From NCBI RefSeq assembly GCF_002797445.1, contig NZ_PGEP01000001.1, positions 929,001-993,000 of the forward strand: 64,000 nt of DNA, written 5' to 3'. Below the pieces are notes generated by a model. It was not told the origin of the DNA and ran no database searches. It saw only the letters and a program-made list of their open reading frames with translations. Each line of letters begins with the position of its first letter. The first letter of the stretch is position 1. The DNA comes from Acidovorax sp. 69. Lineage in GTDB: Bacteria > Pseudomonadota > Gammaproteobacteria > Burkholderiales > Burkholderiaceae_C. Below, piece by piece: positions 1-64,000 of this stretch. The translations under genes were made by a program, and so were the position numbers.

Positions 1-387
1 CGTTTTGTCGATATCGCCAGCCGCACGCGCCACATCGCCGAGCTGCTGGAGCTTGCCTCGGGCTTTACCGAGCGCCACACCACGGCCCACTGGATCGCGG
101 TGTGCGATCGGCTGGAGATTCCCGCAGCGCCCGTGGCCCGGCTGCAGGACCTGCCGCTGGACCCGCATCTGGTGGCCACCGAATTTTTTGAAACCGTGGC
201 CGACCCGGACCTGGGAGACGTGCGCTTTCCTGGCGTACCGGTGCGTTTTGACGGGCAGCGCCCCGCCATCACCATGCCGCCGCGGCTGGGCCAACACACG
301 CGTGAACTGCTGGCCCAGGCTGGGCTCAGCGATGCCCACATCGAGGCACTGCGGGGCCCCCGCGCAGCCAGTACACCCGCTTCTTGA
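1..387 (+). CDS. CoA-transferase family III (CaiB/BaiF), C-terminal part
   Basis: The reading frame is open from the first base of the window, so the gene is cut at its 5' end and only about 128 C-terminal residues are present. They match the end of type III CoA-transferases: a segment on substitution of a named subunit region (IPAAPVARLQDLP), then the typical FFETVADPDLGDVRFPGVPV and the helix near the C-terminus (PRLGQHTRELLAQAGLS). The family moves CoA between organic acids. It is followed within 15 bases by a MaoC-like gene and then a Bug receptor, a common Burkholderiales operon for uptake and CoA activation of an unknown carboxylic acid. The substrate cannot be told from this fragment. 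Confidence 0.85.
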   Translation, partial: RFVDIASRTRHIAELLELASGFTERHTTAHWIAVCDRLEIPAAPVARLQDLPLDPHLVATEFFETVADPDLGDVRFPGVPVRFDGQRPAITMPPRLGQHTRELLAQAGLSDAHIEALRGPRAASTPAS

Positions 388-401
388 AAAGGACCGCTTC
401 C

Positions 402-917
402 ATGACCCGACAGAACACACCCTTGGCCCCTCACAGCAACGCCGTCCTCGCGGGCGTGGATCGCGATTTGCCGCGTCTGGGTCAGGGCTTTGTGTGGCAA
501 GACCTGAGCGTGGGCCAGCGCTTTCGAACTTTCCGGCGTACCGTCACGGAGACGGACCTGGTCAGCTTCATCGGCGTCACTGGCATGCTGGAAGCCATCT
601 TCATCGAAGACGGTTACGAAGGCGGCGCCATGGCCGGGCGGCCCGTGCCGGGGGCGCTGACCTATGCGCTCATCGAGGGCTTCATCCTGCAGACCATGAT
701 CCAGGGCACGGGCCTGGCGATGCTGGAGCTGCACCAGCAGATTCTGGCGCCCGTGCAGGTGGGCGACACCATCGAGGCGGTGGTGGAGGTGACGGAGATT
801 CGCCCCACGTCCAAGAGCGGCCGTGCCGTCGTGAGCTCTCGCATTGACGTCTTCAATCACCGCGGCGTGATGGTCATGACCTACACGGCCACCCGGTTGC
901 TGGCCGGACGCGTGTGA
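402..917 (+). CDS. MaoC-like hot-dog dehydratase
   Basis: A 171-residue protein with a single hot-dog fold, similar to MaoC/FAS1 N-terminal dehydratases (FVWQDLSVGQRFRTFRRTVTETDLVSFIGVTG near the start, then VPGALTYALIEG and a VGDTIEAVVEVTEIRPTSKSGR strand pair). Such enzymes hydrate or dehydrate 2-enoyl-CoA thioesters. I chose the ATG at 402 because AAAAGGA lies 7-8 bases before it; a TTG at 384 would overlap the preceding stop and has no better site. It sits between a CoA-transferase and a Bug receptor, suggesting an operon for an acyl-CoA pathway with unknown substrate. The usual hydratase-2 motif is not clear, so activity is inferred from fold only. Confidence 0.8.
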   Translation: MTRQNTPLAPHSNAVLAGVDRDLPRLGQGFVWQDLSVGQRFRTFRRTVTETDLVSFIGVTGMLEAIFIEDGYEGGAMAGRPVPGALTYALIEGFILQTMIQGTGLAMLELHQQILAPVQVGDTIEAVVEVTEIRPTSKSGRAVVSSRIDVFNHRGVMVMTYTATRLLAGRV

Positions 918-958
918 ACCGGTTTTCCGTTCCGACAACAACTCAGGAGACAAGCACC

Positions 959-1978
959 ATGAAAAAAATCGATACGAACACAGCGCTGCGTTCACAGAAG
1001 ATGCGGCGTCTGTGTCTGGCCGTGCTCAGCTGCGCCGCTGGCGTGGTGGGCCTCGCCCCCATAGGCTTTGCACAGGCGCAGAGCTACCCTACCAAGCCCA
1101 TCACCCTGGTGGTGCCTTTCCCACCGGGCGGGCCCACCGACCAGGTGGCGCGGGTGCTGGCGCAAAAGCTGACCGAGCAGATGGGCCAGTCCGTCATTGT
1201 CGACAACAAGCCAGGGGCTAACGGCAACATCGGCGGCACGCAGGTCGCCAAGGCGGCGGGTGACGGGTACACGCTGCTCTACAACACGTCATCAATCACC
1301 TTGAGCCCGGCACTCTATAAGAACCTGAGCTACGACGTACAGAAAGACTTGGCACCCGTGGCCCTGACCGCTGTGGTGCCGCTGGCCCTTGTGGTCCACC
1401 CCAGCATTCCTGCCAACACAGTGCGTGAGTTCGTGGAGTACGCCAAGGCCAACCCGGGCAAGCTCTCCTATGGCTCTGCGGGTAATGGCAATGTGACCCA
1501 CCTAGCGGCTTTCCAGTTCACCAAGACTCTGGGGATCGATGCCACGCACGTGTCGTATCGGGGCAGTGCGCCAGCAGACGTGGACCTGGTGGCGGGCCAG
1601 ATCCAATTCATGACAGACACCATCAACTCGGTGATGCCGTTCGTGAAGGACAAGCGGCTGAAGCTGCTGGCGGTTACTACCGCCAAGCGCATGTCCCTCT
1701 ACCCTGATGCGCCCACGCTGGCGGAAACCGTCATGCCCGGTTTTGAGGCCGGGGCTTGGCAGGGTGTCATGGTGCCGGCCAAAACGCCCGCAGCGCTTGT
1801 GCAGCGACTCAATGCCGAGATCAACAAAGCGCTGCAAAGCGACGATGTGCGCGCCAAGCTGGCTGTGCAGGGCGCAGAGCCACTGGGCTCGACGCCCGAG
1901 GAGTATCGAACCTACGTCAGTTTAGAACTCCAGCGCTGGGCTGGCGTTGTCAAATCGACTGGCGTCACGCTCGATTGA
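959..1978 (+). CDS. Bug/TctC-family periplasmic substrate-binding protein
   Basis: A 339-residue exported protein. The N-terminus is a signal peptide (basic MKKIDTNTALRSQKMRR, hydrophobic stretch, then a cut near AQAQS). The mature part begins with YPTKPITLVVPFPPGGPTD, the hallmark ligand-loop of Bug receptors, and has NKPGANGNIGG and SYGSAGNGNVTHL further on. The family binds mostly carboxylates in the periplasm and feeds tripartite tricarboxylate transporters; no TctA/TctB membrane gene is present here. ATG 959 follows AGGAGA; upstream in-frame starts lack this. It follows the CoA-transferase and MaoC genes and probably captures their substrate. The ligand cannot be read from sequence. Confidence 0.92.
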   Translation: MKKIDTNTALRSQKMRRLCLAVLSCAAGVVGLAPIGFAQAQSYPTKPITLVVPFPPGGPTDQVARVLAQKLTEQMGQSVIVDNKPGANGNIGGTQVAKAAGDGYTLLYNTSSITLSPALYKNLSYDVQKDLAPVALTAVVPLALVVHPSIPANTVREFVEYAKANPGKLSYGSAGNGNVTHLAAFQFTKTLGIDATHVSYRGSAPADVDLVAGQIQFMTDTINSVMPFVKDKRLKLLAVTTAKRMSLYPDAPTLAETVMPGFEAGAWQGVMVPAKTPAALVQRLNAEINKALQSDDVRAKLAVQGAEPLGSTPEEYRTYVSLELQRWAGVVKSTGVTLD

Positions 1979-2129
1979 GAGGGTTGGCGAGGTGGTAGGC
2001 CGGGCGGGGGCCTGCCAGCCCAGCGCCACGCACGCATCCTGCGTGGCCTTGGCTTTGTTGGGGTGGTCTCGCAGAGACAGCGCGCAGTTGCTCCATGCAA
2101 TTCCAAAGTGATGTGAAACACTTTCGCGT

Positions 2130-2166
2130 GTTGGCGGCACTCTGCGGTCGCAAAGGTGCCGCCAAC
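2130..2166. terminator. Perfect 11-bp inverted repeat between convergent genes
   Basis: GTTGGCGGCAC at 2130-2140 is exactly complementary to GTGCCGCCAAC at 2156-2166 with a 15-base loop. It lies between the 3' ends of the Bug gene and the DUF4148 gene, so it may end or protect both transcripts. No T-tract follows, so a classic intrinsic terminator is not certain. A weaker stem (AAAGTG 2105-2110 / CACTTT 2119-2124) lies just before it. Confidence 0.5.
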
Positions 2167-2190
2167 AGGGCGAGGCCACATCAGCGTGAC

Positions 2191-2487
2191 TTACATGGCA
2201 TTGCCGATTTCGCCGTGAGAAATTTGGCCTGTGCGCACCGCCTCCGCAGCCTGCGCACGCACGGTTGCGCGGTCAGCCGTGGATTGGTAGGTCACCACGC
2301 GCGAACCGGCAGGCTCCAGGCTGTGCGTGCGGGCTTCGACAACAGCTTCGGCAGCGACTTCTGCGCGGGTGCGGTTGGTGTCGAACTGCAAGGCAAATTG
2401 CGAGCTGTCCGCCTCATCAGCGTGGGCGCCAAAAGCAGCGAGGGTGGCCACAGCTGCGATAGAGAGGAAACGGGCGGTCTTGTTCAT
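2191..2487 (-). CDS. Small exported DUF4148-type protein
   Basis: A 98-residue protein starting at ATG 2487, which has AAGGATT just upstream on the minus strand. It has a signal peptide (MNKTARFLSIAAVATLAAFG, cleavage near AHA) and a short mature part with TRAEVAAEAVVEAR and RATVRAQAAEAVRTGQIS, the pattern of the DUF4148 family that is abundant in Burkholderiales as small periplasmic proteins of unknown role. It is monocistronic, convergent with the Bug gene. No function can be assigned. Confidence 0.8.
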   Translation of the reverse strand: MNKTARFLSIAAVATLAAFGAHADEADSSQFALQFDTNRTRAEVAAEAVVEARTHSLEPAGSRVVTYQSTADRATVRAQAAEAVRTGQISHGEIGNAM

Positions 2488-2795
2488 GATGAAAATCCTT
2501 GAATAGAAACATCTCAAAAAAACCGGGACGAAGGGTCGTCACTGAAAGAAGGCAACTTCTTCAACCCGGGTTCGGTGAGTCGCCTTGCGGTTTCGGCTCA
2601 TCGATGGAAGAACTTTACGCCGATGGTGTTTGCAGAAAAACTACTTGGTTTTAAACTGACTGTTCCAGTATTGCGAATAATTGAAGTCCACCTCCGTGAT
2701 GAAGCAGGGCGCGTCTTTTCGTGGGTGAGGTGTCGAGTGCTGTGCGGGCCTGTGACAATGGGCGTCCCTCTCATTTGCCAGGCAGCGCTTTCACA
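2488..2795. other. Intergenic region between DUF4148 and helicase genes
   Basis: About 308 bases without a supported gene, holding the divergent promoters of the DUF4148 gene (minus) and the helicase gene (plus). It is more AT-rich than its surroundings around 2620-2690. I see no clear -35/-10 pair, repeat or RNA gene. An in-frame GTG at 2721 could extend the helicase by 25 residues. Confidence 0.4.
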
Positions 2796-4808
2796 ATGAC
2801 ATCCCATTCCGCCAGGAGCTGGAGCCACCAATGGCTCCTGCCAACCGGCGAGCAGCAGCAGGTGCTCCAGTCCAAGGCCGCCGCGATCATCATCAGCGCA
2901 CTGGCGGGGACGGGTAAGACGACCACGCTGTGCATGAAAGCATGTAATTTGTTGGCCGGTATGGATCGAGGGGGCCGTATTCTCGCGCTGGCCTATTCGC
3001 GAGCGGGAGTCACCGCCATTCGCGACCGGCTGATCAAACTCGACGGTGTGGTGCCTGCGCGCCTGGAGATCCTGACCATCGAGCAACTCAGTGAGAGAGT
3101 GCTGAAAGAACAGGGGGACCCTGTCGCGAAGCTCGATGATCCGGTGCGACGGCGTTTTCTGATCCTCCAGGCACAACAAGCGCTGCGCCAAGAACTGCAA
3201 CGGAGCCCGGACAACGACGCCAATGCGCTGATGGCGCAGGACGTGGATATCGACGCGTTTCAAGCTTTTGAGGCGCAGGCCAAGAAGACCTTGTTGGACC
3301 GACAGTTTCAGGACTCGGGCACAGACCTGCACACTTTCTGTCAAGAGCGGGATCTGGACTTTGGCCTGTATCGGCTACTGAGGCACTACGAGCGCATGCG
3401 TGCAGGCCTGAATCATGAGCCGCAGTTTTATGCCGACGGGGATTGCACCTTTGAATTGTGCCGTCAGCTGGACTTGCTGGATTGGGGGCAGCCCTGTGAA
3501 TGGCTGCAGGGGCGGTACGGTGCGGTGTTGTTCGATGAGCTGCACGACCTTGATGAAGCCGCGTTGATGGTTCTGCGCAAACTGGTGCAGAGCGACAACG
3601 GCGTATTTGTGGGCGCCGGTGATTTCAATCAGCATATCCACGAGGGATCGTTGTCGGTGTTTGGCGGCGCCATGCAGCACATCCGGGACTGCTTGCCTGT
3701 GGATGCCGAGGTGCTGAACATCAACACCACGCGCCGGTTTGGTGCGGAGATTTGCGGGGCCCTCAACCCCCTGTTCGCGCTGGAGTTCGCCTCAGTATCG
3801 GAGAACTCCGATTCATTCCTGCATTCGACTTACGACACGGATGAACATTGTGCGCAGCAACTGGTGGAGGTTCACGCGCAAATTGTCAACGGTTGGGGGG
3901 CGCTGCAGGGGGGTAAAAGCAAGCACAGTGCCTTGAATGTGATGCTGAGGAATCCCCAGGACAGCATGTTGCTGGAGTGGGTGTTTGGGCATGAAGGCGT
4001 GCACTACGGTTGCCAGGGGATGAGCGTTTTTTATCTGCGCAAGGAAGTGGCCCTGGTTCTGTCTTTGATGTGGGCCTTGCAAGACAGCAACGCAGAACGC
4101 CATTTGACTCTGGGGATTGTGAGTGCGGCGGTTCAGGGGCTGATTCACTATGGCCGCCGCAACGCCCTGGCGCATGGCGCAGATGCCGATGTATTGGCCC
4201 AAGGCCAGTTTGACCAGACATGCTGGACAGCTTTGCACGGTGCCAGCGAAAGCCACCAAATGGCCGTTACGTTGTATGCGGATTCCGCGCGAATGCGTCG
4301 CTACATTTTGCATGGCACCCTGAATCCCCAGGCCTCCGAGCTGGACGACCATTGCGCCAAAATGATGGCGCTGGCACCCGATGTGCTCGGGGATGCCGGT
4401 GCGTTTTGTCGCCACCCCTGGGTGCGTCGCATCTTTGACGACGCATCGATCAACGGCCAAGAGCGAAGCGCATGCCTTGCAAGCCTTGATGGGTTGTCGC
4501 GGCTGGGGCGTGGCATTCCTGTGGGCGAGTTCCTCGGTCGCCTGACGCTGATGGCCCGTGGCAGCATTGAGAGGCACCAACACAAGGAGCCGGTGACCTT
4601 GCGTTTGATGAGCGTGGATGCCTGCAAGGGCCGCGAATTCACGTTTGTGGCGGTGCCCTTTGTGGAGCGCGGGCGCTTCCCCAGCACTGTGACGCACAAC
4701 GAGGCTTACCGGGAGCGCAACATGCTGTATGTGGCGATGACCCGCGCGCGCACTGCGTTGTGGTTGCTGGAGAGTGTTGCCAGGCCCGTGACCCCGGGGC
4801 CTGTTTAG
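2796..4808 (+). CDS. UvrD/Rep-like superfamily 1 helicase
   Basis: A 670-residue protein with the order of SF1A helicase motifs: a Q-motif-like TGEQQQVL (residue 17 on), Walker A ALAGTGKTT (about 35-43), an ILALAYSRAG motif Ia, DELHD at about 247 in place of the usual DEFQD Walker B, a QHIHEGSLSVFGG motif III region, VDACKGREF as motif V and MLYVAMTRAR as motif VI near the C-terminus. It is shorter than UvrD (about 720) and motif II has His where Gln-Asp is usual, so it is a divergent member, perhaps a stand-alone DNA repair or defence helicase. ATG 2796 is preferred over GTG 2721. It is a lone gene, convergent with the stator locus. Its DNA substrate is unknown. Confidence 0.85.
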   Translation: MTSHSARSWSHQWLLPTGEQQQVLQSKAAAIIISALAGTGKTTTLCMKACNLLAGMDRGGRILALAYSRAGVTAIRDRLIKLDGVVPARLEILTIEQLSERVLKEQGDPVAKLDDPVRRRFLILQAQQALRQELQRSPDNDANALMAQDVDIDAFQAFEAQAKKTLLDRQFQDSGTDLHTFCQERDLDFGLYRLLRHYERMRAGLNHEPQFYADGDCTFELCRQLDLLDWGQPCEWLQGRYGAVLFDELHDLDEAALMVLRKLVQSDNGVFVGAGDFNQHIHEGSLSVFGGAMQHIRDCLPVDAEVLNINTTRRFGAEICGALNPLFALEFASVSENSDSFLHSTYDTDEHCAQQLVEVHAQIVNGWGALQGGKSKHSALNVMLRNPQDSMLLEWVFGHEGVHYGCQGMSVFYLRKEVALVLSLMWALQDSNAERHLTLGIVSAAVQGLIHYGRRNALAHGADADVLAQGQFDQTCWTALHGASESHQMAVTLYADSARMRRYILHGTLNPQASELDDHCAKMMALAPDVLGDAGAFCRHPWVRRIFDDASINGQERSACLASLDGLSRLGRGIPVGEFLGRLTLMARGSIERHQHKEPVTLRLMSVDACKGREFTFVAVPFVERGRFPSTVTHNEAYRERNMLYVAMTRARTALWLLESVARPVTPGPV

Positions 4809-5099
4809 ATCGGTGTCACGGCGGATTGCGTCGCGGGTGTGGCCTGACATCACACGCAGCGCCATCGATCTTGAGAGGGGGCAAGGTCAGCACAAACCCA
4901 TGACCACGGAGTGGGGTGGAGCGGCATGCCCCGTGGGGTCACGAGGGCGATGCGTGACGGCGGCGTCTTGGATGAGGGGCTGTCTCGCAGGCATTGCCGC
5001 CTGCAATTCCACGTTTCCTCATGATCCCGTCATCCCTTCGTCGTCGCTGCAGAGCCAGCGCCAGGCATGGCGATTTTCTGCGAGGTCGTGAAGAGCCGC

Positions 5100-5720
5100 T
5101 CACTGCTTCGGTCGGCTTTTGCGCGGCGGTTTGATGGCCGGGCTGCTAGACACTTTGGCGTTGGCCTGGTCGATCCACAGCAGGGTGTCCATCTGCGACA
5201 TGAAGCGCCGCAGGTAGTCGGGTGACAGGGCTCGCATGAGGCTCAGCGAGCGCAGAACGAGCTTGTGCGAATTGAGCGGACCCGCATTCTCAGGCCCCCG
5301 GTGCAGGGCCTGCACCACCTGCTGTTCTGCCGATATTTTGGACCACACTTCGCCGAAGTGGCGCACGCTTTTCATGTCCGACAGGCTCTCGCTGTCACTG
5401 GACCGCACGGTGTCTGCTTCGGTTTGGGCGCGGGCATGGATGTGCCGGTTCAGTCGCGCCAGCGGGGATTCTGTGGCGGGCGTCGCGGCTTTGCTGGCGA
5501 GTGGCTCGCAAACTCCGGGGGTTGGAGGATCGCTCGGGGCGCCTTGGGCATAAGCGATCACGGCCGCATGCAGTCGCTCTGCCAATACCTGCCGCACGGA
5601 CGCGGGTTGGCCTGGCAGGCGCCGGGCCAACACTTCCAGGTAGTGAAAGCGTGCCGGGTCATGGCGGTGCGCGCCTTCGGCCCGCAGGGACTCCAGCGTG
5701 GGCTCGCTCGGCTCACTCAT
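5100..5720 (-). CDS. DUF2894 family protein
   Basis: A 206-residue predicted cytoplasmic protein, last gene of the DUF3348-DUF802-OmpA-DUF2894 operon. It begins MSEPSEPTLESLRAEGAHR and has the conserved HYLEVLARRLPGQP segment, a variable Pro/Ala-rich middle and a helical C-terminal third ending in a basic tail (KPPRKSRPKQ). ATG 5720 overlaps the end of the OmpA gene by 8 bases; a longer open frame upstream runs through that gene and is not real. The domain has no known function. Its fixed place next to an ion-channel/OmpA pair suggests a cytoplasmic accessory of that complex, which is inference. Confidence 0.8.
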   Translation of the reverse strand: MSEPSEPTLESLRAEGAHRHDPARFHYLEVLARRLPGQPASVRQVLAERLHAAVIAYAQGAPSDPPTPGVCEPLASKAATPATESPLARLNRHIHARAQTEADTVRSSDSESLSDMKSVRHFGEVWSKISAEQQVVQALHRGPENAGPLNSHKLVLRSLSLMRALSPDYLRRFMSQMDTLLWIDQANAKVSSSPAIKPPRKSRPKQ

Positions 5721-6369
5721 TGCGCGGTGGCTGGGTGTTCGATGCCTTGGGCACCGGGGCCATTTCGACACGGCGGTTTTGTGCGCGGCCCTTCTCATCG
5801 GCGTTGTCTGCCACGGGCTGCTCTGCACCAAACGCAGCAGCAAACACCTGCGAGGAGGGCATGCCCTCATCGATGAGGGCCCGCGCCACGGTGAGTGCGC
5901 GCTGGGCCGACAGCTCCAGGTTGTCTGCAAAGCGCTGATGGGTACCGCGCAGCAGCGTGGTGTTGTCGGTGAATCCGCTCACCATGAGCATCTCGTCGCG
6001 TTCGCGCAGATACACCATCAAAGGCTGCACAAGGCTCTTGAGGAGTTGGCGGCCCTCAGGGCGCAGCTCGTCCGAGCCTGTGCCAAACAGCACACTGCCG
6101 CTGATGCCAATGCGGCCATTGTTCACCGTCACCCGGCCACTGGCCAGGGGGATGGCGAGTGCCTTTTCGAGTGCCATGCGGCGCTGCTCTTCCATCTGGC
6201 GCTTTTCGACCTCCTGCTTCAGGCTGGCCACCAGGTCGATCTGCACCACGAGCACGCCCACCAAAATCAGCACGAACGCGCCCAGCAGGCCCGCCATGAG
6301 GTCTCCGAACACGGCCCACACGGGTGCCGTCTGTTCAGTGGCATCGTCCAGGGCGTCGTCCATACCCAT
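5713..6369 (-). CDS. MotB/ZorB-like OmpA-family stator protein
   Basis: A 218-residue inner-membrane protein with one N-terminal transmembrane helix (about residues 16-45, PVWAVFGDLMAGLLGAFVLI) carrying Asp23 in the FGDLMAGLL context, the place of the proton-binding Asp of MotB. After a charged coiled stretch comes an OmpA-like peptidoglycan-binding domain with GFTDN (Asp about 135) and NLELSAQRAL. It should anchor an ion-driven complex to the cell wall. Start: stop TGA of the channel gene and this ATG overlap by one base (TGATG); a GTG at 6372 is an alternative. It is translationally coupled to the channel gene before it and the DUF2894 gene after it. Confidence 0.88.
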   Translation of the reverse strand: MGMDDALDDATEQTAPVWAVFGDLMAGLLGAFVLILVGVLVVQIDLVASLKQEVEKRQMEEQRRMALEKALAIPLASGRVTVNNGRIGISGSVLFGTGSDELRPEGRQLLKSLVQPLMVYLRERDEMLMVSGFTDNTTLLRGTHQRFADNLELSAQRALTVARALIDEGMPSSQVFAAAFGAEQPVADNADEKGRAQNRRVEMAPVPKASNTQPPRNE

Positions 6370-9044
6370 CACGCCGCCACTCCTTGTGGCACAGAGGCCT
6401 TGCCGTGCAGCCGGCGCAGGTCTTCCACAATGCCCTGCTGCGCACTGATGCTCAGGTCGATCACCTCGCGGGCCTGGGCCACGTAGTAGGCCAGTTGCTC
6501 ATCGCTGCGGCTCATCGACTGTTGGATGGCGCCTTCGATGCCGTGGAGGCTTTCCATGAGCTTTTCGTTGCTGGCACTGAACAGGCCGACGCCGTGGCCG
6601 AAGGATTCGCCCAGGCTGGCCAGTTCCACAGCGCTGGCGGCGACATGCGTTGCGACCTCGTCCACCTTGCCTGCCTGTGCGCTGAGCGACTGGGCAAACT
6701 GCTGCCCCGCCTGCTCCAGCACCTGGGCGGCCGAGCCCACCAAGGCGTCGATGGCCGCGCGTTGCTTTACGGCGGCTTCGTTCACCGACTGCAGCAGGGT
6801 GCCGACCTGCTCCATCATGGCCGTGCGTTCTGCCAGTGCGACGTTGTCGCGCTCGCTCAGGCGCGTCATTTCCTGGCGCAGCTGGGTGATGACCTCGGCG
6901 GCAGCCTGCGGCACATCCGATGCCGTCTGCAACAGGCGCGTGAGCGGTGCTTCCAGTGCTGAGCCGAGGGTGGCCAGGTGCTGTGCCACGGCCGTCTGCA
7001 GTGTGTCGAGCCGCTCCACGGCGGCGTGGCCGCGCTGGGCCTCGGCATCGCGCAGGGCCACCAGCTCGGTGCGCCATACACCCGTCAGTTGGTCCATGCG
7101 CTGGCCTTGGGTCTGCACCCACTGGGCCTCGGTTTCCAGGCGTGTGCGCAACAGCGCGTCCGACTGGTCCATCAATTCGGCCGCGCCGCCCAGCGTGCGG
7201 GCCACCTGCTCGGTCAGTCGTTCGGTGATCTGTGTGGCCGTGGCCTCCAGGGCGTGGCACACAGCCTGTTGCTGCGCCACGGTGTGTGCGCCCACGCGCT
7301 GCCACTCGGCGCTGAGGCTGCTGGCCATGCCTTCCATGGACCGGCCCCAGCCTTCCAGGCGCTGCTGGTCGGTCGTCGCCTGGGCGGCATGGGATTGCGC
7401 TACCGTCTCCTGCAAGGCCGCCAACCATGCACTGGAGTGCTGATCAAAGGCCTGTGTGGTGGCTTGCAAGGTGTGGTCGATTTGTGTGGCCGCGCCTTCC
7501 AGCGCCTGGCACACCGCCTGTTGTTGCGCCACGGTCTCTGCGCCCATGCGCTGCCACTCGGTGCTGAGGCTGCTGGCCATGCCTTCCATGGACCGGCTCC
7601 AGCCTTCCTGGCGCTGCTGGTCGGCCGCCACCTGGGCGGTATGGGCTTGCACCACCGTCTCCTGCAGCGTTGCGAGCAAGCTGCTGGAGCGCTGGTCAAA
7701 GGCCTGCGCAGCCGTCTGCAAGCTGTGGCCCAACTGCTGGGCAGCGCCCTCCAGGGCCTGGCCTGTGCGCTGCTGTTGTTCCTCGGTCTGCGCGCCCACG
7801 CGTTGCCACTGGGCGCTGAGCGTGCTGGCCATGTCTTCCATGGAGCGGCTCCAATCGTGCAGGCGCTGCTGATCAGCGGCCGCATCGGCCGCCCGCGACT
7901 GCGCTGCCGACGCCTCCAGCGAGGCCACCATGGCGCTGGAGCGCTGGTCAAACGCTTGCGTGACTGTCTGCAGCGCGCCGTCGAGCTGTTCCACCAGGGT
8001 GTTCTGGGTCTGGGTGTGGCTGTGCAAGGCGGTGGTCCAGGTGTCGGCCACCTGGCGGGCCGTGCCCTCCCACTGGGCCGAGAGCGCCTGGAGCTGCGCA
8101 TTCGTGGTTTCGCGCAGACGCTCGTGCGAACGTTGCGCCTCCTGGGCCAGCGTGGTCATCGCCTGCTCGACTACGGGGCGAATCGCCTCACCGGCCTGGC
8201 GGGCACTGGCACCCAGGCTCTCGTGCAGCGAGGTCCCCACGGTGCTCGCCAACAGGGTGTAGGCCGAAGCAGCTTCGCGGTGAAAGCCCTGCTGTTGTGC
8301 CAGCAGTTGCTCGCCCAGCTGGCCACTGCGCCGGTCCAGCCCTTCCATCAGGTCGTGCAGGCGCTCCGCAATCAGGGGCATGGCCTGGGCCTGCGTCTGC
8401 AAGGCGCGCAGCATTTCCTCGCGCCGGTGGGCCGGCGAGAACGTCCGAAACAGCGTGGGGATGTGCGCATCCAGCAGGCGCACGGCCTGCAGCCGGTCGC
8501 GCCGGCTCATGGCAGACAACAGGCCCAGCATGGCCGACGCGGCCACCCCGGCGACCGATGTGCCGAACGACAGACCCAGGCCTTTGATGGGCGCGGCCAG
8601 TGCTGCGCGGATCGACTCCAGGTTGGAAGATGCCTCCAGCGCGAACACGGCGCCATTGAAGGTGACCACCATGCCTAGAAAGGTACCCAACATACCCAGC
8701 ATGACCAGCAAGCCCACCAGATAGGGGGTGAGGGCCGGGCCGGGCAGCGCCACGCGCTCTCCCTCGATGCGCTGGCGTACCGGGTGGCGCAGCGACGGTG
8801 CAATGCGCCCCAGCCAGCCACCCAGGTCGGCCAGCGGCTCCGCGGAGTTGCCGTTCAGTGCCGTGGTCAGCGACAGGGTGTGGGCGCGGAACTGCATCAG
8901 CTCAAAGGCCCCCAACACGTACACCATGCCAATCACCGCCGTCATGGCGAGCGCCAGCGGGCTGGACCCCACAAAACCCCAGCCTACCCACCCCACAGCC
9001 GCAAGGCCTACGGCGAAGATGGCTGCCATCACACTTTTGTTCAT
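6369..9044 (-). CDS. DUF802 protein with MotA/ExbB-like channel and long repetitive tail
   Basis: An 891-residue inner-membrane protein. The N-terminus has four hydrophobic segments (about 5-25, 30-50, 106-130 and 155-178); the last two (GLLVMLGMLGTFLGMVVTF and GLGLSFGTSVAGVAASAMLG) look like the pore hairpin of MotA/TolQ/ExbB proteins. The rest, about 700 residues, is Ala/Gln-rich helix, with three 84-residue tandem repeats from 363 to about 614, each holding AFDQ-SS, RSMEGMAS and WQRVGA. Proteins of this kind carry DUF802. With the OmpA partner it most resembles MotAB or the ZorAB motor, whose ZorA also has a long cytoplasmic tail. It overlaps DUF3348 by 4 bases (ATGA). The job is unproven. 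Confidence 0.85.
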   Translation of the reverse strand: MNKSVMAAIFAVGLAAVGWVGWGFVGSSPLALAMTAVIGMVYVLGAFELMQFRAHTLSLTTALNGNSAEPLADLGGWLGRIAPSLRHPVRQRIEGERVALPGPALTPYLVGLLVMLGMLGTFLGMVVTFNGAVFALEASSNLESIRAALAAPIKGLGLSFGTSVAGVAASAMLGLLSAMSRRDRLQAVRLLDAHIPTLFRTFSPAHRREEMLRALQTQAQAMPLIAERLHDLMEGLDRRSGQLGEQLLAQQQGFHREAASAYTLLASTVGTSLHESLGASARQAGEAIRPVVEQAMTTLAQEAQRSHERLRETTNAQLQALSAQWEGTARQVADTWTTALHSHTQTQNTLVEQLDGALQTVTQAFDQRSSAMVASLEASAAQSRAADAAADQQRLHDWSRSMEDMASTLSAQWQRVGAQTEEQQQRTGQALEGAAQQLGHSLQTAAQAFDQRSSSLLATLQETVVQAHTAQVAADQQRQEGWSRSMEGMASSLSTEWQRMGAETVAQQQAVCQALEGAATQIDHTLQATTQAFDQHSSAWLAALQETVAQSHAAQATTDQQRLEGWGRSMEGMASSLSAEWQRVGAHTVAQQQAVCHALEATATQITERLTEQVARTLGGAAELMDQSDALLRTRLETEAQWVQTQGQRMDQLTGVWRTELVALRDAEAQRGHAAVERLDTLQTAVAQHLATLGSALEAPLTRLLQTASDVPQAAAEVITQLRQEMTRLSERDNVALAERTAMMEQVGTLLQSVNEAAVKQRAAIDALVGSAAQVLEQAGQQFAQSLSAQAGKVDEVATHVAASAVELASLGESFGHGVGLFSASNEKLMESLHGIEGAIQQSMSRSDEQLAYYVAQAREVIDLSISAQQGIVEDLRRLHGKASVPQGVAA
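7203..7958 (-). repeat. Three tandem 252-bp repeats inside the DUF802 gene
   Basis: The coding sequence for residues 363-614 is built of three copies of 252 bases (84 codons), close to identical over long stretches, especially copies 2 and 3. Repeat units begin at AFDQRSS, AFDQRSS and AFDQHSS. Such near-identical in-frame units can expand or shrink by recombination, changing tail length by 84 residues at a time without breaking the frame. Confidence 0.9.
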
Positions 9045-9847
9045 TCCTGTGGTCCTGTTTTCTCGTGGTGGGCTGCTTCCAGCAGCCCCGTGATCGGCTG
9101 AAGGCGTACCTGCATTTCTGCGAGCAGCAACGCCTGTAAATCCTGTTCAAAAGCCCATAGCCAGCCACCGGGCTGGCGCCAGCGCAGGGGCTCGTCGGCC
9201 CGACCGCTGGTTTGCAGTGCCTGCTGGTGCTTGTGTTGCAGGTGCGCCAGACGCCGTTCCAGATAGCCTGGCAGAGACGTCCACAGCCGCTGCTCGCGCG
9301 CACCCAGCATCTGCTCCATCACGCCGTCCAGCGCCGCCAGCTGTTGCAGGGCCATGGGCCCCTTGGCGAGTGCATGGCGTACCTGTGTCCGCAGCGCCAG
9401 CAGCCGCGTGTCCATCTGCTTTTGCAAATCCAGATAGCGTGGGCCATGGGCTGCAAAGTTCGCATCGGCCTGCGGGTCGGGCAGTTCTACGGGCGTGTTG
9501 TCGGCCCGAGCGCGCAAAGGCTTGGGGGCTGCCACCCCGGCTGTCATGAGGGTCGTCAGATCGGTCCGGGTCTTTTGCACTTGGCGGTCGAGCGCTGGCA
9601 CATCCAGATCGGCCCCCTGCAGCCCGGCCGCTTCCGCTGCCTGCGGCAGAGACTCGATGGCATGCAGCGCCCGGCTCAGCTTGACAGCATCTACGGTGCC
9701 CAGCCACTGGCTCAATGGCTCCGCCACGTCCTGCTGCGGTGACTGCGCCGTGCGCTCGCCATTCTCCCGCGCCCATTGCTGGAGCAGGACAACAAGTCTG
9801 GAACTATTGAGTCGGTGGTGCGGATACATCCCGTGGAGGTCATTCAT
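9041..9847 (-). CDS. DUF3348 family protein
   Basis: A 268-residue, mostly helical soluble protein that starts the stator operon. It opens with MNDLHGMYPHHRLNSSRLVVLLQQW (a second Met at residue 7 is an alternative start), followed by SQWLGTVDAVKLSRAL, and ends with GWLWAFEQDLQALLLAEMQVRLQPITGLLEA; this is the pattern of DUF3348 proteins that precede DUF802 genes in Burkholderiales. No signal peptide or membrane segment is visible, so it should act in the cytoplasm, perhaps on the long tail of the channel protein. Its stop overlaps the DUF802 start by 4 bases. Function unknown. Confidence 0.82.
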   Translation of the reverse strand: MNDLHGMYPHHRLNSSRLVVLLQQWARENGERTAQSPQQDVAEPLSQWLGTVDAVKLSRALHAIESLPQAAEAAGLQGADLDVPALDRQVQKTRTDLTTLMTAGVAAPKPLRARADNTPVELPDPQADANFAAHGPRYLDLQKQMDTRLLALRTQVRHALAKGPMALQQLAALDGVMEQMLGAREQRLWTSLPGYLERRLAHLQHKHQQALQTSGRADEPLRWRQPGGWLWAFEQDLQALLLAEMQVRLQPITGLLEAAHHEKTGPQE

Positions 9848-10360
9848 TCACTGTGCTGGCACCGGCCTCTGGATCTCTCCCAAGGCGCGGGCGTCAGGGA
9901 ACGGGTCCCCAGTGGGCAAAGCCTGCTATTTTCGCAGGAACGCCAGAAGGGCCTGGCTGGGGCGACCCGGCGTTGCAGGTGTTACACCTGTTCCGGGTGA
10001 GAAGACCCGCCAGACAGGCGCAATGCACCCATGCGCCCACCGTGGGGACGGCGATCGCGGGGGAGGGGCGTGTGAGGGCCGTCAGAGCCTTCAGAGTTTT
10101 CGCAAAGGGAGTGGTGCTGCGCAACCAGCGGCTGGGGACGCCGTCTCCACGTGTTGTTAGTGAAATTTTAATGAAAATAGCTGCAGGTGCTTATTTGTAA
10201 AGCACCTGCAGCTATCAAAATCATAGTTGTTGGCACATGGCGAGCCCGCTGCACGTTCTGGGGGGGCAGGCCTGGGCTGCCGCTGTAACGGCTACAGCGA
10301 GCGTATTTCACGGCCACCGTTCGTTGCGCGCTGTGGTCCCTCATCGATGGGGTCAGCGGC
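9848..10360. other. Intergenic region upstream of stator operon
   Basis: About 510 bases between the start of the DUF3348 gene and the end of dgoD. It must hold the promoter of the stator operon. I see a compact dyad at 9966-9997 (CAGGTG at 9976-9981, CACCTG at 9985-9990, flanked by CCCGG and CCGGG), which may be an operator or terminator, and a strong 16-bp palindrome at 10177-10215 listed separately. No convincing gene or RNA is visible. Confidence 0.5.
10177..10215. repeat. Palindromic intergenic repeat, 7-nt loop (copy 1)
   Basis: A perfect 16-bp stem: ATAGCTGCAGGTGCTT at 10177-10192 pairs with 10200-10215, with a 7-base loop. It belongs to a family of AT-flanked hairpins (core TAGxGCTT-N7-AAGCxCTA) found at five other intergenic places in this window. 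It lies 3' of dgoD, so it may end the long sugar operon. Confidence 0.85.
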
Positions 10361-11509
10361 CTACCATTCGGCGAAGCTCCCGTCCCGGTGCCGCCAGACG
10401 GGATTGCGCCAGCGGTGGCCTTGTGCGGCGCGTTCCCGTACATAGTCCTCGTTCACTTCAATGCCCAGTCCTGGCCCCTGGGGGATGGTCACCATGCCGT
10501 CGCTGTAGGCAAACACCTCTGGGTTGGACACATAGTCGAGCAAATCGTTGGCCTCGTTGTAGTGGATGCCCAGGCTCTGCTCCTGGATAAAGGCGTTGTA
10601 GCAGCCGGCGTCAATTTGCAGATTGGCCGCCAGCGCAATGGGCCCCAGCGGGCAGTGCAGGGCCAGTGCCACGTCATAGGCCTCGGCCATGGCGGCAATC
10701 TTGCGGGTTTCGGTGATGCCCCCGGCGTGTGAGGGGTCGGGCTGGATGATGTCCACATACCCCTCTTGCAGCACGCGCTTGAAATCCCAGCGTGAGTACA
10801 GTCGTTCGCCCAGTGCTATGGGTGTGGAGGTCAGAGGGGCCAGCTCCTTGAGGGCCTCATGGTGTTCACTCAGCACAGGCTCTTCGATGAACATCAGCTT
10901 GTATGGGTCAAGCTCCTTCATCAACACCTTGGCCATGGCTTTGTGCACACGCCCGTGAAAGTCCACACCAATACCCACATGGGGGCCCACGGCGTCGCGC
11001 ACGGCGGCGACGTTGGCCAGGCAGCGTTCTACCTTGTCGAAGGTGTCCACGTACTGCATCTCTTCGGTGCCATTCATCTTGACAGCGGTGAATCCCCGCG
11101 CCACGGCGGCTTTGGCGGCGTCGGCGGTTTCGCTCGGGCGGTCCCCGCCGATCCAGCTGTAGACGCGGATGCGGTCACGCACAGAACCCCCCAGCAGTTC
11201 GGACACCGACACCCCGAGCGCCTTGCCTTTGATGTCCCACAACGCCTGGTCGATGCCCGCGAGCGCGCTCATGTGGACGCCACCGCCGCGGTAGAACCCG
11301 CCCCGATAGAGCACAGTCCAGTGGTCCTCGATGTGGCGGGGGTCCTTGCCAATGAGGTAGTCGCCCAGTTCCTCCACCGCAGCAGCCACGGTGTGCGCGC
11401 GGCCTTCCAGAACGGGCTCGCCCCAGCCTACGATGCCTTCATCGGTTTCGATTTTGAGGAAGCACCAGCGTGGCGGCACCAGGAACGTTGTGAGTCGGGT
11501 GATTTTCAT
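10361..11509 (-). CDS. dgoD: D-galactonate dehydratase
   Basis: A 382-residue enolase-superfamily enzyme that converts D-galactonate to 2-keto-3-deoxy-D-galactonate. Catalytic and metal residues fall at the family positions: Asp183 and His185 (GVDFHG), Glu209 (FIEEP), Glu235 (ALGERL) and a His in ALHCPLGP near 285. The N-terminal capping domain ([14 protein letters not shown]) is typical of DgoD. The true start is ATG 11509; the open frame continues upstream through dgoA and part of dgoK in another reading and is not coding there. It is the last gene of the 13-gene sugar operon. Confidence in the reaction is high from length and residues. Confidence 0.96.
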
Positions 11510-11547
11510 GGCGACGGAATCAGTGGGAAATGCGGTGGGGGGGGGCT

Positions 11548-12195
11548 TCAGGCGCCCGGATAGGCCAGGCGCCATGCCGCCATGAAGGCGGTGGCCTGCC
11601 GGGCGACGTCGGCGGCCGTGTCTCCGGGGCGGTACAGCGCGGAGCCCAGGCCAAACCCGCTGGCTCCGGCCGTCGCATACGCCGCGATGCTTTCGGGCAC
11701 GATGCCGCCCACCGGCACCAGGGCCATGGGCGGTGTGATGACTGCGCGCCAGGCTTTGAGTACATGCGGCGGCAGGGCCTCTGCCGGAAACAACTTGAGC
11801 ATGTTGGCCCCAGCGCCCAGGGCGGCGTAGGCCTCCGTCAGCGTGGCCACGCCCGGTGCGCAGGCCATGCCTGCCGCTCTGGCGGCGTGGATGACGCCGG
11901 GATCGCTGTGGGGCATCACCACGATCTGACCGCCCGCTGCAGCCACATCGGCCACCGCCTCGGCAGAGAGCACGGTGCCTGCGCCCACCAGGCAGTCGGC
12001 GGGCAGTGCGTCGCGCAGGGCGCGGATGCTGGCCAGGGGGTTGGGTGAGTTCAGCGGCACTTCGATGATGCGAAAACCCGCGTCGTAAAGCGTTTGGCCG
12101 ATAGCGACCACCTCCTGCGGTTGCACGCCGCGCAGGATGGCGATCAGCCCGCAGCGCTGCAGGAGGTGGAACAGGGTCTTGTCGATGGGGTTCAT
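11548..12195 (-). CDS. dgoA: 2-dehydro-3-deoxy-6-phosphogalactonate aldolase
   Basis: A 215-residue class I aldolase of the KDPG/KDPGal family, splitting 2-keto-3-deoxy-6-phosphogalactonate into pyruvate and glyceraldehyde 3-phosphate. Glu45 ([11 protein letters not shown]) and the Schiff-base Lys134 (NMLKLFPAE) are in place; IEVPLNSP rather than VEVTLRTP points to the galactonate rather than the gluconate enzyme. ATG 12195 overlaps the end of dgoK by 4 bases, showing translational coupling. With dgoK and dgoD it completes the De Ley-Doudoroff route. Confidence 0.95.
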
Positions 12196-13244
12196 GGGAC
12201 CAGGCTCGCGTTGGTGGAAGGCGGCGTGTGGGGGATGGCGGGCACTGTGATGAGCCCCGCAGCCAAAGCGATGTGCCACAGACCGGTGGCGGTGGCGTTT
12301 GCCGCCATGGTGGCTTTGTCAAAGCCATAGACCTGCAACGCGATGGCGTAGCGGCGGCACAGGTCGGGCTCGCCGCACAGCACCAGAGTGTGGTGCGCTC
12401 CCAGGCCGTGCGGTTGCACCCGCGCAAGGCAGGCGATCTCGTGGCCAATCAGCAGGCCAGAAAGGTAGTCGGCTTGTGCCGTGGCGGGCAGCTCACCGGT
12501 CAGACCCAGCGTGCGCGTGCTAAAAATGTGCGACAGCAGGCCCAGGTCGGCCTCGCTGCCACGCGCTACCTCCAGTCCGCGCGCAAAGGCCTTGTCATCG
12601 GGCACAGCCGGTGCCTGCATGGTCTTGCCCAGGATGGTGTGGCCGCGTACCGCGGCAAACACCTCACCGGTCATGAAGGTGTAGAAGTGTTCAAGGCGGC
12701 GCTGGCGCGCCACCACCCATTTGCTGTGTGTGCCGGGCAGGCCGATGAGCACAGTGGCGTTGTCGGCCAGCGGCAGGCTGGCCAGCACCCCCAGCACCCC
12801 CAGCACCTGGGTCTCTTCCCCACGCATCACATTGGGCAACAGGCCGCGTTGCATCAGGCCGGGCACGATGTGCAGCGGTGGGGCGTCTCCGCGATGAACG
12901 GCGGTAAGGCCCTGGGCCAACGCATCGAGCGAGGTGGGCGCATTCAGATACGGGGCTTCGCGCCAGCCCTGTGCACTGCCCACCATGCCGCAGGCCAGCA
13001 GTGGCTGGTGGGGTGCGGCGGCCAGCCAATCGCCGCAGCTGTCGTGCAGCGCGCGCTCAAAGGCAGCACCTGGCTCCGGGTCTTCCACCCCCTTGTCAGC
13101 AAGTGGCAAATTCATGATGCCCCAGGGGCGGTGGCGCGTCTCCAGCACTTCGCCGTGGGCACCCATGCGAAAGGCGCGCAGCGAACTGGTGCCCCAGTCC
13201 AGAGTCACCAGGCGGGTGTCAGAGAGGTGGGCGTTGTCTGCCAT
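12192..13244 (-). CDS. dgoK: 2-dehydro-3-deoxygalactonokinase
   Basis: A 350-residue sugar-acid kinase that phosphorylates 2-keto-3-deoxygalactonate at O6. The N-terminus has the phosphate-loop [11 protein letters not shown], and [11 protein letters not shown] and [16 protein letters not shown] are family blocks. It is slightly longer than the E. coli enzyme (about 290) because of an extended C-terminus ([22 protein letters not shown]). It overlaps dgoA by 4 bases and starts 6 bases after the stop of the keto-deoxy-sugar-acid dehydratase gene. Confidence 0.94.
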
Positions 13245-13250
13245 GGTGGC

Positions 13251-14189
13251 TTACTTGCCCCAGCGCAGCACCAGGGGGTCCAGCCGGCGCGCGATGTCGA
13301 TCAGGCCCCGGCGCACCTCGGGGTGCATGGCCGGGAAGGGGTGGCGACCGGCCTCGCAGGCGATCACGCCGCCTTCCTTCATCAGTGCCTTGGCCGTGAG
13401 GATGCCGCCCTGGCGGTTTTCGTGGTTGATCAGCGGCAACCAGCGCTGGTAGAGCGCAAAAGCCTGGTCCGTGTCGCCCTGGCGGTGCGCCTCGATGATG
13501 GGGCGGATGCCGTCGGGGAAGGCGCCGCCTGTCATGGCACCGGTAGCGCCTGCGTCCAGGTCGGCCAGCAGGGTGATGGCCTCTTCGCCGTCCCATGGGC
13601 CTTCGATGGCATCACCGCCCAGGCGGATCAGCTCGCGCAGCTTGCTGGCGGCACCGGGTACTTCGATCTTGAAGTAGGCCAGGTTTTCAATCTCTTGCGC
13701 CATGCGGGCCAGGAACGGGGGCGACAACACGGTGCCGCTGGCGGGCGCGTCCTGTACCATGATCGGAATGCCGATGGCGTCGGACACGCGGGCGTAGAAC
13801 TCGTAGATCTGCGCCTCGGGCACGCGGAAGGTGGCACCGTGGTAGGGCGGCATCACCATCACCATGGCGGCGCCCATGTCCTGCGCGGCGCGGCTGCGCT
13901 CGGCGCACACGCGGGTGCCGTAGTGGGTGGTGGTGACGATCACGGGCACGCGGCCTGCCACGTGCTCCAGCGACAGGCGGGTCAGGGTTTCACGCTCGGC
14001 ATCCGATAGCGAGAACTGCTCGGAGAAGTTGGCCAGGATGCAGACGCCATCCACGCCCGCATCGATCATGAAGTCCAGGCAGCGCTTCTGGCTGTCGAGG
14101 TCGAGCGTGCCGTCTTCGTGGAAGGTGGTGGGCACCACGGGGAAGATGCCGCGATAGCGAGGGTTCTGGAGGGAATGGGTGGCTGGCAT
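13251..14189 (-). CDS. 2-keto-3-deoxy-L-arabonate dehydratase (DHDPS family)
   Basis: A 312-residue (beta/alpha)8 enzyme of the DapA/NanA superfamily. The Schiff-base Lys is Lys174 (LAYFKIEVPG) and the partner Tyr is in MPPYHGA (about 116). Within the superfamily the sequence (DAPASGTVLSPPF, KIEVPGAASKLREL) fits enzymes that dehydrate 2-keto-3-deoxy-L-arabonate to 2-oxoglutarate semialdehyde in the oxidative L-arabinose pathway (AraD of Azospirillum naming). The next gene upstream is an L-arabonate dehydratase and the first gene of the operon is a semialdehyde dehydrogenase, which completes the route. An aldolase role is possible but fits the context less well. Confidence 0.85.
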   Translation of the reverse strand: MPATHSLQNPRYRGIFPVVPTTFHEDGTLDLDSQKRCLDFMIDAGVDGVCILANFSEQFSLSDAERETLTRLSLEHVAGRVPVIVTTTHYGTRVCAERSRAAQDMGAAMVMVMPPYHGATFRVPEAQIYEFYARVSDAIGIPIMVQDAPASGTVLSPPFLARMAQEIENLAYFKIEVPGAASKLRELIRLGGDAIEGPWDGEEAITLLADLDAGATGAMTGGAFPDGIRPIIEAHRQGDTDQAFALYQRWLPLINHENRQGGILTAKALMKEGGVIACEAGRHPFPAMHPEVRRGLIDIARRLDPLVLRWGK

Positions 14190-14210
14190 GGCGGAGGAAA
14201 GTAAAAATTT

Positions 14211-14274
14211 GATTGAAATACGGCTCTAGCGCTTATCTATCAAGCACTAATAGCTATGAAATATGTAGCAATCT
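14211..14274. repeat. Palindromic intergenic repeat, 7-nt loop (copy 2)
   Basis: TAGCGCTT at 14227-14234 and AAGCACTA at 14242-14249 flank the 7-base loop ATCTATC; the flanks are AT-rich (TTTGATTGAAATA before, ATAGCTATGAAATATGTAG after). It lies inside the sugar operon between two dehydratase genes, so it could lower expression of the genes after it. Confidence 0.75.
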
Positions 14275-14297
14275 CCGTGGCTGGTGGGCCGTCGGTA

Positions 14298-16031
14298 TCA
14301 GTGAGAGTGGCGAGGCACGGCAGCGCCTCGGCAGCCGACCAGAAAGTCGAAGTCGCAGCCATCGTCGGCCTGCAGCACGTGGTCCACATACAGGCGCTGA
14401 TAGCCACCGCGCCCGCCCATGTCGGTGCTGGCCAGCGCGGCCAGGCGCGCGGCCAGTTCTTCATCGCTGATGTCCAGGTGCAGGCGGCCCGCTTCGCAGT
14501 CGAGTTCGATGAAGTCACCGTCTTGCACGGCGGCCAATGGGCCACCGGCAGCGGCTTCGGGCGCCACGTGCAGCACCACGGTGCCGTAGGCGGTGCCGCT
14601 CATGCGCGCGTCGGAGATGCGCACCATGTCTTTCACACCCTGGCGCAGCAGCTTGGGTGGCAGGCCCATGTTGCCCACCTCGGCCATGCCGGGGTAGCCC
14701 TTGGGGCCGCAGTTCTTGAGCACCATCACGCAGCTGGCGTCGATGTCCAGGTTCTCATCGACGATGCGCTCCTTGTAGTGCTCCAGGTTCTCGAACACCA
14801 CAGCGCGGCCCCGGTGCTTGAGCAGCTCGGGCGATGCCGCCGATGGCTTGAGCACCGCACCGCGCGGCGACAGGTTGCCGCGCAGGATGCAGATGCCGCC
14901 GTCGGCAATCAGTGGGTTGGTGATCGGGCGGATCACCTCGTCGTCGTACTGCGGGGCTTCGCGCACGTTGTCCCACAGGCTTCGGCCATTCACAGTGAGT
15001 GCATCAGGATGGGGCAGCAGGTTGTGTTCGCCCAGGCGGCGCAGCACGGCGGGCAGGCCGCCCGCGTAGTAGAACTCTTCCATCAGGAAACGGCCCGAGG
15101 GCTGCAGGTCCACCAGCGTGGGCGTGCCACGGCCAATGCGCGTCCAGTCTTCCAGGTCCAGCGGCACCCCCATGCGCCCGGCAATGGCCTTGAGGTGAAT
15201 CACGGCGTTGGTCGAGCCACCGATGGCGGCATTGGTGCGGATGGCGTTCTCGAACGCCTCGCGCGTGAGGATCTTCGACAGCGTGAGCCCTTCGTGCGCC
15301 ATCTCCACAATGCGTTTGCCCGACATATGCGCCAGCACGTAACGGCGCGAATCCACCGCCGGGATGGCCGCGTTGTGCGGCAGCGAGGTGCCCAGTGCCT
15401 CGGCCATGCAGGCCATGGTGCTGGCCGTGCCCATGGTGTTGCAGGTGCCGGCCGAGCGCGACATGCCCGCCTCGGCTGCGAAGAACTGGTGCTCGTTGAT
15501 TTCGCCCGCTTTCAGCGATTCGTGCAGCCGCCACACGGCCGTGCCCGAGCCGATGTCCTTGCCGCCAAGCTTGCCGTTGAGCATGGGGCCGCCCGTCACC
15601 ACGATGGCGGGCACATCGCAGCTGGCCGCGCCCATCAAGAGCGCAGGCGTGGTCTTGTCGCAGCCCACCAGCAGCACCACGGCGTCGATGGGGTTGCCGC
15701 GAATCGCTTCTTCCACGTCCATGCTGGCCAGGTTGCGCGTGAGCATGGCCGTGGGGCGCAGGTTGGATTCGCCGTTGGAGAACACCGGAAATTCGACGGG
15801 GAAGCCGCCCGCTTCGTAAATGCCGCGCTTCACATGCTCGGCAATCTTGCGGAAGTGCGCGTTGCACGGGGTCAGCTCGGACCAGGTGTTGCAGATGCCG
15901 ATCACGGGGCGGCCGTCGAACGCGTGGTCCGGGATGCCCTGGTTCTTCATCCAGCTGCGGTACATGAAGCCGTTCTTGTCGGCCGTGCCGAACCATTCGG
16001 CGGAGCGGAGTTTGCGCTTGGAGGTGGTCAT
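14298..16031 (-). CDS. L-arabonate dehydratase (IlvD/Edd family)
   Basis: A 577-residue Fe-S dehydratase converting L-arabonate to 2-keto-3-deoxy-L-arabonate (AraC in the Azospirillum oxidative arabinose scheme). Cluster cysteines are visible in GICNTWSEL, VGCDKTTPA and AGTCNTMGTA. The start MTTSKRKLRSAEWFGTADKNGFMYRSW and length match arabonate/pentonate dehydratases rather than biosynthetic IlvD (about 610, with different C-terminus). ATG 16031 is used; a TTG 12 bases upstream is possible. It stands between the ABC permease genes and the deoxyarabonate dehydratase gene. D-xylonate could be a side substrate. Confidence 0.92.
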   Translation of the reverse strand: MTTSKRKLRSAEWFGTADKNGFMYRSWMKNQGIPDHAFDGRPVIGICNTWSELTPCNAHFRKIAEHVKRGIYEAGGFPVEFPVFSNGESNLRPTAMLTRNLASMDVEEAIRGNPIDAVVLLVGCDKTTPALLMGAASCDVPAIVVTGGPMLNGKLGGKDIGSGTAVWRLHESLKAGEINEHQFFAAEAGMSRSAGTCNTMGTASTMACMAEALGTSLPHNAAIPAVDSRRYVLAHMSGKRIVEMAHEGLTLSKILTREAFENAIRTNAAIGGSTNAVIHLKAIAGRMGVPLDLEDWTRIGRGTPTLVDLQPSGRFLMEEFYYAGGLPAVLRRLGEHNLLPHPDALTVNGRSLWDNVREAPQYDDEVIRPITNPLIADGGICILRGNLSPRGAVLKPSAASPELLKHRGRAVVFENLEHYKERIVDENLDIDASCVMVLKNCGPKGYPGMAEVGNMGLPPKLLRQGVKDMVRISDARMSGTAYGTVVLHVAPEAAAGGPLAAVQDGDFIELDCEAGRLHLDISDEELAARLAALASTDMGGRGGYQRLYVDHVLQADDGCDFDFLVGCRGAAVPRHSH

Positions 16032-16064
16032 GGTGGGGTGCAAGAGAAAGAGGGGAACAAAGAG

Positions 16065-17099
16065 TCAGCGAGGCTTGCCCGAGCGGCGTGAAAGCAGCCG
16101 CTGCAGCAGGCAGAAAACGAACAGGAGCACACCGACGACGATGCGCGTCCACCAGGAGCTGAGCGTGCCGTCGAAGGAGATCAGGGTCTGGATGATTCCG
16201 AGCATGAGCACGCCAAACAGCGTGCCGGCCACATAGCCCACCCCGCCCGTGAGCAGCGTGCCGCCAATCACCACGGCGGCAATCGCGTCCAGCTCCATGC
16301 CCACGGCATGCAGGCCATAGCCAGAGAGCATGTAGAACGTGAACACCACCCCCGCCAGTGCTGAGCAAAAACCCGACAGCGTGTACACGCCGATCAGCGT
16401 GCGGCGCACCGGCAGGCCCATGAGCACGGCCGATTGCTCGCTGCCACCCACCGCATACACGCTGCGGCCAAACGGTGTGCAGTGCGCTACAAACAGGGCC
16501 ACCAGCAGCACCGCGATGGCAATGAGGGCGCCCAGCGAGAGCGAGGCGCCTTCCCACAAAGGCAGGCGCCACTGGGCCCACTCCGAATAGCCTTCGTGCG
16601 TGATGCTGATCGAGTCGATGCTGATCAGGTAGCACAGCCCCCGCGCCAGGAACATGCCTGCGAGCGTCACGATGAAGGGCTGCAGCCGAAAGCGCTCGAT
16701 GAGGAAGCCCATCAACGCGCCAAACGCCGTGCCCATCAACAGCACCAACGGCACAGCCACCAGCGGGTTCCAGCCCCGGTGCTCCACCAGTGCCGCCAGC
16801 ACCATGGTGGTCAGCGCCACCACCGAGCCCACCGACAGGTCGATACCGCCCGACAGGATGACGAACGTCATGCCCACCGCCACGATGATGAGGAAGGCGT
16901 TGTCGATCAGCAGGTTGAGGAACACCTGGGCCGAGAAGAACCCGGTGTACAGCACCGAACCCAGCGTGGCCATGGCCACGAACAGTGAGATGGTGGCGGC
17001 CAGCGGCAGGTACTTTGGGTTGAACCGGACGCGCCCAGCGGCCTGTGGGGCAGGGGGGCTCACGGTGCTGAAGCCTGCGGTCTTGGGGAGGGCGCTCAT
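16065..17099 (-). CDS. yjfF: Sugar ABC transporter permease, YjfF-like
   Basis: A 344-residue inner-membrane permease of the RbsC/BPD_transp_2 family with eight or more hydrophobic segments. VGMTFVILSGGIDLSVGSVVAL and FIVTLAGMFLARGL are family blocks, and AVGGSEQSAVLMGLPVRR is the EAA-like loop that contacts the ATPase. It pairs with the neighbouring YtfT-like permease (4-base overlap) and YtfR-like ATPase. The E. coli homologue imports galactofuranose; related systems import L-arabinose, which would suit this operon better. Confidence 0.88.
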   Translation of the reverse strand: MSALPKTAGFSTVSPPAPQAAGRVRFNPKYLPLAATISLFVAMATLGSVLYTGFFSAQVFLNLLIDNAFLIIVAVGMTFVILSGGIDLSVGSVVALTTMVLAALVEHRGWNPLVAVPLVLLMGTAFGALMGFLIERFRLQPFIVTLAGMFLARGLCYLISIDSISITHEGYSEWAQWRLPLWEGASLSLGALIAIAVLLVALFVAHCTPFGRSVYAVGGSEQSAVLMGLPVRRTLIGVYTLSGFCSALAGVVFTFYMLSGYGLHAVGMELDAIAAVVIGGTLLTGGVGYVAGTLFGVLMLGIIQTLISFDGTLSSWWTRIVVGVLLFVFCLLQRLLSRRSGKPR

Positions 17100-18140
17100 T
17101 GCAGCGCTCCCGCACCGGGGCGGCGTGTCATGGCGCCGACTTGTGCACGAAACTCGGGCGACTGCAGCAGCATCACCACGAACACCACCACCGCCTTCAC
17201 CACCAGGTTGATCTCGGGTGGAACCCCCAGCGAATAAATGGCGTAGGTCAGCGTCTGGATGATGAGCGCACCGATCACACTGCCCACCAGGCTGAAGCGT
17301 CCGCCGGTGAGGGCGGTGCCACCCAGTGTCACGGCCAGAATGGCATCCAGCTCCAGCAGTTGGCCGGCGTTGTTGCCGTCCGCACTCTTCACGTTGGAGC
17401 TGATCAGCAGCCCCGCAACGCCTGCGCAGATGCCGCAGAACGCGTACGCCGCCACGATGAGCCGGCCCGCCTGCACGCCCGCCAAGCGAGCCGCCGTGGG
17501 GTTGATGCCCACTGCCTGGACGAACAAGCCCAGCGCCGTGCGGGTGATGGCGAGGTACAGGATGGCAAACACCGCTGCCACTACAAACAGCGAGAAGGGC
17601 AGCCCCGCCAGATAGCCGCCACCCATAAAGAAGTAGGGCGTGTAGTAGATGGTGATGATTTGCCCGTCGGTGATGAGCTGGGCGATGCCCCGGCCCGCCA
17701 CCATGAGGATCAGCGTGGCGATGATGGGCTGCATGCCTACCTTGGCCACCAGAACGCCGTTCCACAGGCCACACAACAGGGCCACCCCGATGGCGCACAG
17801 GATGGCTACCGGCAGCGGGAACCGGCTTTCGGTGCCCGACACAGAGCCGCCGATCATCCAGGCCGCCACAGCAGCGGAAATGGCCACCACCGCACCCACT
17901 GAAATGTCGATGCCGCGCGTGGCGATCACCATCGTCATGCCCAGCGACACCAGCACCAGCGGTGCGGCGCGGTTCAGGATGTCGATGAGGCTGCCGTACA
18001 GGTGTCCATCGCGCCATTCGATGTGCAAGAAGCTGGCGTTGAAGGCCGTATTGACAGCCAGCAACAGCAGCAGCGTGATGATGGGCCACGCCAGGCGGTG
18101 GCGCAGCAGCGCGGCTAAAAGGGAAGGAGAGGGGGAACGT

Positions 18141-18148
<8 letters not shown>
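17096..18148 (-). CDS. ytfT: Sugar ABC transporter permease, YtfT-like
   Basis: A 350-residue permease partner of the YjfF-like protein. It has VSLGMTMVIATRGIDISVGAVVAISAAVAAWMIGG, the long spacer of YtfT proteins, VGMQPIIATLILMVAGRGIAQLI, and the cytoplasmic loop QAVGINPTAARLAGVQ. ATG 18148 overlaps the ATPase stop by 8 bases; the open frame extends 19 codons upstream without a good site. Together with YjfF it should form a heterodimeric channel for an aldose in furanose or pyranose form. Confidence 0.88.
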
Positions 18149-19690
<1,542 letters not shown>

Positions 19691-19694
<4 letters not shown>

Positions 19695-20920
19695 GCCTTG
19701 TTCTTGTTGTAAACATCGACGAGCACGGCGGCCAGCAGCACCACGCCCTTGATGACCTGCTGGTAGTCGATGCCGATGCCCAGGATGGACATGCCGTTGT
19801 TCATCACGCCCATCACAAAGGCGCCGATGACCGCGCCCATCACCTTGCCCACGCCGCCCGATGCCGATGCGCCGCCGATGAAGCAGGCTGCAATCACGTC
19901 CAGCTCAAAGCCCAAGCCCGCCTTGGGCGTGGCGGTGTTGAGCCGCGCCGCAAATACCAGCCCGGCCAGAGCTGCCAGCACGCCCATGTTGATGAAGGCA
20001 TACAGCGTGAGGCGTTCGGTCTTGATGCCCGAGAGCTTGGCCGCCTTTTCGTTGCCACCCATGGCGTAGATGCGGCGACCGATGGTAGTGCGGCGGGTGA
20101 CAAAGTCGAAAAGTACGATGAGCAGCGCCATCACGATGAGCACGTTGGGCAGGCCCTTGTACGAGGCCATGAGGTAGCTGAAATAGACCAGCAGAGCGCC
20201 AAATACCACGGTGCGCGCGATGAACAGGCTGGCGGGCTCGGTCTGCACCCCATGCCGCAGGCGGTTGGCGCGTTCGCGCAGGCCACCCAGTGCAAGCGCT
20301 GCGGCCACGGCGGCGCCCAGCAGCAGCGAGGTCAGGCGCAGCCCCTCCATGTTGAAAAGGTCGGGAATGAAGCCCGAGCTGAGCATCTGGAACGTGGCGG
20401 GGAATGGCCCCACCGACTGGCCCGCCAGCAGTGCCAGTGCCAGGCCCTTGAACACCAGCATGCCCGCCAGCGTGACAATGAACGACGGAATGCGCGAGAA
20501 AGCCACGAAGCTGCCCTGCACCGCGCCAATCAGCCCGCCGCACAGCAGGCACACCAACGTGGCGGGCACAAAGTGCCATTGGTATTCCACCATCAGCACA
20601 GCGGCCAGCGCACCAATGAAGCCACACACCGAGCCCACCGACAGGTCGATGTGGCCCGCCACGATCACCAGCAGCATGCCCAGCGCCATGATGATGATGT
20701 AGCTGTTCTGCAGCACCAGGTTGGTCAGGTTGAGCGGCTGCATCAGCGTGCCGTCGGTCATGTACTGGAAGAAGCCCATGATGGCCACCAGCGTGATCAA
20801 CATGCCGTATTCGCGCAAGTTGTGCTGCAGATGGTGCAGCAAAGGCTTGTCGTTGCGGGGCGCCGAGGGGGATGCGCTCTCTGCAACGGGGTTGGCGGGG
20901 GAGGGGGTGGTCTGGCTCAT
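19691..20920 (-). CDS. gguB: Multiple monosaccharide ABC permease, GguB/MmsB-like
   Basis: A 409-residue permease, longer than other RbsC-type proteins because of an inserted hydrophobic region typical of GguB (LLLGAAVAAALALGGL to ARTVVFGALLVYFSYLMASY). Blocks include ALGMLLVIVAGHIDLSVGSVCGFIGALAA and AMGGNEKAAKLSGIKTERL. With GguA and the ChvE-like binding protein it should import several monosaccharides (glucose, galactose, arabinose, xylose). It overlaps the YtfR-like ATPase gene after it. Confidence 0.93.
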
Positions 20921-20921
20921 A

Positions 20922-22439
20922 TCAACTGGCTTTCACAATCGCTCGCATGATCTTTTCCTGGGAGGCTTCGCTTGTGGGCATTTCGGCCACAAAGCGTCCC
21001 TCGTTCATCACGTAGATGCGGTCCGTGATTCCGAGCAACTCAGGCATTTCGGAAGAAATCACGATCACACACTTGCCCTCGGCCGCCAGCTGGGCGATGA
21101 GGGTGTAGATCTCGTACTTGGCCCCCACATCGATGCCGCGCGTGGGCTCGTCGAGGATGAGCACCTCGGGGTTGGTAAAGAGCCATTTGCTCAGTACCAC
21201 TTTTTGCTGATTACCGCCCGAGAGCTGGAGGGTTTTCTGGTCCACCCCCGAGCAGCGGATGCGCAGCTTTTCGCGGTAGTTCTGCGCAATCTCATGTTCA
21301 CGGCCGCTGTCGATCACGCTCGCGAAAGACACCCCCTTGAGGTGTGCGAGGGAGGTGTTGAACTGAATGTCTTCGTTCAGCACCAGTCCATTGCCCTTGC
21401 GGTCTTCCGTCACATAGGCCAGGCCATGGCGCACGGCCTTCTCCACAGTGCTCACGTCGATGGGCTGGCCGTGCAGTCGCACCTCGCCGCTGATGCGGCG
21501 GCCCCAGGAGCGGCCAAAGATGCTCATGGCCAGCTCGGTGCGGCCTGCGCCCATCAGGCCGGCAATGCCGACAATTTCGCCACGCTTAACATGCAAGTGG
21601 ATGCCCCTGAGGAACTCACGCTCGCTGTTTTGGGGGGGGTAGGCGTGCCAGTCGCGCACCTCGAAAACGGTCTCTCCGATGTCGGGCTGGCGCCGAGGGT
21701 AGCGGTCGTCCATCTCGCGGCCGACCATGGCCTGGATCACGCGGTCCTCGCTCACAGCACTGTTGCGGCAGTCCAGGGTCTCTACGGTGCTGCCATCGCG
21801 CAGCACGGTGATGGAGTCGGCCACGCGGGAGATTTCGTTGAGCTTGTGCGAAATCAGGATGCAGGTGATGCCCTGCCCTTTGAGTTCGAGCAGCAGGTCC
21901 AGCAGCGCCTGGCTGTCGTTTTCGTTGAGGCTGGCGGTGGGCTCGTCCAGAATCAGCAGGCGCACTTCACGCGACAGGGCCTTGGCGATTTCCACCAGCT
22001 GCTGCTTGCCCACGCCCAGCTGCACCACCGGGGTATCGGGAGATTCGCGCAGGCCCACCTTGGCCAGCAATGCTTGGGTCTTGCTATGTGCGGCCATCCA
22101 GTCGATGACGCCGCAGCGCGCGGTCTCGTTGCCCAGGAAAATGTTCTCTGCGATGGACAAAAGGGGCACCAGCGCCAGCTCCTGGTGGATGATGATCACG
22201 CCCTGGTGCTCGCTGTCACGGATGCCCTGAAAGCGGCGCTCCTGCCCATCCAACACGATGTCTCCGCTGTAACTGCCATGCGGATAGACACCGGAGAGCA
22301 CCTTCATCAGGGTCGATTTGCCGGCGCCGTTCTCGCCCACGATGGCGTGGATCTCGCCCGCCCGCACGCGCAGGTTCACCTTGTTCAGCGCCACCACTCC
22401 AGGAAAAGTTTTGCGGATATCCCGCATTTCAAGAATCAT
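20922..22439 (-). CDS. gguA: Multiple monosaccharide ABC ATPase, GguA/MmsA-like
   Basis: A 505-residue double ATPase. First half: Walker [18 protein letters not shown]-loop and [11 protein letters not shown]; second half: [23 protein letters not shown] and [14 protein letters not shown]. The insertion [17 protein letters not shown] between the halves is typical of GguA/XylG. It energises the GguB permease in the inner membrane. It begins 118 bases after the chvE stop; that gap may hold a weak hairpin lowering ATPase level relative to binding protein, which I cannot show. Confidence 0.93.
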
Positions 22440-22557
22440 GTTCTGCGCTTGTGCGTGGAGCCGTGGGAGCCTGCAACCTCTGACGGGGCTTCGCAGGACT
22501 CCCTCAAGATGGCTGGCATCGGGGCGCGCATGCAGCGCCCCCCCGATGCCGCGCTTG

Positions 22558-23628
22558 CTACTTGACCTGCGATTCCTTGTAGTAGCCGCTGCCCACCAGC
22601 ACAGCGTTCCAATTGGATGCGTCCACCGACACGGGCTTGAGCAGGTACGAGGGCACCACTTTCACGCCGTTGTTGTACGTTTTGGTGTCGTTGATCTCGG
22701 GCTGCTTGCCCGACAGCGTGGCGTCCACCATGTTGGCGGCCACCTTGGCCAGTTCGCGCGTGTCCTTGAACACGGTGGAGGCCTGTTCACCCTTGAGGAT
22801 GGACTTGACCGAAGGCAGTTCTGCGTCCTGTCCGCTGACCACGGGGCAGGGCTGTTGCGCCGTGCAATAGCCCACACCCTTCAAAGACGACAGGATGCCG
22901 ATCGAGAGGCCGTCATAGGGCGACAGCACCGCGTGGACCTTGTCCTTGCTGTAGTAGGCCGAGAGCAGGTTGTCCATGCGCGCCTGGGCCACGGAGCCGT
23001 CCCAGCGCAGCGTGCCCACCTTGTTCATGCCGGTCTGCTTGCTGCGCACCACCAGTTTGCCGCTGTCCAGGTACGGCTGCAGCACGCTCATGGCACCGTC
23101 ATAGAAGAAGAAGGCGTTGTTGTCGTCGGGCGAACCGCCAAACAGCTCGATGTTGAACGGGCCCTTGCCCTGCTTGAGGCCCAGCTTGTCCACGATGGAT
23201 GTGGCCTGCAGGACGCCGACCTGGAAGTTGTCGAACGTGGCGTAGTAGTCCACGTTCTTCGATCCTTTGATGAGGCGGTCATACGCGACGACCTTCACGC
23301 CCTTGTCTGCCGCGCTTTGCAGCACGCGCGACAGGGTGGTGCCGTCGATGGACGCAATCACCAGTACCTTGGCGCCCTTGGTGATCATGTTCTCGATCTG
23401 CGCCAGCTGGTTCGGGATGTCGTCGTCGGCGTACTGCAGGTCGGTCTTGTAGCCACGCTCCTTGAGCACCTTGACCATGTTGTCGCCGTCGGCGATCCAG
23501 CGCGACGAGGACTTGGTGGGCATCGAGATACCGATGCTGCCCTTGTCTTGCGCCGATGCCAACGATGTGGCGCCGACGGCAGCGATCGCCATGGTGGCCA
23601 ACACGGCCTTGAAAATTGCACGCTTCAT
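22558..23628 (-). CDS. chvE: Multiple sugar-binding periplasmic protein, ChvE-like
   Basis: A 356-residue exported protein. Signal peptide [20 protein letters not shown] with cleavage after LASAQ; mature part begins [25 protein letters not shown], as in ChvE/GguC-linked receptors, with [29 protein letters not shown] and [20 protein letters not shown]. It should bind galactose, arabinose, glucose or xylose and pass them to GguAB. Start ATG 23628 is chosen at the signal peptide; the frame runs further upstream through the repeat hairpin and is not coding there. Confidence 0.93.
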
Positions 23629-23691
23629 TTGTTGTCGTCTCCTGCTTGTTGGAATACCTGCGCCATTGCAGCGGGCGGGTGGTTTTTGAAA

Positions 23692-23751
23692 CCGTTCGGG
23701 CTGAGCTTGTCGAAGCCTTGCGCGGCGCTTCAACAGGCTCAGCGTGAACGG
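23692..23751. repeat. Inverted pair of 25-bp repeats between ytfQ and chvE
   Basis: CCGTTCGGGCTGAGCTTGTC at 23692 onward (to 23717) and an imperfect reverse complement at 23727-23751 form a long stem with a short loop. The same 25-26 base unit occurs six times in the inverted island at 27432-28390. Inside the operon, after ytfQ and before chvE, it may act as a partial terminator or RNA-stability hairpin. Confidence 0.8.
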
Positions 23752-23779
23752 GTGGGTGCGTTCTTGACGCCTGCCGTTC

Positions 23780-24745
23780 TCAATACTTGCGGTTCGGGAA
23801 CTCTTTGGCCGCGACCTCCATCGGGAAGATGCCTTCTTCCGTCACGATGCGTTTTTGCACCGCCTTGCCCGCCTTGATGTCTTTGACCGCGGCCATCAGC
23901 TGCGCGCCTAGCAGGGGGCTGCACTCCACGCTCACGTTCAGCTTGCCGGCGATCATGGCTTCGAAGGCGCCCTTGACCGCGTCGATGGAGATGATGGTGA
24001 TGTCCTTGGCGGGCTTGAGGCCTGCTTCCTCGATGGCCTGGATCGCGCCGATGGCCATGTCGTCGTTGTGCGCATACAGCACGTTGATCTTCTTGCCCTC
24101 GGCTTTCAGGAAGGCTTCCATCACTTCCTTGCCCTTGGCGCGCGTGAAATCGCCGGTCTGCGAGCGGATGATCTTGAACTTGGGGTCTGCCTTGACGACT
24201 TCTTCAAAGCCCTTCTTGCGATCGATGGCGGGGGCCGATCCCACGGTGCCTTGCAGCTCGACGATATTGACCTCGCCCTTCTGGTCTTTCATCTTCTCGA
24301 TCAGCCAGCGGCCGGCTTTGCGGCCTTCTTCCACAAAGTCCGAGCCCATGAAGGTCACGTACAGCGAGGTGTCCTTGACGTTGACCGAGCGGTCGGTCAG
24401 CACCACGGGAATCTTGGCGGCCTTGGCCTCGCGCAGCACGGGTTCCCAGCCGGACTCGACCACGGGTGAGAACGCAATCACATCGACCTTCTGGGCAATG
24501 AAGGAGCGGATGGCCTTGATCTGGTTCTCTTGCTTTTGCTGTGCGTCCGAGAACTTCAGTTCAATACCCGCCTCTTTTGCGGCCGACTTGATCGACTCGG
24601 TGTTGGCGGTGCGCCATTCGCTTTCGGCCCCCACCTGGCTGAAGCCCAGCACGATGGGCTTTTGTGCCCAGGCAGATGCGGGGAGCAGGCTTGCCAGCGG
24701 CGCGCTGGCCATGGCGGATACGAGGGTGCGACGGTTCAGTTTCAT
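23780..24745 (-). CDS. ytfQ: Sugar-binding periplasmic protein, YtfQ-like
   Basis: A 321-residue receptor. Signal peptide [20 protein letters not shown] with cleavage near SAWAQ; the twin Arg suggests possible Tat export. Mature part: [24 protein letters not shown], then [27 protein letters not shown] and [20 protein letters not shown], all YtfQ features. The matching permease and ATPase genes (ytfR, ytfT, yjfF) lie more than 4 kb further on, after chvE-gguAB. Ligand probably L-arabinofuranose or galactofuranose, by family and context. Confidence 0.9.
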
Positions 24746-24807
24746 GGTTTTGTCTCCTTTGCTGTTATGGATGGAAATTGCAGGCAATCGGAACCTGTTC
24801 GAAGGCG

Positions 24808-26259
24808 TCAGGCCAGCATGTAGCCGGTCTTGACGGTGGTGTAGAACTCGGCGGCATACCGGCCCTGTTCACGCGGTCCATGGCTCGATTCCTTGCGCCC
24901 GCCGAAGGGCACATGAAAGTCCACCCCCGCCGTGGGCAGGTTCACCATGGTCATGCCCACGACCGCGTGGCGCTTGAAATGCATGGCGTGCTTGAGCGAC
25001 GTGGTGCAGATGCCGGCACACAGGCCGTAAGGCGTGTCATTGGCCAGGGCCAGCGCGTGCTCGTAGTCGTCGGCGCGCAGCACGCAGGCCACGGGGCCAA
25101 AGATTTCCTCGCGTGCAATGCGGTGCTCGGGGCGGGCCAGGAACAGGGCTGGGCTCATGTAATGGCCAGGCGTCGCGCGCTCGATGCGCTCGCCACCCCA
25201 GACATGCTCCGCTCCCTCGCTCTTCGCCATGTCGATGTAGCCCAGGTTCTGCGCCAGCTGGTTGCTGTCCACCACAGGGCCCATTTCTGTGCCGCGCTCC
25301 AGCGCGTGGCCCACTTTCAGGTTGACCAGCCGCTGACGCAGTCGGGCCACAAAGGCCTCGTGCACGCTGCCTTCGACGATGAGGCGGCTGGATGCCGTGC
25401 AGCGCTGGCCGGTGGAGAAATACGAGCCCTGCAGTGCGCAGTCGATGGCCTGGTCCATGTCGGCGTCGGCCAGCACGATCAGCGGGTTCTTGCCACCCAT
25501 CTCCAGCTGCACCTTGGCGCGGCGCTGGCTGGTGGCGCGCAGGATGCGTTCGCCGGTGGCCACGGATCCAGTGAAGCTCAGCGCGTTGACCAGCGGGTGG
25601 TCTACCAATGTCTGGCCCACCTCGCGGCCGCTGCCCATGACGAGGTTGAAGGCACCGGCCGGCAAGCCGCTGCGGCTGATGATTTCGGCCAGCGCCCAGC
25701 CACAGGCAGGCACCAGTTCGGCAGGCTTGAAGACCACGGTGTTGCCGTAGGCCAGGGCCGGTGCGATTTTCCAGGCCGGGATGGCAAACGGGAAGTTCCA
25801 CGGCGCGATGATGCCCACCACGCCCACGGGCTCGCGGGTCACGTCCACCTGCACGCCCTGGCGCACAGAGGCCATCAGCTCGCCGGGGATGCGCAGGGCC
25901 TCGCCTGCAAAAAACTTGAAGATTTGCCCGCTGCGTGCCACTTCGGCCACGGCCTCGGGCAGGGTCTTGCCTTCCTCGCGGGCCAGCAGTGCGCCCAGCT
26001 CGTCCTTGCGCGCCAGCAGCTCGCTGCCGATGAGGTCCAGCACATCGGCGCGGCGTTGTGGGGTGCTCTGGCTCCAGGTGGGCAAGGCGTCGGCGGCGGC
26101 GCGCACCGCCAGCTCGGTCTCGTTGCGGTCGGCGCGGGCGTACTCGGCCACCACTTCGCGGGTGTCCGACGGGTTGGTGCTGATACCGCTGGTGGTGCCG
26201 ATTTCCCACCGGCCGTTGATCAGGTGCCGGGGGCTGAGCTGGAGGTCGCCGAGCTTCAT
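24808..26259 (-). CDS. 2-oxoglutarate semialdehyde dehydrogenase
   Basis: A 483-residue NAD(P)-dependent aldehyde dehydrogenase. Catalytic Cys287 (TGQRCTASS), general base Glu253 (LEMGGKNPL) and oxyanion Asn155 (PWNFPFAIP) are present. Close in pattern to KGSADH enzymes that finish the L-arabinose oxidative route by making 2-oxoglutarate (AraE in Azospirillum). First gene of the minus-strand sugar operon and divergent from the gbpR-like regulator, so it is likely the first gene induced by sugar. Succinate semialdehyde is an alternative substrate, but the neighbours make the first choice stronger. Confidence 0.88.
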   Translation of the reverse strand: MKLGDLQLSPRHLINGRWEIGTTSGISTNPSDTREVVAEYARADRNETELAVRAAADALPTWSQSTPQRRADVLDLIGSELLARKDELGALLAREEGKTLPEAVAEVARSGQIFKFFAGEALRIPGELMASVRQGVQVDVTREPVGVVGIIAPWNFPFAIPAWKIAPALAYGNTVVFKPAELVPACGWALAEIISRSGLPAGAFNLVMGSGREVGQTLVDHPLVNALSFTGSVATGERILRATSQRRAKVQLEMGGKNPLIVLADADMDQAIDCALQGSYFSTGQRCTASSRLIVEGSVHEAFVARLRQRLVNLKVGHALERGTEMGPVVDSNQLAQNLGYIDMAKSEGAEHVWGGERIERATPGHYMSPALFLARPEHRIAREEIFGPVACVLRADDYEHALALANDTPYGLCAGICTTSLKHAMHFKRHAVVGMTMVNLPTAGVDFHVPFGGRKESSHGPREQGRYAAEFYTTVKTGYMLA

Positions 26260-26304
26260 GGAGAGAGGCCTTTGTTGCAGTTGCGGCGAAGTCTATGGAA
26301 GGTT

Positions 26305-26347
26305 TTGATATCAATCCAATCGTTTTTTAGACAAAATAGATATCTAT
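26305..26347. promoter_or_regulatory. Divergent promoter with two palindromes, candidate GbpR site
   Basis: Between the aldehyde dehydrogenase and gbpR starts (127 bases) lie two perfect palindromes: TTGATATCAA at 26305-26314 and ATAGATATCTAT at 26336-26347. The half-site TATCAA recurs in the second divergent promoter of the sugar locus (29296-29357). LysR-type regulators usually bind such dyads in the promoter shared with their own gene, so these are candidate GbpR operators (inference). Confidence 0.5.
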
Positions 26348-26386
26348 CTTTGCATTCTGGAAAACCCCTCCTCGATCACCCTCGCC

Positions 26387-27349
26387 ATGAGCACCTACAA
26401 CCACTGGTTCATCCGCGCCCGCCTCAAGACGCGCCAGCTTTTGCTGCTGGTGGCGCTGGCAGAAGAAGGCAACATCCACCGCGCTGCCCAGGTGCTCAGC
26501 ATGACCCAGCCGGCGGCGTCCAAGCTGCTCAAGGACCTGGAGGATGTGCTGGAGGTGCCGCTGTTCGAGCGTCTGCCGCGCGGCATGCGCCCCACCTGGT
26601 ATGGCGAGACCATGATCCGGCACGCCCGCATGGCCCTGGCCAGCCTGAACCAGGCGCACGACGAGATCGGTGCGCTCAAGACCGGCCATTACGGCCAGGT
26701 GGGCATTGGCGCCATCACCTCCCCTGGCCTGAGCCTGCTGCCCGCTGCCGTGGCGCTGGTCAAGCAGGAGCACCCCAGCCTGCGCATCTCGCTCGACATT
26801 GAAACCAGCCCTGTGCTGCTGGAGCGGCTGGAGCAGGGCAAGCTCGACATCGTGGTGGGCCGCCTGTATGAGGAGCATGACAAGGGCAACCTGCGCTACG
26901 AGCCGCTGACGGAGGAGCTGGTCTGCGCCATCACGCGCCCCGGCCACCCGCTGTCGAGCATGAGCGGGCTGACGCTGCGCGATGTCGTGTCGGCGGGCTG
27001 GATCGTGCCGCCTGCGGGCAGCGTGTTGCGGCACCGGTTTGACCTGATGTTCCAGCAGGATGGGCTGGCGCCGCCACTGCACACGGTGGAGACATCAGCC
27101 CTGTTGTTCATCACGCGCATGCTGCAGCAGAGCGACATGATTGCGGTGGTGGGGGCAGATGTGGCGCATTACTACGCGGCGCACGGGATTGTGACGGTGC
27201 TGCCGCTGGCGATGCCGTGCCACATGGATGCGTTCGGGATCATCACGCGGTCGGACAGATTGCTGTCGCCGGCGGCGAAGGTGATGATGAAGGCGTTGAA
27301 GCAGACGAGTCTGGTGCAGTACGGAAGGCGGTTGGAGGTTGGGGATTGA
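26387..27349 (+). CDS. gbpR: LysR-type regulator, GbpR-like
   Basis: A 320-residue LysR protein. HTH at about residues 14-70 (RQLLLLVALAEEGNIHRAAQVLSMTQPAASKLLKDLED) is followed by an effector domain of two lobes (GQVGIGAITSPGLSLLPAAV, DIVVGRLYEEHDKGNLRYEPL). The HTH and effector region resemble GbpR, known in Agrobacterium and Azospirillum to activate chvE-type genes in response to sugars. It is divergent from the 13-gene sugar operon, and shares a promoter region with candidate operators. Effector likely arabinose or galactose, or an oxidation product. Confidence 0.85.
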   Translation: MSTYNHWFIRARLKTRQLLLLVALAEEGNIHRAAQVLSMTQPAASKLLKDLEDVLEVPLFERLPRGMRPTWYGETMIRHARMALASLNQAHDEIGALKTGHYGQVGIGAITSPGLSLLPAAVALVKQEHPSLRISLDIETSPVLLERLEQGKLDIVVGRLYEEHDKGNLRYEPLTEELVCAITRPGHPLSSMSGLTLRDVVSAGWIVPPAGSVLRHRFDLMFQQDGLAPPLHTVETSALLFITRMLQQSDMIAVVGADVAHYYAAHGIVTVLPLAMPCHMDAFGIITRSDRLLSPAAKVMMKALKQTSLVQYGRRLEVGD

Positions 27350-27371
27350 TTTTTTTGATGAAATTGGGCTC

Positions 27372-27394
27372 TGGTGCTTATCCATAAAGCACTA
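27372..27394. repeat. Palindromic intergenic repeat, 7-nt loop (copy 3)
   Basis: TGGTGCTT at 27372-27379 and AAGCACTA at 27387-27394 flank a 7-base loop, in AT-rich surroundings just after gbpR. It is the left outer member of the inverted island; its mirror is copy 4. Confidence 0.75.
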
Positions 27395-27431
27395 GGCGCT
27401 ATTATTTTTGTAGTGATTGATTTCCTCCCAA

Positions 27432-27542
27432 CCGTTAGGGCTGAGCTTGTCGAAGCTGTGCGCCTGCCCCCTAACCGTTCGGGCTGAGCCTGTCGAAGCC
27501 TGGGCATGCCGCCCACCCGTTCAGGCTGAGCCCGTCGACGCT
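27432..27542 (+). repeat. Three direct 25-bp repeats (left arm)
   Basis: Copies at 27432-27456, 27475-27500 and 27517-27542 share CCGTTCGGGCTGAGCTTGTC-like sequence followed by GAAGC, spaced about 43 bases. Three reversed copies stand at mirror positions in the right arm. This unit is a common dispersed repeat in several Proteobacteria as I recall; I could not search. Confidence 0.88.
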
Positions 27543-27610
27543 TGGGCGTGCTGGTTTGAGAAGCATGCTCGTCTTGAGTGCGGAGGCCGGGTTGTCGCCC
27601 CGGCGGGCGA

Positions 27611-27660
27611 GTGACTTTCTTTTGCTTCGCCAAAAGAAAGTCACCAAAGAAAAGGCGACC
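27611..27660 (+). repeat. 50-bp hairpin element (left arm)
   Basis: Contains GTGACTTTCTTTTG and its complement separated by 6 bases (a perfect 14-bp stem at 27611-27644), then CCAAAGAAAAGGCGACC. An inverted copy with one mismatch in 50 bases lies at 28167-28216. Confidence 0.9.
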
Positions 27661-27860
27661 CCCAGTCTGCGACCCCTGCGCTGCGCTACGGGGCGACCTG
27701 CGGCGGGTCGGTTGCGGGGTGCGCCGTGGAACTCGCTGTGCGCTGCGCGCGCCGCTCGGACAACCACGGCGAGTCAGTTCACGAGGCACGCGCGCTCCGA
27801 CGCGCGTGCTCACCCCGCAACCGCCCCGCCGCAGGCGCAGCCAGCAGGGGTGGGGAGCCC

Positions 27861-27908
27861 AACAGCCAAACAGCCGGACAGCCAAACAGCCAAACAGCCG
27901 GACATCCA
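27861..27908 (+). repeat. Six tandem octamers
   Basis: Six 8-base units of the form (A/G)ACAGCC(A/G) run without a gap from 27861 to 27908; the last is changed to GACATCCA. Short tandem units of this kind can vary in number by slippage. Confidence 0.85.
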
Positions 27909-28005
27909 TTCGGGCCATCGCTTCGCTCGGCCCAGGCTGCGCAGCGCGAAGCGCTTGCGCCCGCGCGTTCGGGGCCGAGCGAAGCAATGGCCCGCGTGGA
28001 TGTCC
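27900..28005. repeat. 33-bp inverted repeat in the island centre
   Basis: 27900-27932 (GGACATCCA...GCTTCGCTCGGCC) is a near-perfect reverse complement of 27973-28005, with a 40-base loop. Its centre (27952) is offset by 40 bases from the centre of the outer arms, so it is a separate structure. Confidence 0.8.
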
Positions 28006-28166
28006 GCTCCCCGGGTTCCCTTCAGGATGCGCCGAGGAGCGCAGGGGCCAGCGGATCAGGGCTCGCGATTGTCTGAGCGCAGCGAGTTCGAGCGAGACCC
28101 CGCTGGACGCGAGCACCGCAGGTTGCCCCTCGCGCCCGCAAGGGCGTGTGGGGACGCAGCGTGTAG

Positions 28167-28216
28167 GGTCGCCTTTTCTTTGGTGACTTTCTTTTGGCGA
28201 AGCAAAAGAAAGCCAC
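28167..28216 (-). repeat. 50-bp hairpin element (right arm)
   Basis: Reverse complement of 27611-27660 with one difference. It also carries the internal stem. Such elements near gene ends could act as bidirectional terminators. Confidence 0.9.
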
Positions 28217-28283
28217 TGCGCCGCCGGGCGCACACCCCGGCCTCCGCCCTCAACCCAAGCACGCCTCTGCAACCAGCACGCAA

Positions 28284-28390
28284 AGCTTCGACAAGCTCAG
28301 CCCGAACGGATGGAGGGGGCGCAAGGCTTAGACAAGCTCAGCCCGAACGGATGGTGCGGGCGCACAGGCTTCAACAAGCTCAGCCCAAAG
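28284..28390 (-). repeat. Three 25-bp repeats, reversed (right arm)
   Basis: Reversed copies of the GTTCGGGCTGAGC unit at 28284-28309, 28325-28350 and 28367-28390, mirror images of the left set at 27432-27542 in order and spacing. Confidence 0.88.
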
Positions 28391-28432
28391 AGACATTGAA
28401 AAACGCTCCAGTACTACAAAAACAATAGCTAT

Positions 28433-28455
28433 TAGTGCTTTCCAGATAAGCACTA
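28433..28455. repeat. Palindromic intergenic repeat, 7-nt loop (copy 4)
   Basis: TAGTGCTT at 28433-28440 and AAGCACTA at 28448-28455 flank the loop TCCAGAT, preceded by AACAATAGCTAT. It lies just 3' of the dehydrogenase gene and mirrors copy 3. Confidence 0.8.
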
Positions 28456-28477
28456 ACACCGAATCTGAACAAAAAAA

Positions 28478-29296
28478 TCAAACCCACCCCGCATCCACCT
28501 TGAACTCCTGCGCCGTGCACATCGCCGCATCATCCGACGCCAAAAACAACACCATCCGCGCAATGTCCTGCGGCCGCAGCTTGTCCGGCAGGCACTGATT
28601 GCGCGCCAGTTCCTTCTCGCCCTCGGCGTCCAGCCACAGCTTGATCTGCCGCTCCGTCATCACCCAGCCAGGCGACACCGTGTTGATGCGAATCCGGTCC
28701 TGCCCCAGGGTTTTGGCCAGCCCGCGCGTGAGGCCGTTCACCGATGACTTGGCAATGGCATAGCAGGGGTAGCCCGCCCCCTTGCCTTGCCAGCCGGTAG
28801 AGCCCAGGTTGATCACCGACCCCCCACCCAGCCTGCGCATGCCCGGCACCACCGACTGGATGGCGAAGAAGGCCGGGCGCTCATTGATGGCCATGCGCTC
28901 ATCGTAGTAGGCGGGCGTGACGGATTCCAGCGTGTGGCGATCGTCGCTGGCCACGTTGTTCACCAGCACTGAAAAGTCGCCGAGCTCAGCCGCAGCGTCG
29001 GCGACGCAGGCCTGCAGGGCCGCGATGTCGCGCACATCGCAGGCCCGCCACCAGGGGCGCTGCATGCCGGCGTCGGCCAGTTGCTGCGCCAGCGCCTCGC
29101 TGGCCTCGCGGGCCACGTCCACAAAGGCGACGCGGGCGCCCTGTTTGGCAAATGCCGCCACGATGGCGGCGCCAATGCCGCTGCCACCGCCCGTGACGAA
29201 CACCGAGCGACCGCTCAGGCTGGGAAATCGCGACAAACCCTGCGACCCGGCCGCAGTGGAGGATGGAGAGAGATCGGTGTCTGAAGAATGTGTCAT
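28478..29296 (-). CDS. SDR-family sugar 1-dehydrogenase (arabinose/galactose), probable
   Basis: A 272-residue short-chain dehydrogenase. Cofactor site VFVTGGGSGIGAA near residue 32, LVNNVAS, catalytic Ser in NLGSTGWQG and YAIAK for the YxxxK pair. Divergent from a sugar lactonase gene and beside an aldose epimerase, so it probably oxidises an aldose (L-arabinose or D-galactose) to the lactone, the first step of the oxidative pathways. ATG 29296 is chosen; an in-frame TTG at 29317 would add 7 residues. Substrate is inferred from neighbours, not from residues. Confidence 0.85.
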   Translation of the reverse strand: MTHSSDTDLSPSSTAAGSQGLSRFPSLSGRSVFVTGGGSGIGAAIVAAFAKQGARVAFVDVAREASEALAQQLADAGMQRPWWRACDVRDIAALQACVADAAAELGDFSVLVNNVASDDRHTLESVTPAYYDERMAINERPAFFAIQSVVPGMRRLGGGSVINLGSTGWQGKGAGYPCYAIAKSSVNGLTRGLAKTLGQDRIRINTVSPGWVMTERQIKLWLDAEGEKELARNQCLPDKLRPQDIARMVLFLASDDAAMCTAQEFKVDAGWV

Positions 29297-29357
29297 ATCA
29301 ATATTGCTATCAATCAATGGTAAAAATATTCATTACAGGTATCAATTGGCGTTGATA
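29296..29357. promoter_or_regulatory. Divergent promoter with TATCAA dyads
   Basis: Between the dehydrogenase and lactonase starts: TATCAAT at 29296-29302 and again at 29308-29314, and a perfect dyad TATCAA-N6-TTGATA at 29340-29357. The same half-site forms TTGATATCAA in the gbpR promoter, so both divergent promoters may be controlled by the GbpR-like protein. Confidence 0.5.
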
Positions 29358-29417
29358 AGATGCCGCCCGTCAAGTGCCTTGCCACAGGCCTCTGCAAAAA
29401 AACCAACGGAGACACGC

Positions 29418-30365
29418 GTGCACCCTCTGGATACCTCGCTCCAACCGCCTGCGGGCGCCGCCTTTTCAGCCCCTGTGGCGGGTACCGTGCGCTGTGTGCA
29501 GGCGCTGGGCTGCGCGTTGGGCGAAGGCCTGCTGTGGTCGGTGCGCGAACGGGCCCTGTATTGGGTGGACATCCTCGCGTGCCACCTGCACCGGTGGAAC
29601 CCCGCCAGCGGCGCGCTGCAGCGGTGGACCTTTGCCGAAGAAATCTCGGCCCTGGCCGAACGCAGCGAGGGCCCCGGCCTCATCGTGACCCTGCGCCGGG
29701 GCTTCGCGCTGTTCGACCCGGCTACGGATGCGGCCCCCCGCTACCTGCACCAGCCCGAGCCCGAGCGCACGGGAAACCGCTTCAACGACGGCAAGTGCGA
29801 CGCACAGGGCCGCTTCTGGGCGGGCTCCATGGACTTTGCCTGCCAAGCCCCCACCGGCGCGCTCTACCGCTACGACCCCGACGGTCGCTGCACCCGCCAC
29901 GACGACGGATTTGCGGTGACCAACGGCCCCACCTGGTCTGGCACAGGGCAGCACACGGCCATGTATTTCAACGCCACCAGCGAAGGCAACACCTACCGCT
30001 ACGACTGCGACCCGGCCATGGGCACCGTGTCGAACAAAACGCTGTGGAAGCACTGGCTGCCCGCTGACGGCCTGCCCGACGGCATGACCACCGACGCTCT
30101 GGGCCGCGTGTGGATTGCGCACTGGGGCGGCGGGTGTGTCACTTGCCACGACCCCGTCACCGCCGTCGAACTGGGCCGCGTGAGCTTGCCGGTGAGCCAG
30201 GTCACCACCTGTGCCTTTGGCGGCGCCGACCTGCGCACGCTGTTCATCACTTCGGCGCGGGTGGGCCTCACGCCCGAGCAGCTTGCCGCCGAGCCCCTGG
30301 CCGGGGCGCTGTTCGCCGTGGACACCGACAGCCTGGGTGTGCCAGCCCATCTTTTTGGCTGCTAA
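29418..30365 (+). CDS. SMP-30/gluconolactonase-family sugar lactonase
   Basis: A 315-residue six-bladed propeller enzyme. Metal-site residues are visible: Glu in LGEGLLW, Asn in GNRFNDGKCD, and Asp in LPDGMTTDALG. It should open the arabinono- or galactono-lactone made by the divergent dehydrogenase. The start is GTG 29418 after ACGGAGAC; there is no upstream ATG in the homologous region although the frame stays open to 28917. It is followed 57 bases later by the aldose epimerase gene. Confidence 0.9.
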   Translation: MHPLDTSLQPPAGAAFSAPVAGTVRCVQALGCALGEGLLWSVRERALYWVDILACHLHRWNPASGALQRWTFAEEISALAERSEGPGLIVTLRRGFALFDPATDAAPRYLHQPEPERTGNRFNDGKCDAQGRFWAGSMDFACQAPTGALYRYDPDGRCTRHDDGFAVTNGPTWSGTGQHTAMYFNATSEGNTYRYDCDPAMGTVSNKTLWKHWLPADGLPDGMTTDALGRVWIAHWGGGCVTCHDPVTAVELGRVSLPVSQVTTCAFGGADLRTLFITSARVGLTPEQLAAEPLAGALFAVDTDSLGVPAHLFGC

Positions 30366-30422
30366 GCCTTCGCGCCGCCCTCACTCCTGCAATTCATTTC
30401 AACTTTTCCAGAGAGCACGCCC

Positions 30423-31349
30423 ATGACCGAGGCCTCCCACCCCATCGTCTGGCTGCACCACGCTGACCAGCATCTCGGCCTGGTGCCATCGCTGGGCGGC
30501 AGCGTTGCTGCCTGGCAGATCGACGATCCGCAAGACGCCACGGCCCGCATCGACCTGTGGCGGCCGTGGGACGGCAACACGCCCGACCTGTACCAGATGG
30601 CCTCCTTTGCCATGGTGCCGTGGTCGAACCGCATCAGCGGTGGCGGGTTTGAGCACGCAGGGCAGTTCCACCCCATGCAGCCCAACCGGGCGGGCGAGCC
30701 GTACCCCATTCATGGTGACGGCTGGCTGCAGCCCTGGGTGCTTTCACAACCAGCGCCCGATACGCTGGTGATGACGCTGCGGTCAACGTGCTTTGACGGC
30801 AACCCTTACGACTACGAGGCCGTGCAGACCTTTCGGCTGGTGGATGGTGGGCTGGACCAGGACGTGCAGGTGCGCCACCTGGGTGTGCAGCCCTTGCCGT
30901 ACGGCATCGGGGTGCACCCGTGGTTTCCCCGCACCCCGGCCACGCGCATCACCGCGCCGGTGCAGGCGGTGTGGCTGTGTGGCGACGACCCGCTGCCCAC
31001 CGAACACACCACACAGTTTCCGCCCGGTTGGGATCTGAACAACGGCGCGTCTGCCCATGGCGACTTGATCGACAACGGCTACACCGGCTGGGGCGGCACC
31101 GCACAGATCGACTGGCCAGAACGTGGCCTGAAGCTGACCGCGCACATGCCTGACTTTGACAAGGACGGCGGCGCAGACCAGCACTGCTGCCTGGTCTACC
31201 GCCCACCGCAGGGCCCTGCGTTTTGTTTTGAGCCCATCACCCAGCCCATTGATGCGTTCCATCTGCCGGGCCAGCCGGGCCTGCGCGTGCTGGAGCAGGG
31301 CGAGGCCTGCACGCTGCGGGTGCAGTGGCGGGTGAGTGCGCTGGGTTGA
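30423..31349 (+). CDS. Aldose 1-epimerase
   Basis: A 308-residue galactose mutarotase-like protein. Candidate catalytic residues are His in PIHGDGWLQ, His in GIGVHPWFP and Glu in CFEPITQP. It interconverts alpha and beta forms so the 1-dehydrogenase receives its preferred anomer. It is probably cotranscribed with the lactonase gene (57-base gap, no hairpin between). It is not the GalM type of the Leloir pathway by length and motifs but is in the same superfamily. Confidence 0.88.
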   Translation: MTEASHPIVWLHHADQHLGLVPSLGGSVAAWQIDDPQDATARIDLWRPWDGNTPDLYQMASFAMVPWSNRISGGGFEHAGQFHPMQPNRAGEPYPIHGDGWLQPWVLSQPAPDTLVMTLRSTCFDGNPYDYEAVQTFRLVDGGLDQDVQVRHLGVQPLPYGIGVHPWFPRTPATRITAPVQAVWLCGDDPLPTEHTTQFPPGWDLNNGASAHGDLIDNGYTGWGGTAQIDWPERGLKLTAHMPDFDKDGGADQHCCLVYRPPQGPAFCFEPITQPIDAFHLPGQPGLRVLEQGEACTLRVQWRVSALG

Positions 31350-31397
31350 TCCATCCACCGAGCAGGGTGGATGATTTACTACCAAAAATATAGCTAT

Positions 31398-31420
31398 TAG
31401 CGCTTATTGGATAAGCGCTA
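31398..31420. repeat. Palindromic intergenic repeat, 7-nt loop (copy 5)
   Basis: TAGCGCTT at 31398-31405 pairs exactly with AAGCGCTA at 31413-31420 across ATTGGAT; ATAGCTAT precedes it. It lies between the convergent epimerase and boxA genes and may end both transcripts. Nearby, AATAGCTC is repeated just before the boxA stop. Confidence 0.85.
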
Positions 31421-31504
31421 GCGGCTGATTTGACTCAAAATTCTTCTGATTCCTTGAGTCTCCGGGCGCACCACGCACCACGCACTACGCAATAGCTCAA
31501 TAGC

Positions 31505-32788
31505 TCAATAGGTCTCCAGGTGCAGGCGACCTTCGCGCTTCAAGGTGGCGCCAACCGTTTCCCAGTCGCCGCCTGCTTCGTTGGCGATGTCGCGCAGCGC
31601 CATCACCACGCCTTCTTCCATGCTCTTCAAGCCGCAGACATAGAAGTGGCTGTTGCCGTCGCGCAGCAGCGCAGCCAGGTCGGCGGCGCGCTCGCGCATC
31701 AGGTCTTGCACATAGCGCTTGGGCTGGCCTGCCGTGCGCGAGAACGCCAGGTTGATGTCGATGAAGTCCTTGGGCAGGTTTTGCAGCGGGCCAAAGTACG
31801 GCAGCTCCTGCTGGGTGCGGGCACCAAAGAACAGCATGAGCTTGCCGCCCTCGAACTTGCCGCTGCTGCGCAGGCGCCGCCGCCATTCGGTCATCGCTCG
31901 CATGGGGGCGCTGCCGGTGCCGGTACAGATCATCACGATGTGCGAACGCGGGTGGTTGGGCATCAGGAACGAGCTGCCAAACGGCCCCACCACCTGCACC
32001 TCATCGCCCACCTTCAGGTCGCACACGTAGTTGGACGCGATGCCGCGCACGGCATTGCCGTCGTGGTCGGTGGTCACGCGTTTGACCGTCAACGCCAGGT
32101 TGTTGTAGCCGGGCCGCTCACCATTGCGCGGGCTGGCGATGGAGTATTGGCGTGCGTGGTGCGCCTTGCCCAGCGCATCGGTGCCGGGTGGGACGATGCC
32201 GATGGATTGCCCCTCCAGCACCGGGAACGGCATGCTGCCAAAGTCCAGCACCACGTGGTGGGTCTCGCTCTCAAAGCCTGCTTCGGTGCAGTTGAAGTTG
32301 CCGACCACGGTGGCTGTGGTGGGGCTCTTGGGCGGGAACAGGTTGGTGTACGGGTGGGCGGCCGACCACGGCGGCACGGTGGCTCCGAATTTTGCTGAAT
32401 GGAAGGCCTGTGTGCCTGGCTCTGCCATGGGCTCGGGCACGCTGCTGGGCACCGCCGCTGCATCAGCAGCGGATGCTGACACCCCGTCGGCGGCCCATTG
32501 GTCTGGGCTGAGTTCAGGTGGCAGTTCCTCCCATGTCAGCTGTTCCTCAATGGAGTAGGCGCGGACCAGCGGCATCGTGCGCCAGTTGTCGATGGAGCCC
32601 GTGGGGCAGGGCGATATGCAGGCCATGCAGCCATTGCATACATCGGCCCGCACGACGTAATTGTTGTCGTCGTGGGTGATGGCATTGACCGGGCAAATGG
32701 CTTCGCAGGTGTTGCAGCGAATGCAGATCTCGGGGTCGATCAGATGCTGCTTGAGGATGCCGTTGTCGATCAGCGTGGTGGTGGTCAT
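31505..32788 (-). CDS. boxA: Benzoyl-CoA 2,3-epoxidase reductase subunit BoxA
   Basis: A 427-residue electron donor for BoxB. The N-terminus has two [4Fe-4S] motifs, [12 protein letters not shown] (Cys22, 25, 28, 32) and [12 protein letters not shown] (Cys51, 54, 57, 61). After an Ala/Pro linker comes a ferredoxin-NADP reductase module with [12 protein letters not shown] for FAD and [13 protein letters not shown] for NADP. It passes electrons from NADPH to the diiron site of BoxB, in the cytoplasm. It lies downstream of boxB with a 145-base spacer holding a C5-TCA-G5 hairpin. Confidence 0.96.
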
Positions 32789-32895
32789 ATTTGTCTTCCA
32801 GAAAGAATCGCTCTACCTCTGGGCGATGCTCTTGGGTGCGCGCGGCCTGCGCCAGTGTCACCGCGGAACCGGCTCCGCCGGGCCGCTGGTGGCGT

Positions 32896-32908
32896 CCCCC
32901 TCAGGGGG
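32896..32908. repeat. CCCCC-TCA-GGGGG hairpin in boxB-boxA spacer
   Basis: A 5-bp GC hairpin, with a second CTCAGGGGG at 32923-32931 just after boxB. It sits within the only sizeable gap of the boxCBA operon and could modulate the boxA level or be a dispersed repeat. There is no T-tract on either strand. Confidence 0.5.
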
Positions 32909-32933
32909 AAGACGCGCAGCGGCTCAGGGGGAA

Positions 32934-34361
32934 TTAATTAAACCGGACGTACTCGAAATCCACCGGCTGGCGGTTGATGCCCATGACGGGTGGCGAGATC
33001 CAGCCGGCAAACTTGCCCGGCTCGACCTCTCGCTTCATCAGCGAGGCGACGAACGCGAAGTCGTCCGAGGTTGGCAGCCATTCGCTCTTCTTGGCCTCCC
33101 ATTCGACCTCGGTCACGACGCGGCCTTCCGGCGACATCTTGATGCCGGTGAGCGCGCCGATCTGGCGGTTGAAGGCCTTGTGGGGCACCACCAGCCGTGT
33201 CGCGATACCGGCCTTTTCCAGCACCTTGTTCCAGCGGGTCACGCCGGCCACCGAGTCCTTGATGAAGTCGTCGCGCAGCACTTCGTTCAGTGCGTTGAGC
33301 ATCGGCACTTCCTTCTCGACCAGCTGGCCGTCCTTGACCTCCAGCACCTTGTAGCTCTGGCCCTTGAGCTGGTGGTCGTCGTCACGCTTGCCTTCTTCGT
33401 AGCGGCCTTTCAGGCCCGAGCTGTAGAAGATGGCGGCGTTGCTGGACTGGTCGGCGCCGAACAGGTCGATGGTCACGCTGTAGTGGAAGTTCAGGTAGCG
33501 CTGGATCGTGCCGAGGTCGATGGCACCGGCGGCGCGCACCTTTTGCGCGTCATCGGTCTTGAGCTCGTTCATGACCTGGGCCGTGCGTGCCAGCACGCGC
33601 GACACACCCGACTCGCCCACGAACATGTGGTGGGCCTCTTCGGTCAGCATGAACTTGGTCGTGCGGGCCAGCGGGTCGAAGGCGCTCTCGGCCAATGCGG
33701 CCAGCTGGAACTTGCCGTCGCGGTCGGTGAAGTAGGTGAACATGAAGAACGCCAGCCAGTCGGGTGTCTTCTCGTTGAACGCGCCCAGGATGCGCGGGTT
33801 GTTCTCGTCGCCCGAGGTGCGCTGCAGCAAGGCGTCGGCTTCTTCGCGGCCGTCGCGGCCGAAGTGCTTTTGCAGCAGATAGACCATGGCCCAGAGGTGG
33901 CGGCCTTCTTCCACGTTGATCTGGAACAGGTTGCGCAGGTCGTACATGCTGGGCGCTGTGAGGCCCAGGTGGCGCTGCTGCTCTACGGATGCGGGCTCGG
34001 TGTCGCCCTGCGTCACGATGATGCGGCGCAGGTTGGCGCGGTGCTCGCCGGGTACGTCCTGCCAGGCCTTCTCGCCCTTGTGGTCGCCAAAATGGATCTT
34101 GCGGTCCGCATCGCCCGGGTTCAGAAAGATGCCCCAGCGGTAGTCGCGCATCTTGACGTGGCCGAATTGGGCCCAGCCCTGGGGGTCTACGCTGACAGCG
34201 GTGCGCAGGTACACATCGTGGTTGGTCGAGCCCTCGGGGCCCACGTCGTCCCACCAGTTGATGAAGTTGGGCTGCCAGCCTTCGAGCGCACGCTGTAGCG
34301 TGCGGTCTTCGCCCAGGTTGACGTTGTTGGGGATCTTCTCGCTGTAGTTGATGCTGCTCAT
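32934..34361 (-). CDS. boxB: Benzoyl-CoA 2,3-epoxidase oxygenase subunit BoxB
   Basis: A 475-residue diiron monooxygenase that adds one oxygen to benzoyl-CoA to give 2,3-epoxybenzoyl-CoA. The two EExxH-type metal motifs are EEGRH (151-155) and EEAHH (241-245). Length and the C-terminus (FAGWISPPVMGINRQPVDFEYVRF) match BoxB. It starts 25 bases after boxC and works with BoxA. Key enzyme showing that benzoate is used by the aerobic CoA route rather than by ring dioxygenation. Confidence 0.97.
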   Translation of the reverse strand: MSSINYSEKIPNNVNLGEDRTLQRALEGWQPNFINWWDDVGPEGSTNHDVYLRTAVSVDPQGWAQFGHVKMRDYRWGIFLNPGDADRKIHFGDHKGEKAWQDVPGEHRANLRRIIVTQGDTEPASVEQQRHLGLTAPSMYDLRNLFQINVEEGRHLWAMVYLLQKHFGRDGREEADALLQRTSGDENNPRILGAFNEKTPDWLAFFMFTYFTDRDGKFQLAALAESAFDPLARTTKFMLTEEAHHMFVGESGVSRVLARTAQVMNELKTDDAQKVRAAGAIDLGTIQRYLNFHYSVTIDLFGADQSSNAAIFYSSGLKGRYEEGKRDDDHQLKGQSYKVLEVKDGQLVEKEVPMLNALNEVLRDDFIKDSVAGVTRWNKVLEKAGIATRLVVPHKAFNRQIGALTGIKMSPEGRVVTEVEWEAKKSEWLPTSDDFAFVASLMKREVEPGKFAGWISPPVMGINRQPVDFEYVRFN

Positions 34362-34386
34362 CGCTTGCTCCTTGAGGATGGTTTTC

Positions 34387-36057
34387 TTAGACGCGGTTGA
34401 GGTCGAAACCGGCTTTTTGTCCGGTGCCGTAGACCTTGAGCGCTCCCTTGTCGCCCACGGCGTTGGGGCGGTTGAAGATCCAGTTCTGCCAGGCGGTCAG
34501 GCGGCCAAAGATGCGGGTGTTCATGTTCTCCTTGCTGGCAAAGCGCAGGTTGGCTTCCAGGCCGGTCAGCGAATCGGGCGACATGGCCGCGCGTTCCTCG
34601 ATGGCGATGCGGATCTCATCGTCCCAGTCGATATCGTCTGGGGCCGCTGTGATCAGGCCAAGCGCCAAGGCCGCGTCGGCATCCAGTGGCTTGCCGGCGG
34701 CTGATCGGGCAGCCTCCATGGGAGCAGCTTCTTCATAGAAGCGCCGTTGCAGGCGGCTCTGGTCGTTCACCATCGGCAGCAGGCCGAAGTTGAACTCGTT
34801 GAGCGTGAGGCGAGGGGCGCGCTCGGCATCGTCCGGCAAAGCGAGCATGTAGGTGCGGTCGGCGGCGAAAGCGAGTTCGGCCAGCGACCCCGCGAACGCA
34901 GAGCCTGTTTCTACCAGCGCAAACAAGCTGCGCGAAGACACGTCGAGCCGTGCCAACGTGCGGCGCAGTGCGCCAATGGTTTCGCGGGCCAGCCAGTGGT
35001 CCTGGTGCGCGACCAGCGTGGCGTCACTGGCCAGCACGGCCTGTGCATCGCCTTCGGTCTTCAGCAGCCAGGTGCCGATGTCCAGTTCATTGGTGCGCAG
35101 GTTCAGGATGGCGTCATCCAGCTCACGGGCCATTGCCAGGGGCCACCACGCCGCGCCAGCGGCTTCGATGGCGGCGATGTCGGAGGGCTGCGGCCCGGTG
35201 GGCGCCTTGATGCACAACGTGGCGGTGCGCCGCGTGCGGTTGATATCGACAGTGACATGGGCATAGCGCAGGCCGTCGGCATGGTCTTCGCGCTCTACCC
35301 GGGGCAGGGCCACGCCTTTGGCGTTGTCCGGGCGCGGGCTGGCCTGTGCCAGCAGGTCGGCGCGCTCCTGCACGGTGGCTGCAAATTGCGCGGGTTTGGC
35401 AATCTTGTCCACCAGGCGCCAGTCCACGGCCCGCTGGCCGCGCACGCCCTCCACGCTGGTGCAGAAGATGTCGGCCAGGTCGTGGCGGACGTGGCGTTTG
35501 TCCGTGACGCGTGTGAGCCCGCCGGTGCCAGGAAGTACGCCGAGCAGTGGCACCTCAGGCAGAGACACGGCAGACGACCTGTCATCGACCAGGATGATTT
35601 CGTCGCAGGCCAGCGCCAGTTCGTAGCCACCGCCCGCACAGGCGCCGTTGACTGCGGCAATGAACTTGAGGCCCGAGTGTTTCGATGAGTCCTCGATGCC
35701 GTTGCGCGTCTCGTTGGTGAACTTGCAGAAGTTCACCTTCCAGGAGTGACTGGAGACACCCAGCATGAAAATATTGGCGCCTGAGCAGAAGATGCGGTCC
35801 TTGGCGCTGGTGACGATGACCGAGCGCACCTGCGGATGTTCGAAGCGGATGCGGTTGAGCGCATCGTGCAGCTCAATGTCCACGCCCAGGTCATAGCTGT
35901 TGAGCTTGAGCTTGTAGCCGGGGCGAATGCCACCGTCCTCCGCAATGTCGAGCGACAGGCGCGCCACGGCGCCGTCCACGGCCAGCGTCCAGTGGCGGTA
36001 TTGCGTGGGGTCGGTGCGGTAGTCAACGCGGGATGAGGGCTGCGTGGGGCGGGTCAT
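34387..36057 (-). CDS. boxC: 2,3-epoxybenzoyl-CoA dihydrolase BoxC
   Basis: A 556-residue double crotonase-fold enzyme that opens the epoxide ring hydrolytically to 3,4-dehydroadipyl-CoA semialdehyde and formate. The first crotonase module has SGANIFMLGVSSHSW and AVNGACAGGGYELALACDEI; the second lies in the C-terminal half (EPGLITAAPDDIDWDDEIRI region). First gene of boxCBA; its promoter region carries TGCA-N6-TGCA operators. Confidence 0.96.
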   Translation of the reverse strand: MTRPTQPSSRVDYRTDPTQYRHWTLAVDGAVARLSLDIAEDGGIRPGYKLKLNSYDLGVDIELHDALNRIRFEHPQVRSVIVTSAKDRIFCSGANIFMLGVSSHSWKVNFCKFTNETRNGIEDSSKHSGLKFIAAVNGACAGGGYELALACDEIILVDDRSSAVSLPEVPLLGVLPGTGGLTRVTDKRHVRHDLADIFCTSVEGVRGQRAVDWRLVDKIAKPAQFAATVQERADLLAQASPRPDNAKGVALPRVEREDHADGLRYAHVTVDINRTRRTATLCIKAPTGPQPSDIAAIEAAGAAWWPLAMARELDDAILNLRTNELDIGTWLLKTEGDAQAVLASDATLVAHQDHWLARETIGALRRTLARLDVSSRSLFALVETGSAFAGSLAELAFAADRTYMLALPDDAERAPRLTLNEFNFGLLPMVNDQSRLQRRFYEEAAPMEAARSAAGKPLDADAALALGLITAAPDDIDWDDEIRIAIEERAAMSPDSLTGLEANLRFASKENMNTRIFGRLTAWQNWIFNRPNAVGDKGALKVYGTGQKAGFDLNRV

Positions 36058-36371
36058 GGTGTCTCCGTGGAAATGATGTTATGCAAAATAATGCATGTTT
36101 AATCCGTTGATGTGCATCATGATGCATGTTTGTCGGCAAGTCAATGCATGTTTTTGCTATTCCCTGTGTGGTGAGGGGCAGGGGCGCTGAGGGACGCCAT
36201 CGCCCACTTCTGGGAGATGCGCTTGCTGGGTGGGGCCGCAGTCCCCGGCGCGGCGCGCACCTCAACCCGGTGGGGGTGGGGTGTGTGGGTGCCTGGTCTT
36301 GTTCGCGGGAGGCGTGGGGCCCGGCTGTCCTGCGGCCTGCCGCCGTCGGCAAGCGCGCGAGCGTTGCGTGG
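36058..36371. other. boxC promoter region and spacer to boxR
   Basis: 314 bases with no supported gene. The boxC-proximal third (36070-36160) is AT-rich and holds the TGCA operator array; the rest is GC-rich spacer to the boxR stop. No terminator hairpin for boxR is clear. Confidence 0.5.
36082..36148. promoter_or_regulatory. BoxR operator array upstream of boxC
   Basis: Five TGCA tetramers at 36082, 36092, 36113, 36123 and 36145; the first four form two exact TGCA-N6-TGCA pairs. BzdR/BoxR repressors of Azoarcus are known to recognise TGCA repeats of this kind, and the gene for such a protein is next door. Confidence 0.8.
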
Positions 36372-37313
36372 TCAGGCTGCCCGGGCCGTGAGCTTGCGAA
36401 CGCCTGTGTGCAGTGCCGCGAGGCTCTGCTCGGGTGTCTGTCCCGAGGTATCGACCGTGATGTCGGCCTTGGAGTAGAACGCGGCGCGTCCGTCCAGAAT
36501 GCGCTTGAGGTCGTCCATGGCTTCCTTGCTGGCGGCCATGGGGCGCATGTCCCCTTGCGCCACTACGCGGCCCATGTGCTCCTCGGGCGCCGCGCGCAGC
36601 CAGACGGTGGTGCAGTGCGCCAGCAGTTCGTTGAAGGTGGCGGGGTCAGAAACGATGCCGCCGGGGGTGGCAATGACGACTTCGCTGTGGATCTGGATCG
36701 TTTCTTCCAGGGCCCGGCGCTCATAGCGGCGGTAGGCGGTGGTGCCGTAGAGGTCGTGGATCTCGCGCACGCTGCAGCCCGCCAGGGTTTCGATCTCACG
36801 GCTCAGCTCGATGAAGGGCACATCGAGTGCGCGGGCCAGCAGGGCGCCCAGGGTGGACTTGCCCGCACCCCGCAGGCCCACCAGGGCGATGCGCCCGTGT
36901 CGTGCTGTGTCGTTGCCGCCGCCGCTCAGCAACTCATGCAGAGACTGGCGCGCGCGGCGCAGCTCGGGCTCGCTGCGGTGCTCCAGCAGCTCGCGGATCA
37001 GCAGCCACTCGGGCGAGCGGGTCGTGAAATCGCCGACCAGTTCGGCCAGCGAGCAGTGCAGTGCGCTCGCCACCTGCTGCAAGACCAGGATGGAGGCGTT
37101 GCCGGTGCCGTACTCCAGATTGGCCAGGTGCCGCTCTGACACATCGGCCGCCACGGCGACCGCCTTGCGGGTCAGCCCGCGCTGCGCACGCAGGTTGCGC
37201 ACCCGTTCGCCCAGCGCCACAAGCACGGGGTTTTTGGGCTCCTCGGCCAATGCAACAGCGCCGTCCGCAGTGCTCGCTGGCAAGTACATCCTTGCTTCTT
37301 CCTGTTCGTTCAT
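36372..37313 (-). CDS. boxR: Benzoyl-CoA-responsive repressor BoxR (XRE plus shikimate-kinase-like domain)
   Basis: A 313-residue regulator. N-terminal XRE helix-turn-helix (about residues 30-85: LGERVRNLRAQRGLTRKAVA, VSERHLANLEYGTGN) joined to a shikimate-kinase-like domain with Walker A VGLRGAGKST (about 140-148) that in BzdR/BoxR senses benzoyl-CoA. It should repress boxCBA and the divergent boxD/bclA operon until benzoyl-CoA builds up. Several Met starts exist; ATG 37313 is preferred since GAGGA lies 5 bases before it (37319 and 37289 are alternatives). Confidence 0.93.
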   Translation of the reverse strand: MNEQEEARMYLPASTADGAVALAEEPKNPVLVALGERVRNLRAQRGLTRKAVAVAADVSERHLANLEYGTGNASILVLQQVASALHCSLAELVGDFTTRSPEWLLIRELLEHRSEPELRRARQSLHELLSGGGNDTARHGRIALVGLRGAGKSTLGALLARALDVPFIELSREIETLAGCSVREIHDLYGTTAYRRYERRALEETIQIHSEVVIATPGGIVSDPATFNELLAHCTTVWLRAAPEEHMGRVVAQGDMRPMAASKEAMDDLKRILDGRAAFYSKADITVDTSGQTPEQSLAALHTGVRKLTARAA

Positions 37314-37370
37314 ACCCATCCTCGTGCCCAGATTGTCGCCTTGGTGTCCTGTCAGGGAAAACACCAAATA

Positions 37371-37436
37371 TGCACTATAGTGCTTGACGTTGCGCTATTC
37401 ACCAATTATTGTTCATCAAACGCAAAATACTGCATG
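37371..37436. promoter_or_regulatory. Candidate BoxR operators in boxR / DUF4863 promoter
   Basis: TGCA-N6-TGCT at 37371-37384 and CGCA-N6-TGCA at 37421-37434. The second matches the boxC-side site in 14 of 16 bases (xGCAAAATAxTGCATG). They lie in the divergent promoter of boxR and the plus-strand box genes, so BoxR probably controls itself and both operons. Confidence 0.65.
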
Positions 37437-37502
37437 TTTACGGGCAGTGCAAGGACATGGATCAAACGCATGACCCGCTGCCCGTGACGCCTTCCATTCG
37501 AG

Positions 37503-37976
37503 ATGCCTATGTCCACCAAAGCTGTATTTCACCAGACCCTGGCGGAACTGACGGGCCAGATCGCAGGACGCTCGCTGAACCCGGCGCTGTCGGACTGGCT
37601 CAATCAAACCCACGGCCCTGCAACCAATGTGTACCAGCAGCTCAAAAACGCCTGCGTGGAGGGCGTGCGTGAAGGCTGGTTGTGCGAGCGCGAGGGCGGT
37701 GGTATCCGCTATGGCCGCGTGTTCAAGCCCGAAGATGCATTGCACCGGTTCTCGGTGGATGTGGTGGACATGCAGAACCTGGCAGGCCCCCACCACAGCC
37801 ATCCCAACGGCGAGATCGATCTGATCATGCCGCTGGAAGGTGACGCGACGTTTGACAACCACCCCGCTGGCTGGTGTGTCTACCCGCCCGGCAGTGCGCA
37901 CCATCCCACGGTGGCGCAGGGGCGCGCCCTGGTGCTTTACCTCCTGCCGGAAGGGCAGATCCAGTTCACCCGGTAG
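37503..37976 (+). CDS. DUF4863 (PnbB-like) cupin-type protein
   Basis: A 157-residue soluble protein with a cupin-like core: NLAGPHHSHPNGEIDLIMPL (two His and a Glu as possible metal ligands) and YPPGSAHHPTV. It resembles DUF4863 proteins, some of which are called 4-hydroxylaminobenzoate lyases (PnbB). Such genes are often found in box clusters, yet no nitrobenzoate gene is present here. It is first in the plus-strand operon, 57 bases before boxD. Role in benzoate use is unknown. ATG 37509 is an alternative start. Confidence 0.75.
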   Translation: MPMSTKAVFHQTLAELTGQIAGRSLNPALSDWLNQTHGPATNVYQQLKNACVEGVREGWLCEREGGGIRYGRVFKPEDALHRFSVDVVDMQNLAGPHHSHPNGEIDLIMPLEGDATFDNHPAGWCVYPPGSAHHPTVAQGRALVLYLLPEGQIQFTR

Positions 37977-38033
37977 GTCCTCCCAGGTTTCTCCACTCTT
38001 TTCTTCTTCTCCTCTTCTTCTTGAAAGATATGC

Positions 38034-39584
38034 ATGACTGAACTGCTCCCCAATTTTGCGGCGGGCCGCTGGCAACACGGAGTAGGGCTGGGCACAGAGC
38101 TGCTGGACCCGGTGCTGGGTACGGCGCTGGTGCGGGTGGACGCCGGGGGGCTGGATGTGGCCGAGGCGTTTGCCTTTTCCCGCGAGCAGGGAGGCGCGGC
38201 ATTGCGCGCTGCCACCTACCGCGAGCGTGCAGCCATGCTGGCGGCGGTCGTGAAGGTGCTGCAGACACACAGGGACAGCTACTACGACATAGCCACCGCC
38301 AACGCGGGCACCGTGAAGAACGATTCCGCCGTGGACATTGATGGGGGAATTTTCACGCTGGGCCAGTACGCGCGCTGGGGTGATGCGCTGGGTGACGTCC
38401 GCGCGCTGCGCGACGGCGATGCCGTGAAGCTGGGCAAGGAGCCCATATTCCAGTCGCAGCACCTGCAGGTGCCCCGGCATGGGGTGGCGCTGTTTATCAA
38501 TGCCTTCAACTTTCCGGCGTGGGGGTTGTGGGAAAAGGCTGCCCCGGCCCTGCTGTCGGGCATGCCCGTCATTGTCAAACCGGCCACGGCCACGGCGTGG
38601 CTGACTCAACGCATGGTCAAGGATGTGGTGGACGCTGGTGTGTTGCCCGCAGGGGCGTTGTCGGTCATCGCGGGGAGTTCTGCGGGTCTCATGGACGCGC
38701 TGCAAGCTTTTGATGTGGTGTCCTTCACGGGCTCTGCAGAAACGGCGGGCATCATCCGCTCGCACCCTGCCGTGACTCACCGTTCTGTGCGCTGCAGCAT
38801 TGAGGCTGACAGCCTCAACAGCGCCATGCTGCTGCCGGGTGAGGGCCCCGGAAGCGAGGCTTTCCATCTGCTGGTGCGCGAAGTGGTGCGCGAGATGACG
38901 GTGAAATCAGGCCAGAAATGCACCGCGATCCGCCGCATCCTGGTGCCCGCCGAGGTGTACGACGCAGCGGCCGAAGCCATCGGTGCGAAGCTCGCTGGCA
39001 TCACCGTGGGCAACCCGCGCAACGAGGGAGTGCGCATGGGCTCGCTCGTGAGCCGTGCCCAGTTGGCAACTGTCCACGAGGGCTTGGCCCGGCTGCAGGA
39101 GCAGGTCACCGTGCTGCACGATGGCCGCAAACAGCCGCTGCTGGATGCCGACCCCGCCGTAGCGGCCTGCATCGGCCCGGTGCTGCTGGGCGCTCGGGAT
39201 GCCGATCGGGCCTCGATGGTGCACGACTTGGAGATTTTTGGCCCTGTGGCCTCGTTGTTGCCCTATCGCAATTTGGAGCACGCACTGGCGCTGGCCCAGC
39301 GCGGGCAGGGGTCGCTGGTGACCTCGCTCTACGGCACGGATGACGCAGTGCTGGCCCAGGCTACCGTGGCGCTGGCCGCCAGCCATGGCCGCGTGCATGT
39401 GGTGACACCCGAGGTGGCTGCGGCACACACGGGCCACGGCAATGTCATGCCCATGTCCCTGCATGGCGGACCAGGACGGGCAGGCGGCGGGGCCGAGCTG
39501 GGTGGGCTGCGCGCGCTCGACTTCTACCACCAGCGCAGTGCCGTGCAGGCCAGCCCTGCTGTGTTGGCTGCACTTGGGCTGTAG
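38034..39584 (+). CDS. boxD: 3,4-dehydroadipyl-CoA semialdehyde dehydrogenase BoxD
   Basis: A 516-residue aldehyde dehydrogenase with NADP preference in the family. Asn in INAFNFPAWG, Glu in SIEADSLNS and catalytic Cys296 (SGQKCTAIRR) are in place. The product of BoxC is oxidised to 3,4-dehydroadipyl-CoA, which enters the beta-ketoadipate-like lower pathway. Length and the MTELLPNFAAGRW start agree with BoxD. It stands between DUF4863 and the benzoate-CoA ligase gene in one operon. Confidence 0.94.
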   Translation: MTELLPNFAAGRWQHGVGLGTELLDPVLGTALVRVDAGGLDVAEAFAFSREQGGAALRAATYRERAAMLAAVVKVLQTHRDSYYDIATANAGTVKNDSAVDIDGGIFTLGQYARWGDALGDVRALRDGDAVKLGKEPIFQSQHLQVPRHGVALFINAFNFPAWGLWEKAAPALLSGMPVIVKPATATAWLTQRMVKDVVDAGVLPAGALSVIAGSSAGLMDALQAFDVVSFTGSAETAGIIRSHPAVTHRSVRCSIEADSLNSAMLLPGEGPGSEAFHLLVREVVREMTVKSGQKCTAIRRILVPAEVYDAAAEAIGAKLAGITVGNPRNEGVRMGSLVSRAQLATVHEGLARLQEQVTVLHDGRKQPLLDADPAVAACIGPVLLGARDADRASMVHDLEIFGPVASLLPYRNLEHALALAQRGQGSLVTSLYGTDDAVLAQATVALAASHGRVHVVTPEVAAAHTGHGNVMPMSLHGGPGRAGGGAELGGLRALDFYHQRSAVQASPAVLAALGL

Positions 39585-39651
39585 CCCGGCGCTGATTCCG
39601 TCGTCGGAGTCGGTGCGAGACAGCCCCCCAAGAACCAAGGAGACAAATCCC

Positions 39652-41202
39652 ATGACAAGCTTGCCAGACAATTTCAATTTTGCGGCGCATCTTTTTGAGC
39701 TGAATCGCGCGCGCAGCAGCCGCACAGCCTACATCGATGACCGCGGTTCGCTCAGCTACGGCGAACTGGAGGACCGTGCGCGGCGCCTGGCCGCCGTGTT
39801 GGTCAATGCCGGTGTGCGGCGCGAGGAGCGTGTGCTGCTGTTGATGCTCGACACCAGCGACTGGCCCGTGGCCTTTCTGGGCTGTTTGTATGCGGGCGTC
39901 CTGCCCGTGGCGGTCAACACCTTGCTGAAGGCGGAGGAATACGCCTACATGCTGTCTCATTGCGGCGCACGGGCCGCACTGGTGTCAGGGGCCTTGCTGC
40001 CGGTGTTGCACGACGCCCTGGGGCGCCAGCCTCACGCGGTCGGGCTGCTGGTCGTGTCCCAGCCACAGGGGCCGTTGCCGGAGGGCGCTGTGGACATGCA
40101 GTCCGCGATCACGGCCACAGCGCCACTGGCAGCACCTGTCCCCACCGGCCCGGATGGGCCGGGCTTTTGGCTTTATTCATCGGGCTCCACGGGCAAGCCC
40201 AAGGGCACGGTCCACACCCACGGCAGCCTGTGGTGGACGGCAGAGCTGTATGGCAAGCCGGTGCTGGGTTTGACAGACAAGGATGTGTGCTTTTCGGCGG
40301 CCAAACTTTACTTTGCCTATGGCCTGGGCAATAGCCTCACGTTCCCGTTGTCGGTGGGGGCCACTGTGGTGCTCATGGCCGAGCGCCCCACACCTGACGC
40401 CACGTTTGCGCGATGGACCCAGCATCAGCCCACGGTGTTTTTCGGTGCGCCCACTGGTTTTGCCGGCATGCTCGCGTCGCCGCAATTGCCGCCACGCCAC
40501 GCGGTGTCGCTGCGCATGTGCTCGTCGGCCGGAGAGGCCCTGCCCGCCGAGATTGCGCAGCGTTTCCAGGCCCATTTCGGTGCGGACATCATCGACGGCA
40601 TTGGATCCACCGAGATGCTGCACATTTTCCTGTCCAACCGCCCGGGGGATGTGCGCTACGGCACCACGGGCAAGCCCGTGCCGGGCTACGCAATTTCGTT
40701 GCGTGGCGAAGATGGGCGCGAAGTACCCGATGGCGAGATTGGCGATCTCTATATCCAGGGCCCCAGTGCCGCGCTGATGTACTGGAACAACCGAGAAAAA
40801 ACGCGCGAGACTTTCCAGGGGGTATGGACCAAAAGTGGCGACAAGTACGTGCGCGACGCTGATGGCTATTACACCTACGCAGGGCGCAGCGACGACATGC
40901 TCAAGGTCAGCGGCATTTATGTCTCGCCATTCGAGGTGGAGGCCACGCTGATGCAGCATACCTCCGTGCTGGAGGCGGCGGTGATCGGCGCGCAGGATGC
41001 CGACGGCCTGACCAAGACCAAGGCGTTTGTTGTGCTCAAGGAGGGCCAGGTGGCCACGGCGGATGATCTCAAGGCTTTTGTGAAGGAGCGCCTGGCGCCC
41101 TACAAGTACCCGCGCCTCATTGAGTTTGTGCCTGAACTGCCCAAGACCGCCACCGGCAAGATACAGCGCTTCCGGTTGCGGGAGCGGGCGGCGCAGTCAT
41201 GA
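39652..41202 (+). CDS. bclA: Benzoate-CoA ligase
   Basis: A 516-residue AMP-forming ligase that activates benzoate to benzoyl-CoA. Motifs: P-loop YSSGSTGKPKGTVH (175-188), GIGSTEMLHIF, YAGRSDDMLKVSG and catalytic Lys in PKTATGKIQR. FSAAKLYFAYGLGNSLTFPLSVGATV is typical of benzoate/4-hydroxybenzoate ligases. ATG 39652 follows AAGGAGAC; the open frame upstream overlaps boxD and is not coding. It shares a 4-base overlap with the hydrolase gene after it. Confidence 0.94.
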   Translation: MTSLPDNFNFAAHLFELNRARSSRTAYIDDRGSLSYGELEDRARRLAAVLVNAGVRREERVLLLMLDTSDWPVAFLGCLYAGVLPVAVNTLLKAEEYAYMLSHCGARAALVSGALLPVLHDALGRQPHAVGLLVVSQPQGPLPEGAVDMQSAITATAPLAAPVPTGPDGPGFWLYSSGSTGKPKGTVHTHGSLWWTAELYGKPVLGLTDKDVCFSAAKLYFAYGLGNSLTFPLSVGATVVLMAERPTPDATFARWTQHQPTVFFGAPTGFAGMLASPQLPPRHAVSLRMCSSAGEALPAEIAQRFQAHFGADIIDGIGSTEMLHIFLSNRPGDVRYGTTGKPVPGYAISLRGEDGREVPDGEIGDLYIQGPSAALMYWNNREKTRETFQGVWTKSGDKYVRDADGYYTYAGRSDDMLKVSGIYVSPFEVEATLMQHTSVLEAAVIGAQDADGLTKTKAFVVLKEGQVATADDLKAFVKERLAPYKYPRLIEFVPELPKTATGKIQRFRLRERAAQS

Positions 41203-42020
41203 GCAGCGGGGGCGGTGCCACCGCATTCGCCACCGTCGCCTGGCGGGACCGGACGGTACAGATCGAATACCAGTGGATTGCGCCAGAGCGCAGCGCAGCG
41301 CCCCTGGTCGTATTTCTGCACGAAGGCCTGGGCTCCGTGGCCATGTGGAAGGATTTTCCGCATCGGCTGTGCGAGGCAGGGGGATTCCGGGGGCTGGTGT
41401 TTTCCCGGCCCGCCTATGGCCGATCTACCCCGCGACCCGCAGAGGAGGCGTGGGGTGTGGACTTCATGCACCAGCAGGCGCATGAAGTGGTGCCCGCCTT
41501 TCTGGATGCGGTGGGTGTGAAGGGGGCTCCCTGGCTCTTCGGGCACAGTGATGGTGCGTCCATAGCGCTGCTGCTTGCAGCGCGCTTCCCACACACGGCG
41601 TGTGGCCTGGTGCTGTTGGCCCCCCACATTTTTGTGGAAGACGTGACGGTGGAGAACATTGAGCGCGCGAAGCTCGCCTACCTGAACACCGACCTTGCTC
41701 AAAAGCTGGGGCGCTACCACGACGACCCCGATTCAGCCTTCTGGGGCTGGAACCGTATCTGGCTCGATCCCGCGTTCTGTGCGTGGAACATCGAGACCGA
41801 GATCGCCGCCATTCGTGTGCCCGTGCTGGCGATCCAGGGGGTCGATGACGAATACGGAACGCTTGCGCAGATACGCGGAATTGCGCAGCAGGTACCGGGC
41901 ACCCGGTTGCTGGAGTTGCCCGATTGCGCGCATTCGCCGCACCGCGACCAGCCCGACGCTGTGATCTCAGCCACTGTGGCGTTCCTCAACGCTTCCCGCG
42001 CACAGACGCAGACGGCCTGA
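41199..42020 (+). CDS. Alpha/beta hydrolase of box cluster
   Basis: A 273-residue alpha/beta hydrolase with oxyanion loop LHEGLGS, nucleophile Ser in LFGHSDGAS, acid Asp in QGVDDEYG and His in DCAHSPHRD. It overlaps bclA by 4 bases and is thus part of the box operon. In box clusters such proteins may be thioesterases that release toxic or trapped CoA esters, or lactonase-like enzymes; no direct sign here. Convergent with the Crp/Fnr gene 10 bases away. Confidence 0.82.
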   Translation: MSSGGGATAFATVAWRDRTVQIEYQWIAPERSAAPLVVFLHEGLGSVAMWKDFPHRLCEAGGFRGLVFSRPAYGRSTPRPAEEAWGVDFMHQQAHEVVPAFLDAVGVKGAPWLFGHSDGASIALLLAARFPHTACGLVLLAPHIFVEDVTVENIERAKLAYLNTDLAQKLGRYHDDPDSAFWGWNRIWLDPAFCAWNIETEIAAIRVPVLAIQGVDDEYGTLAQIRGIAQQVPGTRLLELPDCAHSPHRDQPDAVISATVAFLNASRAQTQTA

Positions 42021-42029
42021 TCCGCCAAG

Positions 42030-42722
42030 CTACTCGACCCGGTGGCGCAAGCCTTCGAGGTGGGTGACCGTGATACCGCCGTACTCGATCTCCAGCAGGC
42101 CTGCCGCCTCCAGGCGCTTCAGCGCCGCATTGCAACGCTGGCGTGAGACGCCCGAGAGGTTGGCGATTTCCTCCTGGGATACCTGCAGATGCGGGTCGCT
42201 GCCGGGGTGCAGCCAGGGGTGAAACAGGCCTGCCAGTGCCCGCGCTACCTGGCTATCGGTATCGAGCAGGTGGTGGGCCGTGAAATTGCCCAGAAACCAG
42301 TGCATGCGTTCATTGATCTGGCGCAGCAGGAAGTGGTCAAAACTGCGCTGTGTGGCATGCAGCCACTCAAAGGTTTCCATCGGCATCAGTGCCACGCGGC
42401 TGGGGCGCAGGGCAATGATGTCCGCCGTGCGTGGGGTACCGCGCAGCAAGGTACCTTCGCCAAACCAGCTGCCAGCTGAGAGCCCGCCGAGCGTGACCGA
42501 CCGGCCGTCATCAGACGTCACGGTCCACTTGAGCAAACCTTCAATGGCGCCGAACCAATGCACAGGCGTATCGCCGCGGCGGCACAAGGCGCTTCCCGGG
42601 GGCAGATCGACTTCCCGAAGATCGTCCAGAACGCGATGCTGGGCCGTGTGGTCCAGCACGGGAAACCAGGCCGACGTTGCCAGCAGATCGGTGACGGTGG
42701 GGGGAGTCAATTTGACCAACAT
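42030..42722 (-). CDS. Crp/Fnr-family transcription regulator
   Basis: A 230-residue regulator: N-terminal cyclic-nucleotide-type beta barrel (LPPGSALCRRGDTPVHWFGAIEGLLKW, LGGLSAGSWFGEGTLLRG) and C-terminal winged helix (LQVSQEEIANLSGVSRQRCNAALKRLEAAGLL). No N-terminal Cys cluster for Fnr is seen, and cAMP contact residues are not clear. It is divergent from the BKACE operon and may regulate it; the shared promoter has a perfect 14-bp palindrome. ATG 42722 is chosen as the domain start; the frame is open further upstream. Confidence 0.85.
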   Translation of the reverse strand: MLVKLTPPTVTDLLATSAWFPVLDHTAQHRVLDDLREVDLPPGSALCRRGDTPVHWFGAIEGLLKWTVTSDDGRSVTLGGLSAGSWFGEGTLLRGTPRTADIIALRPSRVALMPMETFEWLHATQRSFDHFLLRQINERMHWFLGNFTAHHLLDTDSQVARALAGLFHPWLHPGSDPHLQVSQEEIANLSGVSRQRCNAALKRLEAAGLLEIEYGGITVTHLEGLRHRVE

Positions 42723-42788
42723 GGTGGGGGATTCTCCGGCGTTCTGCGCTGTTTCAGAGGTCGACCCGCGTATACCCTGAGTCCAAAT

Positions 42789-42802
42789 GTCATCGCGATG
42801 AC
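42789..42802. promoter_or_regulatory. Perfect palindrome in Crp/Fnr-BKACE promoter
   Basis: GTCATCGCGATGAC is an exact 14-base palindrome, 66 bases before the Crp/Fnr start and 61 before the BKACE start. Its form (TGTCA-like half sites) suits a Crp/Fnr-type dimer, so it is a candidate operator for the divergent regulator. Confidence 0.55.
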
Positions 42803-42863
42803 TGAGTGTGTAGAGGCTTAAAAAAATAATGGCCTGCATTACCATTTTCAGTCAGGCGCCCTG

Positions 42864-43784
42864 ATGACCCAACGCAAAGTCATAGTAACCATTGCACCCA
42901 CGGGGGGCATGGCCCACAAGTCTCAGAACCCGCACCTGCCTACCCAGCCCGGCGAGATTGCCGATGATGTGCAGCGCTGCTGGAATGCCGGGGCCAGTGT
43001 GGTCGCCATCCATGCCCGCCGCCCCGATGACGGGGCCACCTGCAATGTAGACATCTACCGCGACATCAACACGCGCATCCGCGCCAAGGGTTGCGACATC
43101 GTGCTCAACAACTCCACTGGCGGCGGGGTGCACGGCGACATGGTCAAGCCCTTGCCGGGCGGGCGCTGGGAGATCGACTGGGGAGAGCGTATCAAGGGCA
43201 TGGATGCGGGTGCCGAGATGTGCACGCTGGATGCCACCACCCTGAACCTGAGCTTCGACGGTCGCGAGATCCTCATGGACACGCCGCTGAGCAAGGGCCG
43301 CGAGCTGGCGGCGGGCATGAAAGCACGCGGCATCAAGCCCGAGTGGGAAGTGTTCAGCCCCACACACATCCTGCAGGACACCACAACGCTGATCGAGGAG
43401 GGCCATGACGAGGGCCCGCACTTCATCAATCTGGTGTTGAACGTGCACCGCGCATTCCAGAACGCCATGCCCTATTCGCCGCGCCACCTGCAGATGATGG
43501 TGGACACCCTGCCCAAGAACAGCCTGTTTTGCGTGAGTGGCATCGGCCCCTCGCAGCTGGAGGCCAACGTGGCCGCCCTGTTGCTGGGTGGCCATGCGCG
43601 CGTGGGGCTGGAGGACAACCTGTATTTCCGCCAGGGCGAACTGGCCACCAATGTGCAACTGACCGAACGCATCGTGCGCATCATTCGTGAGCTGGACATG
43701 GAGCCGGCCACGCCCGCAGAAGCGCGGGCGCTCATGGGGCTGCCGCGCGCTGGCAGTGCCCGGCCCGCGTTCGCTCTGGATTGA
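42864..43784 (+). CDS. Beta-keto acid cleavage enzyme (BKACE, DUF849)
   Basis: A 306-residue TIM-barrel enzyme of the DUF849 family, which condenses a beta-keto acid with acetyl-CoA to give acetoacetate and a new CoA ester. Family blocks: [39 protein letters not shown] and [11 protein letters not shown] (Glu as Zn ligand). The usual HxH zinc pair appears as AxH ([12 protein letters not shown]), so one ligand is changed. First gene of an operon with a Bug receptor, a 3-hydroxyacyl dehydrogenase-like protein and an acyl-CoA synthetase. Substrate unknown; carnitine-type or another 3-hydroxy acid is possible. Confidence 0.88.
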
Positions 43785-43823
43785 ATCGCCCGCACCTTTT
43801 CCCACAACACAGGCAGGAGACAA

Positions 43824-44822
43824 ATGATGATGCACACACGCCGCCAATTCCTGAACCAGCTCGGCAGCGCTGCGGCGCTGGGGGCTTTGTCCCCGCTGGC
43901 AGCGAGGGCTCAGACGCTGGAACAGATCAAAATTCTCTATGGATTTCCTGCGGGAAGCGCGGGTGACAGCGTGGCGCGCAGGGTGGGCGAGAAGCTGGCG
44001 GGCTCGCCCTATACCCGCAACCCGGCCGTGGTGGAAAACAAGCCGGGCGCGGGCGGCCGCATTGCGCTGGAGTCGCTCAAGGGCGCACCCACGGATGGCA
44101 GTGTGCTCACGCTGTCACCGTTCTCATGCACCTCCATCTATCCCCATATCTACAGCAAACTGAGCTACGACCCTGGCAAGGACTTCGTGCCCGTGTCCAT
44201 CGGCGCTGTCATGCACCACGGACTGGCCGTGGGGCCGCTGGTGCCAGTGTCGGTCAAGACGGTCAAGGACTTTCTGGCGTGGGCCAAGGCCAACCCGGTG
44301 CAGGCCAACTATGGTTCGCCCGCCGCAGGCTCTACGCCGCACTTCATCGGCGCGTTGCTGGGGCTCAACAACGGTGTGGATCTCAAGCATGTTCCTTACC
44401 GCGGCTCCATTCCCGGGGTGACCGATGTGGTGGGCGGGCAGATCGCCTCGATGGTGACTCCCAGCGGAGACTTCATTCCCAACCACAAGGCGGGCAAGCT
44501 GCGCTTGCTTGCCACTTCGGGCAACGCGCGGTCACCGTTCTCACCTGAAGTCCCCACTTTTTCCGAGCAAGGTTTTCCAGAACTCACGACCGAGGAATGG
44601 TTTGGCTTTTATGCGCCCGCCCGCACACCAGCCAGCACCGTGACCGCCGCCAATGCAGCCATCAACGCGGCCATCAAGGAGAAGGCGGTCATCGACAGCC
44701 TGGCCGTGGTCGGGCTGATCGCCAAGGGGTCGACCCCCGCCGAAATGCAGGTGTCCCAGCAGGCAGAGTTCGAGCGTTGGGGCCCTCTCTTCAAGAAAAT
44801 CGGCTTCACTGCCGAGTCCTGA
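43824..44822 (+). CDS. Bug/TctC-family periplasmic substrate-binding protein
   Basis: A 332-residue exported receptor. The N-terminus MMMHTRRQFLNQLGSAAALGALSPLAARAQ has a twin-Arg (TRRQFL) pattern that suits Tat export. The mature part has ILYGFPAGSAGDSVARRVGEKL in place of the more usual PFPPGG loop, so the pocket may differ, and NKPGAGGRIALESLK. It is 39 bases after the BKACE gene and likely binds that pathway's substrate. No TctAB membrane genes are near. Confidence 0.9.
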   Translation: MMMHTRRQFLNQLGSAAALGALSPLAARAQTLEQIKILYGFPAGSAGDSVARRVGEKLAGSPYTRNPAVVENKPGAGGRIALESLKGAPTDGSVLTLSPFSCTSIYPHIYSKLSYDPGKDFVPVSIGAVMHHGLAVGPLVPVSVKTVKDFLAWAKANPVQANYGSPAAGSTPHFIGALLGLNNGVDLKHVPYRGSIPGVTDVVGGQIASMVTPSGDFIPNHKAGKLRLLATSGNARSPFSPEVPTFSEQGFPELTTEEWFGFYAPARTPASTVTAANAAINAAIKEKAVIDSLAVVGLIAKGSTPAEMQVSQQAEFERWGPLFKKIGFTAES

Positions 44823-44832
44823 AGGGCAACGC

Positions 44833-45774
44833 ATGGCATCGACTGTGAAGCGTGTGGCGGTGGTGGCCACGGGGGTCATCGGCGCGAGCTGGGCGGCCTA
44901 TTTTTTGGCGCAGGGCCTTGATGTAGAGGCTACCGACCCCTCTGCGGGTGCAGAAGACAGATTGCGCCAGGCGGTTGCAGCGCACTGGGAACCCTTGTCG
45001 CGGCAAGGCCTTGCTGCAGGGGCCAGTCTGGAGCGCCTGTGGTTTCATGCGCGACTGGAGGACGCACTGGCGCAGGCCGACTTCGTGCAGGAAAGTGGTC
45101 CCGAGCGTCTGGACTTCAAGGTAGACCTGTTTCGCCGTATGGATGCGGCCGCGCCCGCACATGCCATCCTGGCCTCCAGTTCATCGGGGCTCGCTGTCTC
45201 GGATATGCAGGCACAGTGCGCACGGCCGGAACGTGTGGTGCTTGGCCACCCCTTCAATCCGCCGCACATGATTCCGCTGGTGGAGGTGGGGGGTGGACGG
45301 CACACCGCACCCGAGGCGATAGCGCGTGCGATGGCGTTCTACACCCACATTGGCAAGCGCCCCATCCATGTCAAGCGCGAGATCAAGGGGCACATTGCCA
45401 ACCGCCTGCAGGCCGCACTGTGGCGCGAGGCGTTTCACCTGGTGAACGAGGGCGTTGCCTCTGTCACGGACATTGACACCGCCATCGCGCAGGGCCCTGG
45501 GTTGCGGTGGGCATTGATGGGCCCGTTCATGAACCTGCACCTGTCGGGCGGTGATGGCGGCATCGCGCATGTGCTCGCCCACCTGGGCAGCCCGATCGAG
45601 GATTGGTGGTGCGATCTGGGGGCGCCGTCCATGAGCGATGCCCTCAAAAGCCAGGTGGCCGAGGGTGTGGCGCAAGAGCTTGGCGCGCGGCAGACCCACG
45701 ATCTGGCTTGCGCACGTGACGCGTTGTTGATCGATCTGTTGCGTGCCAAGCAATCGTCGGGTGTGCTGGACTGA
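44833..45774 (+). CDS. 3-hydroxyacyl-CoA dehydrogenase / L-carnitine dehydrogenase-like protein
   Basis: A 313-residue NAD-dependent dehydrogenase of the HAD/CHDH family. Rossmann start VAVVATGVIGASWAAYFL has Ala where the first Gly of GxGxxG is usual; catalytic His is in VLGHPFNPPHMIPLVE and the Asn/Glu contacts in ESGPERLDFK. Members next to a BKACE oxidise L-carnitine or other 3-hydroxy acids to the 3-keto acid that the BKACE then cleaves, so the two could work in series. It starts 10 bases after the Bug gene. Confidence 0.85.
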   Translation: MASTVKRVAVVATGVIGASWAAYFLAQGLDVEATDPSAGAEDRLRQAVAAHWEPLSRQGLAAGASLERLWFHARLEDALAQADFVQESGPERLDFKVDLFRRMDAAAPAHAILASSSSGLAVSDMQAQCARPERVVLGHPFNPPHMIPLVEVGGGRHTAPEAIARAMAFYTHIGKRPIHVKREIKGHIANRLQAALWREAFHLVNEGVASVTDIDTAIAQGPGLRWALMGPFMNLHLSGGDGGIAHVLAHLGSPIEDWWCDLGAPSMSDALKSQVAEGVAQELGARQTHDLACARDALLIDLLRAKQSSGVLD

Positions 45775-45847
45775 CGCGCACTGACCTGGTGCTCCATGGG
45801 GTCTGGTGACGTGGGCCCTGCGAACAACAAGCCAAAGAGACAACACC

Positions 45848-47647
45848 ATGCATCCTGTATTCCTTGATGACGAAACCCAAATGGCGCCACCGCGCGCGGT
45901 ACGCACGTTCTTCGATGATGGCTCGTTCACTCTGCGCTCGCCTGTCGACCTGCAGCCCTACGCGCGCTGCGTTGGCGAATGGCTGGAGCGCTGGGCGCTG
46001 GAGACCCCCAATGCGCTGGCGCTGGCCGAGCGTGATGGAGGCGGTGAGCGCTGGTGTGGCGTGACGTACGCGCAATTGCGCCGCGCTGTAGGCGCGGTCG
46101 CACAGTCGCTGATCGACCTGAAGCTGCCTGCAGGTCGGCCCATCGCCATCCTGTCTGAGAACGCGGTGGACCACGCCGTGCTCATGCTCGCGGCCATGCA
46201 TGTCGGCATCACGCCGTGTTCGCTGTCGAGTGCGTATGCGCGCTCCCGCGACCTCAGCCGTCTGCACGACATGCTGGCGGTGTTGGATCCCTGTCTGGTC
46301 TACGCTTCCGATGCCCAGACCTATTTGCCAGCCCTGGCCTGCTTCGACGGGGATGCCGTGAAGGTCTTCAGCCACAACGCCGACCTCTGTCCGGGCGCCT
46401 TGGCGTTTGAGCAGTTGCAAAGTGCCCAGGAAACACCTGCAGTGCGCAAGGCGTTCGAGACCCTGATGCCCGACGGCCATGCCAAGTACCTGCTGACCTC
46501 TGGCTCCACTGGGCGGCCCAAAGTGGTCATCAACACGCATCGGATGCTGTGCGCCAACCAGCAGATGATGGCCCAGACATGGCGCTTTCTTGGCCAGGAA
46601 AAGCCGGTGCTGGTGGACTGGCTGCCCTGGAGTCATACCTTCGGCGGCAACCATAACCTCAACATGGTGCTGTGCCATGGGGGCACGCTCTACATTGATG
46701 AGGGGCGACCCATGCCAGGGCTCATTGAGAAGACAGTGCGCAATTTGCGCGACGTCCAGCCCACGATGCTCTTCAACGTGCCCCGGGGTTTTGACATGCT
46801 GCTTCCGTTTCTGGAGGCCGACGACGCACTGGCGGTGGAAGTCCTTGCGCGCATGCGTTTGGCCTTCTATGCGGCGGCGGCGCTGGCTCCGTCCACCTGG
46901 CAGCGGCTGGAGGCGCTGGCCCACCGGGTGCGCCCTTCCCGCCCTCTGTGGCTGACAACATCGTGGGGATCGACCGAGACAGCCCCCGCGATCACCACCG
47001 CGCACTGGCGCCTGGAGGGCGCAGGCTGCATTGGGGCGCCGCTGCCTGGGCTGGAACTCAAACTTGTGCCCAACGGCAGCAAGCTGGAGATGCGGGTGAA
47101 AGGAGTGTCGGTATTTGCGGGTTACCGCAACGCACCGCGCGAGACAGCGGCGGCTTTTGACCACGAAGGCTTCTATTGCATCGGCGACGCGGGGTATCTG
47201 GTTGACGCCGACCGGCCGGAGCGGGGTGTGGTGTTCAACGGGCGCGTGGCCGAGGACTTTAAATTGTCGAGCGGCAGCTGGGTGTCTGTGGGCACGCTGC
47301 GGGTGGAGCTGGTGTCGAAGCTGGCCCCGCTGGTGCAGGACATCGTTCTCACTGGCCACGACCGCGATGAAGTCGGTATGCTCGTTTTCCCGTCTGCCAC
47401 CGGGGCGGCGGACACCCCCAGATTGCAGGCCGCTTTGCGTACCCTCATGCAAGTGAGGCGCAGCGCGGGTGCGGGGTCATCACAATGCCCTGTACGGGCT
47501 ATGGTGATGGTTTCTCCGCCGGATGCAGATGCGGGCGAAATCACCGACAAGGGTTACATCAACCAGAGGGCGGTGTTGTCGCGTCGTGCCGTGGAGGTTG
47601 AAGCGCTGTACTCCAGCCCAGCAGGGCCGGGCGTACTTGTGGCGTAA
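45848..47647 (+). CDS. AMP-dependent acyl-CoA synthetase (feruloyl-CoA synthetase-like)
   Basis: A 599-residue ligase. P-loop YLLTSGSTGRPKVVINTHR, PWSHTFGGNHNLNMVLCHGGT and TTSWGSTETAPAITTAHW match feruloyl-CoA synthetase-type enzymes, as does GRVAEDFKLSSGSWVSVGTLR. The usual final catalytic Lys region reads EITDKGYINQRAVLSRR, also as in that group. It is last of the BKACE operon and could activate the acid product or another aryl or alkenyl acid. ATG 45848 is used; no other start has a better site. Confidence 0.83.
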   Translation: MHPVFLDDETQMAPPRAVRTFFDDGSFTLRSPVDLQPYARCVGEWLERWALETPNALALAERDGGGERWCGVTYAQLRRAVGAVAQSLIDLKLPAGRPIAILSENAVDHAVLMLAAMHVGITPCSLSSAYARSRDLSRLHDMLAVLDPCLVYASDAQTYLPALACFDGDAVKVFSHNADLCPGALAFEQLQSAQETPAVRKAFETLMPDGHAKYLLTSGSTGRPKVVINTHRMLCANQQMMAQTWRFLGQEKPVLVDWLPWSHTFGGNHNLNMVLCHGGTLYIDEGRPMPGLIEKTVRNLRDVQPTMLFNVPRGFDMLLPFLEADDALAVEVLARMRLAFYAAAALAPSTWQRLEALAHRVRPSRPLWLTTSWGSTETAPAITTAHWRLEGAGCIGAPLPGLELKLVPNGSKLEMRVKGVSVFAGYRNAPRETAAAFDHEGFYCIGDAGYLVDADRPERGVVFNGRVAEDFKLSSGSWVSVGTLRVELVSKLAPLVQDIVLTGHDRDEVGMLVFPSATGAADTPRLQAALRTLMQVRRSAGAGSSQCPVRAMVMVSPPDADAGEITDKGYINQRAVLSRRAVEVEALYSSPAGPGVLVA

Positions 47648-47660
47648 GCCGGCCGGCCCA

Positions 47661-47678
47661 AGGGGCTGTGAGGCCCCT
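47661..47678. terminator. Hairpin between convergent synthetase and HU genes
   Basis: AGGGGC at 47661-47666 pairs with GCCCCT at 47673-47678 across a 6-base loop, between two convergent stops (47647 and 47687). It may work on both strands; T-tracts are absent. Confidence 0.5.
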
Positions 47679-47686
47679 CTGGTGCA

Positions 47687-48181
47687 TCAGGCTGTGGCGT
47701 CCTTGAGCTTCTTCAGGGCGCGGGTCTTGATCTTGACCGATGCTGGCTTGGCAGGGAACCAGCGCTCTGCACCCGTGAACGGGTCTTTTCCGAAGCGCTT
47801 CTTCTTGGCGGGCACTTGCTGCAGACCAATCTTCAGCACGCCGGGCAGCGTGAATTCGCCGGAGCCCTTCTTGTGTACGGAGCCCAGAATGGCAGCTTCC
47901 AGTGCTGCCAACACGGCCTTGGCGGCCTTGGGTTCCACGCCCGACTGCTCAGCCAGGTGGGCGATCAGCGTGGTCTTGTTGAACACCGTCTTGATCGGCT
48001 TGAGCACTGCAACGGCGGCTACAGGCTTGGCTGCGGGCGCCACAGCCTTTTTAGCGGCGGGCGCTGCCTTCTTGGCGGGGGCCGCCTTTTTTGCAGCAGG
48101 AGCGGCTTTTTTGGCTACAGGTGCAGCGGCTTTGGTGACGACCTTCTTTGCAGGAGCAGTGGTTTTTTTTGCAGTTGCCAT
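47687..48181 (-). CDS. HU-family DNA-binding protein with histone-H1-like N-terminal tail
   Basis: A 164-residue protein in two parts. Residues 1-60 are Lys/Ala/Pro repeats (PAKKAAPAAKKA units) like eukaryotic histone H1 tails and Bordetella-type H1 homologues; residues 65-164 are an HU/IHF domain (FNKTTLIAHLAEQSGVEPKAAKAVLAALEAAI, GEFTLPGVLKIGLQQVPAKKKRFGKDPFTG). It should bind DNA without sequence choice and compact or bridge the nucleoid. It is monocistronic with its own promoter region shared with the diguanylate cyclase. Confidence 0.92.
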   Translation of the reverse strand: MATAKKTTAPAKKVVTKAAAPVAKKAAPAAKKAAPAKKAAPAAKKAVAPAAKPVAAVAVLKPIKTVFNKTTLIAHLAEQSGVEPKAAKAVLAALEAAILGSVHKKGSGEFTLPGVLKIGLQQVPAKKKRFGKDPFTGAERWFPAKPASVKIKTRALKKLKDATA

Positions 48182-48508
48182 GATGTTTCTTCGTTGGTTT
48201 GAGTTGCGATGGACCCTCCCGATTTCTTCCGAGGGCCTGCGCGATTTTAGGTGCGAGAACGCTCAGACCGATAGAGCCCATGACCAGCCGATGTCTGAGG
48301 CTTCTGCCAGCGCTGTGTTTGCAGGCTCCAGAAGGGGTGATTGCGCAGTCCTGAGCACTGGGAAAGACCTGTACCCGGAGCGGATTCAAGTGGGCACAAT
48401 GCTGATGCCCGGCTGCCTGTGGGCCTTGCTGCGATTGCTACGGGTCACTGGGCGCGTGGCGGCCGCTGGGTTTTTATTTCCCGTGTTGTTCCCGTAAAGC
48501 GCTTGTTC
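48182..48508. other. Divergent intergenic region HU / diguanylate cyclase
   Basis: About 327 bases with no supported gene. The HU-proximal part has CCCTCCCGATTTCTTCCGAGGG as a possible leader hairpin. The open frame of the cyclase extends back to 48341, but those residues do not look coding. No clear ribosome site is seen before ATG 48509. Confidence 0.4.
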
Positions 48509-50251
48509 ATGCAACTCAGTCGAATGCTTCATCTGCTGGGCGCCCTCGTCCTTGTTGCGACGATTGCGTTGGTCGGACGCATGGCGACAACGGAATGGCG
48601 GTCTGTCCACCAGGCCTCTGAAAGTCTTCGGCTGTTGGATCAGTTGCGGCTGGGGTTGCTGGCGGTGGAGATGGTCTCGCGGGAACGTGGGCCGACCAAT
48701 GGCGCGCTGGGGGATGCCTTGCCCTTGGAAGCGCACCGCGCTCAGGCACTGCAAGAGGCGCGTGCGCGCACCGACCAGGCGTTTGATGCGCTGCTGCAGG
48801 CGGTGGCTTTTGTACCTCGCCCTGCCGTGGGCAGCGCTGGCCTCGCGCAGAGCGTGCAGGTCGCCCGCCAGGCATTGGTAAAAGCCCGCAGTGGCGTTGA
48901 CGAGGCGCTGGCAATGCCCCAAAGCCAGCGCTCTGCGACCACGATTCGCGAGGCTGTTTATGGCATGGTGGCCGTGGTGCCTCTGCTGGCCCCGGTGACC
49001 AATGCCCTTGCCAGTACAGCGCAGCACGCCTATCCCGTGCTGAGCGACGATGTTCAGGGTGCACGCCTGGCTGTGGACTTGCGCGAGTATGCCGGGCTGC
49101 TGGGCTCTCACTTCACGGCGGCGCTGGTCAAAGGCGAACCGTTTTCTCCCGCAGAACGCCGGGCTATCGATGAAACACGTGGGCGTATTGCGCAGTTGCG
49201 GGCCTTGGTGGAACTGCGGCTGCCACTTCCTGGCAAATCAGCCGCTGCAGTACATGCGTGGGGCCGCGTGGAGGCCCGCTATTTTGGTGTGACGCAAGCG
49301 TTGCTGGACACAGTGCTGGCCCAGGGAGACGGCGATGGGCACTATGGTTTGTCTGCTGCGGGGTTTGCGGCGCTGTATGTGCCGGAAATGAACCCCATCC
49401 TGGAGCTGCGCGATGCACTGCTGGTGCAGGCCCATGAACAAGCTTCTCAGGAGTACCAGCGTGCCCTGCGGGTGCTGATCTGGGCGCTGGCCGGATCGGG
49501 CGTGCTTCTGGTGGTGCTGGGTGGCGCGTTGTATGTCATTCAGTACCGGGTGCTGCAACCCCTGGCAAAGACCACGCGGGCCCTCAGTGCTCTGGCAAAC
49601 GACAATTTGCAGGCGCCTTTGCCCGAGCTGATGGCCGACGACGAAATGGCCGCAGTCATTGGCGCTGTGCGTTCGTTGCAAGGCCAGACGATGCGGCGTC
49701 AGGAGCTGGAGCGTGAGCGGGATCGGCTCATAGAGCAGTTGAAGGAGCAGTCCGAAACCGACTACCTCACGGGGCTGCCCAATCGCCGCTCTTTCATTGC
49801 AAAAGCGCGCAGTGTTTTGGCACAGGCCATGCGTTACGACGTCGATGTGGCTTTGGTGGTGCTGGATATCGACTGGTTTAAGCAGCTCAACGACACGCTG
49901 GGCCATGCGGCCGGCGACAAGGCCTTGCTGTCGGTGGCCGATGTCCTGCGCGCTCAGTTGCGCGAAGGGGATCTGGTCGCGCGTTTTGGTGGCGAAGAGT
50001 TTGTAGTCTTGCTCCGTCACTGTGATCGTGAGCAGGGCCTGCAATTTGCGGAGCGGCTGCGCGAGATGATTGCGGGTGCGCAGGTGCTGGGCACTGCAGA
50101 TCCCGCCGTGGCGGTGACCGCAAGTCTTGGCATTGCAGACTCAGGGCGCTTGGGATGGGGGCTGGACGCGTTGTTGTCAGCGGCAGACGCAGCGATGTAT
50201 CAGGCCAAGAATGCGGGGCGCAATCGTGCTGTCGCCTCATCCAGCGCTTGA
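48509..50251 (+). CDS. Membrane diguanylate cyclase (GGDEF)
   Basis: A 580-residue inner-membrane protein: TM1 (about 6-25), a periplasmic sensor region of about 280 residues, TM2 (about 317-340, ALAGSGVLLVVLGGALYVI), HAMP-like linker with RVLQPLAKTTRALSALANDNL, then a GGDEF domain with active GGEEF (RFGGEEFVVLL). An inhibition site RxxD (REGD) lies five residues before it, as in feedback-regulated cyclases. It should make cyclic-di-GMP from GTP on a periplasmic cue. ATG 48509 is the likely start. Confidence 0.9.
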   Translation: MQLSRMLHLLGALVLVATIALVGRMATTEWRSVHQASESLRLLDQLRLGLLAVEMVSRERGPTNGALGDALPLEAHRAQALQEARARTDQAFDALLQAVAFVPRPAVGSAGLAQSVQVARQALVKARSGVDEALAMPQSQRSATTIREAVYGMVAVVPLLAPVTNALASTAQHAYPVLSDDVQGARLAVDLREYAGLLGSHFTAALVKGEPFSPAERRAIDETRGRIAQLRALVELRLPLPGKSAAAVHAWGRVEARYFGVTQALLDTVLAQGDGDGHYGLSAAGFAALYVPEMNPILELRDALLVQAHEQASQEYQRALRVLIWALAGSGVLLVVLGGALYVIQYRVLQPLAKTTRALSALANDNLQAPLPELMADDEMAAVIGAVRSLQGQTMRRQELERERDRLIEQLKEQSETDYLTGLPNRRSFIAKARSVLAQAMRYDVDVALVVLDIDWFKQLNDTLGHAAGDKALLSVADVLRAQLREGDLVARFGGEEFVVLLRHCDREQGLQFAERLREMIAGAQVLGTADPAVAVTASLGIADSGRLGWGLDALLSAADAAMYQAKNAGRNRAVASSSA

Positions 50252-50299
50252 GTGCTGCACTGGCGCTGTTGTCGCGCGCCATTCCCTGGCAGTTCCGTG

Positions 50300-50947
50300 T
50301 CAAGCCTGCAACGGCTGCGAAAGCCCCAGCACGGCAACGATGTGGCAGCCTGTGCCCGCTGCCACGAACCCATGCCATATGGCATGTGCATAACGCACGG
50401 CCGTATCCAGCACAAAAAACACCACCCCGACGGTGTAGGCCACACCCCCGATCACCAGCCATGCGGTGCTTACCGCAGGCAATTGCGCCATGAGTGGCAG
50501 TGCCGCCAGCAAAACGAGCCAGCCCATCGTCACGTACAAGGCCGTTGAAAGCAGGGGCGGCATGTGAAGCGCCCGCACCTTCACGGCAAACCCCGCCGCA
50601 GCTGCCAGCCACACCAGGGTCAGCTGAACACTGCGGGTGGAATCCCCTGGCGAAAGAAGGGCAAACGGGGTGTAGCTGCCTGCAATGAAAAGATAGATGG
50701 CCGCGTTGTCCAGCCGCAATAGCCACTGCTTGGATCGTCCTTCAGGCATGGCGTGATAGAGGGTGGACGCGCCGTACAGCAGGGTCATCGTGGTCACGAA
50801 GATCCACAGCCCTGTGTGTGCGCTGGCATTGGCAGGCGTGGCCGATGCCAGTAGTCTGGGAGCGGCCAGGAAAGCCCCGAGCAGGGTGGCACCGTGCAGC
50901 ACGCTGTTGGCGATTTCCTCGGCCATGTCCTGCTGTCGTTGCTGCAT
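50300..50947 (-). CDS. Hemolysin III / PAQR-family membrane protein
   Basis: A 215-residue protein with seven likely membrane helices. The family His/Asp residues are visible: ANSVLHGATLLG, LLYGASTLYHAMP, LLRLDNAAIYLFIAGSYTPFALL, and near the end HAIWHGFVAAGTGCHIVAV. These form a zinc site in related receptors; the bacterial role is not settled. ATG 50947 (or 50926) is a likely start; the frame is open upstream to 51085 but shows no coding character of the family. Confidence 0.88.
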   Translation of the reverse strand: MQQRQQDMAEEIANSVLHGATLLGAFLAAPRLLASATPANASAHTGLWIFVTTMTLLYGASTLYHAMPEGRSKQWLLRLDNAAIYLFIAGSYTPFALLSPGDSTRSVQLTLVWLAAAAGFAVKVRALHMPPLLSTALYVTMGWLVLLAALPLMAQLPAVSTAWLVIGGVAYTVGVVFFVLDTAVRYAHAIWHGFVAAGTGCHIVAVLGLSQPLQA

Positions 50948-51123
50948 CAGGCGCCCCCGCAGACCAGAGTGACGAGCAGCATGTTTGCGCTCAGTGATGA
51001 GCCGGTGTCTGCTGGCGCTCGCGACGCAGGTGGTAGCGCGACCGCTGTAGCGCCAGGAATTCCACAAGGCCCCAGGCCAGCGCACAAGCCAGTGTTCCGC
51101 ACAACGCGGCCCAGCGGTAGGGC

Positions 51124-51255
51124 TCAGTCTTGCGCCGGGGCTGCTGCATCGTCATAGGCCCATTCGTGTGTGCGTGGCAGGTCGAAGCTCAGCCAGCCGT
51201 TTTCATCGAACAGCTCATCCAGCAGCCGCTGCAATCCGAGCAATTTCCAGAGCAT
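51124..51255 (-). CDS. Possible small protein, 43 residues
   Basis: A short frame too small for routine calling: MLWKLLGLQRLLDELFDENG then WLSFDLPRTHEWAYDDAA. It begins amphipathic (LLGLQRLLDELF) and has a balanced composition unlike the shadow frames around it. It lies upstream of the hemolysin III gene on the same strand. I do not recognise it; the call is low confidence. No strong ribosome site is visible (GAAAGAGGCGCACC precedes the ATG). Confidence 0.35.
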   Translation of the reverse strand: MLWKLLGLQRLLDELFDENGWLSFDLPRTHEWAYDDAAAPAQD

Positions 51256-51432
51256 GGTGCGCCTCTTTCAAAGGGTGGTGACTGCGGCCAAGGTAGCGTG
51301 GTTGTGTGACGGTTTCGCGTCGACTGGCTGAAACCAGACATGCGTGCAGCAGGGCCCCCACGCTGGCCCGCCAGCGCTATCCTCAGCGCTGATCTCCTGC
51401 CCCGATGGGCCCCGAAACATCTTCCTCAGAAC

Positions 51433-52437
51433 ATGCTGCCCGAACTCCTGGCTCTGGAAAAAATCATGGAGCTGGGCGCGCCCCATCTTCAGGTTCAGGT
51501 GATTCGGCAAGTGCCTCTGGCGTCCGGCGAGTGCTTGCCGATCTATGCCATCGGCGTGGGCAATCCGGCGCTGGATGTGCCGGCCGTGGGCTTCTTTGGC
51601 GGCGTGCACGGGCTGGAGCGCATCGGGGCCGAGGTGGTCATTGCCTACCTGCAGAACGTGGTCATGCGCCTGCAATGGGACACCACGCTGCACCAGCAGT
51701 TGGAGCGTGTGCGTTTGGTCTTCATGCCCATCGTCAACCCAGGGGGCATGTGGTCTGCCACGCGGGCCAATCCGCGCGGTGTGGACCTGATGCGCAACGC
51801 GCCGGTGGATGCCGTGGATCGCGTACCGCTGTGGGTTGGCGGGCAGCGCGTGAGTGCGGGACTGCCCTGGTACCGGGGGCGCCTCGGAGAACCGATGGAG
51901 GTGGAAAGCCAGGCGCTGTGCGAGGTTGTCACGCAGCAGTTGCTGGCGCGGCCTTTCAGCATGGCACTGGACTGCCACTCGGGTTTTGGGGTGAAAGACC
52001 GGCTGTGGTTTCCGTTTGCGCACACACGCCGGCCGATTGCGCACCTGGCAGAACTGCATGCGCTGCAAGAGATCTTCTTGCAAGCCCACAGCAATCACCA
52101 GTACGTCATTGAGCCCCAGAGCGCGCAGTACCTGGCCCATGGTGACCTGTGGGACTACCTGTACCTGCAGGCATGCCGTGACGTGCCCGCGCACACCTTC
52201 TTGCCCCTCACGCTGGAGATGGGGTCGTGGCTATGGATCAAAAAGAACCCCCGCCAGCTGTTCTCGCGCAACGGCATCTTCAACCCCCTCATCGATCATC
52301 GCCAGCAGCGTGTTTTGCGGCGGCATCTGTCGCTGCTTGATTTTTTGTCGCGTGCGGCCTGCAGCCACGCCCGCTGGGCGCCCGCGCCTGAGCAGCGCGC
52401 ACAGCGCCGCACCGATGCGCTGGCAATCTGGTATTGA
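51433..52437 (+). CDS. M14-family zinc carboxypeptidase-like protein
   Basis: A 334-residue protein with M14/succinylglutamate desuccinylase-like motifs: GGVHGLERIGAE gives the HxxE zinc pair, NPGGMWSATRANPRGVDLMRN the substrate Arg/Asn loop, ALDCHSGFG the third zinc His, and LTLEMGSW the catalytic Glu. No signal peptide at ATG 51433, so probably cytoplasmic. Such proteins act on peptide or amide bonds of unknown substrates. Its stop is followed 14 bases later by an alpha/beta hydrolase gene, suggesting an operon. Confidence 0.85.
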   Translation: MLPELLALEKIMELGAPHLQVQVIRQVPLASGECLPIYAIGVGNPALDVPAVGFFGGVHGLERIGAEVVIAYLQNVVMRLQWDTTLHQQLERVRLVFMPIVNPGGMWSATRANPRGVDLMRNAPVDAVDRVPLWVGGQRVSAGLPWYRGRLGEPMEVESQALCEVVTQQLLARPFSMALDCHSGFGVKDRLWFPFAHTRRPIAHLAELHALQEIFLQAHSNHQYVIEPQSAQYLAHGDLWDYLYLQACRDVPAHTFLPLTLEMGSWLWIKKNPRQLFSRNGIFNPLIDHRQQRVLRRHLSLLDFLSRAACSHARWAPAPEQRAQRRTDALAIWY

Positions 52438-52451
52438 GGGGAGGCCACACC

Positions 52452-53207
52452 ATGCGCCAATGGATTTTGCTGCGGGGGCTGACCCGTGAGTCGGCCCATT
52501 GGGGTGGGCTGGTGGCCGACCTGCAGCGGGCGCTGCCGGGCGATTCCGTGCTGGCGCTCGACCTGCCGGGCAATGGCCAATGGCACCGGATGCCGTCGCC
52601 CACCTCGGTGCAGGGCATGGTGCAGGCCTGCCGGGCTGATCTGGCTGCGCGTGGATTGGTGCCGCCGTTTCACCTGCTGGCCATGTCTCTGGGGGCCATG
52701 GTGGCGGTGGAGTGGGCACGTGTGGCCCCTGAGGAGATCGTGGAAGGTGTGCTGGTGAACACCAGCTTGCGCCCCTTCAGCCCGTTTTATCACCGGCTGC
52801 GTCCGCGCAACTACGGGCCCTTGCTGCGCCGGGTGTTGCCGGCCCGGTCGGCGCTCGTGGTGGAGCAGCAGGTGTTGGCCATGACCAGCAATCGCGCCAA
52901 GGAGCATGCCCCGGTGCTGGCGGCCTGGCTGGCGGTGCGCAGGCAGCGGCCGGTATCGGTGGTCAACGCGCTGCGCCAGCTGGTGGCCGCTGCGTGCTAC
53001 CGGGCCCCGGCCATTGCACCCCAGCCCCCTTTGCTGCTGCTGGCCAGCCGGGATGACCAATTGGTGGCGAGCGCATGTTCGCACACGATTGCTGCCGCGT
53101 GGAACCTGCCCTTGGTGATGCACCCATTTGCGGGCCACGATCTGTCGCTGGACGACCCCGCCTGGCTGGTGGAGCAGGTTCGGCAGTGGGCGCAGCGCCA
53201 CGACTGA
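52452..53207 (+). CDS. Alpha/beta hydrolase
   Basis: A 251-residue alpha/beta hydrolase: LLRGLTRESAHW as oxyanion loop, nucleophile Ser in LAMSLGAM (first position of GxSxG is Ala), Asp in ASRDDQLV and His in FAGHDLSLDDP. It starts 14 bases after the M14 peptidase gene with GAGGGGAGGCC before the ATG. Substrate unknown. Convergent with the SPOR gene. Confidence 0.85.
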   Translation: MRQWILLRGLTRESAHWGGLVADLQRALPGDSVLALDLPGNGQWHRMPSPTSVQGMVQACRADLAARGLVPPFHLLAMSLGAMVAVEWARVAPEEIVEGVLVNTSLRPFSPFYHRLRPRNYGPLLRRVLPARSALVVEQQVLAMTSNRAKEHAPVLAAWLAVRRQRPVSVVNALRQLVAAACYRAPAIAPQPPLLLLASRDDQLVASACSHTIAAAWNLPLVMHPFAGHDLSLDDPAWLVEQVRQWAQRHD

Positions 53208-53236
53208 AGTGACCACAGGCCGTGGCAGGCCCGGCG

Positions 53237-54547
53237 CTATGGTTGCTTGAACACCACCGCTTCCAGCGCCATGGCGCGGATCGCTTCTGCCGCACTGTCG
53301 GCCTGCGCGCGCGTGTCGTAGGGGCCCACGCGGACACGGATGCGTCGCCCCTTGGCGTTGTTCAGCTCCTGGCGGAAGGCGGGCAGGCCTTCGTTGAGCA
53401 GGCGCGCCTGCGTCTTGCGTGCGTTGGCTTCTTCGGCGAACAGGCCCACGTTGATGTAGTAGCCCGGGGCAGTGCCCACCGTGGGCAGCGCGGTATCGGC
53501 GGTGGAAGCTGCTGCCGCCGGTGCCTTGGGCTTGGGGGGGGCTGCCGCCCGGCTGGCTGCATCGCGGCGCGCAGGGAGGGGCTTGGTGGTGCTGGCTGCA
53601 GGTGCTGGCGCGGGGGGCGATGCCGCAGAGGTCGCGGGCTTGGGCGGCGTTGCCGTGGCGGCCTTGGTGGACGCTGTGGCTGTTGCGGACGGCGTGGGGG
53701 ATGGGGGCTCGGCCGATTTTTTGGCAGCTGCGGCAGCAGGCGCTGGCGGGACAGGGGCAGGTGCCGAAGGCGCAGATGGAACGGGCGCTGGCGCCACAGG
53801 TGCCGGTGTGGCTGCTGTGGCCGTCTCGGACGTGGCAGGCGGTGGAGCAGGCGTGGGCGCTGCTTCTGTCACTGGAGCGGGCAAGGCCCCTACGGGCTTG
53901 GTGGCCGATGCCGCGTTGGCCGCTGCCGTGGCCTGCGCCACTGTGACGGCGGGCTCCAGCGCCAGGGGCTTCACATCCGAGGGCGACAGGGCCAGGTAGG
54001 CGATCAGCGCGGCGATGCCCAGCACCCCATTGGCCACCACCAGCACTTGCAGCCGCTTGCGCGAGCTGGCTTGCTTTTCGAGCAGCGCACAGGCCTCGGG
54101 CACCGTGCGCGACGCCGCCAGCGCGCGCGCAATGCGTTTGCGGATGTCGGCGTACAGGATGGCGTTGCCATACAGCCCCGGCACGGCAAAGGCCAGTACC
54201 GCAAAAGCGCCCAGCACACCCAGCTCCACGCCCACAGGCCAGTGCAGTAAAGAGCGGCCCACCCCGAATACGATCAGCGCCAGCCCCTCGGCTGCCGCCA
54301 CATAGACCAGCGCGGCGCCCCACAACTGGCGAAACAACATCCAATTCAGGGTGCAAAGGCAGGCGGCCCAGTTCCAGGTGGTGGTTGTGCGGCCGGTGTC
54401 GTCAAAGCGCTCGAATACCTTCAGGTAGTAGTCCGCATTCACCGGCCCCAGCGCCAGGCGCGACATGGCCGCCATGGCGTTGTCGGATGGCGAATCGAGC
54501 GACATGGCTGGGATGATGGAGGCGACAGGATCCGTGTGGTCGAGCAT
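53237..54547 (-). CDS. DUF2628-like membrane protein with C-terminal SPOR domain
   Basis: A 436-residue inner-membrane protein. Residues 40-200 hold three to four hydrophobic segments with a DUF2628-like pattern (FRQLWGAALVYVAAAEGLALIVF, GNAILYADIRKRI). A long Ala/Pro/Thr linker (about 210-350) leads to a SPOR domain (GYYINVGLFAEEANARKTQARLLNEGLPAFR ... VRVGPYDTRAQADSAAEAIRAMAL). SPOR domains bind denuded peptidoglycan at division sites, so it may act in cell division or envelope growth. Start uncertain (54505 is an alternative). Confidence 0.85.
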   Translation of the reverse strand: MLDHTDPVASIIPAMSLDSPSDNAMAAMSRLALGPVNADYYLKVFERFDDTGRTTTTWNWAACLCTLNWMLFRQLWGAALVYVAAAEGLALIVFGVGRSLLHWPVGVELGVLGAFAVLAFAVPGLYGNAILYADIRKRIARALAASRTVPEACALLEKQASSRKRLQVLVVANGVLGIAALIAYLALSPSDVKPLALEPAVTVAQATAAANAASATKPVGALPAPVTEAAPTPAPPPATSETATAATPAPVAPAPVPSAPSAPAPVPPAPAAAAAKKSAEPPSPTPSATATASTKAATATPPKPATSAASPPAPAPAASTTKPLPARRDAASRAAAPPKPKAPAAAASTADTALPTVGTAPGYYINVGLFAEEANARKTQARLLNEGLPAFRQELNNAKGRRIRVRVGPYDTRAQADSAAEAIRAMALEAVVFKQP

Positions 54548-54727
54548 GGCTGGATTCTGTCATGCACCGACCGGTGTGCCACCTGCTTTGCAGCAAGGCG
54601 CTGCGCCGGGGCAACGGGTGTGCGCAGCAGCGTGGAGCCTCACGCCCAAGCCTTCTGGCAGGCCTCTACGCGGGAGCGCGGCGGATTTTGGGTCAAAGAG
54701 GCAGGAGGTGCAGGCGGAATATGCGCC

Positions 54728-54751
54728 AATAGCTACTAAATATGTAGCATT
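54728..54751. repeat. Short hairpin with 7-nt loop (degenerate copy 6)
   Basis: GCTAC-N7-GTAGC with AATA before and ATTTTTATG after, just 3' of the TerB-DUF697 gene. It shares the ATAGCTA start and 7-base loop of the palindromic family but has a shorter stem, so it is listed as a possible relic. Confidence 0.45.
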
Positions 54752-54752
54752 T

Positions 54753-55717
54753 TTATGCGCCACGCACCAAAGCCATGATCTGGCCAGCATCCAGCGTGGC
54801 CGCCTTTTGCTGGATCTGCGGCAGGTATTGCGTCTGCAACTGCTTGGCGGGCGTGAGCAGTCCCTGAAAGGTCTCGCGCAACATCGCCGTGCTCATGATC
54901 CGGCCGCCAGCGTAGTAGCGCTTGGCCACTTGCCCTAGTGCATAGGTGGTGGCAAACGAAAATGCCATGCCTGTGGCAGCGCCCCCCATTCCACCGATCG
55001 TGCGGCCCGCCACCTTGCCCAGCAGGCCCCCAGCAGCTTGCGGCCAAACTGCTCCAGGTACTGAGATGTCAGGCCCACACCCGCTGCCGCGATGAACTCC
55101 TTGATGTGCCCCTGGTCCAGCTCCACCCCGTGCGTTTTTCCAATGGCATAGACCATCTTCACTTGCATGGGAATGATGGCCATCGATGCCCAGGACTGCG
55201 GCAACAGCTCCAGCGCACCGTTGAGCAGGGAATAGTTGAGGATGGACTTGTCCAGCTCGGCATCCGAAGCACTGGAGGTGGCAGTGGCTGTTGTTGCGGC
55301 CGCAGCAACGGGAGCGGCCAGGGGCACAGCTTTCTCGGCCACCTCGACCAGCGCGTCCGCCGCTTGGTCAAACGCCGCCGTTTGAGGGGCGCTCAGTTGA
55401 AGGGCCGCCTTGAGGCTGATGAGGAACTCTCGCTCTGCCGCAGTCTGGCGGCCGTCCACGTCGCACACACACACGGCCATTTCGTATGCCAGCTGGCGGT
55501 GCAGGGGTTCGCTCAAGCCTTGCACGGCGGCCGATACGCTGGTGCGCTGGAGCAGCACATCCTGATAAAGGCGGGGCAGGTCGGCCATGCCCGCATCGCC
55601 CGCCAGTGACTGGGCAATGCGGCGGATCTCCTCGCGTTCGGCGTCGTCTTTGTTGCCGTCCGCAAAGGCGGCGAGAAGCGCGATGGTGAGGAGGGATTGT
55701 TGCTGGTCGAGGGTCAT
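54753..55717 (-). pseudogene. TerB-like plus DUF697 (YcjF-like) protein, frameshifted
   Basis: Two overlapping frames make one protein of about 320 residues. From ATG 55717: TerB-like helices (LLTIALLAAFADGNKDDAERE, AYEMAVCVCDVDGRQTAAE), an Ala-rich linker, then a DUF697-type part (IIPMQVKMVYAIGKTHGVEL, AAAGVGLTSQYLEQFGRKLLG). At a run of five C (plus strand 55027-55031) the frame is lost; reading on in the next frame gives KVAGRTIGGMGGAATGMAFSFATTYALGQVAKRYYAGG to 54753. One extra G would restore LLGGLLGKVAGRT. It is a true pseudogene, or a base-calling error in a homopolymer. Without repair it ends after about 260 residues with an unrelated tail. Confidence 0.82.
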
Positions 55718-56144
55718 GGCGTATGCCCGCAAGGGCGTTGAATAAAAACGGTGGGGCGCACGCGCGGGTGTTGTTGGCCCATACAGCGGCGCGAGAGATC
55801 CTCTGCACGAATCACCGCGCGGTGTACATCTGCGGTCTCGGGCTGTCGGCGGCGTCGCAAATGCTCGCAATAGCTACGGCTATTGCTGCGCTTTGCGCCT
55901 GGCAGCCCGCTCCGATCCGCAGCGCATACTTGCTGCTCGATTCGTGCAAAGGATCCCTAGAGGTCCACATGCAGTCTAGGCAACCGGGTTTCAACGCCAC
56001 AGCTTGTAGGGAATTGGCCGGGCTGGCAGCGCGATGTGGATGGATGGCCGGAAGGGTTTTCCCTTGGGTATTTGGGCGACTGTGCAGGGGTACACGGCGT
56101 GCCTACAGTGCCTCCCATTGATGTGACGTTGCTGGAGTGTGGAC
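55718..56144. other. Intergenic region with small hairpin
   Basis: About 430 bases with no supported gene between the TerB-DUF697 start and the thiolase start (divergent). A perfect 8-bp hairpin, GCAATAGC-TACG-GCTATTGC, lies at 55867-55886. The rest shows no clear promoter elements or repeats. Confidence 0.45.
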
Positions 56145-57311
56145 ATGGGTGTATCGATCGTGGGCTGGGCACATTTGCCGTTTGGCAGGCTGGACGGCCT
56201 CGGGCTGGAAGACCTCATCACCCGCGCGGGCCGTGAGGCCTTGCAGCACGCGGGCATTGACGGCACGGTGGTGGATGGTGTGTGGCTGGGCAACCTCAAC
56301 GGCGGGTTCACGCCCGATGTGTTTGCCTCGTCGCTGGTATTGCAATGCGACGATGCCTTGCGCTGGAAGCCCGCCACGCGGCTGGAGAACGCTTGCGCTT
56401 CAGGCTCGGCCGCCATCTATGCGGCGTGCGACGCGATCGAAGCTGGGCGCGCCAAGGTGGCCCTCGTCATCGGTGCCGAAAAAATGACCGCTGTATCCGG
56501 CGCCGAGACCACGCGTATCCTGGGCGAATGCGGTTATTCGGGCGAGGCCGGCCACCCGCCGGGCGGCTTTCCGGGCATTTTTGCTACCATTGCGCAGGAC
56601 TACTTTGCCGCGCATGGCGACCACTCGTCCACCTTGGCACGCATCGCCGCCAAGAACCACGCCAACGGCGTGCTCAACCCCTGGGCCCACATGCGCAAGG
56701 ACCTGGGTTTTGAGTTCTGCAACACCGTGTCCGAGCGCAACCCGATGATTGCCGCGCCGCTGCGCAAGACCGATTGCTCGCTGGTGTCCGACGGCGCGGC
56801 GGCGCTCATCCTGGCGGCCGATGGCGCGGTGGGCGACTTCCCCCGCGCCGTACGCTTCAAAGCGCGCGCGCAGGTCAACGACTATCTGCCCATGGCGCGC
56901 CGCCGGGTGGTGGACTTCGAGGGGCCACGGCGTGCCTGGCAACAGGCGCTGCAGCAGGCAGGTTGCACGGTGCACGACCTGTCGCTGGCTGAGGTGCACG
57001 ACTGCTTCACCATCGCCGAACTGCTCACGTACGAGGCCATGGGCCTGGCGCCTGTGGGGCAGGGCCACCGCCTGCTGGAGGACGGCACCGTGCTGTGCGG
57101 GGGGCGTCTGCCCGTCAATGCCTCGGGCGGGCTCAAGGCCAAGGGCCACCCGATCGGCGCCACGGGCGTGTCGATGCATGTGGTGTCGGCCATGCAACTG
57201 ATGGGCGAGGCGGGCGACCTGCAGGTGCCGGGCGCCACGCTGGCGGGTGTGTTCAACATGGGTGGCTCGGCCGTGGCCAACTACGTGAGCATTCTGGAGC
57301 GCGCACTATGA
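56145..57311 (+). CDS. Thiolase-family acetyl-CoA acetyltransferase (SCP2-like)
   Basis: A 388-residue thiolase of the SCP-x/acetyl-CoA acetyltransferase type. Catalytic Cys84 (LENACASGSAA), His in VHDCFTIAE and KAKGHPIGATG are present; the second Cys of degradative thiolases (CxGGG) is replaced by FNMGGSAVANY, as in this subfamily. It should cleave or form beta-ketoacyl-CoA. ATG 56145 lies 7 bases after GGAG; a GTG at 56139 is possible. It overlaps the acyl-CoA synthetase gene by 4 bases. Confidence 0.9.
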   Translation: MGVSIVGWAHLPFGRLDGLGLEDLITRAGREALQHAGIDGTVVDGVWLGNLNGGFTPDVFASSLVLQCDDALRWKPATRLENACASGSAAIYAACDAIEAGRAKVALVIGAEKMTAVSGAETTRILGECGYSGEAGHPPGGFPGIFATIAQDYFAAHGDHSSTLARIAAKNHANGVLNPWAHMRKDLGFEFCNTVSERNPMIAAPLRKTDCSLVSDGAAALILAADGAVGDFPRAVRFKARAQVNDYLPMARRRVVDFEGPRRAWQQALQQAGCTVHDLSLAEVHDCFTIAELLTYEAMGLAPVGQGHRLLEDGTVLCGGRLPVNASGGLKAKGHPIGATGVSMHVVSAMQLMGEAGDLQVPGATLAGVFNMGGSAVANYVSILERAL

Positions 57312-58819
57312 ACATCGCCCACCTGCTGCGTCGCAGCGCCTTGCTCCACGCCCACCAGCCCGCGCTGTTGCACGGCGACCAGGTGTTGTGGACCTACGGT
57401 ACGCTGGCCACCCGCACTGCAGCACTGGCCGCTCACCTGCGCACGCAGTGCGGTGTAGCCCCCGGCGACCGCGTGGCCATCTACGCCGCCAATGCGCCCG
57501 AGTACCTGGAGGCCCTGCACGCCATCCTGTGGGCGGGGGCCGTGTCGGTGCCGGTCAACTACAAGCTGCATGCCAAAGAGCTGGCCTACGTGCTGGCCGA
57601 CTCCGGCGCGCAGGTGGTGCTGACCTCTGAAGTGCTGGCGCCCGCTGTGCGCGAGGCGGATGCACTACAGGGCGCGGTGCTGGTTTTCGGCTCTGACGCC
57701 TATCGCGCCGCGGTCGCACACCCTCCCATGGACGTGTGCGACCGAGCGCCGCACGATGTGGCCTCGCTGTTCTACACATCGGGCACCACCGGCCGTCCCA
57801 AGGGCGTGATGCAGACCCACCGCAATCTGCTGGCCATGACGGCCTGCTACTTCACCGATGTGGACGATGTACTGCCCGGTGATGCCATGGTCTACGCCGC
57901 GCCCATGTCGCACGGCGCGGGGCTTTACAACTACGCCCAGGTGCTGCGCGGCGAGCGGCATGTGGTGCCGCTGTCGGGCGGCTTTGAGCCTGCGGAACTG
58001 GTGCAGCTGGCGGCATCGGTCGGCCAGCTCACGCTGTTTGCCGCACCCACCATGGTGCACCGCCTGGTGGACCATGTGCGCGCCACGGGCGCCGATGTCT
58101 CGGGCTTCAAGACCATCGTCTACGGGGGCGGCCCCATGTATGCCGACGACCTGCGCAACGCCTTGGTGGTGATGGGCAACCGCTTTGCACAAATCTACGG
58201 CCAGGGCGAAAGCCCCATGACCATCACCGCCCTGTCGCGCGCCCAGCTGGCCGACCGCGACCACCCCCGCTGGGCCGAGCGCATGGTGTCGGTGGGCGTG
58301 GCGCAGTCGCTGGTGGAAGTGCGTGTGGTCGATGCCACGGGTCAGCCCGTGCCCACCGGCGAGACCGGCGAGGTGGTGGTGCGCGGCGACACCGTGATGC
58401 TCGGCTACTGGAACAACCCCACCGCCACGGCGCAGACCCTGCGCGACGGCTGGCTCTGCACCGGCGATATGGGCGCGCTGGATGCCGATGGTTTTCTCAC
58501 GCTCAAGGACCGGTCCAAGGACGTGATCATCTCCGGCGGCAGCAACATCTACCCGCGCGAGGTGGAAGAGGTGCTGCTGCTCCACCCCCAGGTGCGCGAG
58601 GTCGCCGTGGTCGGCCAGCGCGATGCGGAATGGGGCGAGGTGGTGGTGGCCTTCCTGGTTGCGGGGGAGGGCGGGGCGGTGGCCGATGCGGTGCTGGATG
58701 CGCTCTGCCTTGCACACATTGCGCGGTTCAAGCGGCCCAAGGAATACCGGTGGGTGGAGGCGCTGCCGAAGAATAGCTATGGGAAGGTGTTGAAGACGGA
58801 GCTGCGTGCGATGGCTTGA
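57308..58819 (+). CDS. AMP-dependent acyl-CoA synthetase
   Basis: A 503-residue ligase: P-loop LFYTSGTTGRPKGVMQTHRN (about 156-175), IYGQGESPMTITALS, TGDMGALDADGFLTLKDRSKDVIISGG and catalytic Lys in PKNSYGKVLK. Pattern is that of medium/long-chain or aryl-acid CoA ligases. Translationally coupled to the thiolase (ATGA overlap), so both act on one substrate: activation, then thiolysis of a keto ester. The open frame upstream to 57095 is in the thiolase gene and is not coding. Confidence 0.9.
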   Translation: MNIAHLLRRSALLHAHQPALLHGDQVLWTYGTLATRTAALAAHLRTQCGVAPGDRVAIYAANAPEYLEALHAILWAGAVSVPVNYKLHAKELAYVLADSGAQVVLTSEVLAPAVREADALQGAVLVFGSDAYRAAVAHPPMDVCDRAPHDVASLFYTSGTTGRPKGVMQTHRNLLAMTACYFTDVDDVLPGDAMVYAAPMSHGAGLYNYAQVLRGERHVVPLSGGFEPAELVQLAASVGQLTLFAAPTMVHRLVDHVRATGADVSGFKTIVYGGGPMYADDLRNALVVMGNRFAQIYGQGESPMTITALSRAQLADRDHPRWAERMVSVGVAQSLVEVRVVDATGQPVPTGETGEVVVRGDTVMLGYWNNPTATAQTLRDGWLCTGDMGALDADGFLTLKDRSKDVIISGGSNIYPREVEEVLLLHPQVREVAVVGQRDAEWGEVVVAFLVAGEGGAVADAVLDALCLAHIARFKRPKEYRWVEALPKNSYGKVLKTELRAMA

Positions 58820-58889
58820 GTGGTGGAGTGCACGGCGCTCAGGGAGAGTGTGTTTCAGCAACCCGTTGTCAGTCCCGATGCCGATCAGT

Positions 58890-60866
58890 TCATCCCTCGG
58901 GTTCATGTGTTTCAACGGTCGCGGACGGCTTGTCTCGACACCAACGCCAAAAAGTGGACCGGCTGATACCCAGCTCCGCAGCTGCTGCTCCAGGGCGCCC
59001 ACCATGGCGCTCCAACGCTGCGAGGGCAAGTGCGTGCCGATCTGGTTGTTCTGACTCAGGCGCTTCGGCTGCCGGGGCTTGTTCAATGTCTGGCGGGGCA
59101 GCAAAGAGTTCCGGGCATTCGTGTCGCAACCCGCTCCACTCCACCCTTTCGATTCGGCGGTACTGAGACAGCCATACGGCGATGCGGTCGCACATGTTTT
59201 CCAGCTCGCGCACGTTGCCGGGCCACGGATGCTGTTCCAGTGCACCTCCGACATTGACGAGTACCTCAGCGGCGGCAAAGCTGGACACGCCGACCCGGGT
59301 CAGACTGTGGGCCAGCAGGCGCGCGGCAAGGGCTTGGACATCGCCATTGCGATCACGCAGTGGGGGCAACGCCAGCGTGAGGGTGTTGAGGCGGTAGTAC
59401 AAGTCCTGACGGAATTGGCGCGCATTCACCATCTGCAGCAGTGGCTGGTGGGTTGCCGCTATCACGCGCACGTCGACTGGGATGGGAGTGACAGACCCCA
59501 AGCGGGTGATGCGCCGCTCCTGCAAGACGCGCAGCAAGCGGGTTTGCAGCGTGAGCGGCATGTCGCCGATTTCGTCCAGAAACAAGGTTCCCGTGTGGGC
59601 CGCTTCAAACAGCCCGCGCTTGCCGCCGCGGCGTGCACCGGTAAAAGCGCCCTCCTCGTGCCCGAACAGCTCGCTTTCCAGCAGCGTTTCAGGGAACGCG
59701 GCGCAATTGATGGCCACGAAGGGCTGGCGTGCCCTTGGGCTTGCGTTGTGCATGGCCTGCGCAAAGAGCTCTTTGCCGGTACCACTCTCTCCGGTGATCA
59801 AGACGCTGAAGTCGGTGGCGGCATAACGTCGGGCTCTGGCGACGGCTTGCAAAAACGCAGGGGCTTGCCCCGCCAGGCTTTCAAAACGATGGCGCGCAGC
59901 ATGGTCGCTGCGGCGGTGCTGAATGCGCAAGCTGTTGTCGGCCTCGTGGATGGTGCGAGCGTCGTACAAAGTCAGCGCTGCGCCCGTGGTTTGGCCGCTT
60001 TCATGAATGGGGGTGCGATTGGCAATCCAGTCGCGGCCTTGCAGGCGCAGCACCGCGCCATGTTCTGGCTGGCCGCTCTCCAGCGTCTCGCGCAGCGACA
60101 GGTCGGTGGTGATGGACGCGAGTGGTTCGCCCAGGCGCGGCGCGCGCACCATGCCCAAAATGCGTTGCATCGCCGGGTTGATGGCAATGATCTGTTCAGA
60201 CTGATTCACCGCCAGGACCGCCTCTTGCAGGGTGTGCAGCACCGTGTTGAGCTGTTCGTATCGCCCCGCCTCCAGCTGTGCCACTCGGGCCAACTCCAGG
60301 GCGTCTTCAAAGCCTTGGCGGATGCTGGCATGCGAATACGCCAGCAATCCAACCAAGCCTGCGTTTTCTGCCAGTTCCACCACCAGGCTGGAGCCCACGA
60401 CCACGCGGATTCCATCGCTGTGCAGCTGGCGGATGCACGCGCGGGCCGAGTCGGGCGTCTGGTAGGCGTACTGGTGGATGTCGATGTTCAGCAGGCCCTT
60501 GACGGATTCCAGTTCCGGGAGGGTGTGCCCGTACATCACGATACCCACCCGGTCAGCCGTCGCTCTCGCCTTGATGAGCGCCTGCAGGATGTCAAACCCG
60601 CTCAACTGGATGGTGGCCACCGGTGCACTGATCCCGCTGCGTAGCAGGCTGGCGTTGGACCCCGCGCTGACAAAGACATCGACAAGCCCGCTGTCCAGGC
60701 GCTGGCGGGCCAGGTCAAGGGCTACCTCAAAGCTGCCATCAATCACCTCGATCTCCGCTCTGTCCCGGTATTCCGCCACGATGGGCATGGCCATCAGGCG
60801 GATCTGGCGGTAGCTCACGAAGCAAAGGCGAGGACGACTGGCAAGCGGCGTGACGGGGGTTGGCAT
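58890..60866 (-). CDS. PrpR-like sigma-54-dependent activator
   Basis: A 658-residue enhancer-binding protein: PrpR_N sensor (about 15-190: LCFVSYRQIRLMAMPIVAEYRDRAEIEVIDG), a PAS domain (about 205-300: VLHTLQEAVLAVNQSEQIIAINPAMQRILG), AAA+ domain with GESGTGKE, GAFTGA (sigma-54 contact loop) and FLDEIGDMP, and a Fis-type HTH at the C-terminus (AAAELGISRSTFWRWC). It is divergent from the PEP-mutase-family/Bug/SDR operon, which has a sigma-54 promoter. PrpR proteins sense 2-methylcitrate; here the effector may be a related di- or tricarboxylate. Confidence 0.93.
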   Translation of the reverse strand: MPTPVTPLASRPRLCFVSYRQIRLMAMPIVAEYRDRAEIEVIDGSFEVALDLARQRLDSGLVDVFVSAGSNASLLRSGISAPVATIQLSGFDILQALIKARATADRVGIVMYGHTLPELESVKGLLNIDIHQYAYQTPDSARACIRQLHSDGIRVVVGSSLVVELAENAGLVGLLAYSHASIRQGFEDALELARVAQLEAGRYEQLNTVLHTLQEAVLAVNQSEQIIAINPAMQRILGMVRAPRLGEPLASITTDLSLRETLESGQPEHGAVLRLQGRDWIANRTPIHESGQTTGAALTLYDARTIHEADNSLRIQHRRSDHAARHRFESLAGQAPAFLQAVARARRYAATDFSVLITGESGTGKELFAQAMHNASPRARQPFVAINCAAFPETLLESELFGHEEGAFTGARRGGKRGLFEAAHTGTLFLDEIGDMPLTLQTRLLRVLQERRITRLGSVTPIPVDVRVIAATHQPLLQMVNARQFRQDLYYRLNTLTLALPPLRDRNGDVQALAARLLAHSLTRVGVSSFAAAEVLVNVGGALEQHPWPGNVRELENMCDRIAVWLSQYRRIERVEWSGLRHECPELFAAPPDIEQAPAAEAPESEQPDRHALALAALERHGGRPGAAAAELGISRSTFWRWCRDKPSATVETHEPEG

Positions 60867-60930
60867 AGGACGGAGGCGGAGCGCGGACGATGCGCTGGCT
60901 GTGCAAGCGTTTCAACGAGAGGTCGTTGCG

Positions 60931-60987
60931 TTTCATTGGTCTGCAAGTGAAACACAAGTATGAAACATTTTGGGGGCCAATGAAACA
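60931..60987. promoter_or_regulatory. TGAAACA repeats, candidate activator-binding sites
   Basis: GTTTCATTGG at 60931-60940 is an exact inverted copy of CCAATGAAAC at 60978-60987; between them TGAAACA recurs at 60949-60955 and 60962-60968. The array lies 75-130 bases before the sigma-54 promoter, the usual place for enhancer-binding proteins, so it is a candidate binding site for the PrpR-like protein. Confidence 0.6.
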
Positions 60988-61060
60988 TCCACTCCGCTGC
61001 TGCGCCACGTTGCCGTAGGCATAGTCAATCAAATCAATGCCTTGCGGCAGCGGAGCGGGT

Positions 61061-61076
61061 TGGCACGTACTGTGCA
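61061..61076 (+). promoter_or_regulatory. Sigma-54 (-24/-12) promoter
   Basis: TGGCAC-N5-GTGCA: GG at 61062-61063 and GC at 61074-61075 with the canonical 10-base spacing. It lies 47 bases before the first gene of the operon and close to a sigma-54 activator gene. Confidence 0.75.
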
Positions 61077-61122
61077 GTAACCACCCTCATACAACCCTGC
61101 TTACAACATCACTTCCATTGCC

Positions 61123-62025
61123 ATGTCTGAATCTGCTCCTTCTTCCAAAACGTCCATGTCCGCTCCCACCTCTTTGCGCCACCTTCTGACCCAGCCTGGG
61201 CTGGTGATTGCACCCGGGGTGTACGACATGGTCTCGCTGCGGCTGGCCGACACCTTCGGCTTTGATGCCTTGTATATGACGGGCTTTGGCACGGTGGCAT
61301 CGCACATGGGCTTGCCAGATGCCGGGCTGGCCACGTATTCGGACATGGTAGGGCGGGTGAAGGCCATGGCAGGCATGGCCCGCTCCCCGCTGATTGCGGA
61401 CGGCGATACGGGCTATGGCGGTTTGCTCAACGTGCGCCACACGGTGCAGGGTTACGAGGCTGCGGGCGCGCAAGCCATCCAGTTGGAGGATCAGGAATAC
61501 CCCAAGAAATGTGGCCACACCCCTGGCCGCCGGGTGATCCCCATGGAAGACATGGTGCGCAAGATTCGCGTCGCCGTTGACAGCCGCCGTTCTTCCGATT
61601 TCCTGGTCATCGCGCGCACGGACGCGCGTACCAGCCTCGGTCTCGATGAGGCCCTTCGCCGGGCAGAGGCTTACGCCCGCGCCGGAGCGGACATCCTTTT
61701 TGTCGAGTCGCCCGAGAGCGAGGAAGAGATGCGAAAGATTGGCCAAACCGTGGACAAGCCCCTGCTGGCCAACATGGTGGAGGGCGGGCGGACGCCCGTG
61801 CTGTCGCACAACGAGCTGGAGTCCATTGGCTACAAGCTCGCCATCTTTCCGGTCACTGCCTTATTGGCCGCCACCCAGGCCATGAAGACGGTGTATGCGC
61901 AGTTTCAGCGCACGGGCTCGTCGGTGAACAGCGACGCAGGCTTGATGCCCTTTGCGGAATTGACGCAGCTCATGGGTTTTGAGGACGTCTGGGCGTTTGA
62001 ACGCCAATACGCCGAGACGCCCTGA
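61123..62025 (+). CDS. Isocitrate lyase/PEP mutase-family enzyme
   Basis: A 300-residue TIM-barrel C-C lyase. Metal and substrate blocks: FGFDALYMTGFGTVASHMGLPDAG, ADGDTGYGG and the gate loop QLEDQEYPKKCGHTPGRR with the Cys of lyases (KKCGH, as in PrpB and dimethylmalate lyase). It should split a 2-hydroxy di- or tricarboxylate into two acids; 2-methylisocitrate or 2,3-dimethylmalate are candidates. First gene after the sigma-54 promoter and divergent from the PrpR-like activator. No methylcitrate synthase gene is in view. Confidence 0.87.
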   Translation: MSESAPSSKTSMSAPTSLRHLLTQPGLVIAPGVYDMVSLRLADTFGFDALYMTGFGTVASHMGLPDAGLATYSDMVGRVKAMAGMARSPLIADGDTGYGGLLNVRHTVQGYEAAGAQAIQLEDQEYPKKCGHTPGRRVIPMEDMVRKIRVAVDSRRSSDFLVIARTDARTSLGLDEALRRAEAYARAGADILFVESPESEEEMRKIGQTVDKPLLANMVEGGRTPVLSHNELESIGYKLAIFPVTALLAATQAMKTVYAQFQRTGSSVNSDAGLMPFAELTQLMGFEDVWAFERQYAETP

Positions 62026-62103
62026 CTTGCGAAGCGCGTGCCTGCTGGAGCCTTTCACCCCCTCGACATGACGACCTCAAAGCACAACACGAAGGAGACA
62101 AAC

Positions 62104-63147
62104 ATGAAGCCTCATCCATTTCTCGTCCCGTACGGCAACGTGCCGCCTGCGCCTGGCATGCAGCGTCGGTGCAAGCTGCTTGCCCTGTCAGCCGTGCTGT
62201 GCCTCGGCATGGTGGCCGGGATGCCCACGGCCACGCATGCGCAGGACGTGTGGCCCAGCAAACCTCTCCGGCTGATTGTTCCTTTCACCCCTGGAGGCGT
62301 CACCGACACCAGCGGGCGTCTGATTGCCGAAAGTCTTGGCAAGCGCCTCGGCCAGCAGGTCGTGGTGGACAACAAACCGGGTGCCTCCGGGAACATTGGC
62401 ACCGCGCTGGCCAAATCGGCGCCGGCAGATGGCTACACCCTGGTGCTGGGTTTTGACGGCACCATGGTGATCAATCCGCATGTGTTTTCCAAACTGCCTT
62501 TTGATACGGCCAAAGACTTCGCGCCGATCGGCAAGATTGGTGATGCGACCCTGGTGCTCGTGGCAAACCCTGGCGTGCCGGTCAAGGGCCTGGCCGATGT
62601 GATTGCCTTGTCGAAGACCCAGCAAGGAGGCCTTTCATTCGGCACCTCGGGGACGGGAGGCACCCCCCATATTGCCGGTGAATTGCTCAAGATCCGGACG
62701 GGTGCCAACCTGACCCACGTGCCCTACAAGGGCGGTGGCCAAGCCATGACCGATGTGCTGGGGGGCACGATTCCACTGGTGTACACGGCGGTGGCGGGCG
62801 CCCACGGACACATCAAATCCGGCAAGCTCAAAGCCATTGCGGTGTCGAGTGCGCAGCGCACCAGCGCCTTGCCCGATGTTCCCACGTTTGTCGAGAGCGG
62901 TGTGCCGGACTTTGTTGTCAACTCCTGGGTGGGACTGCTGGCACCGGTGGGTACGCCTGCGGCGGTCATCACGCGACTGAACACGGAACTGAACGCGGTG
63001 CTGAACGATGCCGCAGTGCGCGAGAAATTGCGTGTGATGGGTATCGAGCCCACACCTGGCACTGCGGAGCAATATCGCGATGAAATCAAGCGGGACCTGG
63101 ATCGGTATGGTGCCGTGGTCAAAGCGGCTGGCATTTCGATCGAATGA
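62104..63147 (+). CDS. Bug/TctC-family periplasmic substrate-binding protein
   Basis: A 347-residue exported receptor with a long signal region (MKPHPFLVPYGNVPPAPGMQ, then hydrophobic LLALSAVLCLGMVAGM, cleavage near THAQ). Mature part: VWPSKPLRLIVPFTPGGVTDTSGRL and NKPGASGNIG. Start ATG 62104 is preceded by AAGGAGAC. It lies between the PEP-mutase-family and SDR genes and may bind the substrate for both. No TctAB genes are close. Confidence 0.92.
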   Translation: MKPHPFLVPYGNVPPAPGMQRRCKLLALSAVLCLGMVAGMPTATHAQDVWPSKPLRLIVPFTPGGVTDTSGRLIAESLGKRLGQQVVVDNKPGASGNIGTALAKSAPADGYTLVLGFDGTMVINPHVFSKLPFDTAKDFAPIGKIGDATLVLVANPGVPVKGLADVIALSKTQQGGLSFGTSGTGGTPHIAGELLKIRTGANLTHVPYKGGGQAMTDVLGGTIPLVYTAVAGAHGHIKSGKLKAIAVSSAQRTSALPDVPTFVESGVPDFVVNSWVGLLAPVGTPAAVITRLNTELNAVLNDAAVREKLRVMGIEPTPGTAEQYRDEIKRDLDRYGAVVKAAGISIE

Positions 63148-63190
63148 CGCGGCGTGGTCCTGCCAACTTAACCTTTATCAGAGCAAGTCA

Positions 63191-63991
63191 ATGGATCTGA
63201 ATCTCAAGGACAAGCATGTCCTCATCACGGGGGGCAGCAAAGGCATTGGTTTTGCCTGTGCGGCGGCGTTTCTGACCGAAGGGGCGCGCGTAAGCCTGGT
63301 ATCGCGCAGCATCGAACACCTGGAGGCCGCACGCCACCGGCTGGCGGCGGATGTGAATGGCAGCGCTGGGCGTATCAGCATCCATGCCGCTGACCTGCAG
63401 CAGCCGGAGTCGGCGGCGAAAGCGCTGGCTGCTGCCGAAGCCGCCTTTGGGGACGTCGATGTGCTGGTCAACTCTGCAGGGGCTGCCCGGCGTACACCGC
63501 CCGAGGAACTGAGCGCGCAGGCCTGGCACGATGCGATGAACGCCAAATTCTTCACCTATGTCCACATGGTGGATCTGGTGGTCAAGAAGATGGGGACACG
63601 GGGCCAGGGGGCCATCGTCAATGTGGTGGGTGCAGGCGGAAAGGTCGCCAGCCCCATCCATATGCCTGGCGGGGCCGCCAATGCGGCGCTGATGCTCGTG
63701 AGCGCGGGCATGGCGGCTGCCTATGGGCCGAAGGGCGTGCGCGTGAATGCCGTCAACCCCGGCGCCACCCACACCGAGCGGTTGCAGGCGGGAATGCTCG
63801 CCACGGCACGCATGCACAACATCTCGGAACAGGAAGCGCTTGCGCAGGCGACGAGCAAGGTGCCGCTGGGTCGCCTGGCACAGCCGGAGGAGGTCGCCAA
63901 TGTGGTGCTGTTTTTGGCGTCCGAGCGTGCCAGCTATGTCACGGGCGTGGTCCTGACGATGGATGGTGCAGCGACGCCCATGGTGGTGTGA
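63191..63991 (+). CDS. SDR-family protein lacking the YxxxK catalytic pair
   Basis: A 266-residue short-chain dehydrogenase-fold protein. The cofactor motif VLITGGSKGIGFA (residues about 10-22) and LVNSAGAA are normal. But where Ser and YxxxK should lie, the sequence reads IVNVVGAGGKVASPIHMPGGAANAAL: Gly/Ala in place of Ser, and GGAAN for YxxxK. The fold is complete and the C-terminus (SYVTGVVLTMDGAATPMVV) normal, so it is not a decayed gene; it may bind NAD(P) without the usual chemistry or use other residues. Last gene of the operon seen, 43 bases after the Bug gene. Confidence 0.85.
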   Translation: MDLNLKDKHVLITGGSKGIGFACAAAFLTEGARVSLVSRSIEHLEAARHRLAADVNGSAGRISIHAADLQQPESAAKALAAAEAAFGDVDVLVNSAGAARRTPPEELSAQAWHDAMNAKFFTYVHMVDLVVKKMGTRGQGAIVNVVGAGGKVASPIHMPGGAANAALMLVSAGMAAAYGPKGVRVNAVNPGATHTERLQAGMLATARMHNISEQEALAQATSKVPLGRLAQPEEVANVVLFLASERASYVTGVVLTMDGAATPMVV

Positions 63992-64000
63992 TACTTGAAG

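Follow-up and report, generated by a model that had tools for sequence, protein, structure and literature searches.

Among the Zorya systems, types I and II have a solved 5:2 ZorA-ZorB assembly, and both depend on the Asp, on binding to the wall and on the extension of ZorA, according to the parts of the 2025 structural paper used here (PMC11890865). The same paper lists type III, and these parts of it study types I and II. Type I (ZorABCD; Shewanella sp. ANA-3, 8VVN) adds ZorC and ZorD to the ZorA-ZorB pair, and type II (ZorABE) adds ZorE. The name Zorya type III dates from 2021 and was based on 6,401 gene pairs with both a DUF3348 and a DUF2894 gene at their flanks; the passages used here report that phages plate less well on E. 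coli carrying a type III system from Stenotrophomonas nitritireducens (PMC8565338). The names of the two flanking partners are swapped between sources: papers call the DUF3348 protein ZorF and the DUF2894 protein ZorG, and PADLOC-DB does the reverse.

We analysed a stretch of 64,000 nucleotides from Acidovorax sp. 69 (the window), in which four overlapping minus-strand genes fill positions 5100-9847. With the starts used here, consecutive genes overlap by 4, 4 and 8 bases. The features of the locus are as follows.

9041..9847, minus strand: DUF3348 protein (ZorG in PADLOC-DB, ZorF in papers), 268 aa; Pfam E 4e-53, PADLOC ZorG3 E 1e-62.
6369..9044, minus strand: zorA3, MotA/ExbB-like channel subunit with a long cytoplasmic tail, 891 aa; PADLOC ZorA3 E 5e-273, DUF802 E 1e-11.
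8520..8723, minus strand: ZorA pore region, residues 108-175; T121, T162 and S163 invariant in 41/41 aligned heads.
7230..7972, minus strand: 84-residue tandem array in the ZorA rod; TRF gives a 252-bp unit, ~2.9 copies, 78% matches.
6408..6509, minus strand: ZorA rod tip, residues 846-879, motif DEQLAYYVAQARE; defined by the identity of block 841-870 and by motif counts.
5713..6372, minus strand: zorB3, MotB-like stator partner with an OmpA peptidoglycan-binding domain, 219 aa; Pfam OmpA E 4e-18, PADLOC ZorB3 E 1e-106.
6301-6303, minus strand: codon of the ZorB membrane Asp24; D24 in 98/98 distinct operons, window included.
5100..5720, minus strand: DUF2894 protein (ZorF in PADLOC-DB, ZorG in papers), 206 aa counted from an ATG that we chose; Pfam E 6e-53, PADLOC ZorF3 E 2e-63.
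2721..4808, plus strand: UvrD-like helicase gene, convergent neighbour, judged outside the system; Pfam UvrD E 6e-15.

Judged by its genes and their order, the locus is a Zorya type III operon. The best-scoring models for each of the four proteins were those of PADLOC type III (E 1e-62 to 5e-273). The same four genes make up the S. nitritireducens type III system (PADLOC 2021), and we found no difference that speaks against membership. The gene order G-A-B-F (PADLOC names) was present in 72/80 Comamonadaceae-type loci, the remaining 8 lying on contigs that begin within the operon, and in 19/20 fetched distant loci, the remaining one being cut by a contig end. An earlier note on this DNA had described four coupled genes with DUF3348, DUF802, OmpA and DUF2894 domains and a tail of about 700 residues. 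Coordinates, Pfam domains and overlaps agree with that description, and 686 residues follow residue 205 of ZorA. The note had further taken the lack of ZorC and ZorD as a sign of a perhaps separate machine with unknown partners. This part is not supported, because DUF3348 and DUF2894 genes define Zorya type III; the partners are therefore not unknown as genes. That the two proteins are the named type III partners had been missed, as had the 252-bp tandem array.

Comparing the locus with the other types, we saw neither zorC nor zorD of type I in the listed PADLOC matches of these genes and their nearest neighbours (25 of 44 matching families were listed for the UvrD-like gene). The zorE HNH nickase of type II was likewise not found among the PADLOC and Pfam matches listed for the genes scanned at the locus. 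With type I the locus shares the motor head, a similar ZorB, the rod spacing and repeat units of near-whole-turn length, whereas type I differs by ZorC and ZorD, which do not adjoin here, by a different tip and by fewer ZorA proteins with tandem repeats. With type II it shares ZorA and ZorB similarity, at lower scores, and a similar rod spacing; type II differs by ZorE, which does not adjoin here, by the absence of the tip motif, by rare repeats and by shorter listed ZorA proteins (378-688 residues). The flagellar stators MotAB and PomAB are MotA/B-like pairs of the same fold family, and the OmpA domain of ZorB matches MotB and PomB structures. Unlike these stators, the window pair has a long tail and operon partners of its own; it would work like them but is not a member.

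A single solved structure was matched by the ZorA head profile, namely 8vvn_C, the ZorA of type I (E 4e-7), and the alignment covers the GTF and TSV stretches. In Pfam, DUF802 was the sole domain of ZorA above cut-off, with no MotA/ExbB domain; neither Pfam nor NCBIfam gave a MotA family for it, and the NCBIfam ZorA model NF033915 matched below its cut-off (29.9 of 100 bits). We base the MotA/ExbB likeness of ZorA on the PADLOC match and on the match to 8vvn_C. The ZorA-ZorB resemblance, drawn earlier as an analogy, proved closer than that: the two proteins are ZorA3 and ZorB3 by PADLOC. ZorB has a membrane stretch at its N-terminus, carries an OmpA domain and matches the type I structure 8vvn_B (E 6.5e-4); the MotB-type NCBIfam models all fell below cut-off among the 25 of 38 matches listed. 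Its membrane Asp, previously numbered 23, is residue 24 from the GTG start and residue 23 from the next ATG.

Behind the head, the ZorA rod carries the repeats. Offset-84 identity in the protein reaches 0.78 over 60 residues. Pfam describes DUF802 as a repeat. The 112 full ZorA proteins, the window's among them, are 571 to 1192 residues long; 9/120 loci had been set aside because they were cut or frame-split or lacked the head or the end. Locus L039, whose zorA head and end lie in different frames, was left out. Tandem units were present in 51/98 distinct ZorA at a cut of at least 50% identity over up to 60 residues, which lies above the maximum of 0.38 reached by shuffled tails. With database relatives added, tandem repeats were found in 133/209 type III, 15/119 type I and 5/120 type II proteins, samples that differ in closeness, the relatives being the best 120 listed of 7,828, 629 and 291 matches, respectively.

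To describe ZorA length, we took the 141 type III proteins whose heads share 74% identity or more with the window head. A length ladder with a step of ~84 residues holds 136 of them, on rungs of 715-733, 800-815, 887-903, 974-982 and 1053-1060 residues (set by us, 8 to 19 residues wide). Five sit off the ladder, one of which is labelled partial by its source. A free fit over 140 lengths peaked at 85 (R 0.941), with 84 at R 0.939; because these values are near-equal, total length alone gives a step of 84-86, and it is the repeat itself that supplies the figure of 84. For the 141 proteins, a quick tree built from head and tip needed at least 23 rung changes. Among pairs at least 99% identical over the first 300 residues, which are not independent of one another, the rung differed in 54/198. 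P0047 (808 aa, 5.37 Mb contig), for example, is 99.3% identical over this region to P0055 (892 aa, 1.03 Mb contig) and 99.0% identical to P0063 (892 aa, 5.49 Mb contig), and the difference between P0047 and P0063 falls in the repeat region as one unit. We show here that type III ZorA proteins gain and lose these 84-residue units of the rod as complete units. Apart from six entries of 353-492 residues, the listed type I relatives are between 560 and 840 residues long. Writing on types I and II, the 2025 paper describes the size of the components as well conserved in each family (PMC11890865). In the Zorya literature consulted we found no report of a stepwise repeat ladder or a type-specific tip, and Hu et al. 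(Nature 2025) may discuss tails. Zorya type III itself is known; as far as the literature consulted goes, the ladder, the whole-turn units and the type-specific tip are apparently new.

Analysing the helical register of the rod, we find that tail hydrophobicity peaks at 3.66 (type III), 3.64 (type I) and 3.65 (type II) residues per turn, with peak powers of 21.8, 14.8 and 17.8 vs 0.39, 2.6 and 4.8 at 3.50. Because all the peaks lie at 3.64-3.66, the rods are similar in the three Zorya types. The spacing of the type III tail is hendecad-like, near 11/3. A heptad coiled coil was ruled out for this tail (power 0.33-0.89 at 3.50). Separately, the tails of types I and II keep some power at 3.50.

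Nine distinct type III unit lengths were obtained: 29, 33, 44, 62, 69, 84, 87, 91 and 94. At 3.64 they fall near whole turns (mean deviation 0.068, worst 0.18 for 94), and 0/20,000 random sets matched this fit when each was given its best period between 3.60 and 3.70; seven type I unit lengths with 3.64 fixed gave a mean deviation of 0.03, with 0/50,000 random sets as low; some unit lengths depend on one another (11 divides both 33 and 44, and 102 is twice 51), and the test, for which the identity cut was set against plainly shuffled tails, may favour in-phase offsets, coiled coils being self-similar in phase. Five of the seven type I lengths are not type III lengths. The four type II unit lengths fit less well (mean deviation 0.124; 1,837/50,000 random sets as low), which counts against a whole-turn rule for all Zorya types. 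The natural reading is that insertions would survive if the core of a continuous helical rod stays in register.

The end of the rod behaves differently from its middle. Over 48 relatives, mean identity to the window was 0.71-0.88 near the pore (blocks 91-180), dropped to 0.14-0.24 in the gap-rich blocks 361-540, and reached 0.83 in block 841-870. The tip motif DEQLxYYVAQARE was present in 199/209 type III proteins vs 0/120 of type I and 0/120 of type II, the latter two being the best 120 listed each. Of the ten type III proteins without it, nine are one letter off and the tenth comes from a partial record. Mean values for the final 110 residues exceeded those of the mid-rod in type III (0.70 vs 0.36) and type I (0.58 vs 0.37), and the contrast was small in type II (0.51 vs 0.49). 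An arm that carries its type's own partners fits this constant head, elastic middle and constant type-specific tip. The tip is likely a docking site for ZorF and ZorG.

We also checked the two partner proteins. The AF2 model of the DUF3348 protein consists of helices only (pLDDT 89.5, pTM 0.84). The DUF2894 protein is predicted to be helical, with a weak model (pTM 0.37). Its C-terminal tail is basic, the last 20 residues carrying +3 or more in 99% of 97 relatives, and this tail may contact nucleic acid or lipid. Pfam and PADLOC gave no clear nuclease or helicase domain in either partner, and neither had a significant match to a known fold. Weak Pfam matches were seen to TBCA_PH in 7/69 (best E 0.0013) and to the Exonuclease VII large subunit in 4/69 (best E 0.049) DUF3348 relatives, and to EccE in 2/67 DUF2894 relatives (best E 5e-4); all three were taken as probable coiled-coil noise. 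With the DUF2894 profile there was also a weak match to PscE, a type III secretion protein (E 0.043).

Taken as a whole, our main reading, to which we give a probability of about 0.62, is that type III Zorya is an ion-driven ZorAB motor of the inner membrane that moves its rod upon phage attack at the wall, the tip likely engaging ZorF and ZorG. By homology to types I and II, the proteins may form the 5:2 assembly, in which ZorB would sense a disturbance of the wall, ions would pass at ZorB Asp24, and ZorA would turn or shift its long rod. The conserved rod tip would then engage both partners. The lack of a clear fold match for the partners, together with the weak DUF2894 model, counts against this reading.

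Arm length may also affect function. We raise, tentatively and with considerable doubt, the idea that an arm adjustable in whole 84-residue units resets the reach of the partners from the membrane, while the type-specific tip plugs in the type's own effectors. At 0.15 nm per residue, each added unit of 84 residues would make the rod about 12-13 nm longer. The ladder may instead be neutral, a product of unequal recombination in which any in-register length works, with the short arrays from metagenomes partly due to assembly collapse; we give this account even odds. Repeat units up to 94-96% alike at the DNA level, as in L079 and L147, could readily recombine, short contigs are the source of many of the 120 listed database proteins, and lengths vary even at identical heads. 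However, large contigs show the ladder too, as in P0047 compared with P0055 and P0063.

A different role for the motor has been considered, in which type III ZorAB acts as a gated ion channel and de-energises the infected cell's membrane, the DUF proteins only regulate it, and the rod serves as a gating lever instead of recruiting partners. Regulation of ZorAB by ZorF and ZorG was proposed in 2021, in the passages used here (PMC8565338), and partners without an enzyme family in Pfam or PADLOC and without a significant fold match would suit it. We nevertheless think it unlikely: a gate would need less than a long rod whose tip is roughly as well conserved as the pore, the partners may be unrecognised helical enzymes, and types I and II act via DNA-cutting partners, as described in the parts of two papers used here (PMC11890865, PMC13192584).

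The genomic setting bears on our motor reading and on a housekeeping one. DUF3348 was found in 29/36 genomes of the same genus, with one match each, and in 23/397 phylum genomes over cut-off (24 at E 0.001); DUF2894 was found in 19/300 order genomes. No flank family occurred in more than 8/40 close loci, so the operon sits at several chromosomal sites. When 939 flank ORFs of 98 loci were clustered, no family appeared in more than 10 loci, and no fifth conserved partner emerged. For function, we used crude gene calls (212 gene-like ORFs within 4 kb in 90/98 loci), and from the 138 nearest flank genes per side we scanned the 115 of at most 700 aa; the filter behind the gene calls missed genes, the window's own UvrD-like gene included. 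The earlier suggestion of a survey for linkage to defence genes, run here in part, gave a weak signal: 12 PADLOC families match, each in no more than 2 of the 115 flank genes. Ten window genes outside the locus, scanned as a control, had no defence-family match; the control is too small for a comparison of rates. The commonest flank Pfam families (25 of 131 listed) were LysR regulators, oxidoreductases, ferredoxins and transporters, mostly metabolic or regulatory. ZorB occurred in 27/72,556 plasmid records, and the 20 listed span 366 kb to 3.2 Mb. No phage record held at least 80% of ZorB length, and no relative was confirmed in IMG/VR viral contigs, in a search that reaches close relatives only. 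This distribution does not resemble that of a classical defence island and counts against a simple defence reading.

These flanks, the viral searches and the presence in 29/36 genus genomes all count against our main reading, and they would also suit an operon that codes for a housekeeping motor of the envelope and protects E. coli from phage only as a by-product of overexpression. We regard such a role as distinctly improbable. The wider spread is patchy in the order and phylum genomes, the operon occupies several chromosomal sites and 27 plasmid records, and phage protection by a type III system is reported in the passages of the source used here (PMC8565338).

The UvrD-like gene was present in 20/47 genus genomes, in 4 of which the operon was not placed. 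In the 16 with both placed, it adjoins the operon in 6 (74-75% identity in the other five) and lies apart in 10. In the 36-genome set it occurred in 16/29 genomes with the operon and 0/7 without (one-sided Fisher P 0.009, kinship ignored, 3/7 of the operon-less genomes being at most 90% complete). The earlier note had rightly called this gene convergent and left it out of the operon; yet within the genus it is confined to operon-bearing genomes. As a required effector it is out, being apart in 10/16 and missing from 13/29 operon genomes at E 1e-60, and even as an accessory effector it is very improbable: its confinement to operon-bearing genomes and its six adjacent cases stand against this frequent separation and absence and its position on the opposite strand, facing the operon. 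It is no fixed partner, though some association with the operon may exist.

Returning to the motor with a partner-carrying arm, passage of the signal from the Zorya rod to the partners is a hypothesis in the literature consulted. Type III is a Zorya type in which our searches gave no clear nuclease for the two helical partners. With the tip motif, partner docking can be probed by mutating a few residues. Tests of arm length need no designed proteins, because natural arms of close relatives (of ~724, 808, 892, 978 and 1057 residues) share a similar head and tip.

Beside the Zorya III operon and around it, the window carries the following genes.

2721-4808, plus strand: UvrD-like helicase, 695 aa
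10361-14189, minus strand: galactonate dehydratase gene (NCBIfam), with an aldolase-like gene and a kinase-like gene
17096-26259, minus strand: ABC transporter genes (two permease and two ATPase) and an aldehyde dehydrogenase gene

Searching the genomes of the genus, we found two groups of relatives of the UvrD-like helicase: close ones at 70-76% identity, and another set at 49%. The helicase gene occasionally adjoins Zorya III in these genomes, and within the genus it is present only where the genome also has Zorya III.

The 10361-14189 region, lying upstream of the operon, looks like a sugar-acid catabolic cluster. Its aldolase-like and kinase-like genes were named by reading, and the NCBIfam search returned no family for 12192-13244.

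Regarding nomenclature, the names ZorF and ZorG in PADLOC-DB (PDLC00652-00658) are reversed relative to PMC8565338 and PMC11890865.

The length of the ZorA arm varies in type I Zorya too, among the matches listed (P0121-P0240, the best 120 of 629 type I ZorA relatives). The repeat units of these proteins (40, 51, 69, 80, 91, 95, and 102 residues) are near whole helical turns. In one Zorya III relative, L039, the head and the end of zorA (around 7076-10639) lie in different frames, and this copy may therefore be broken or misassembled. In the ZorA rods of four distant Zorya III loci (L132, L135, L137, and L138), the repeat spacings are multiples of 11 residues, such as 33, 44, and 55, as expected for bare hendecads.
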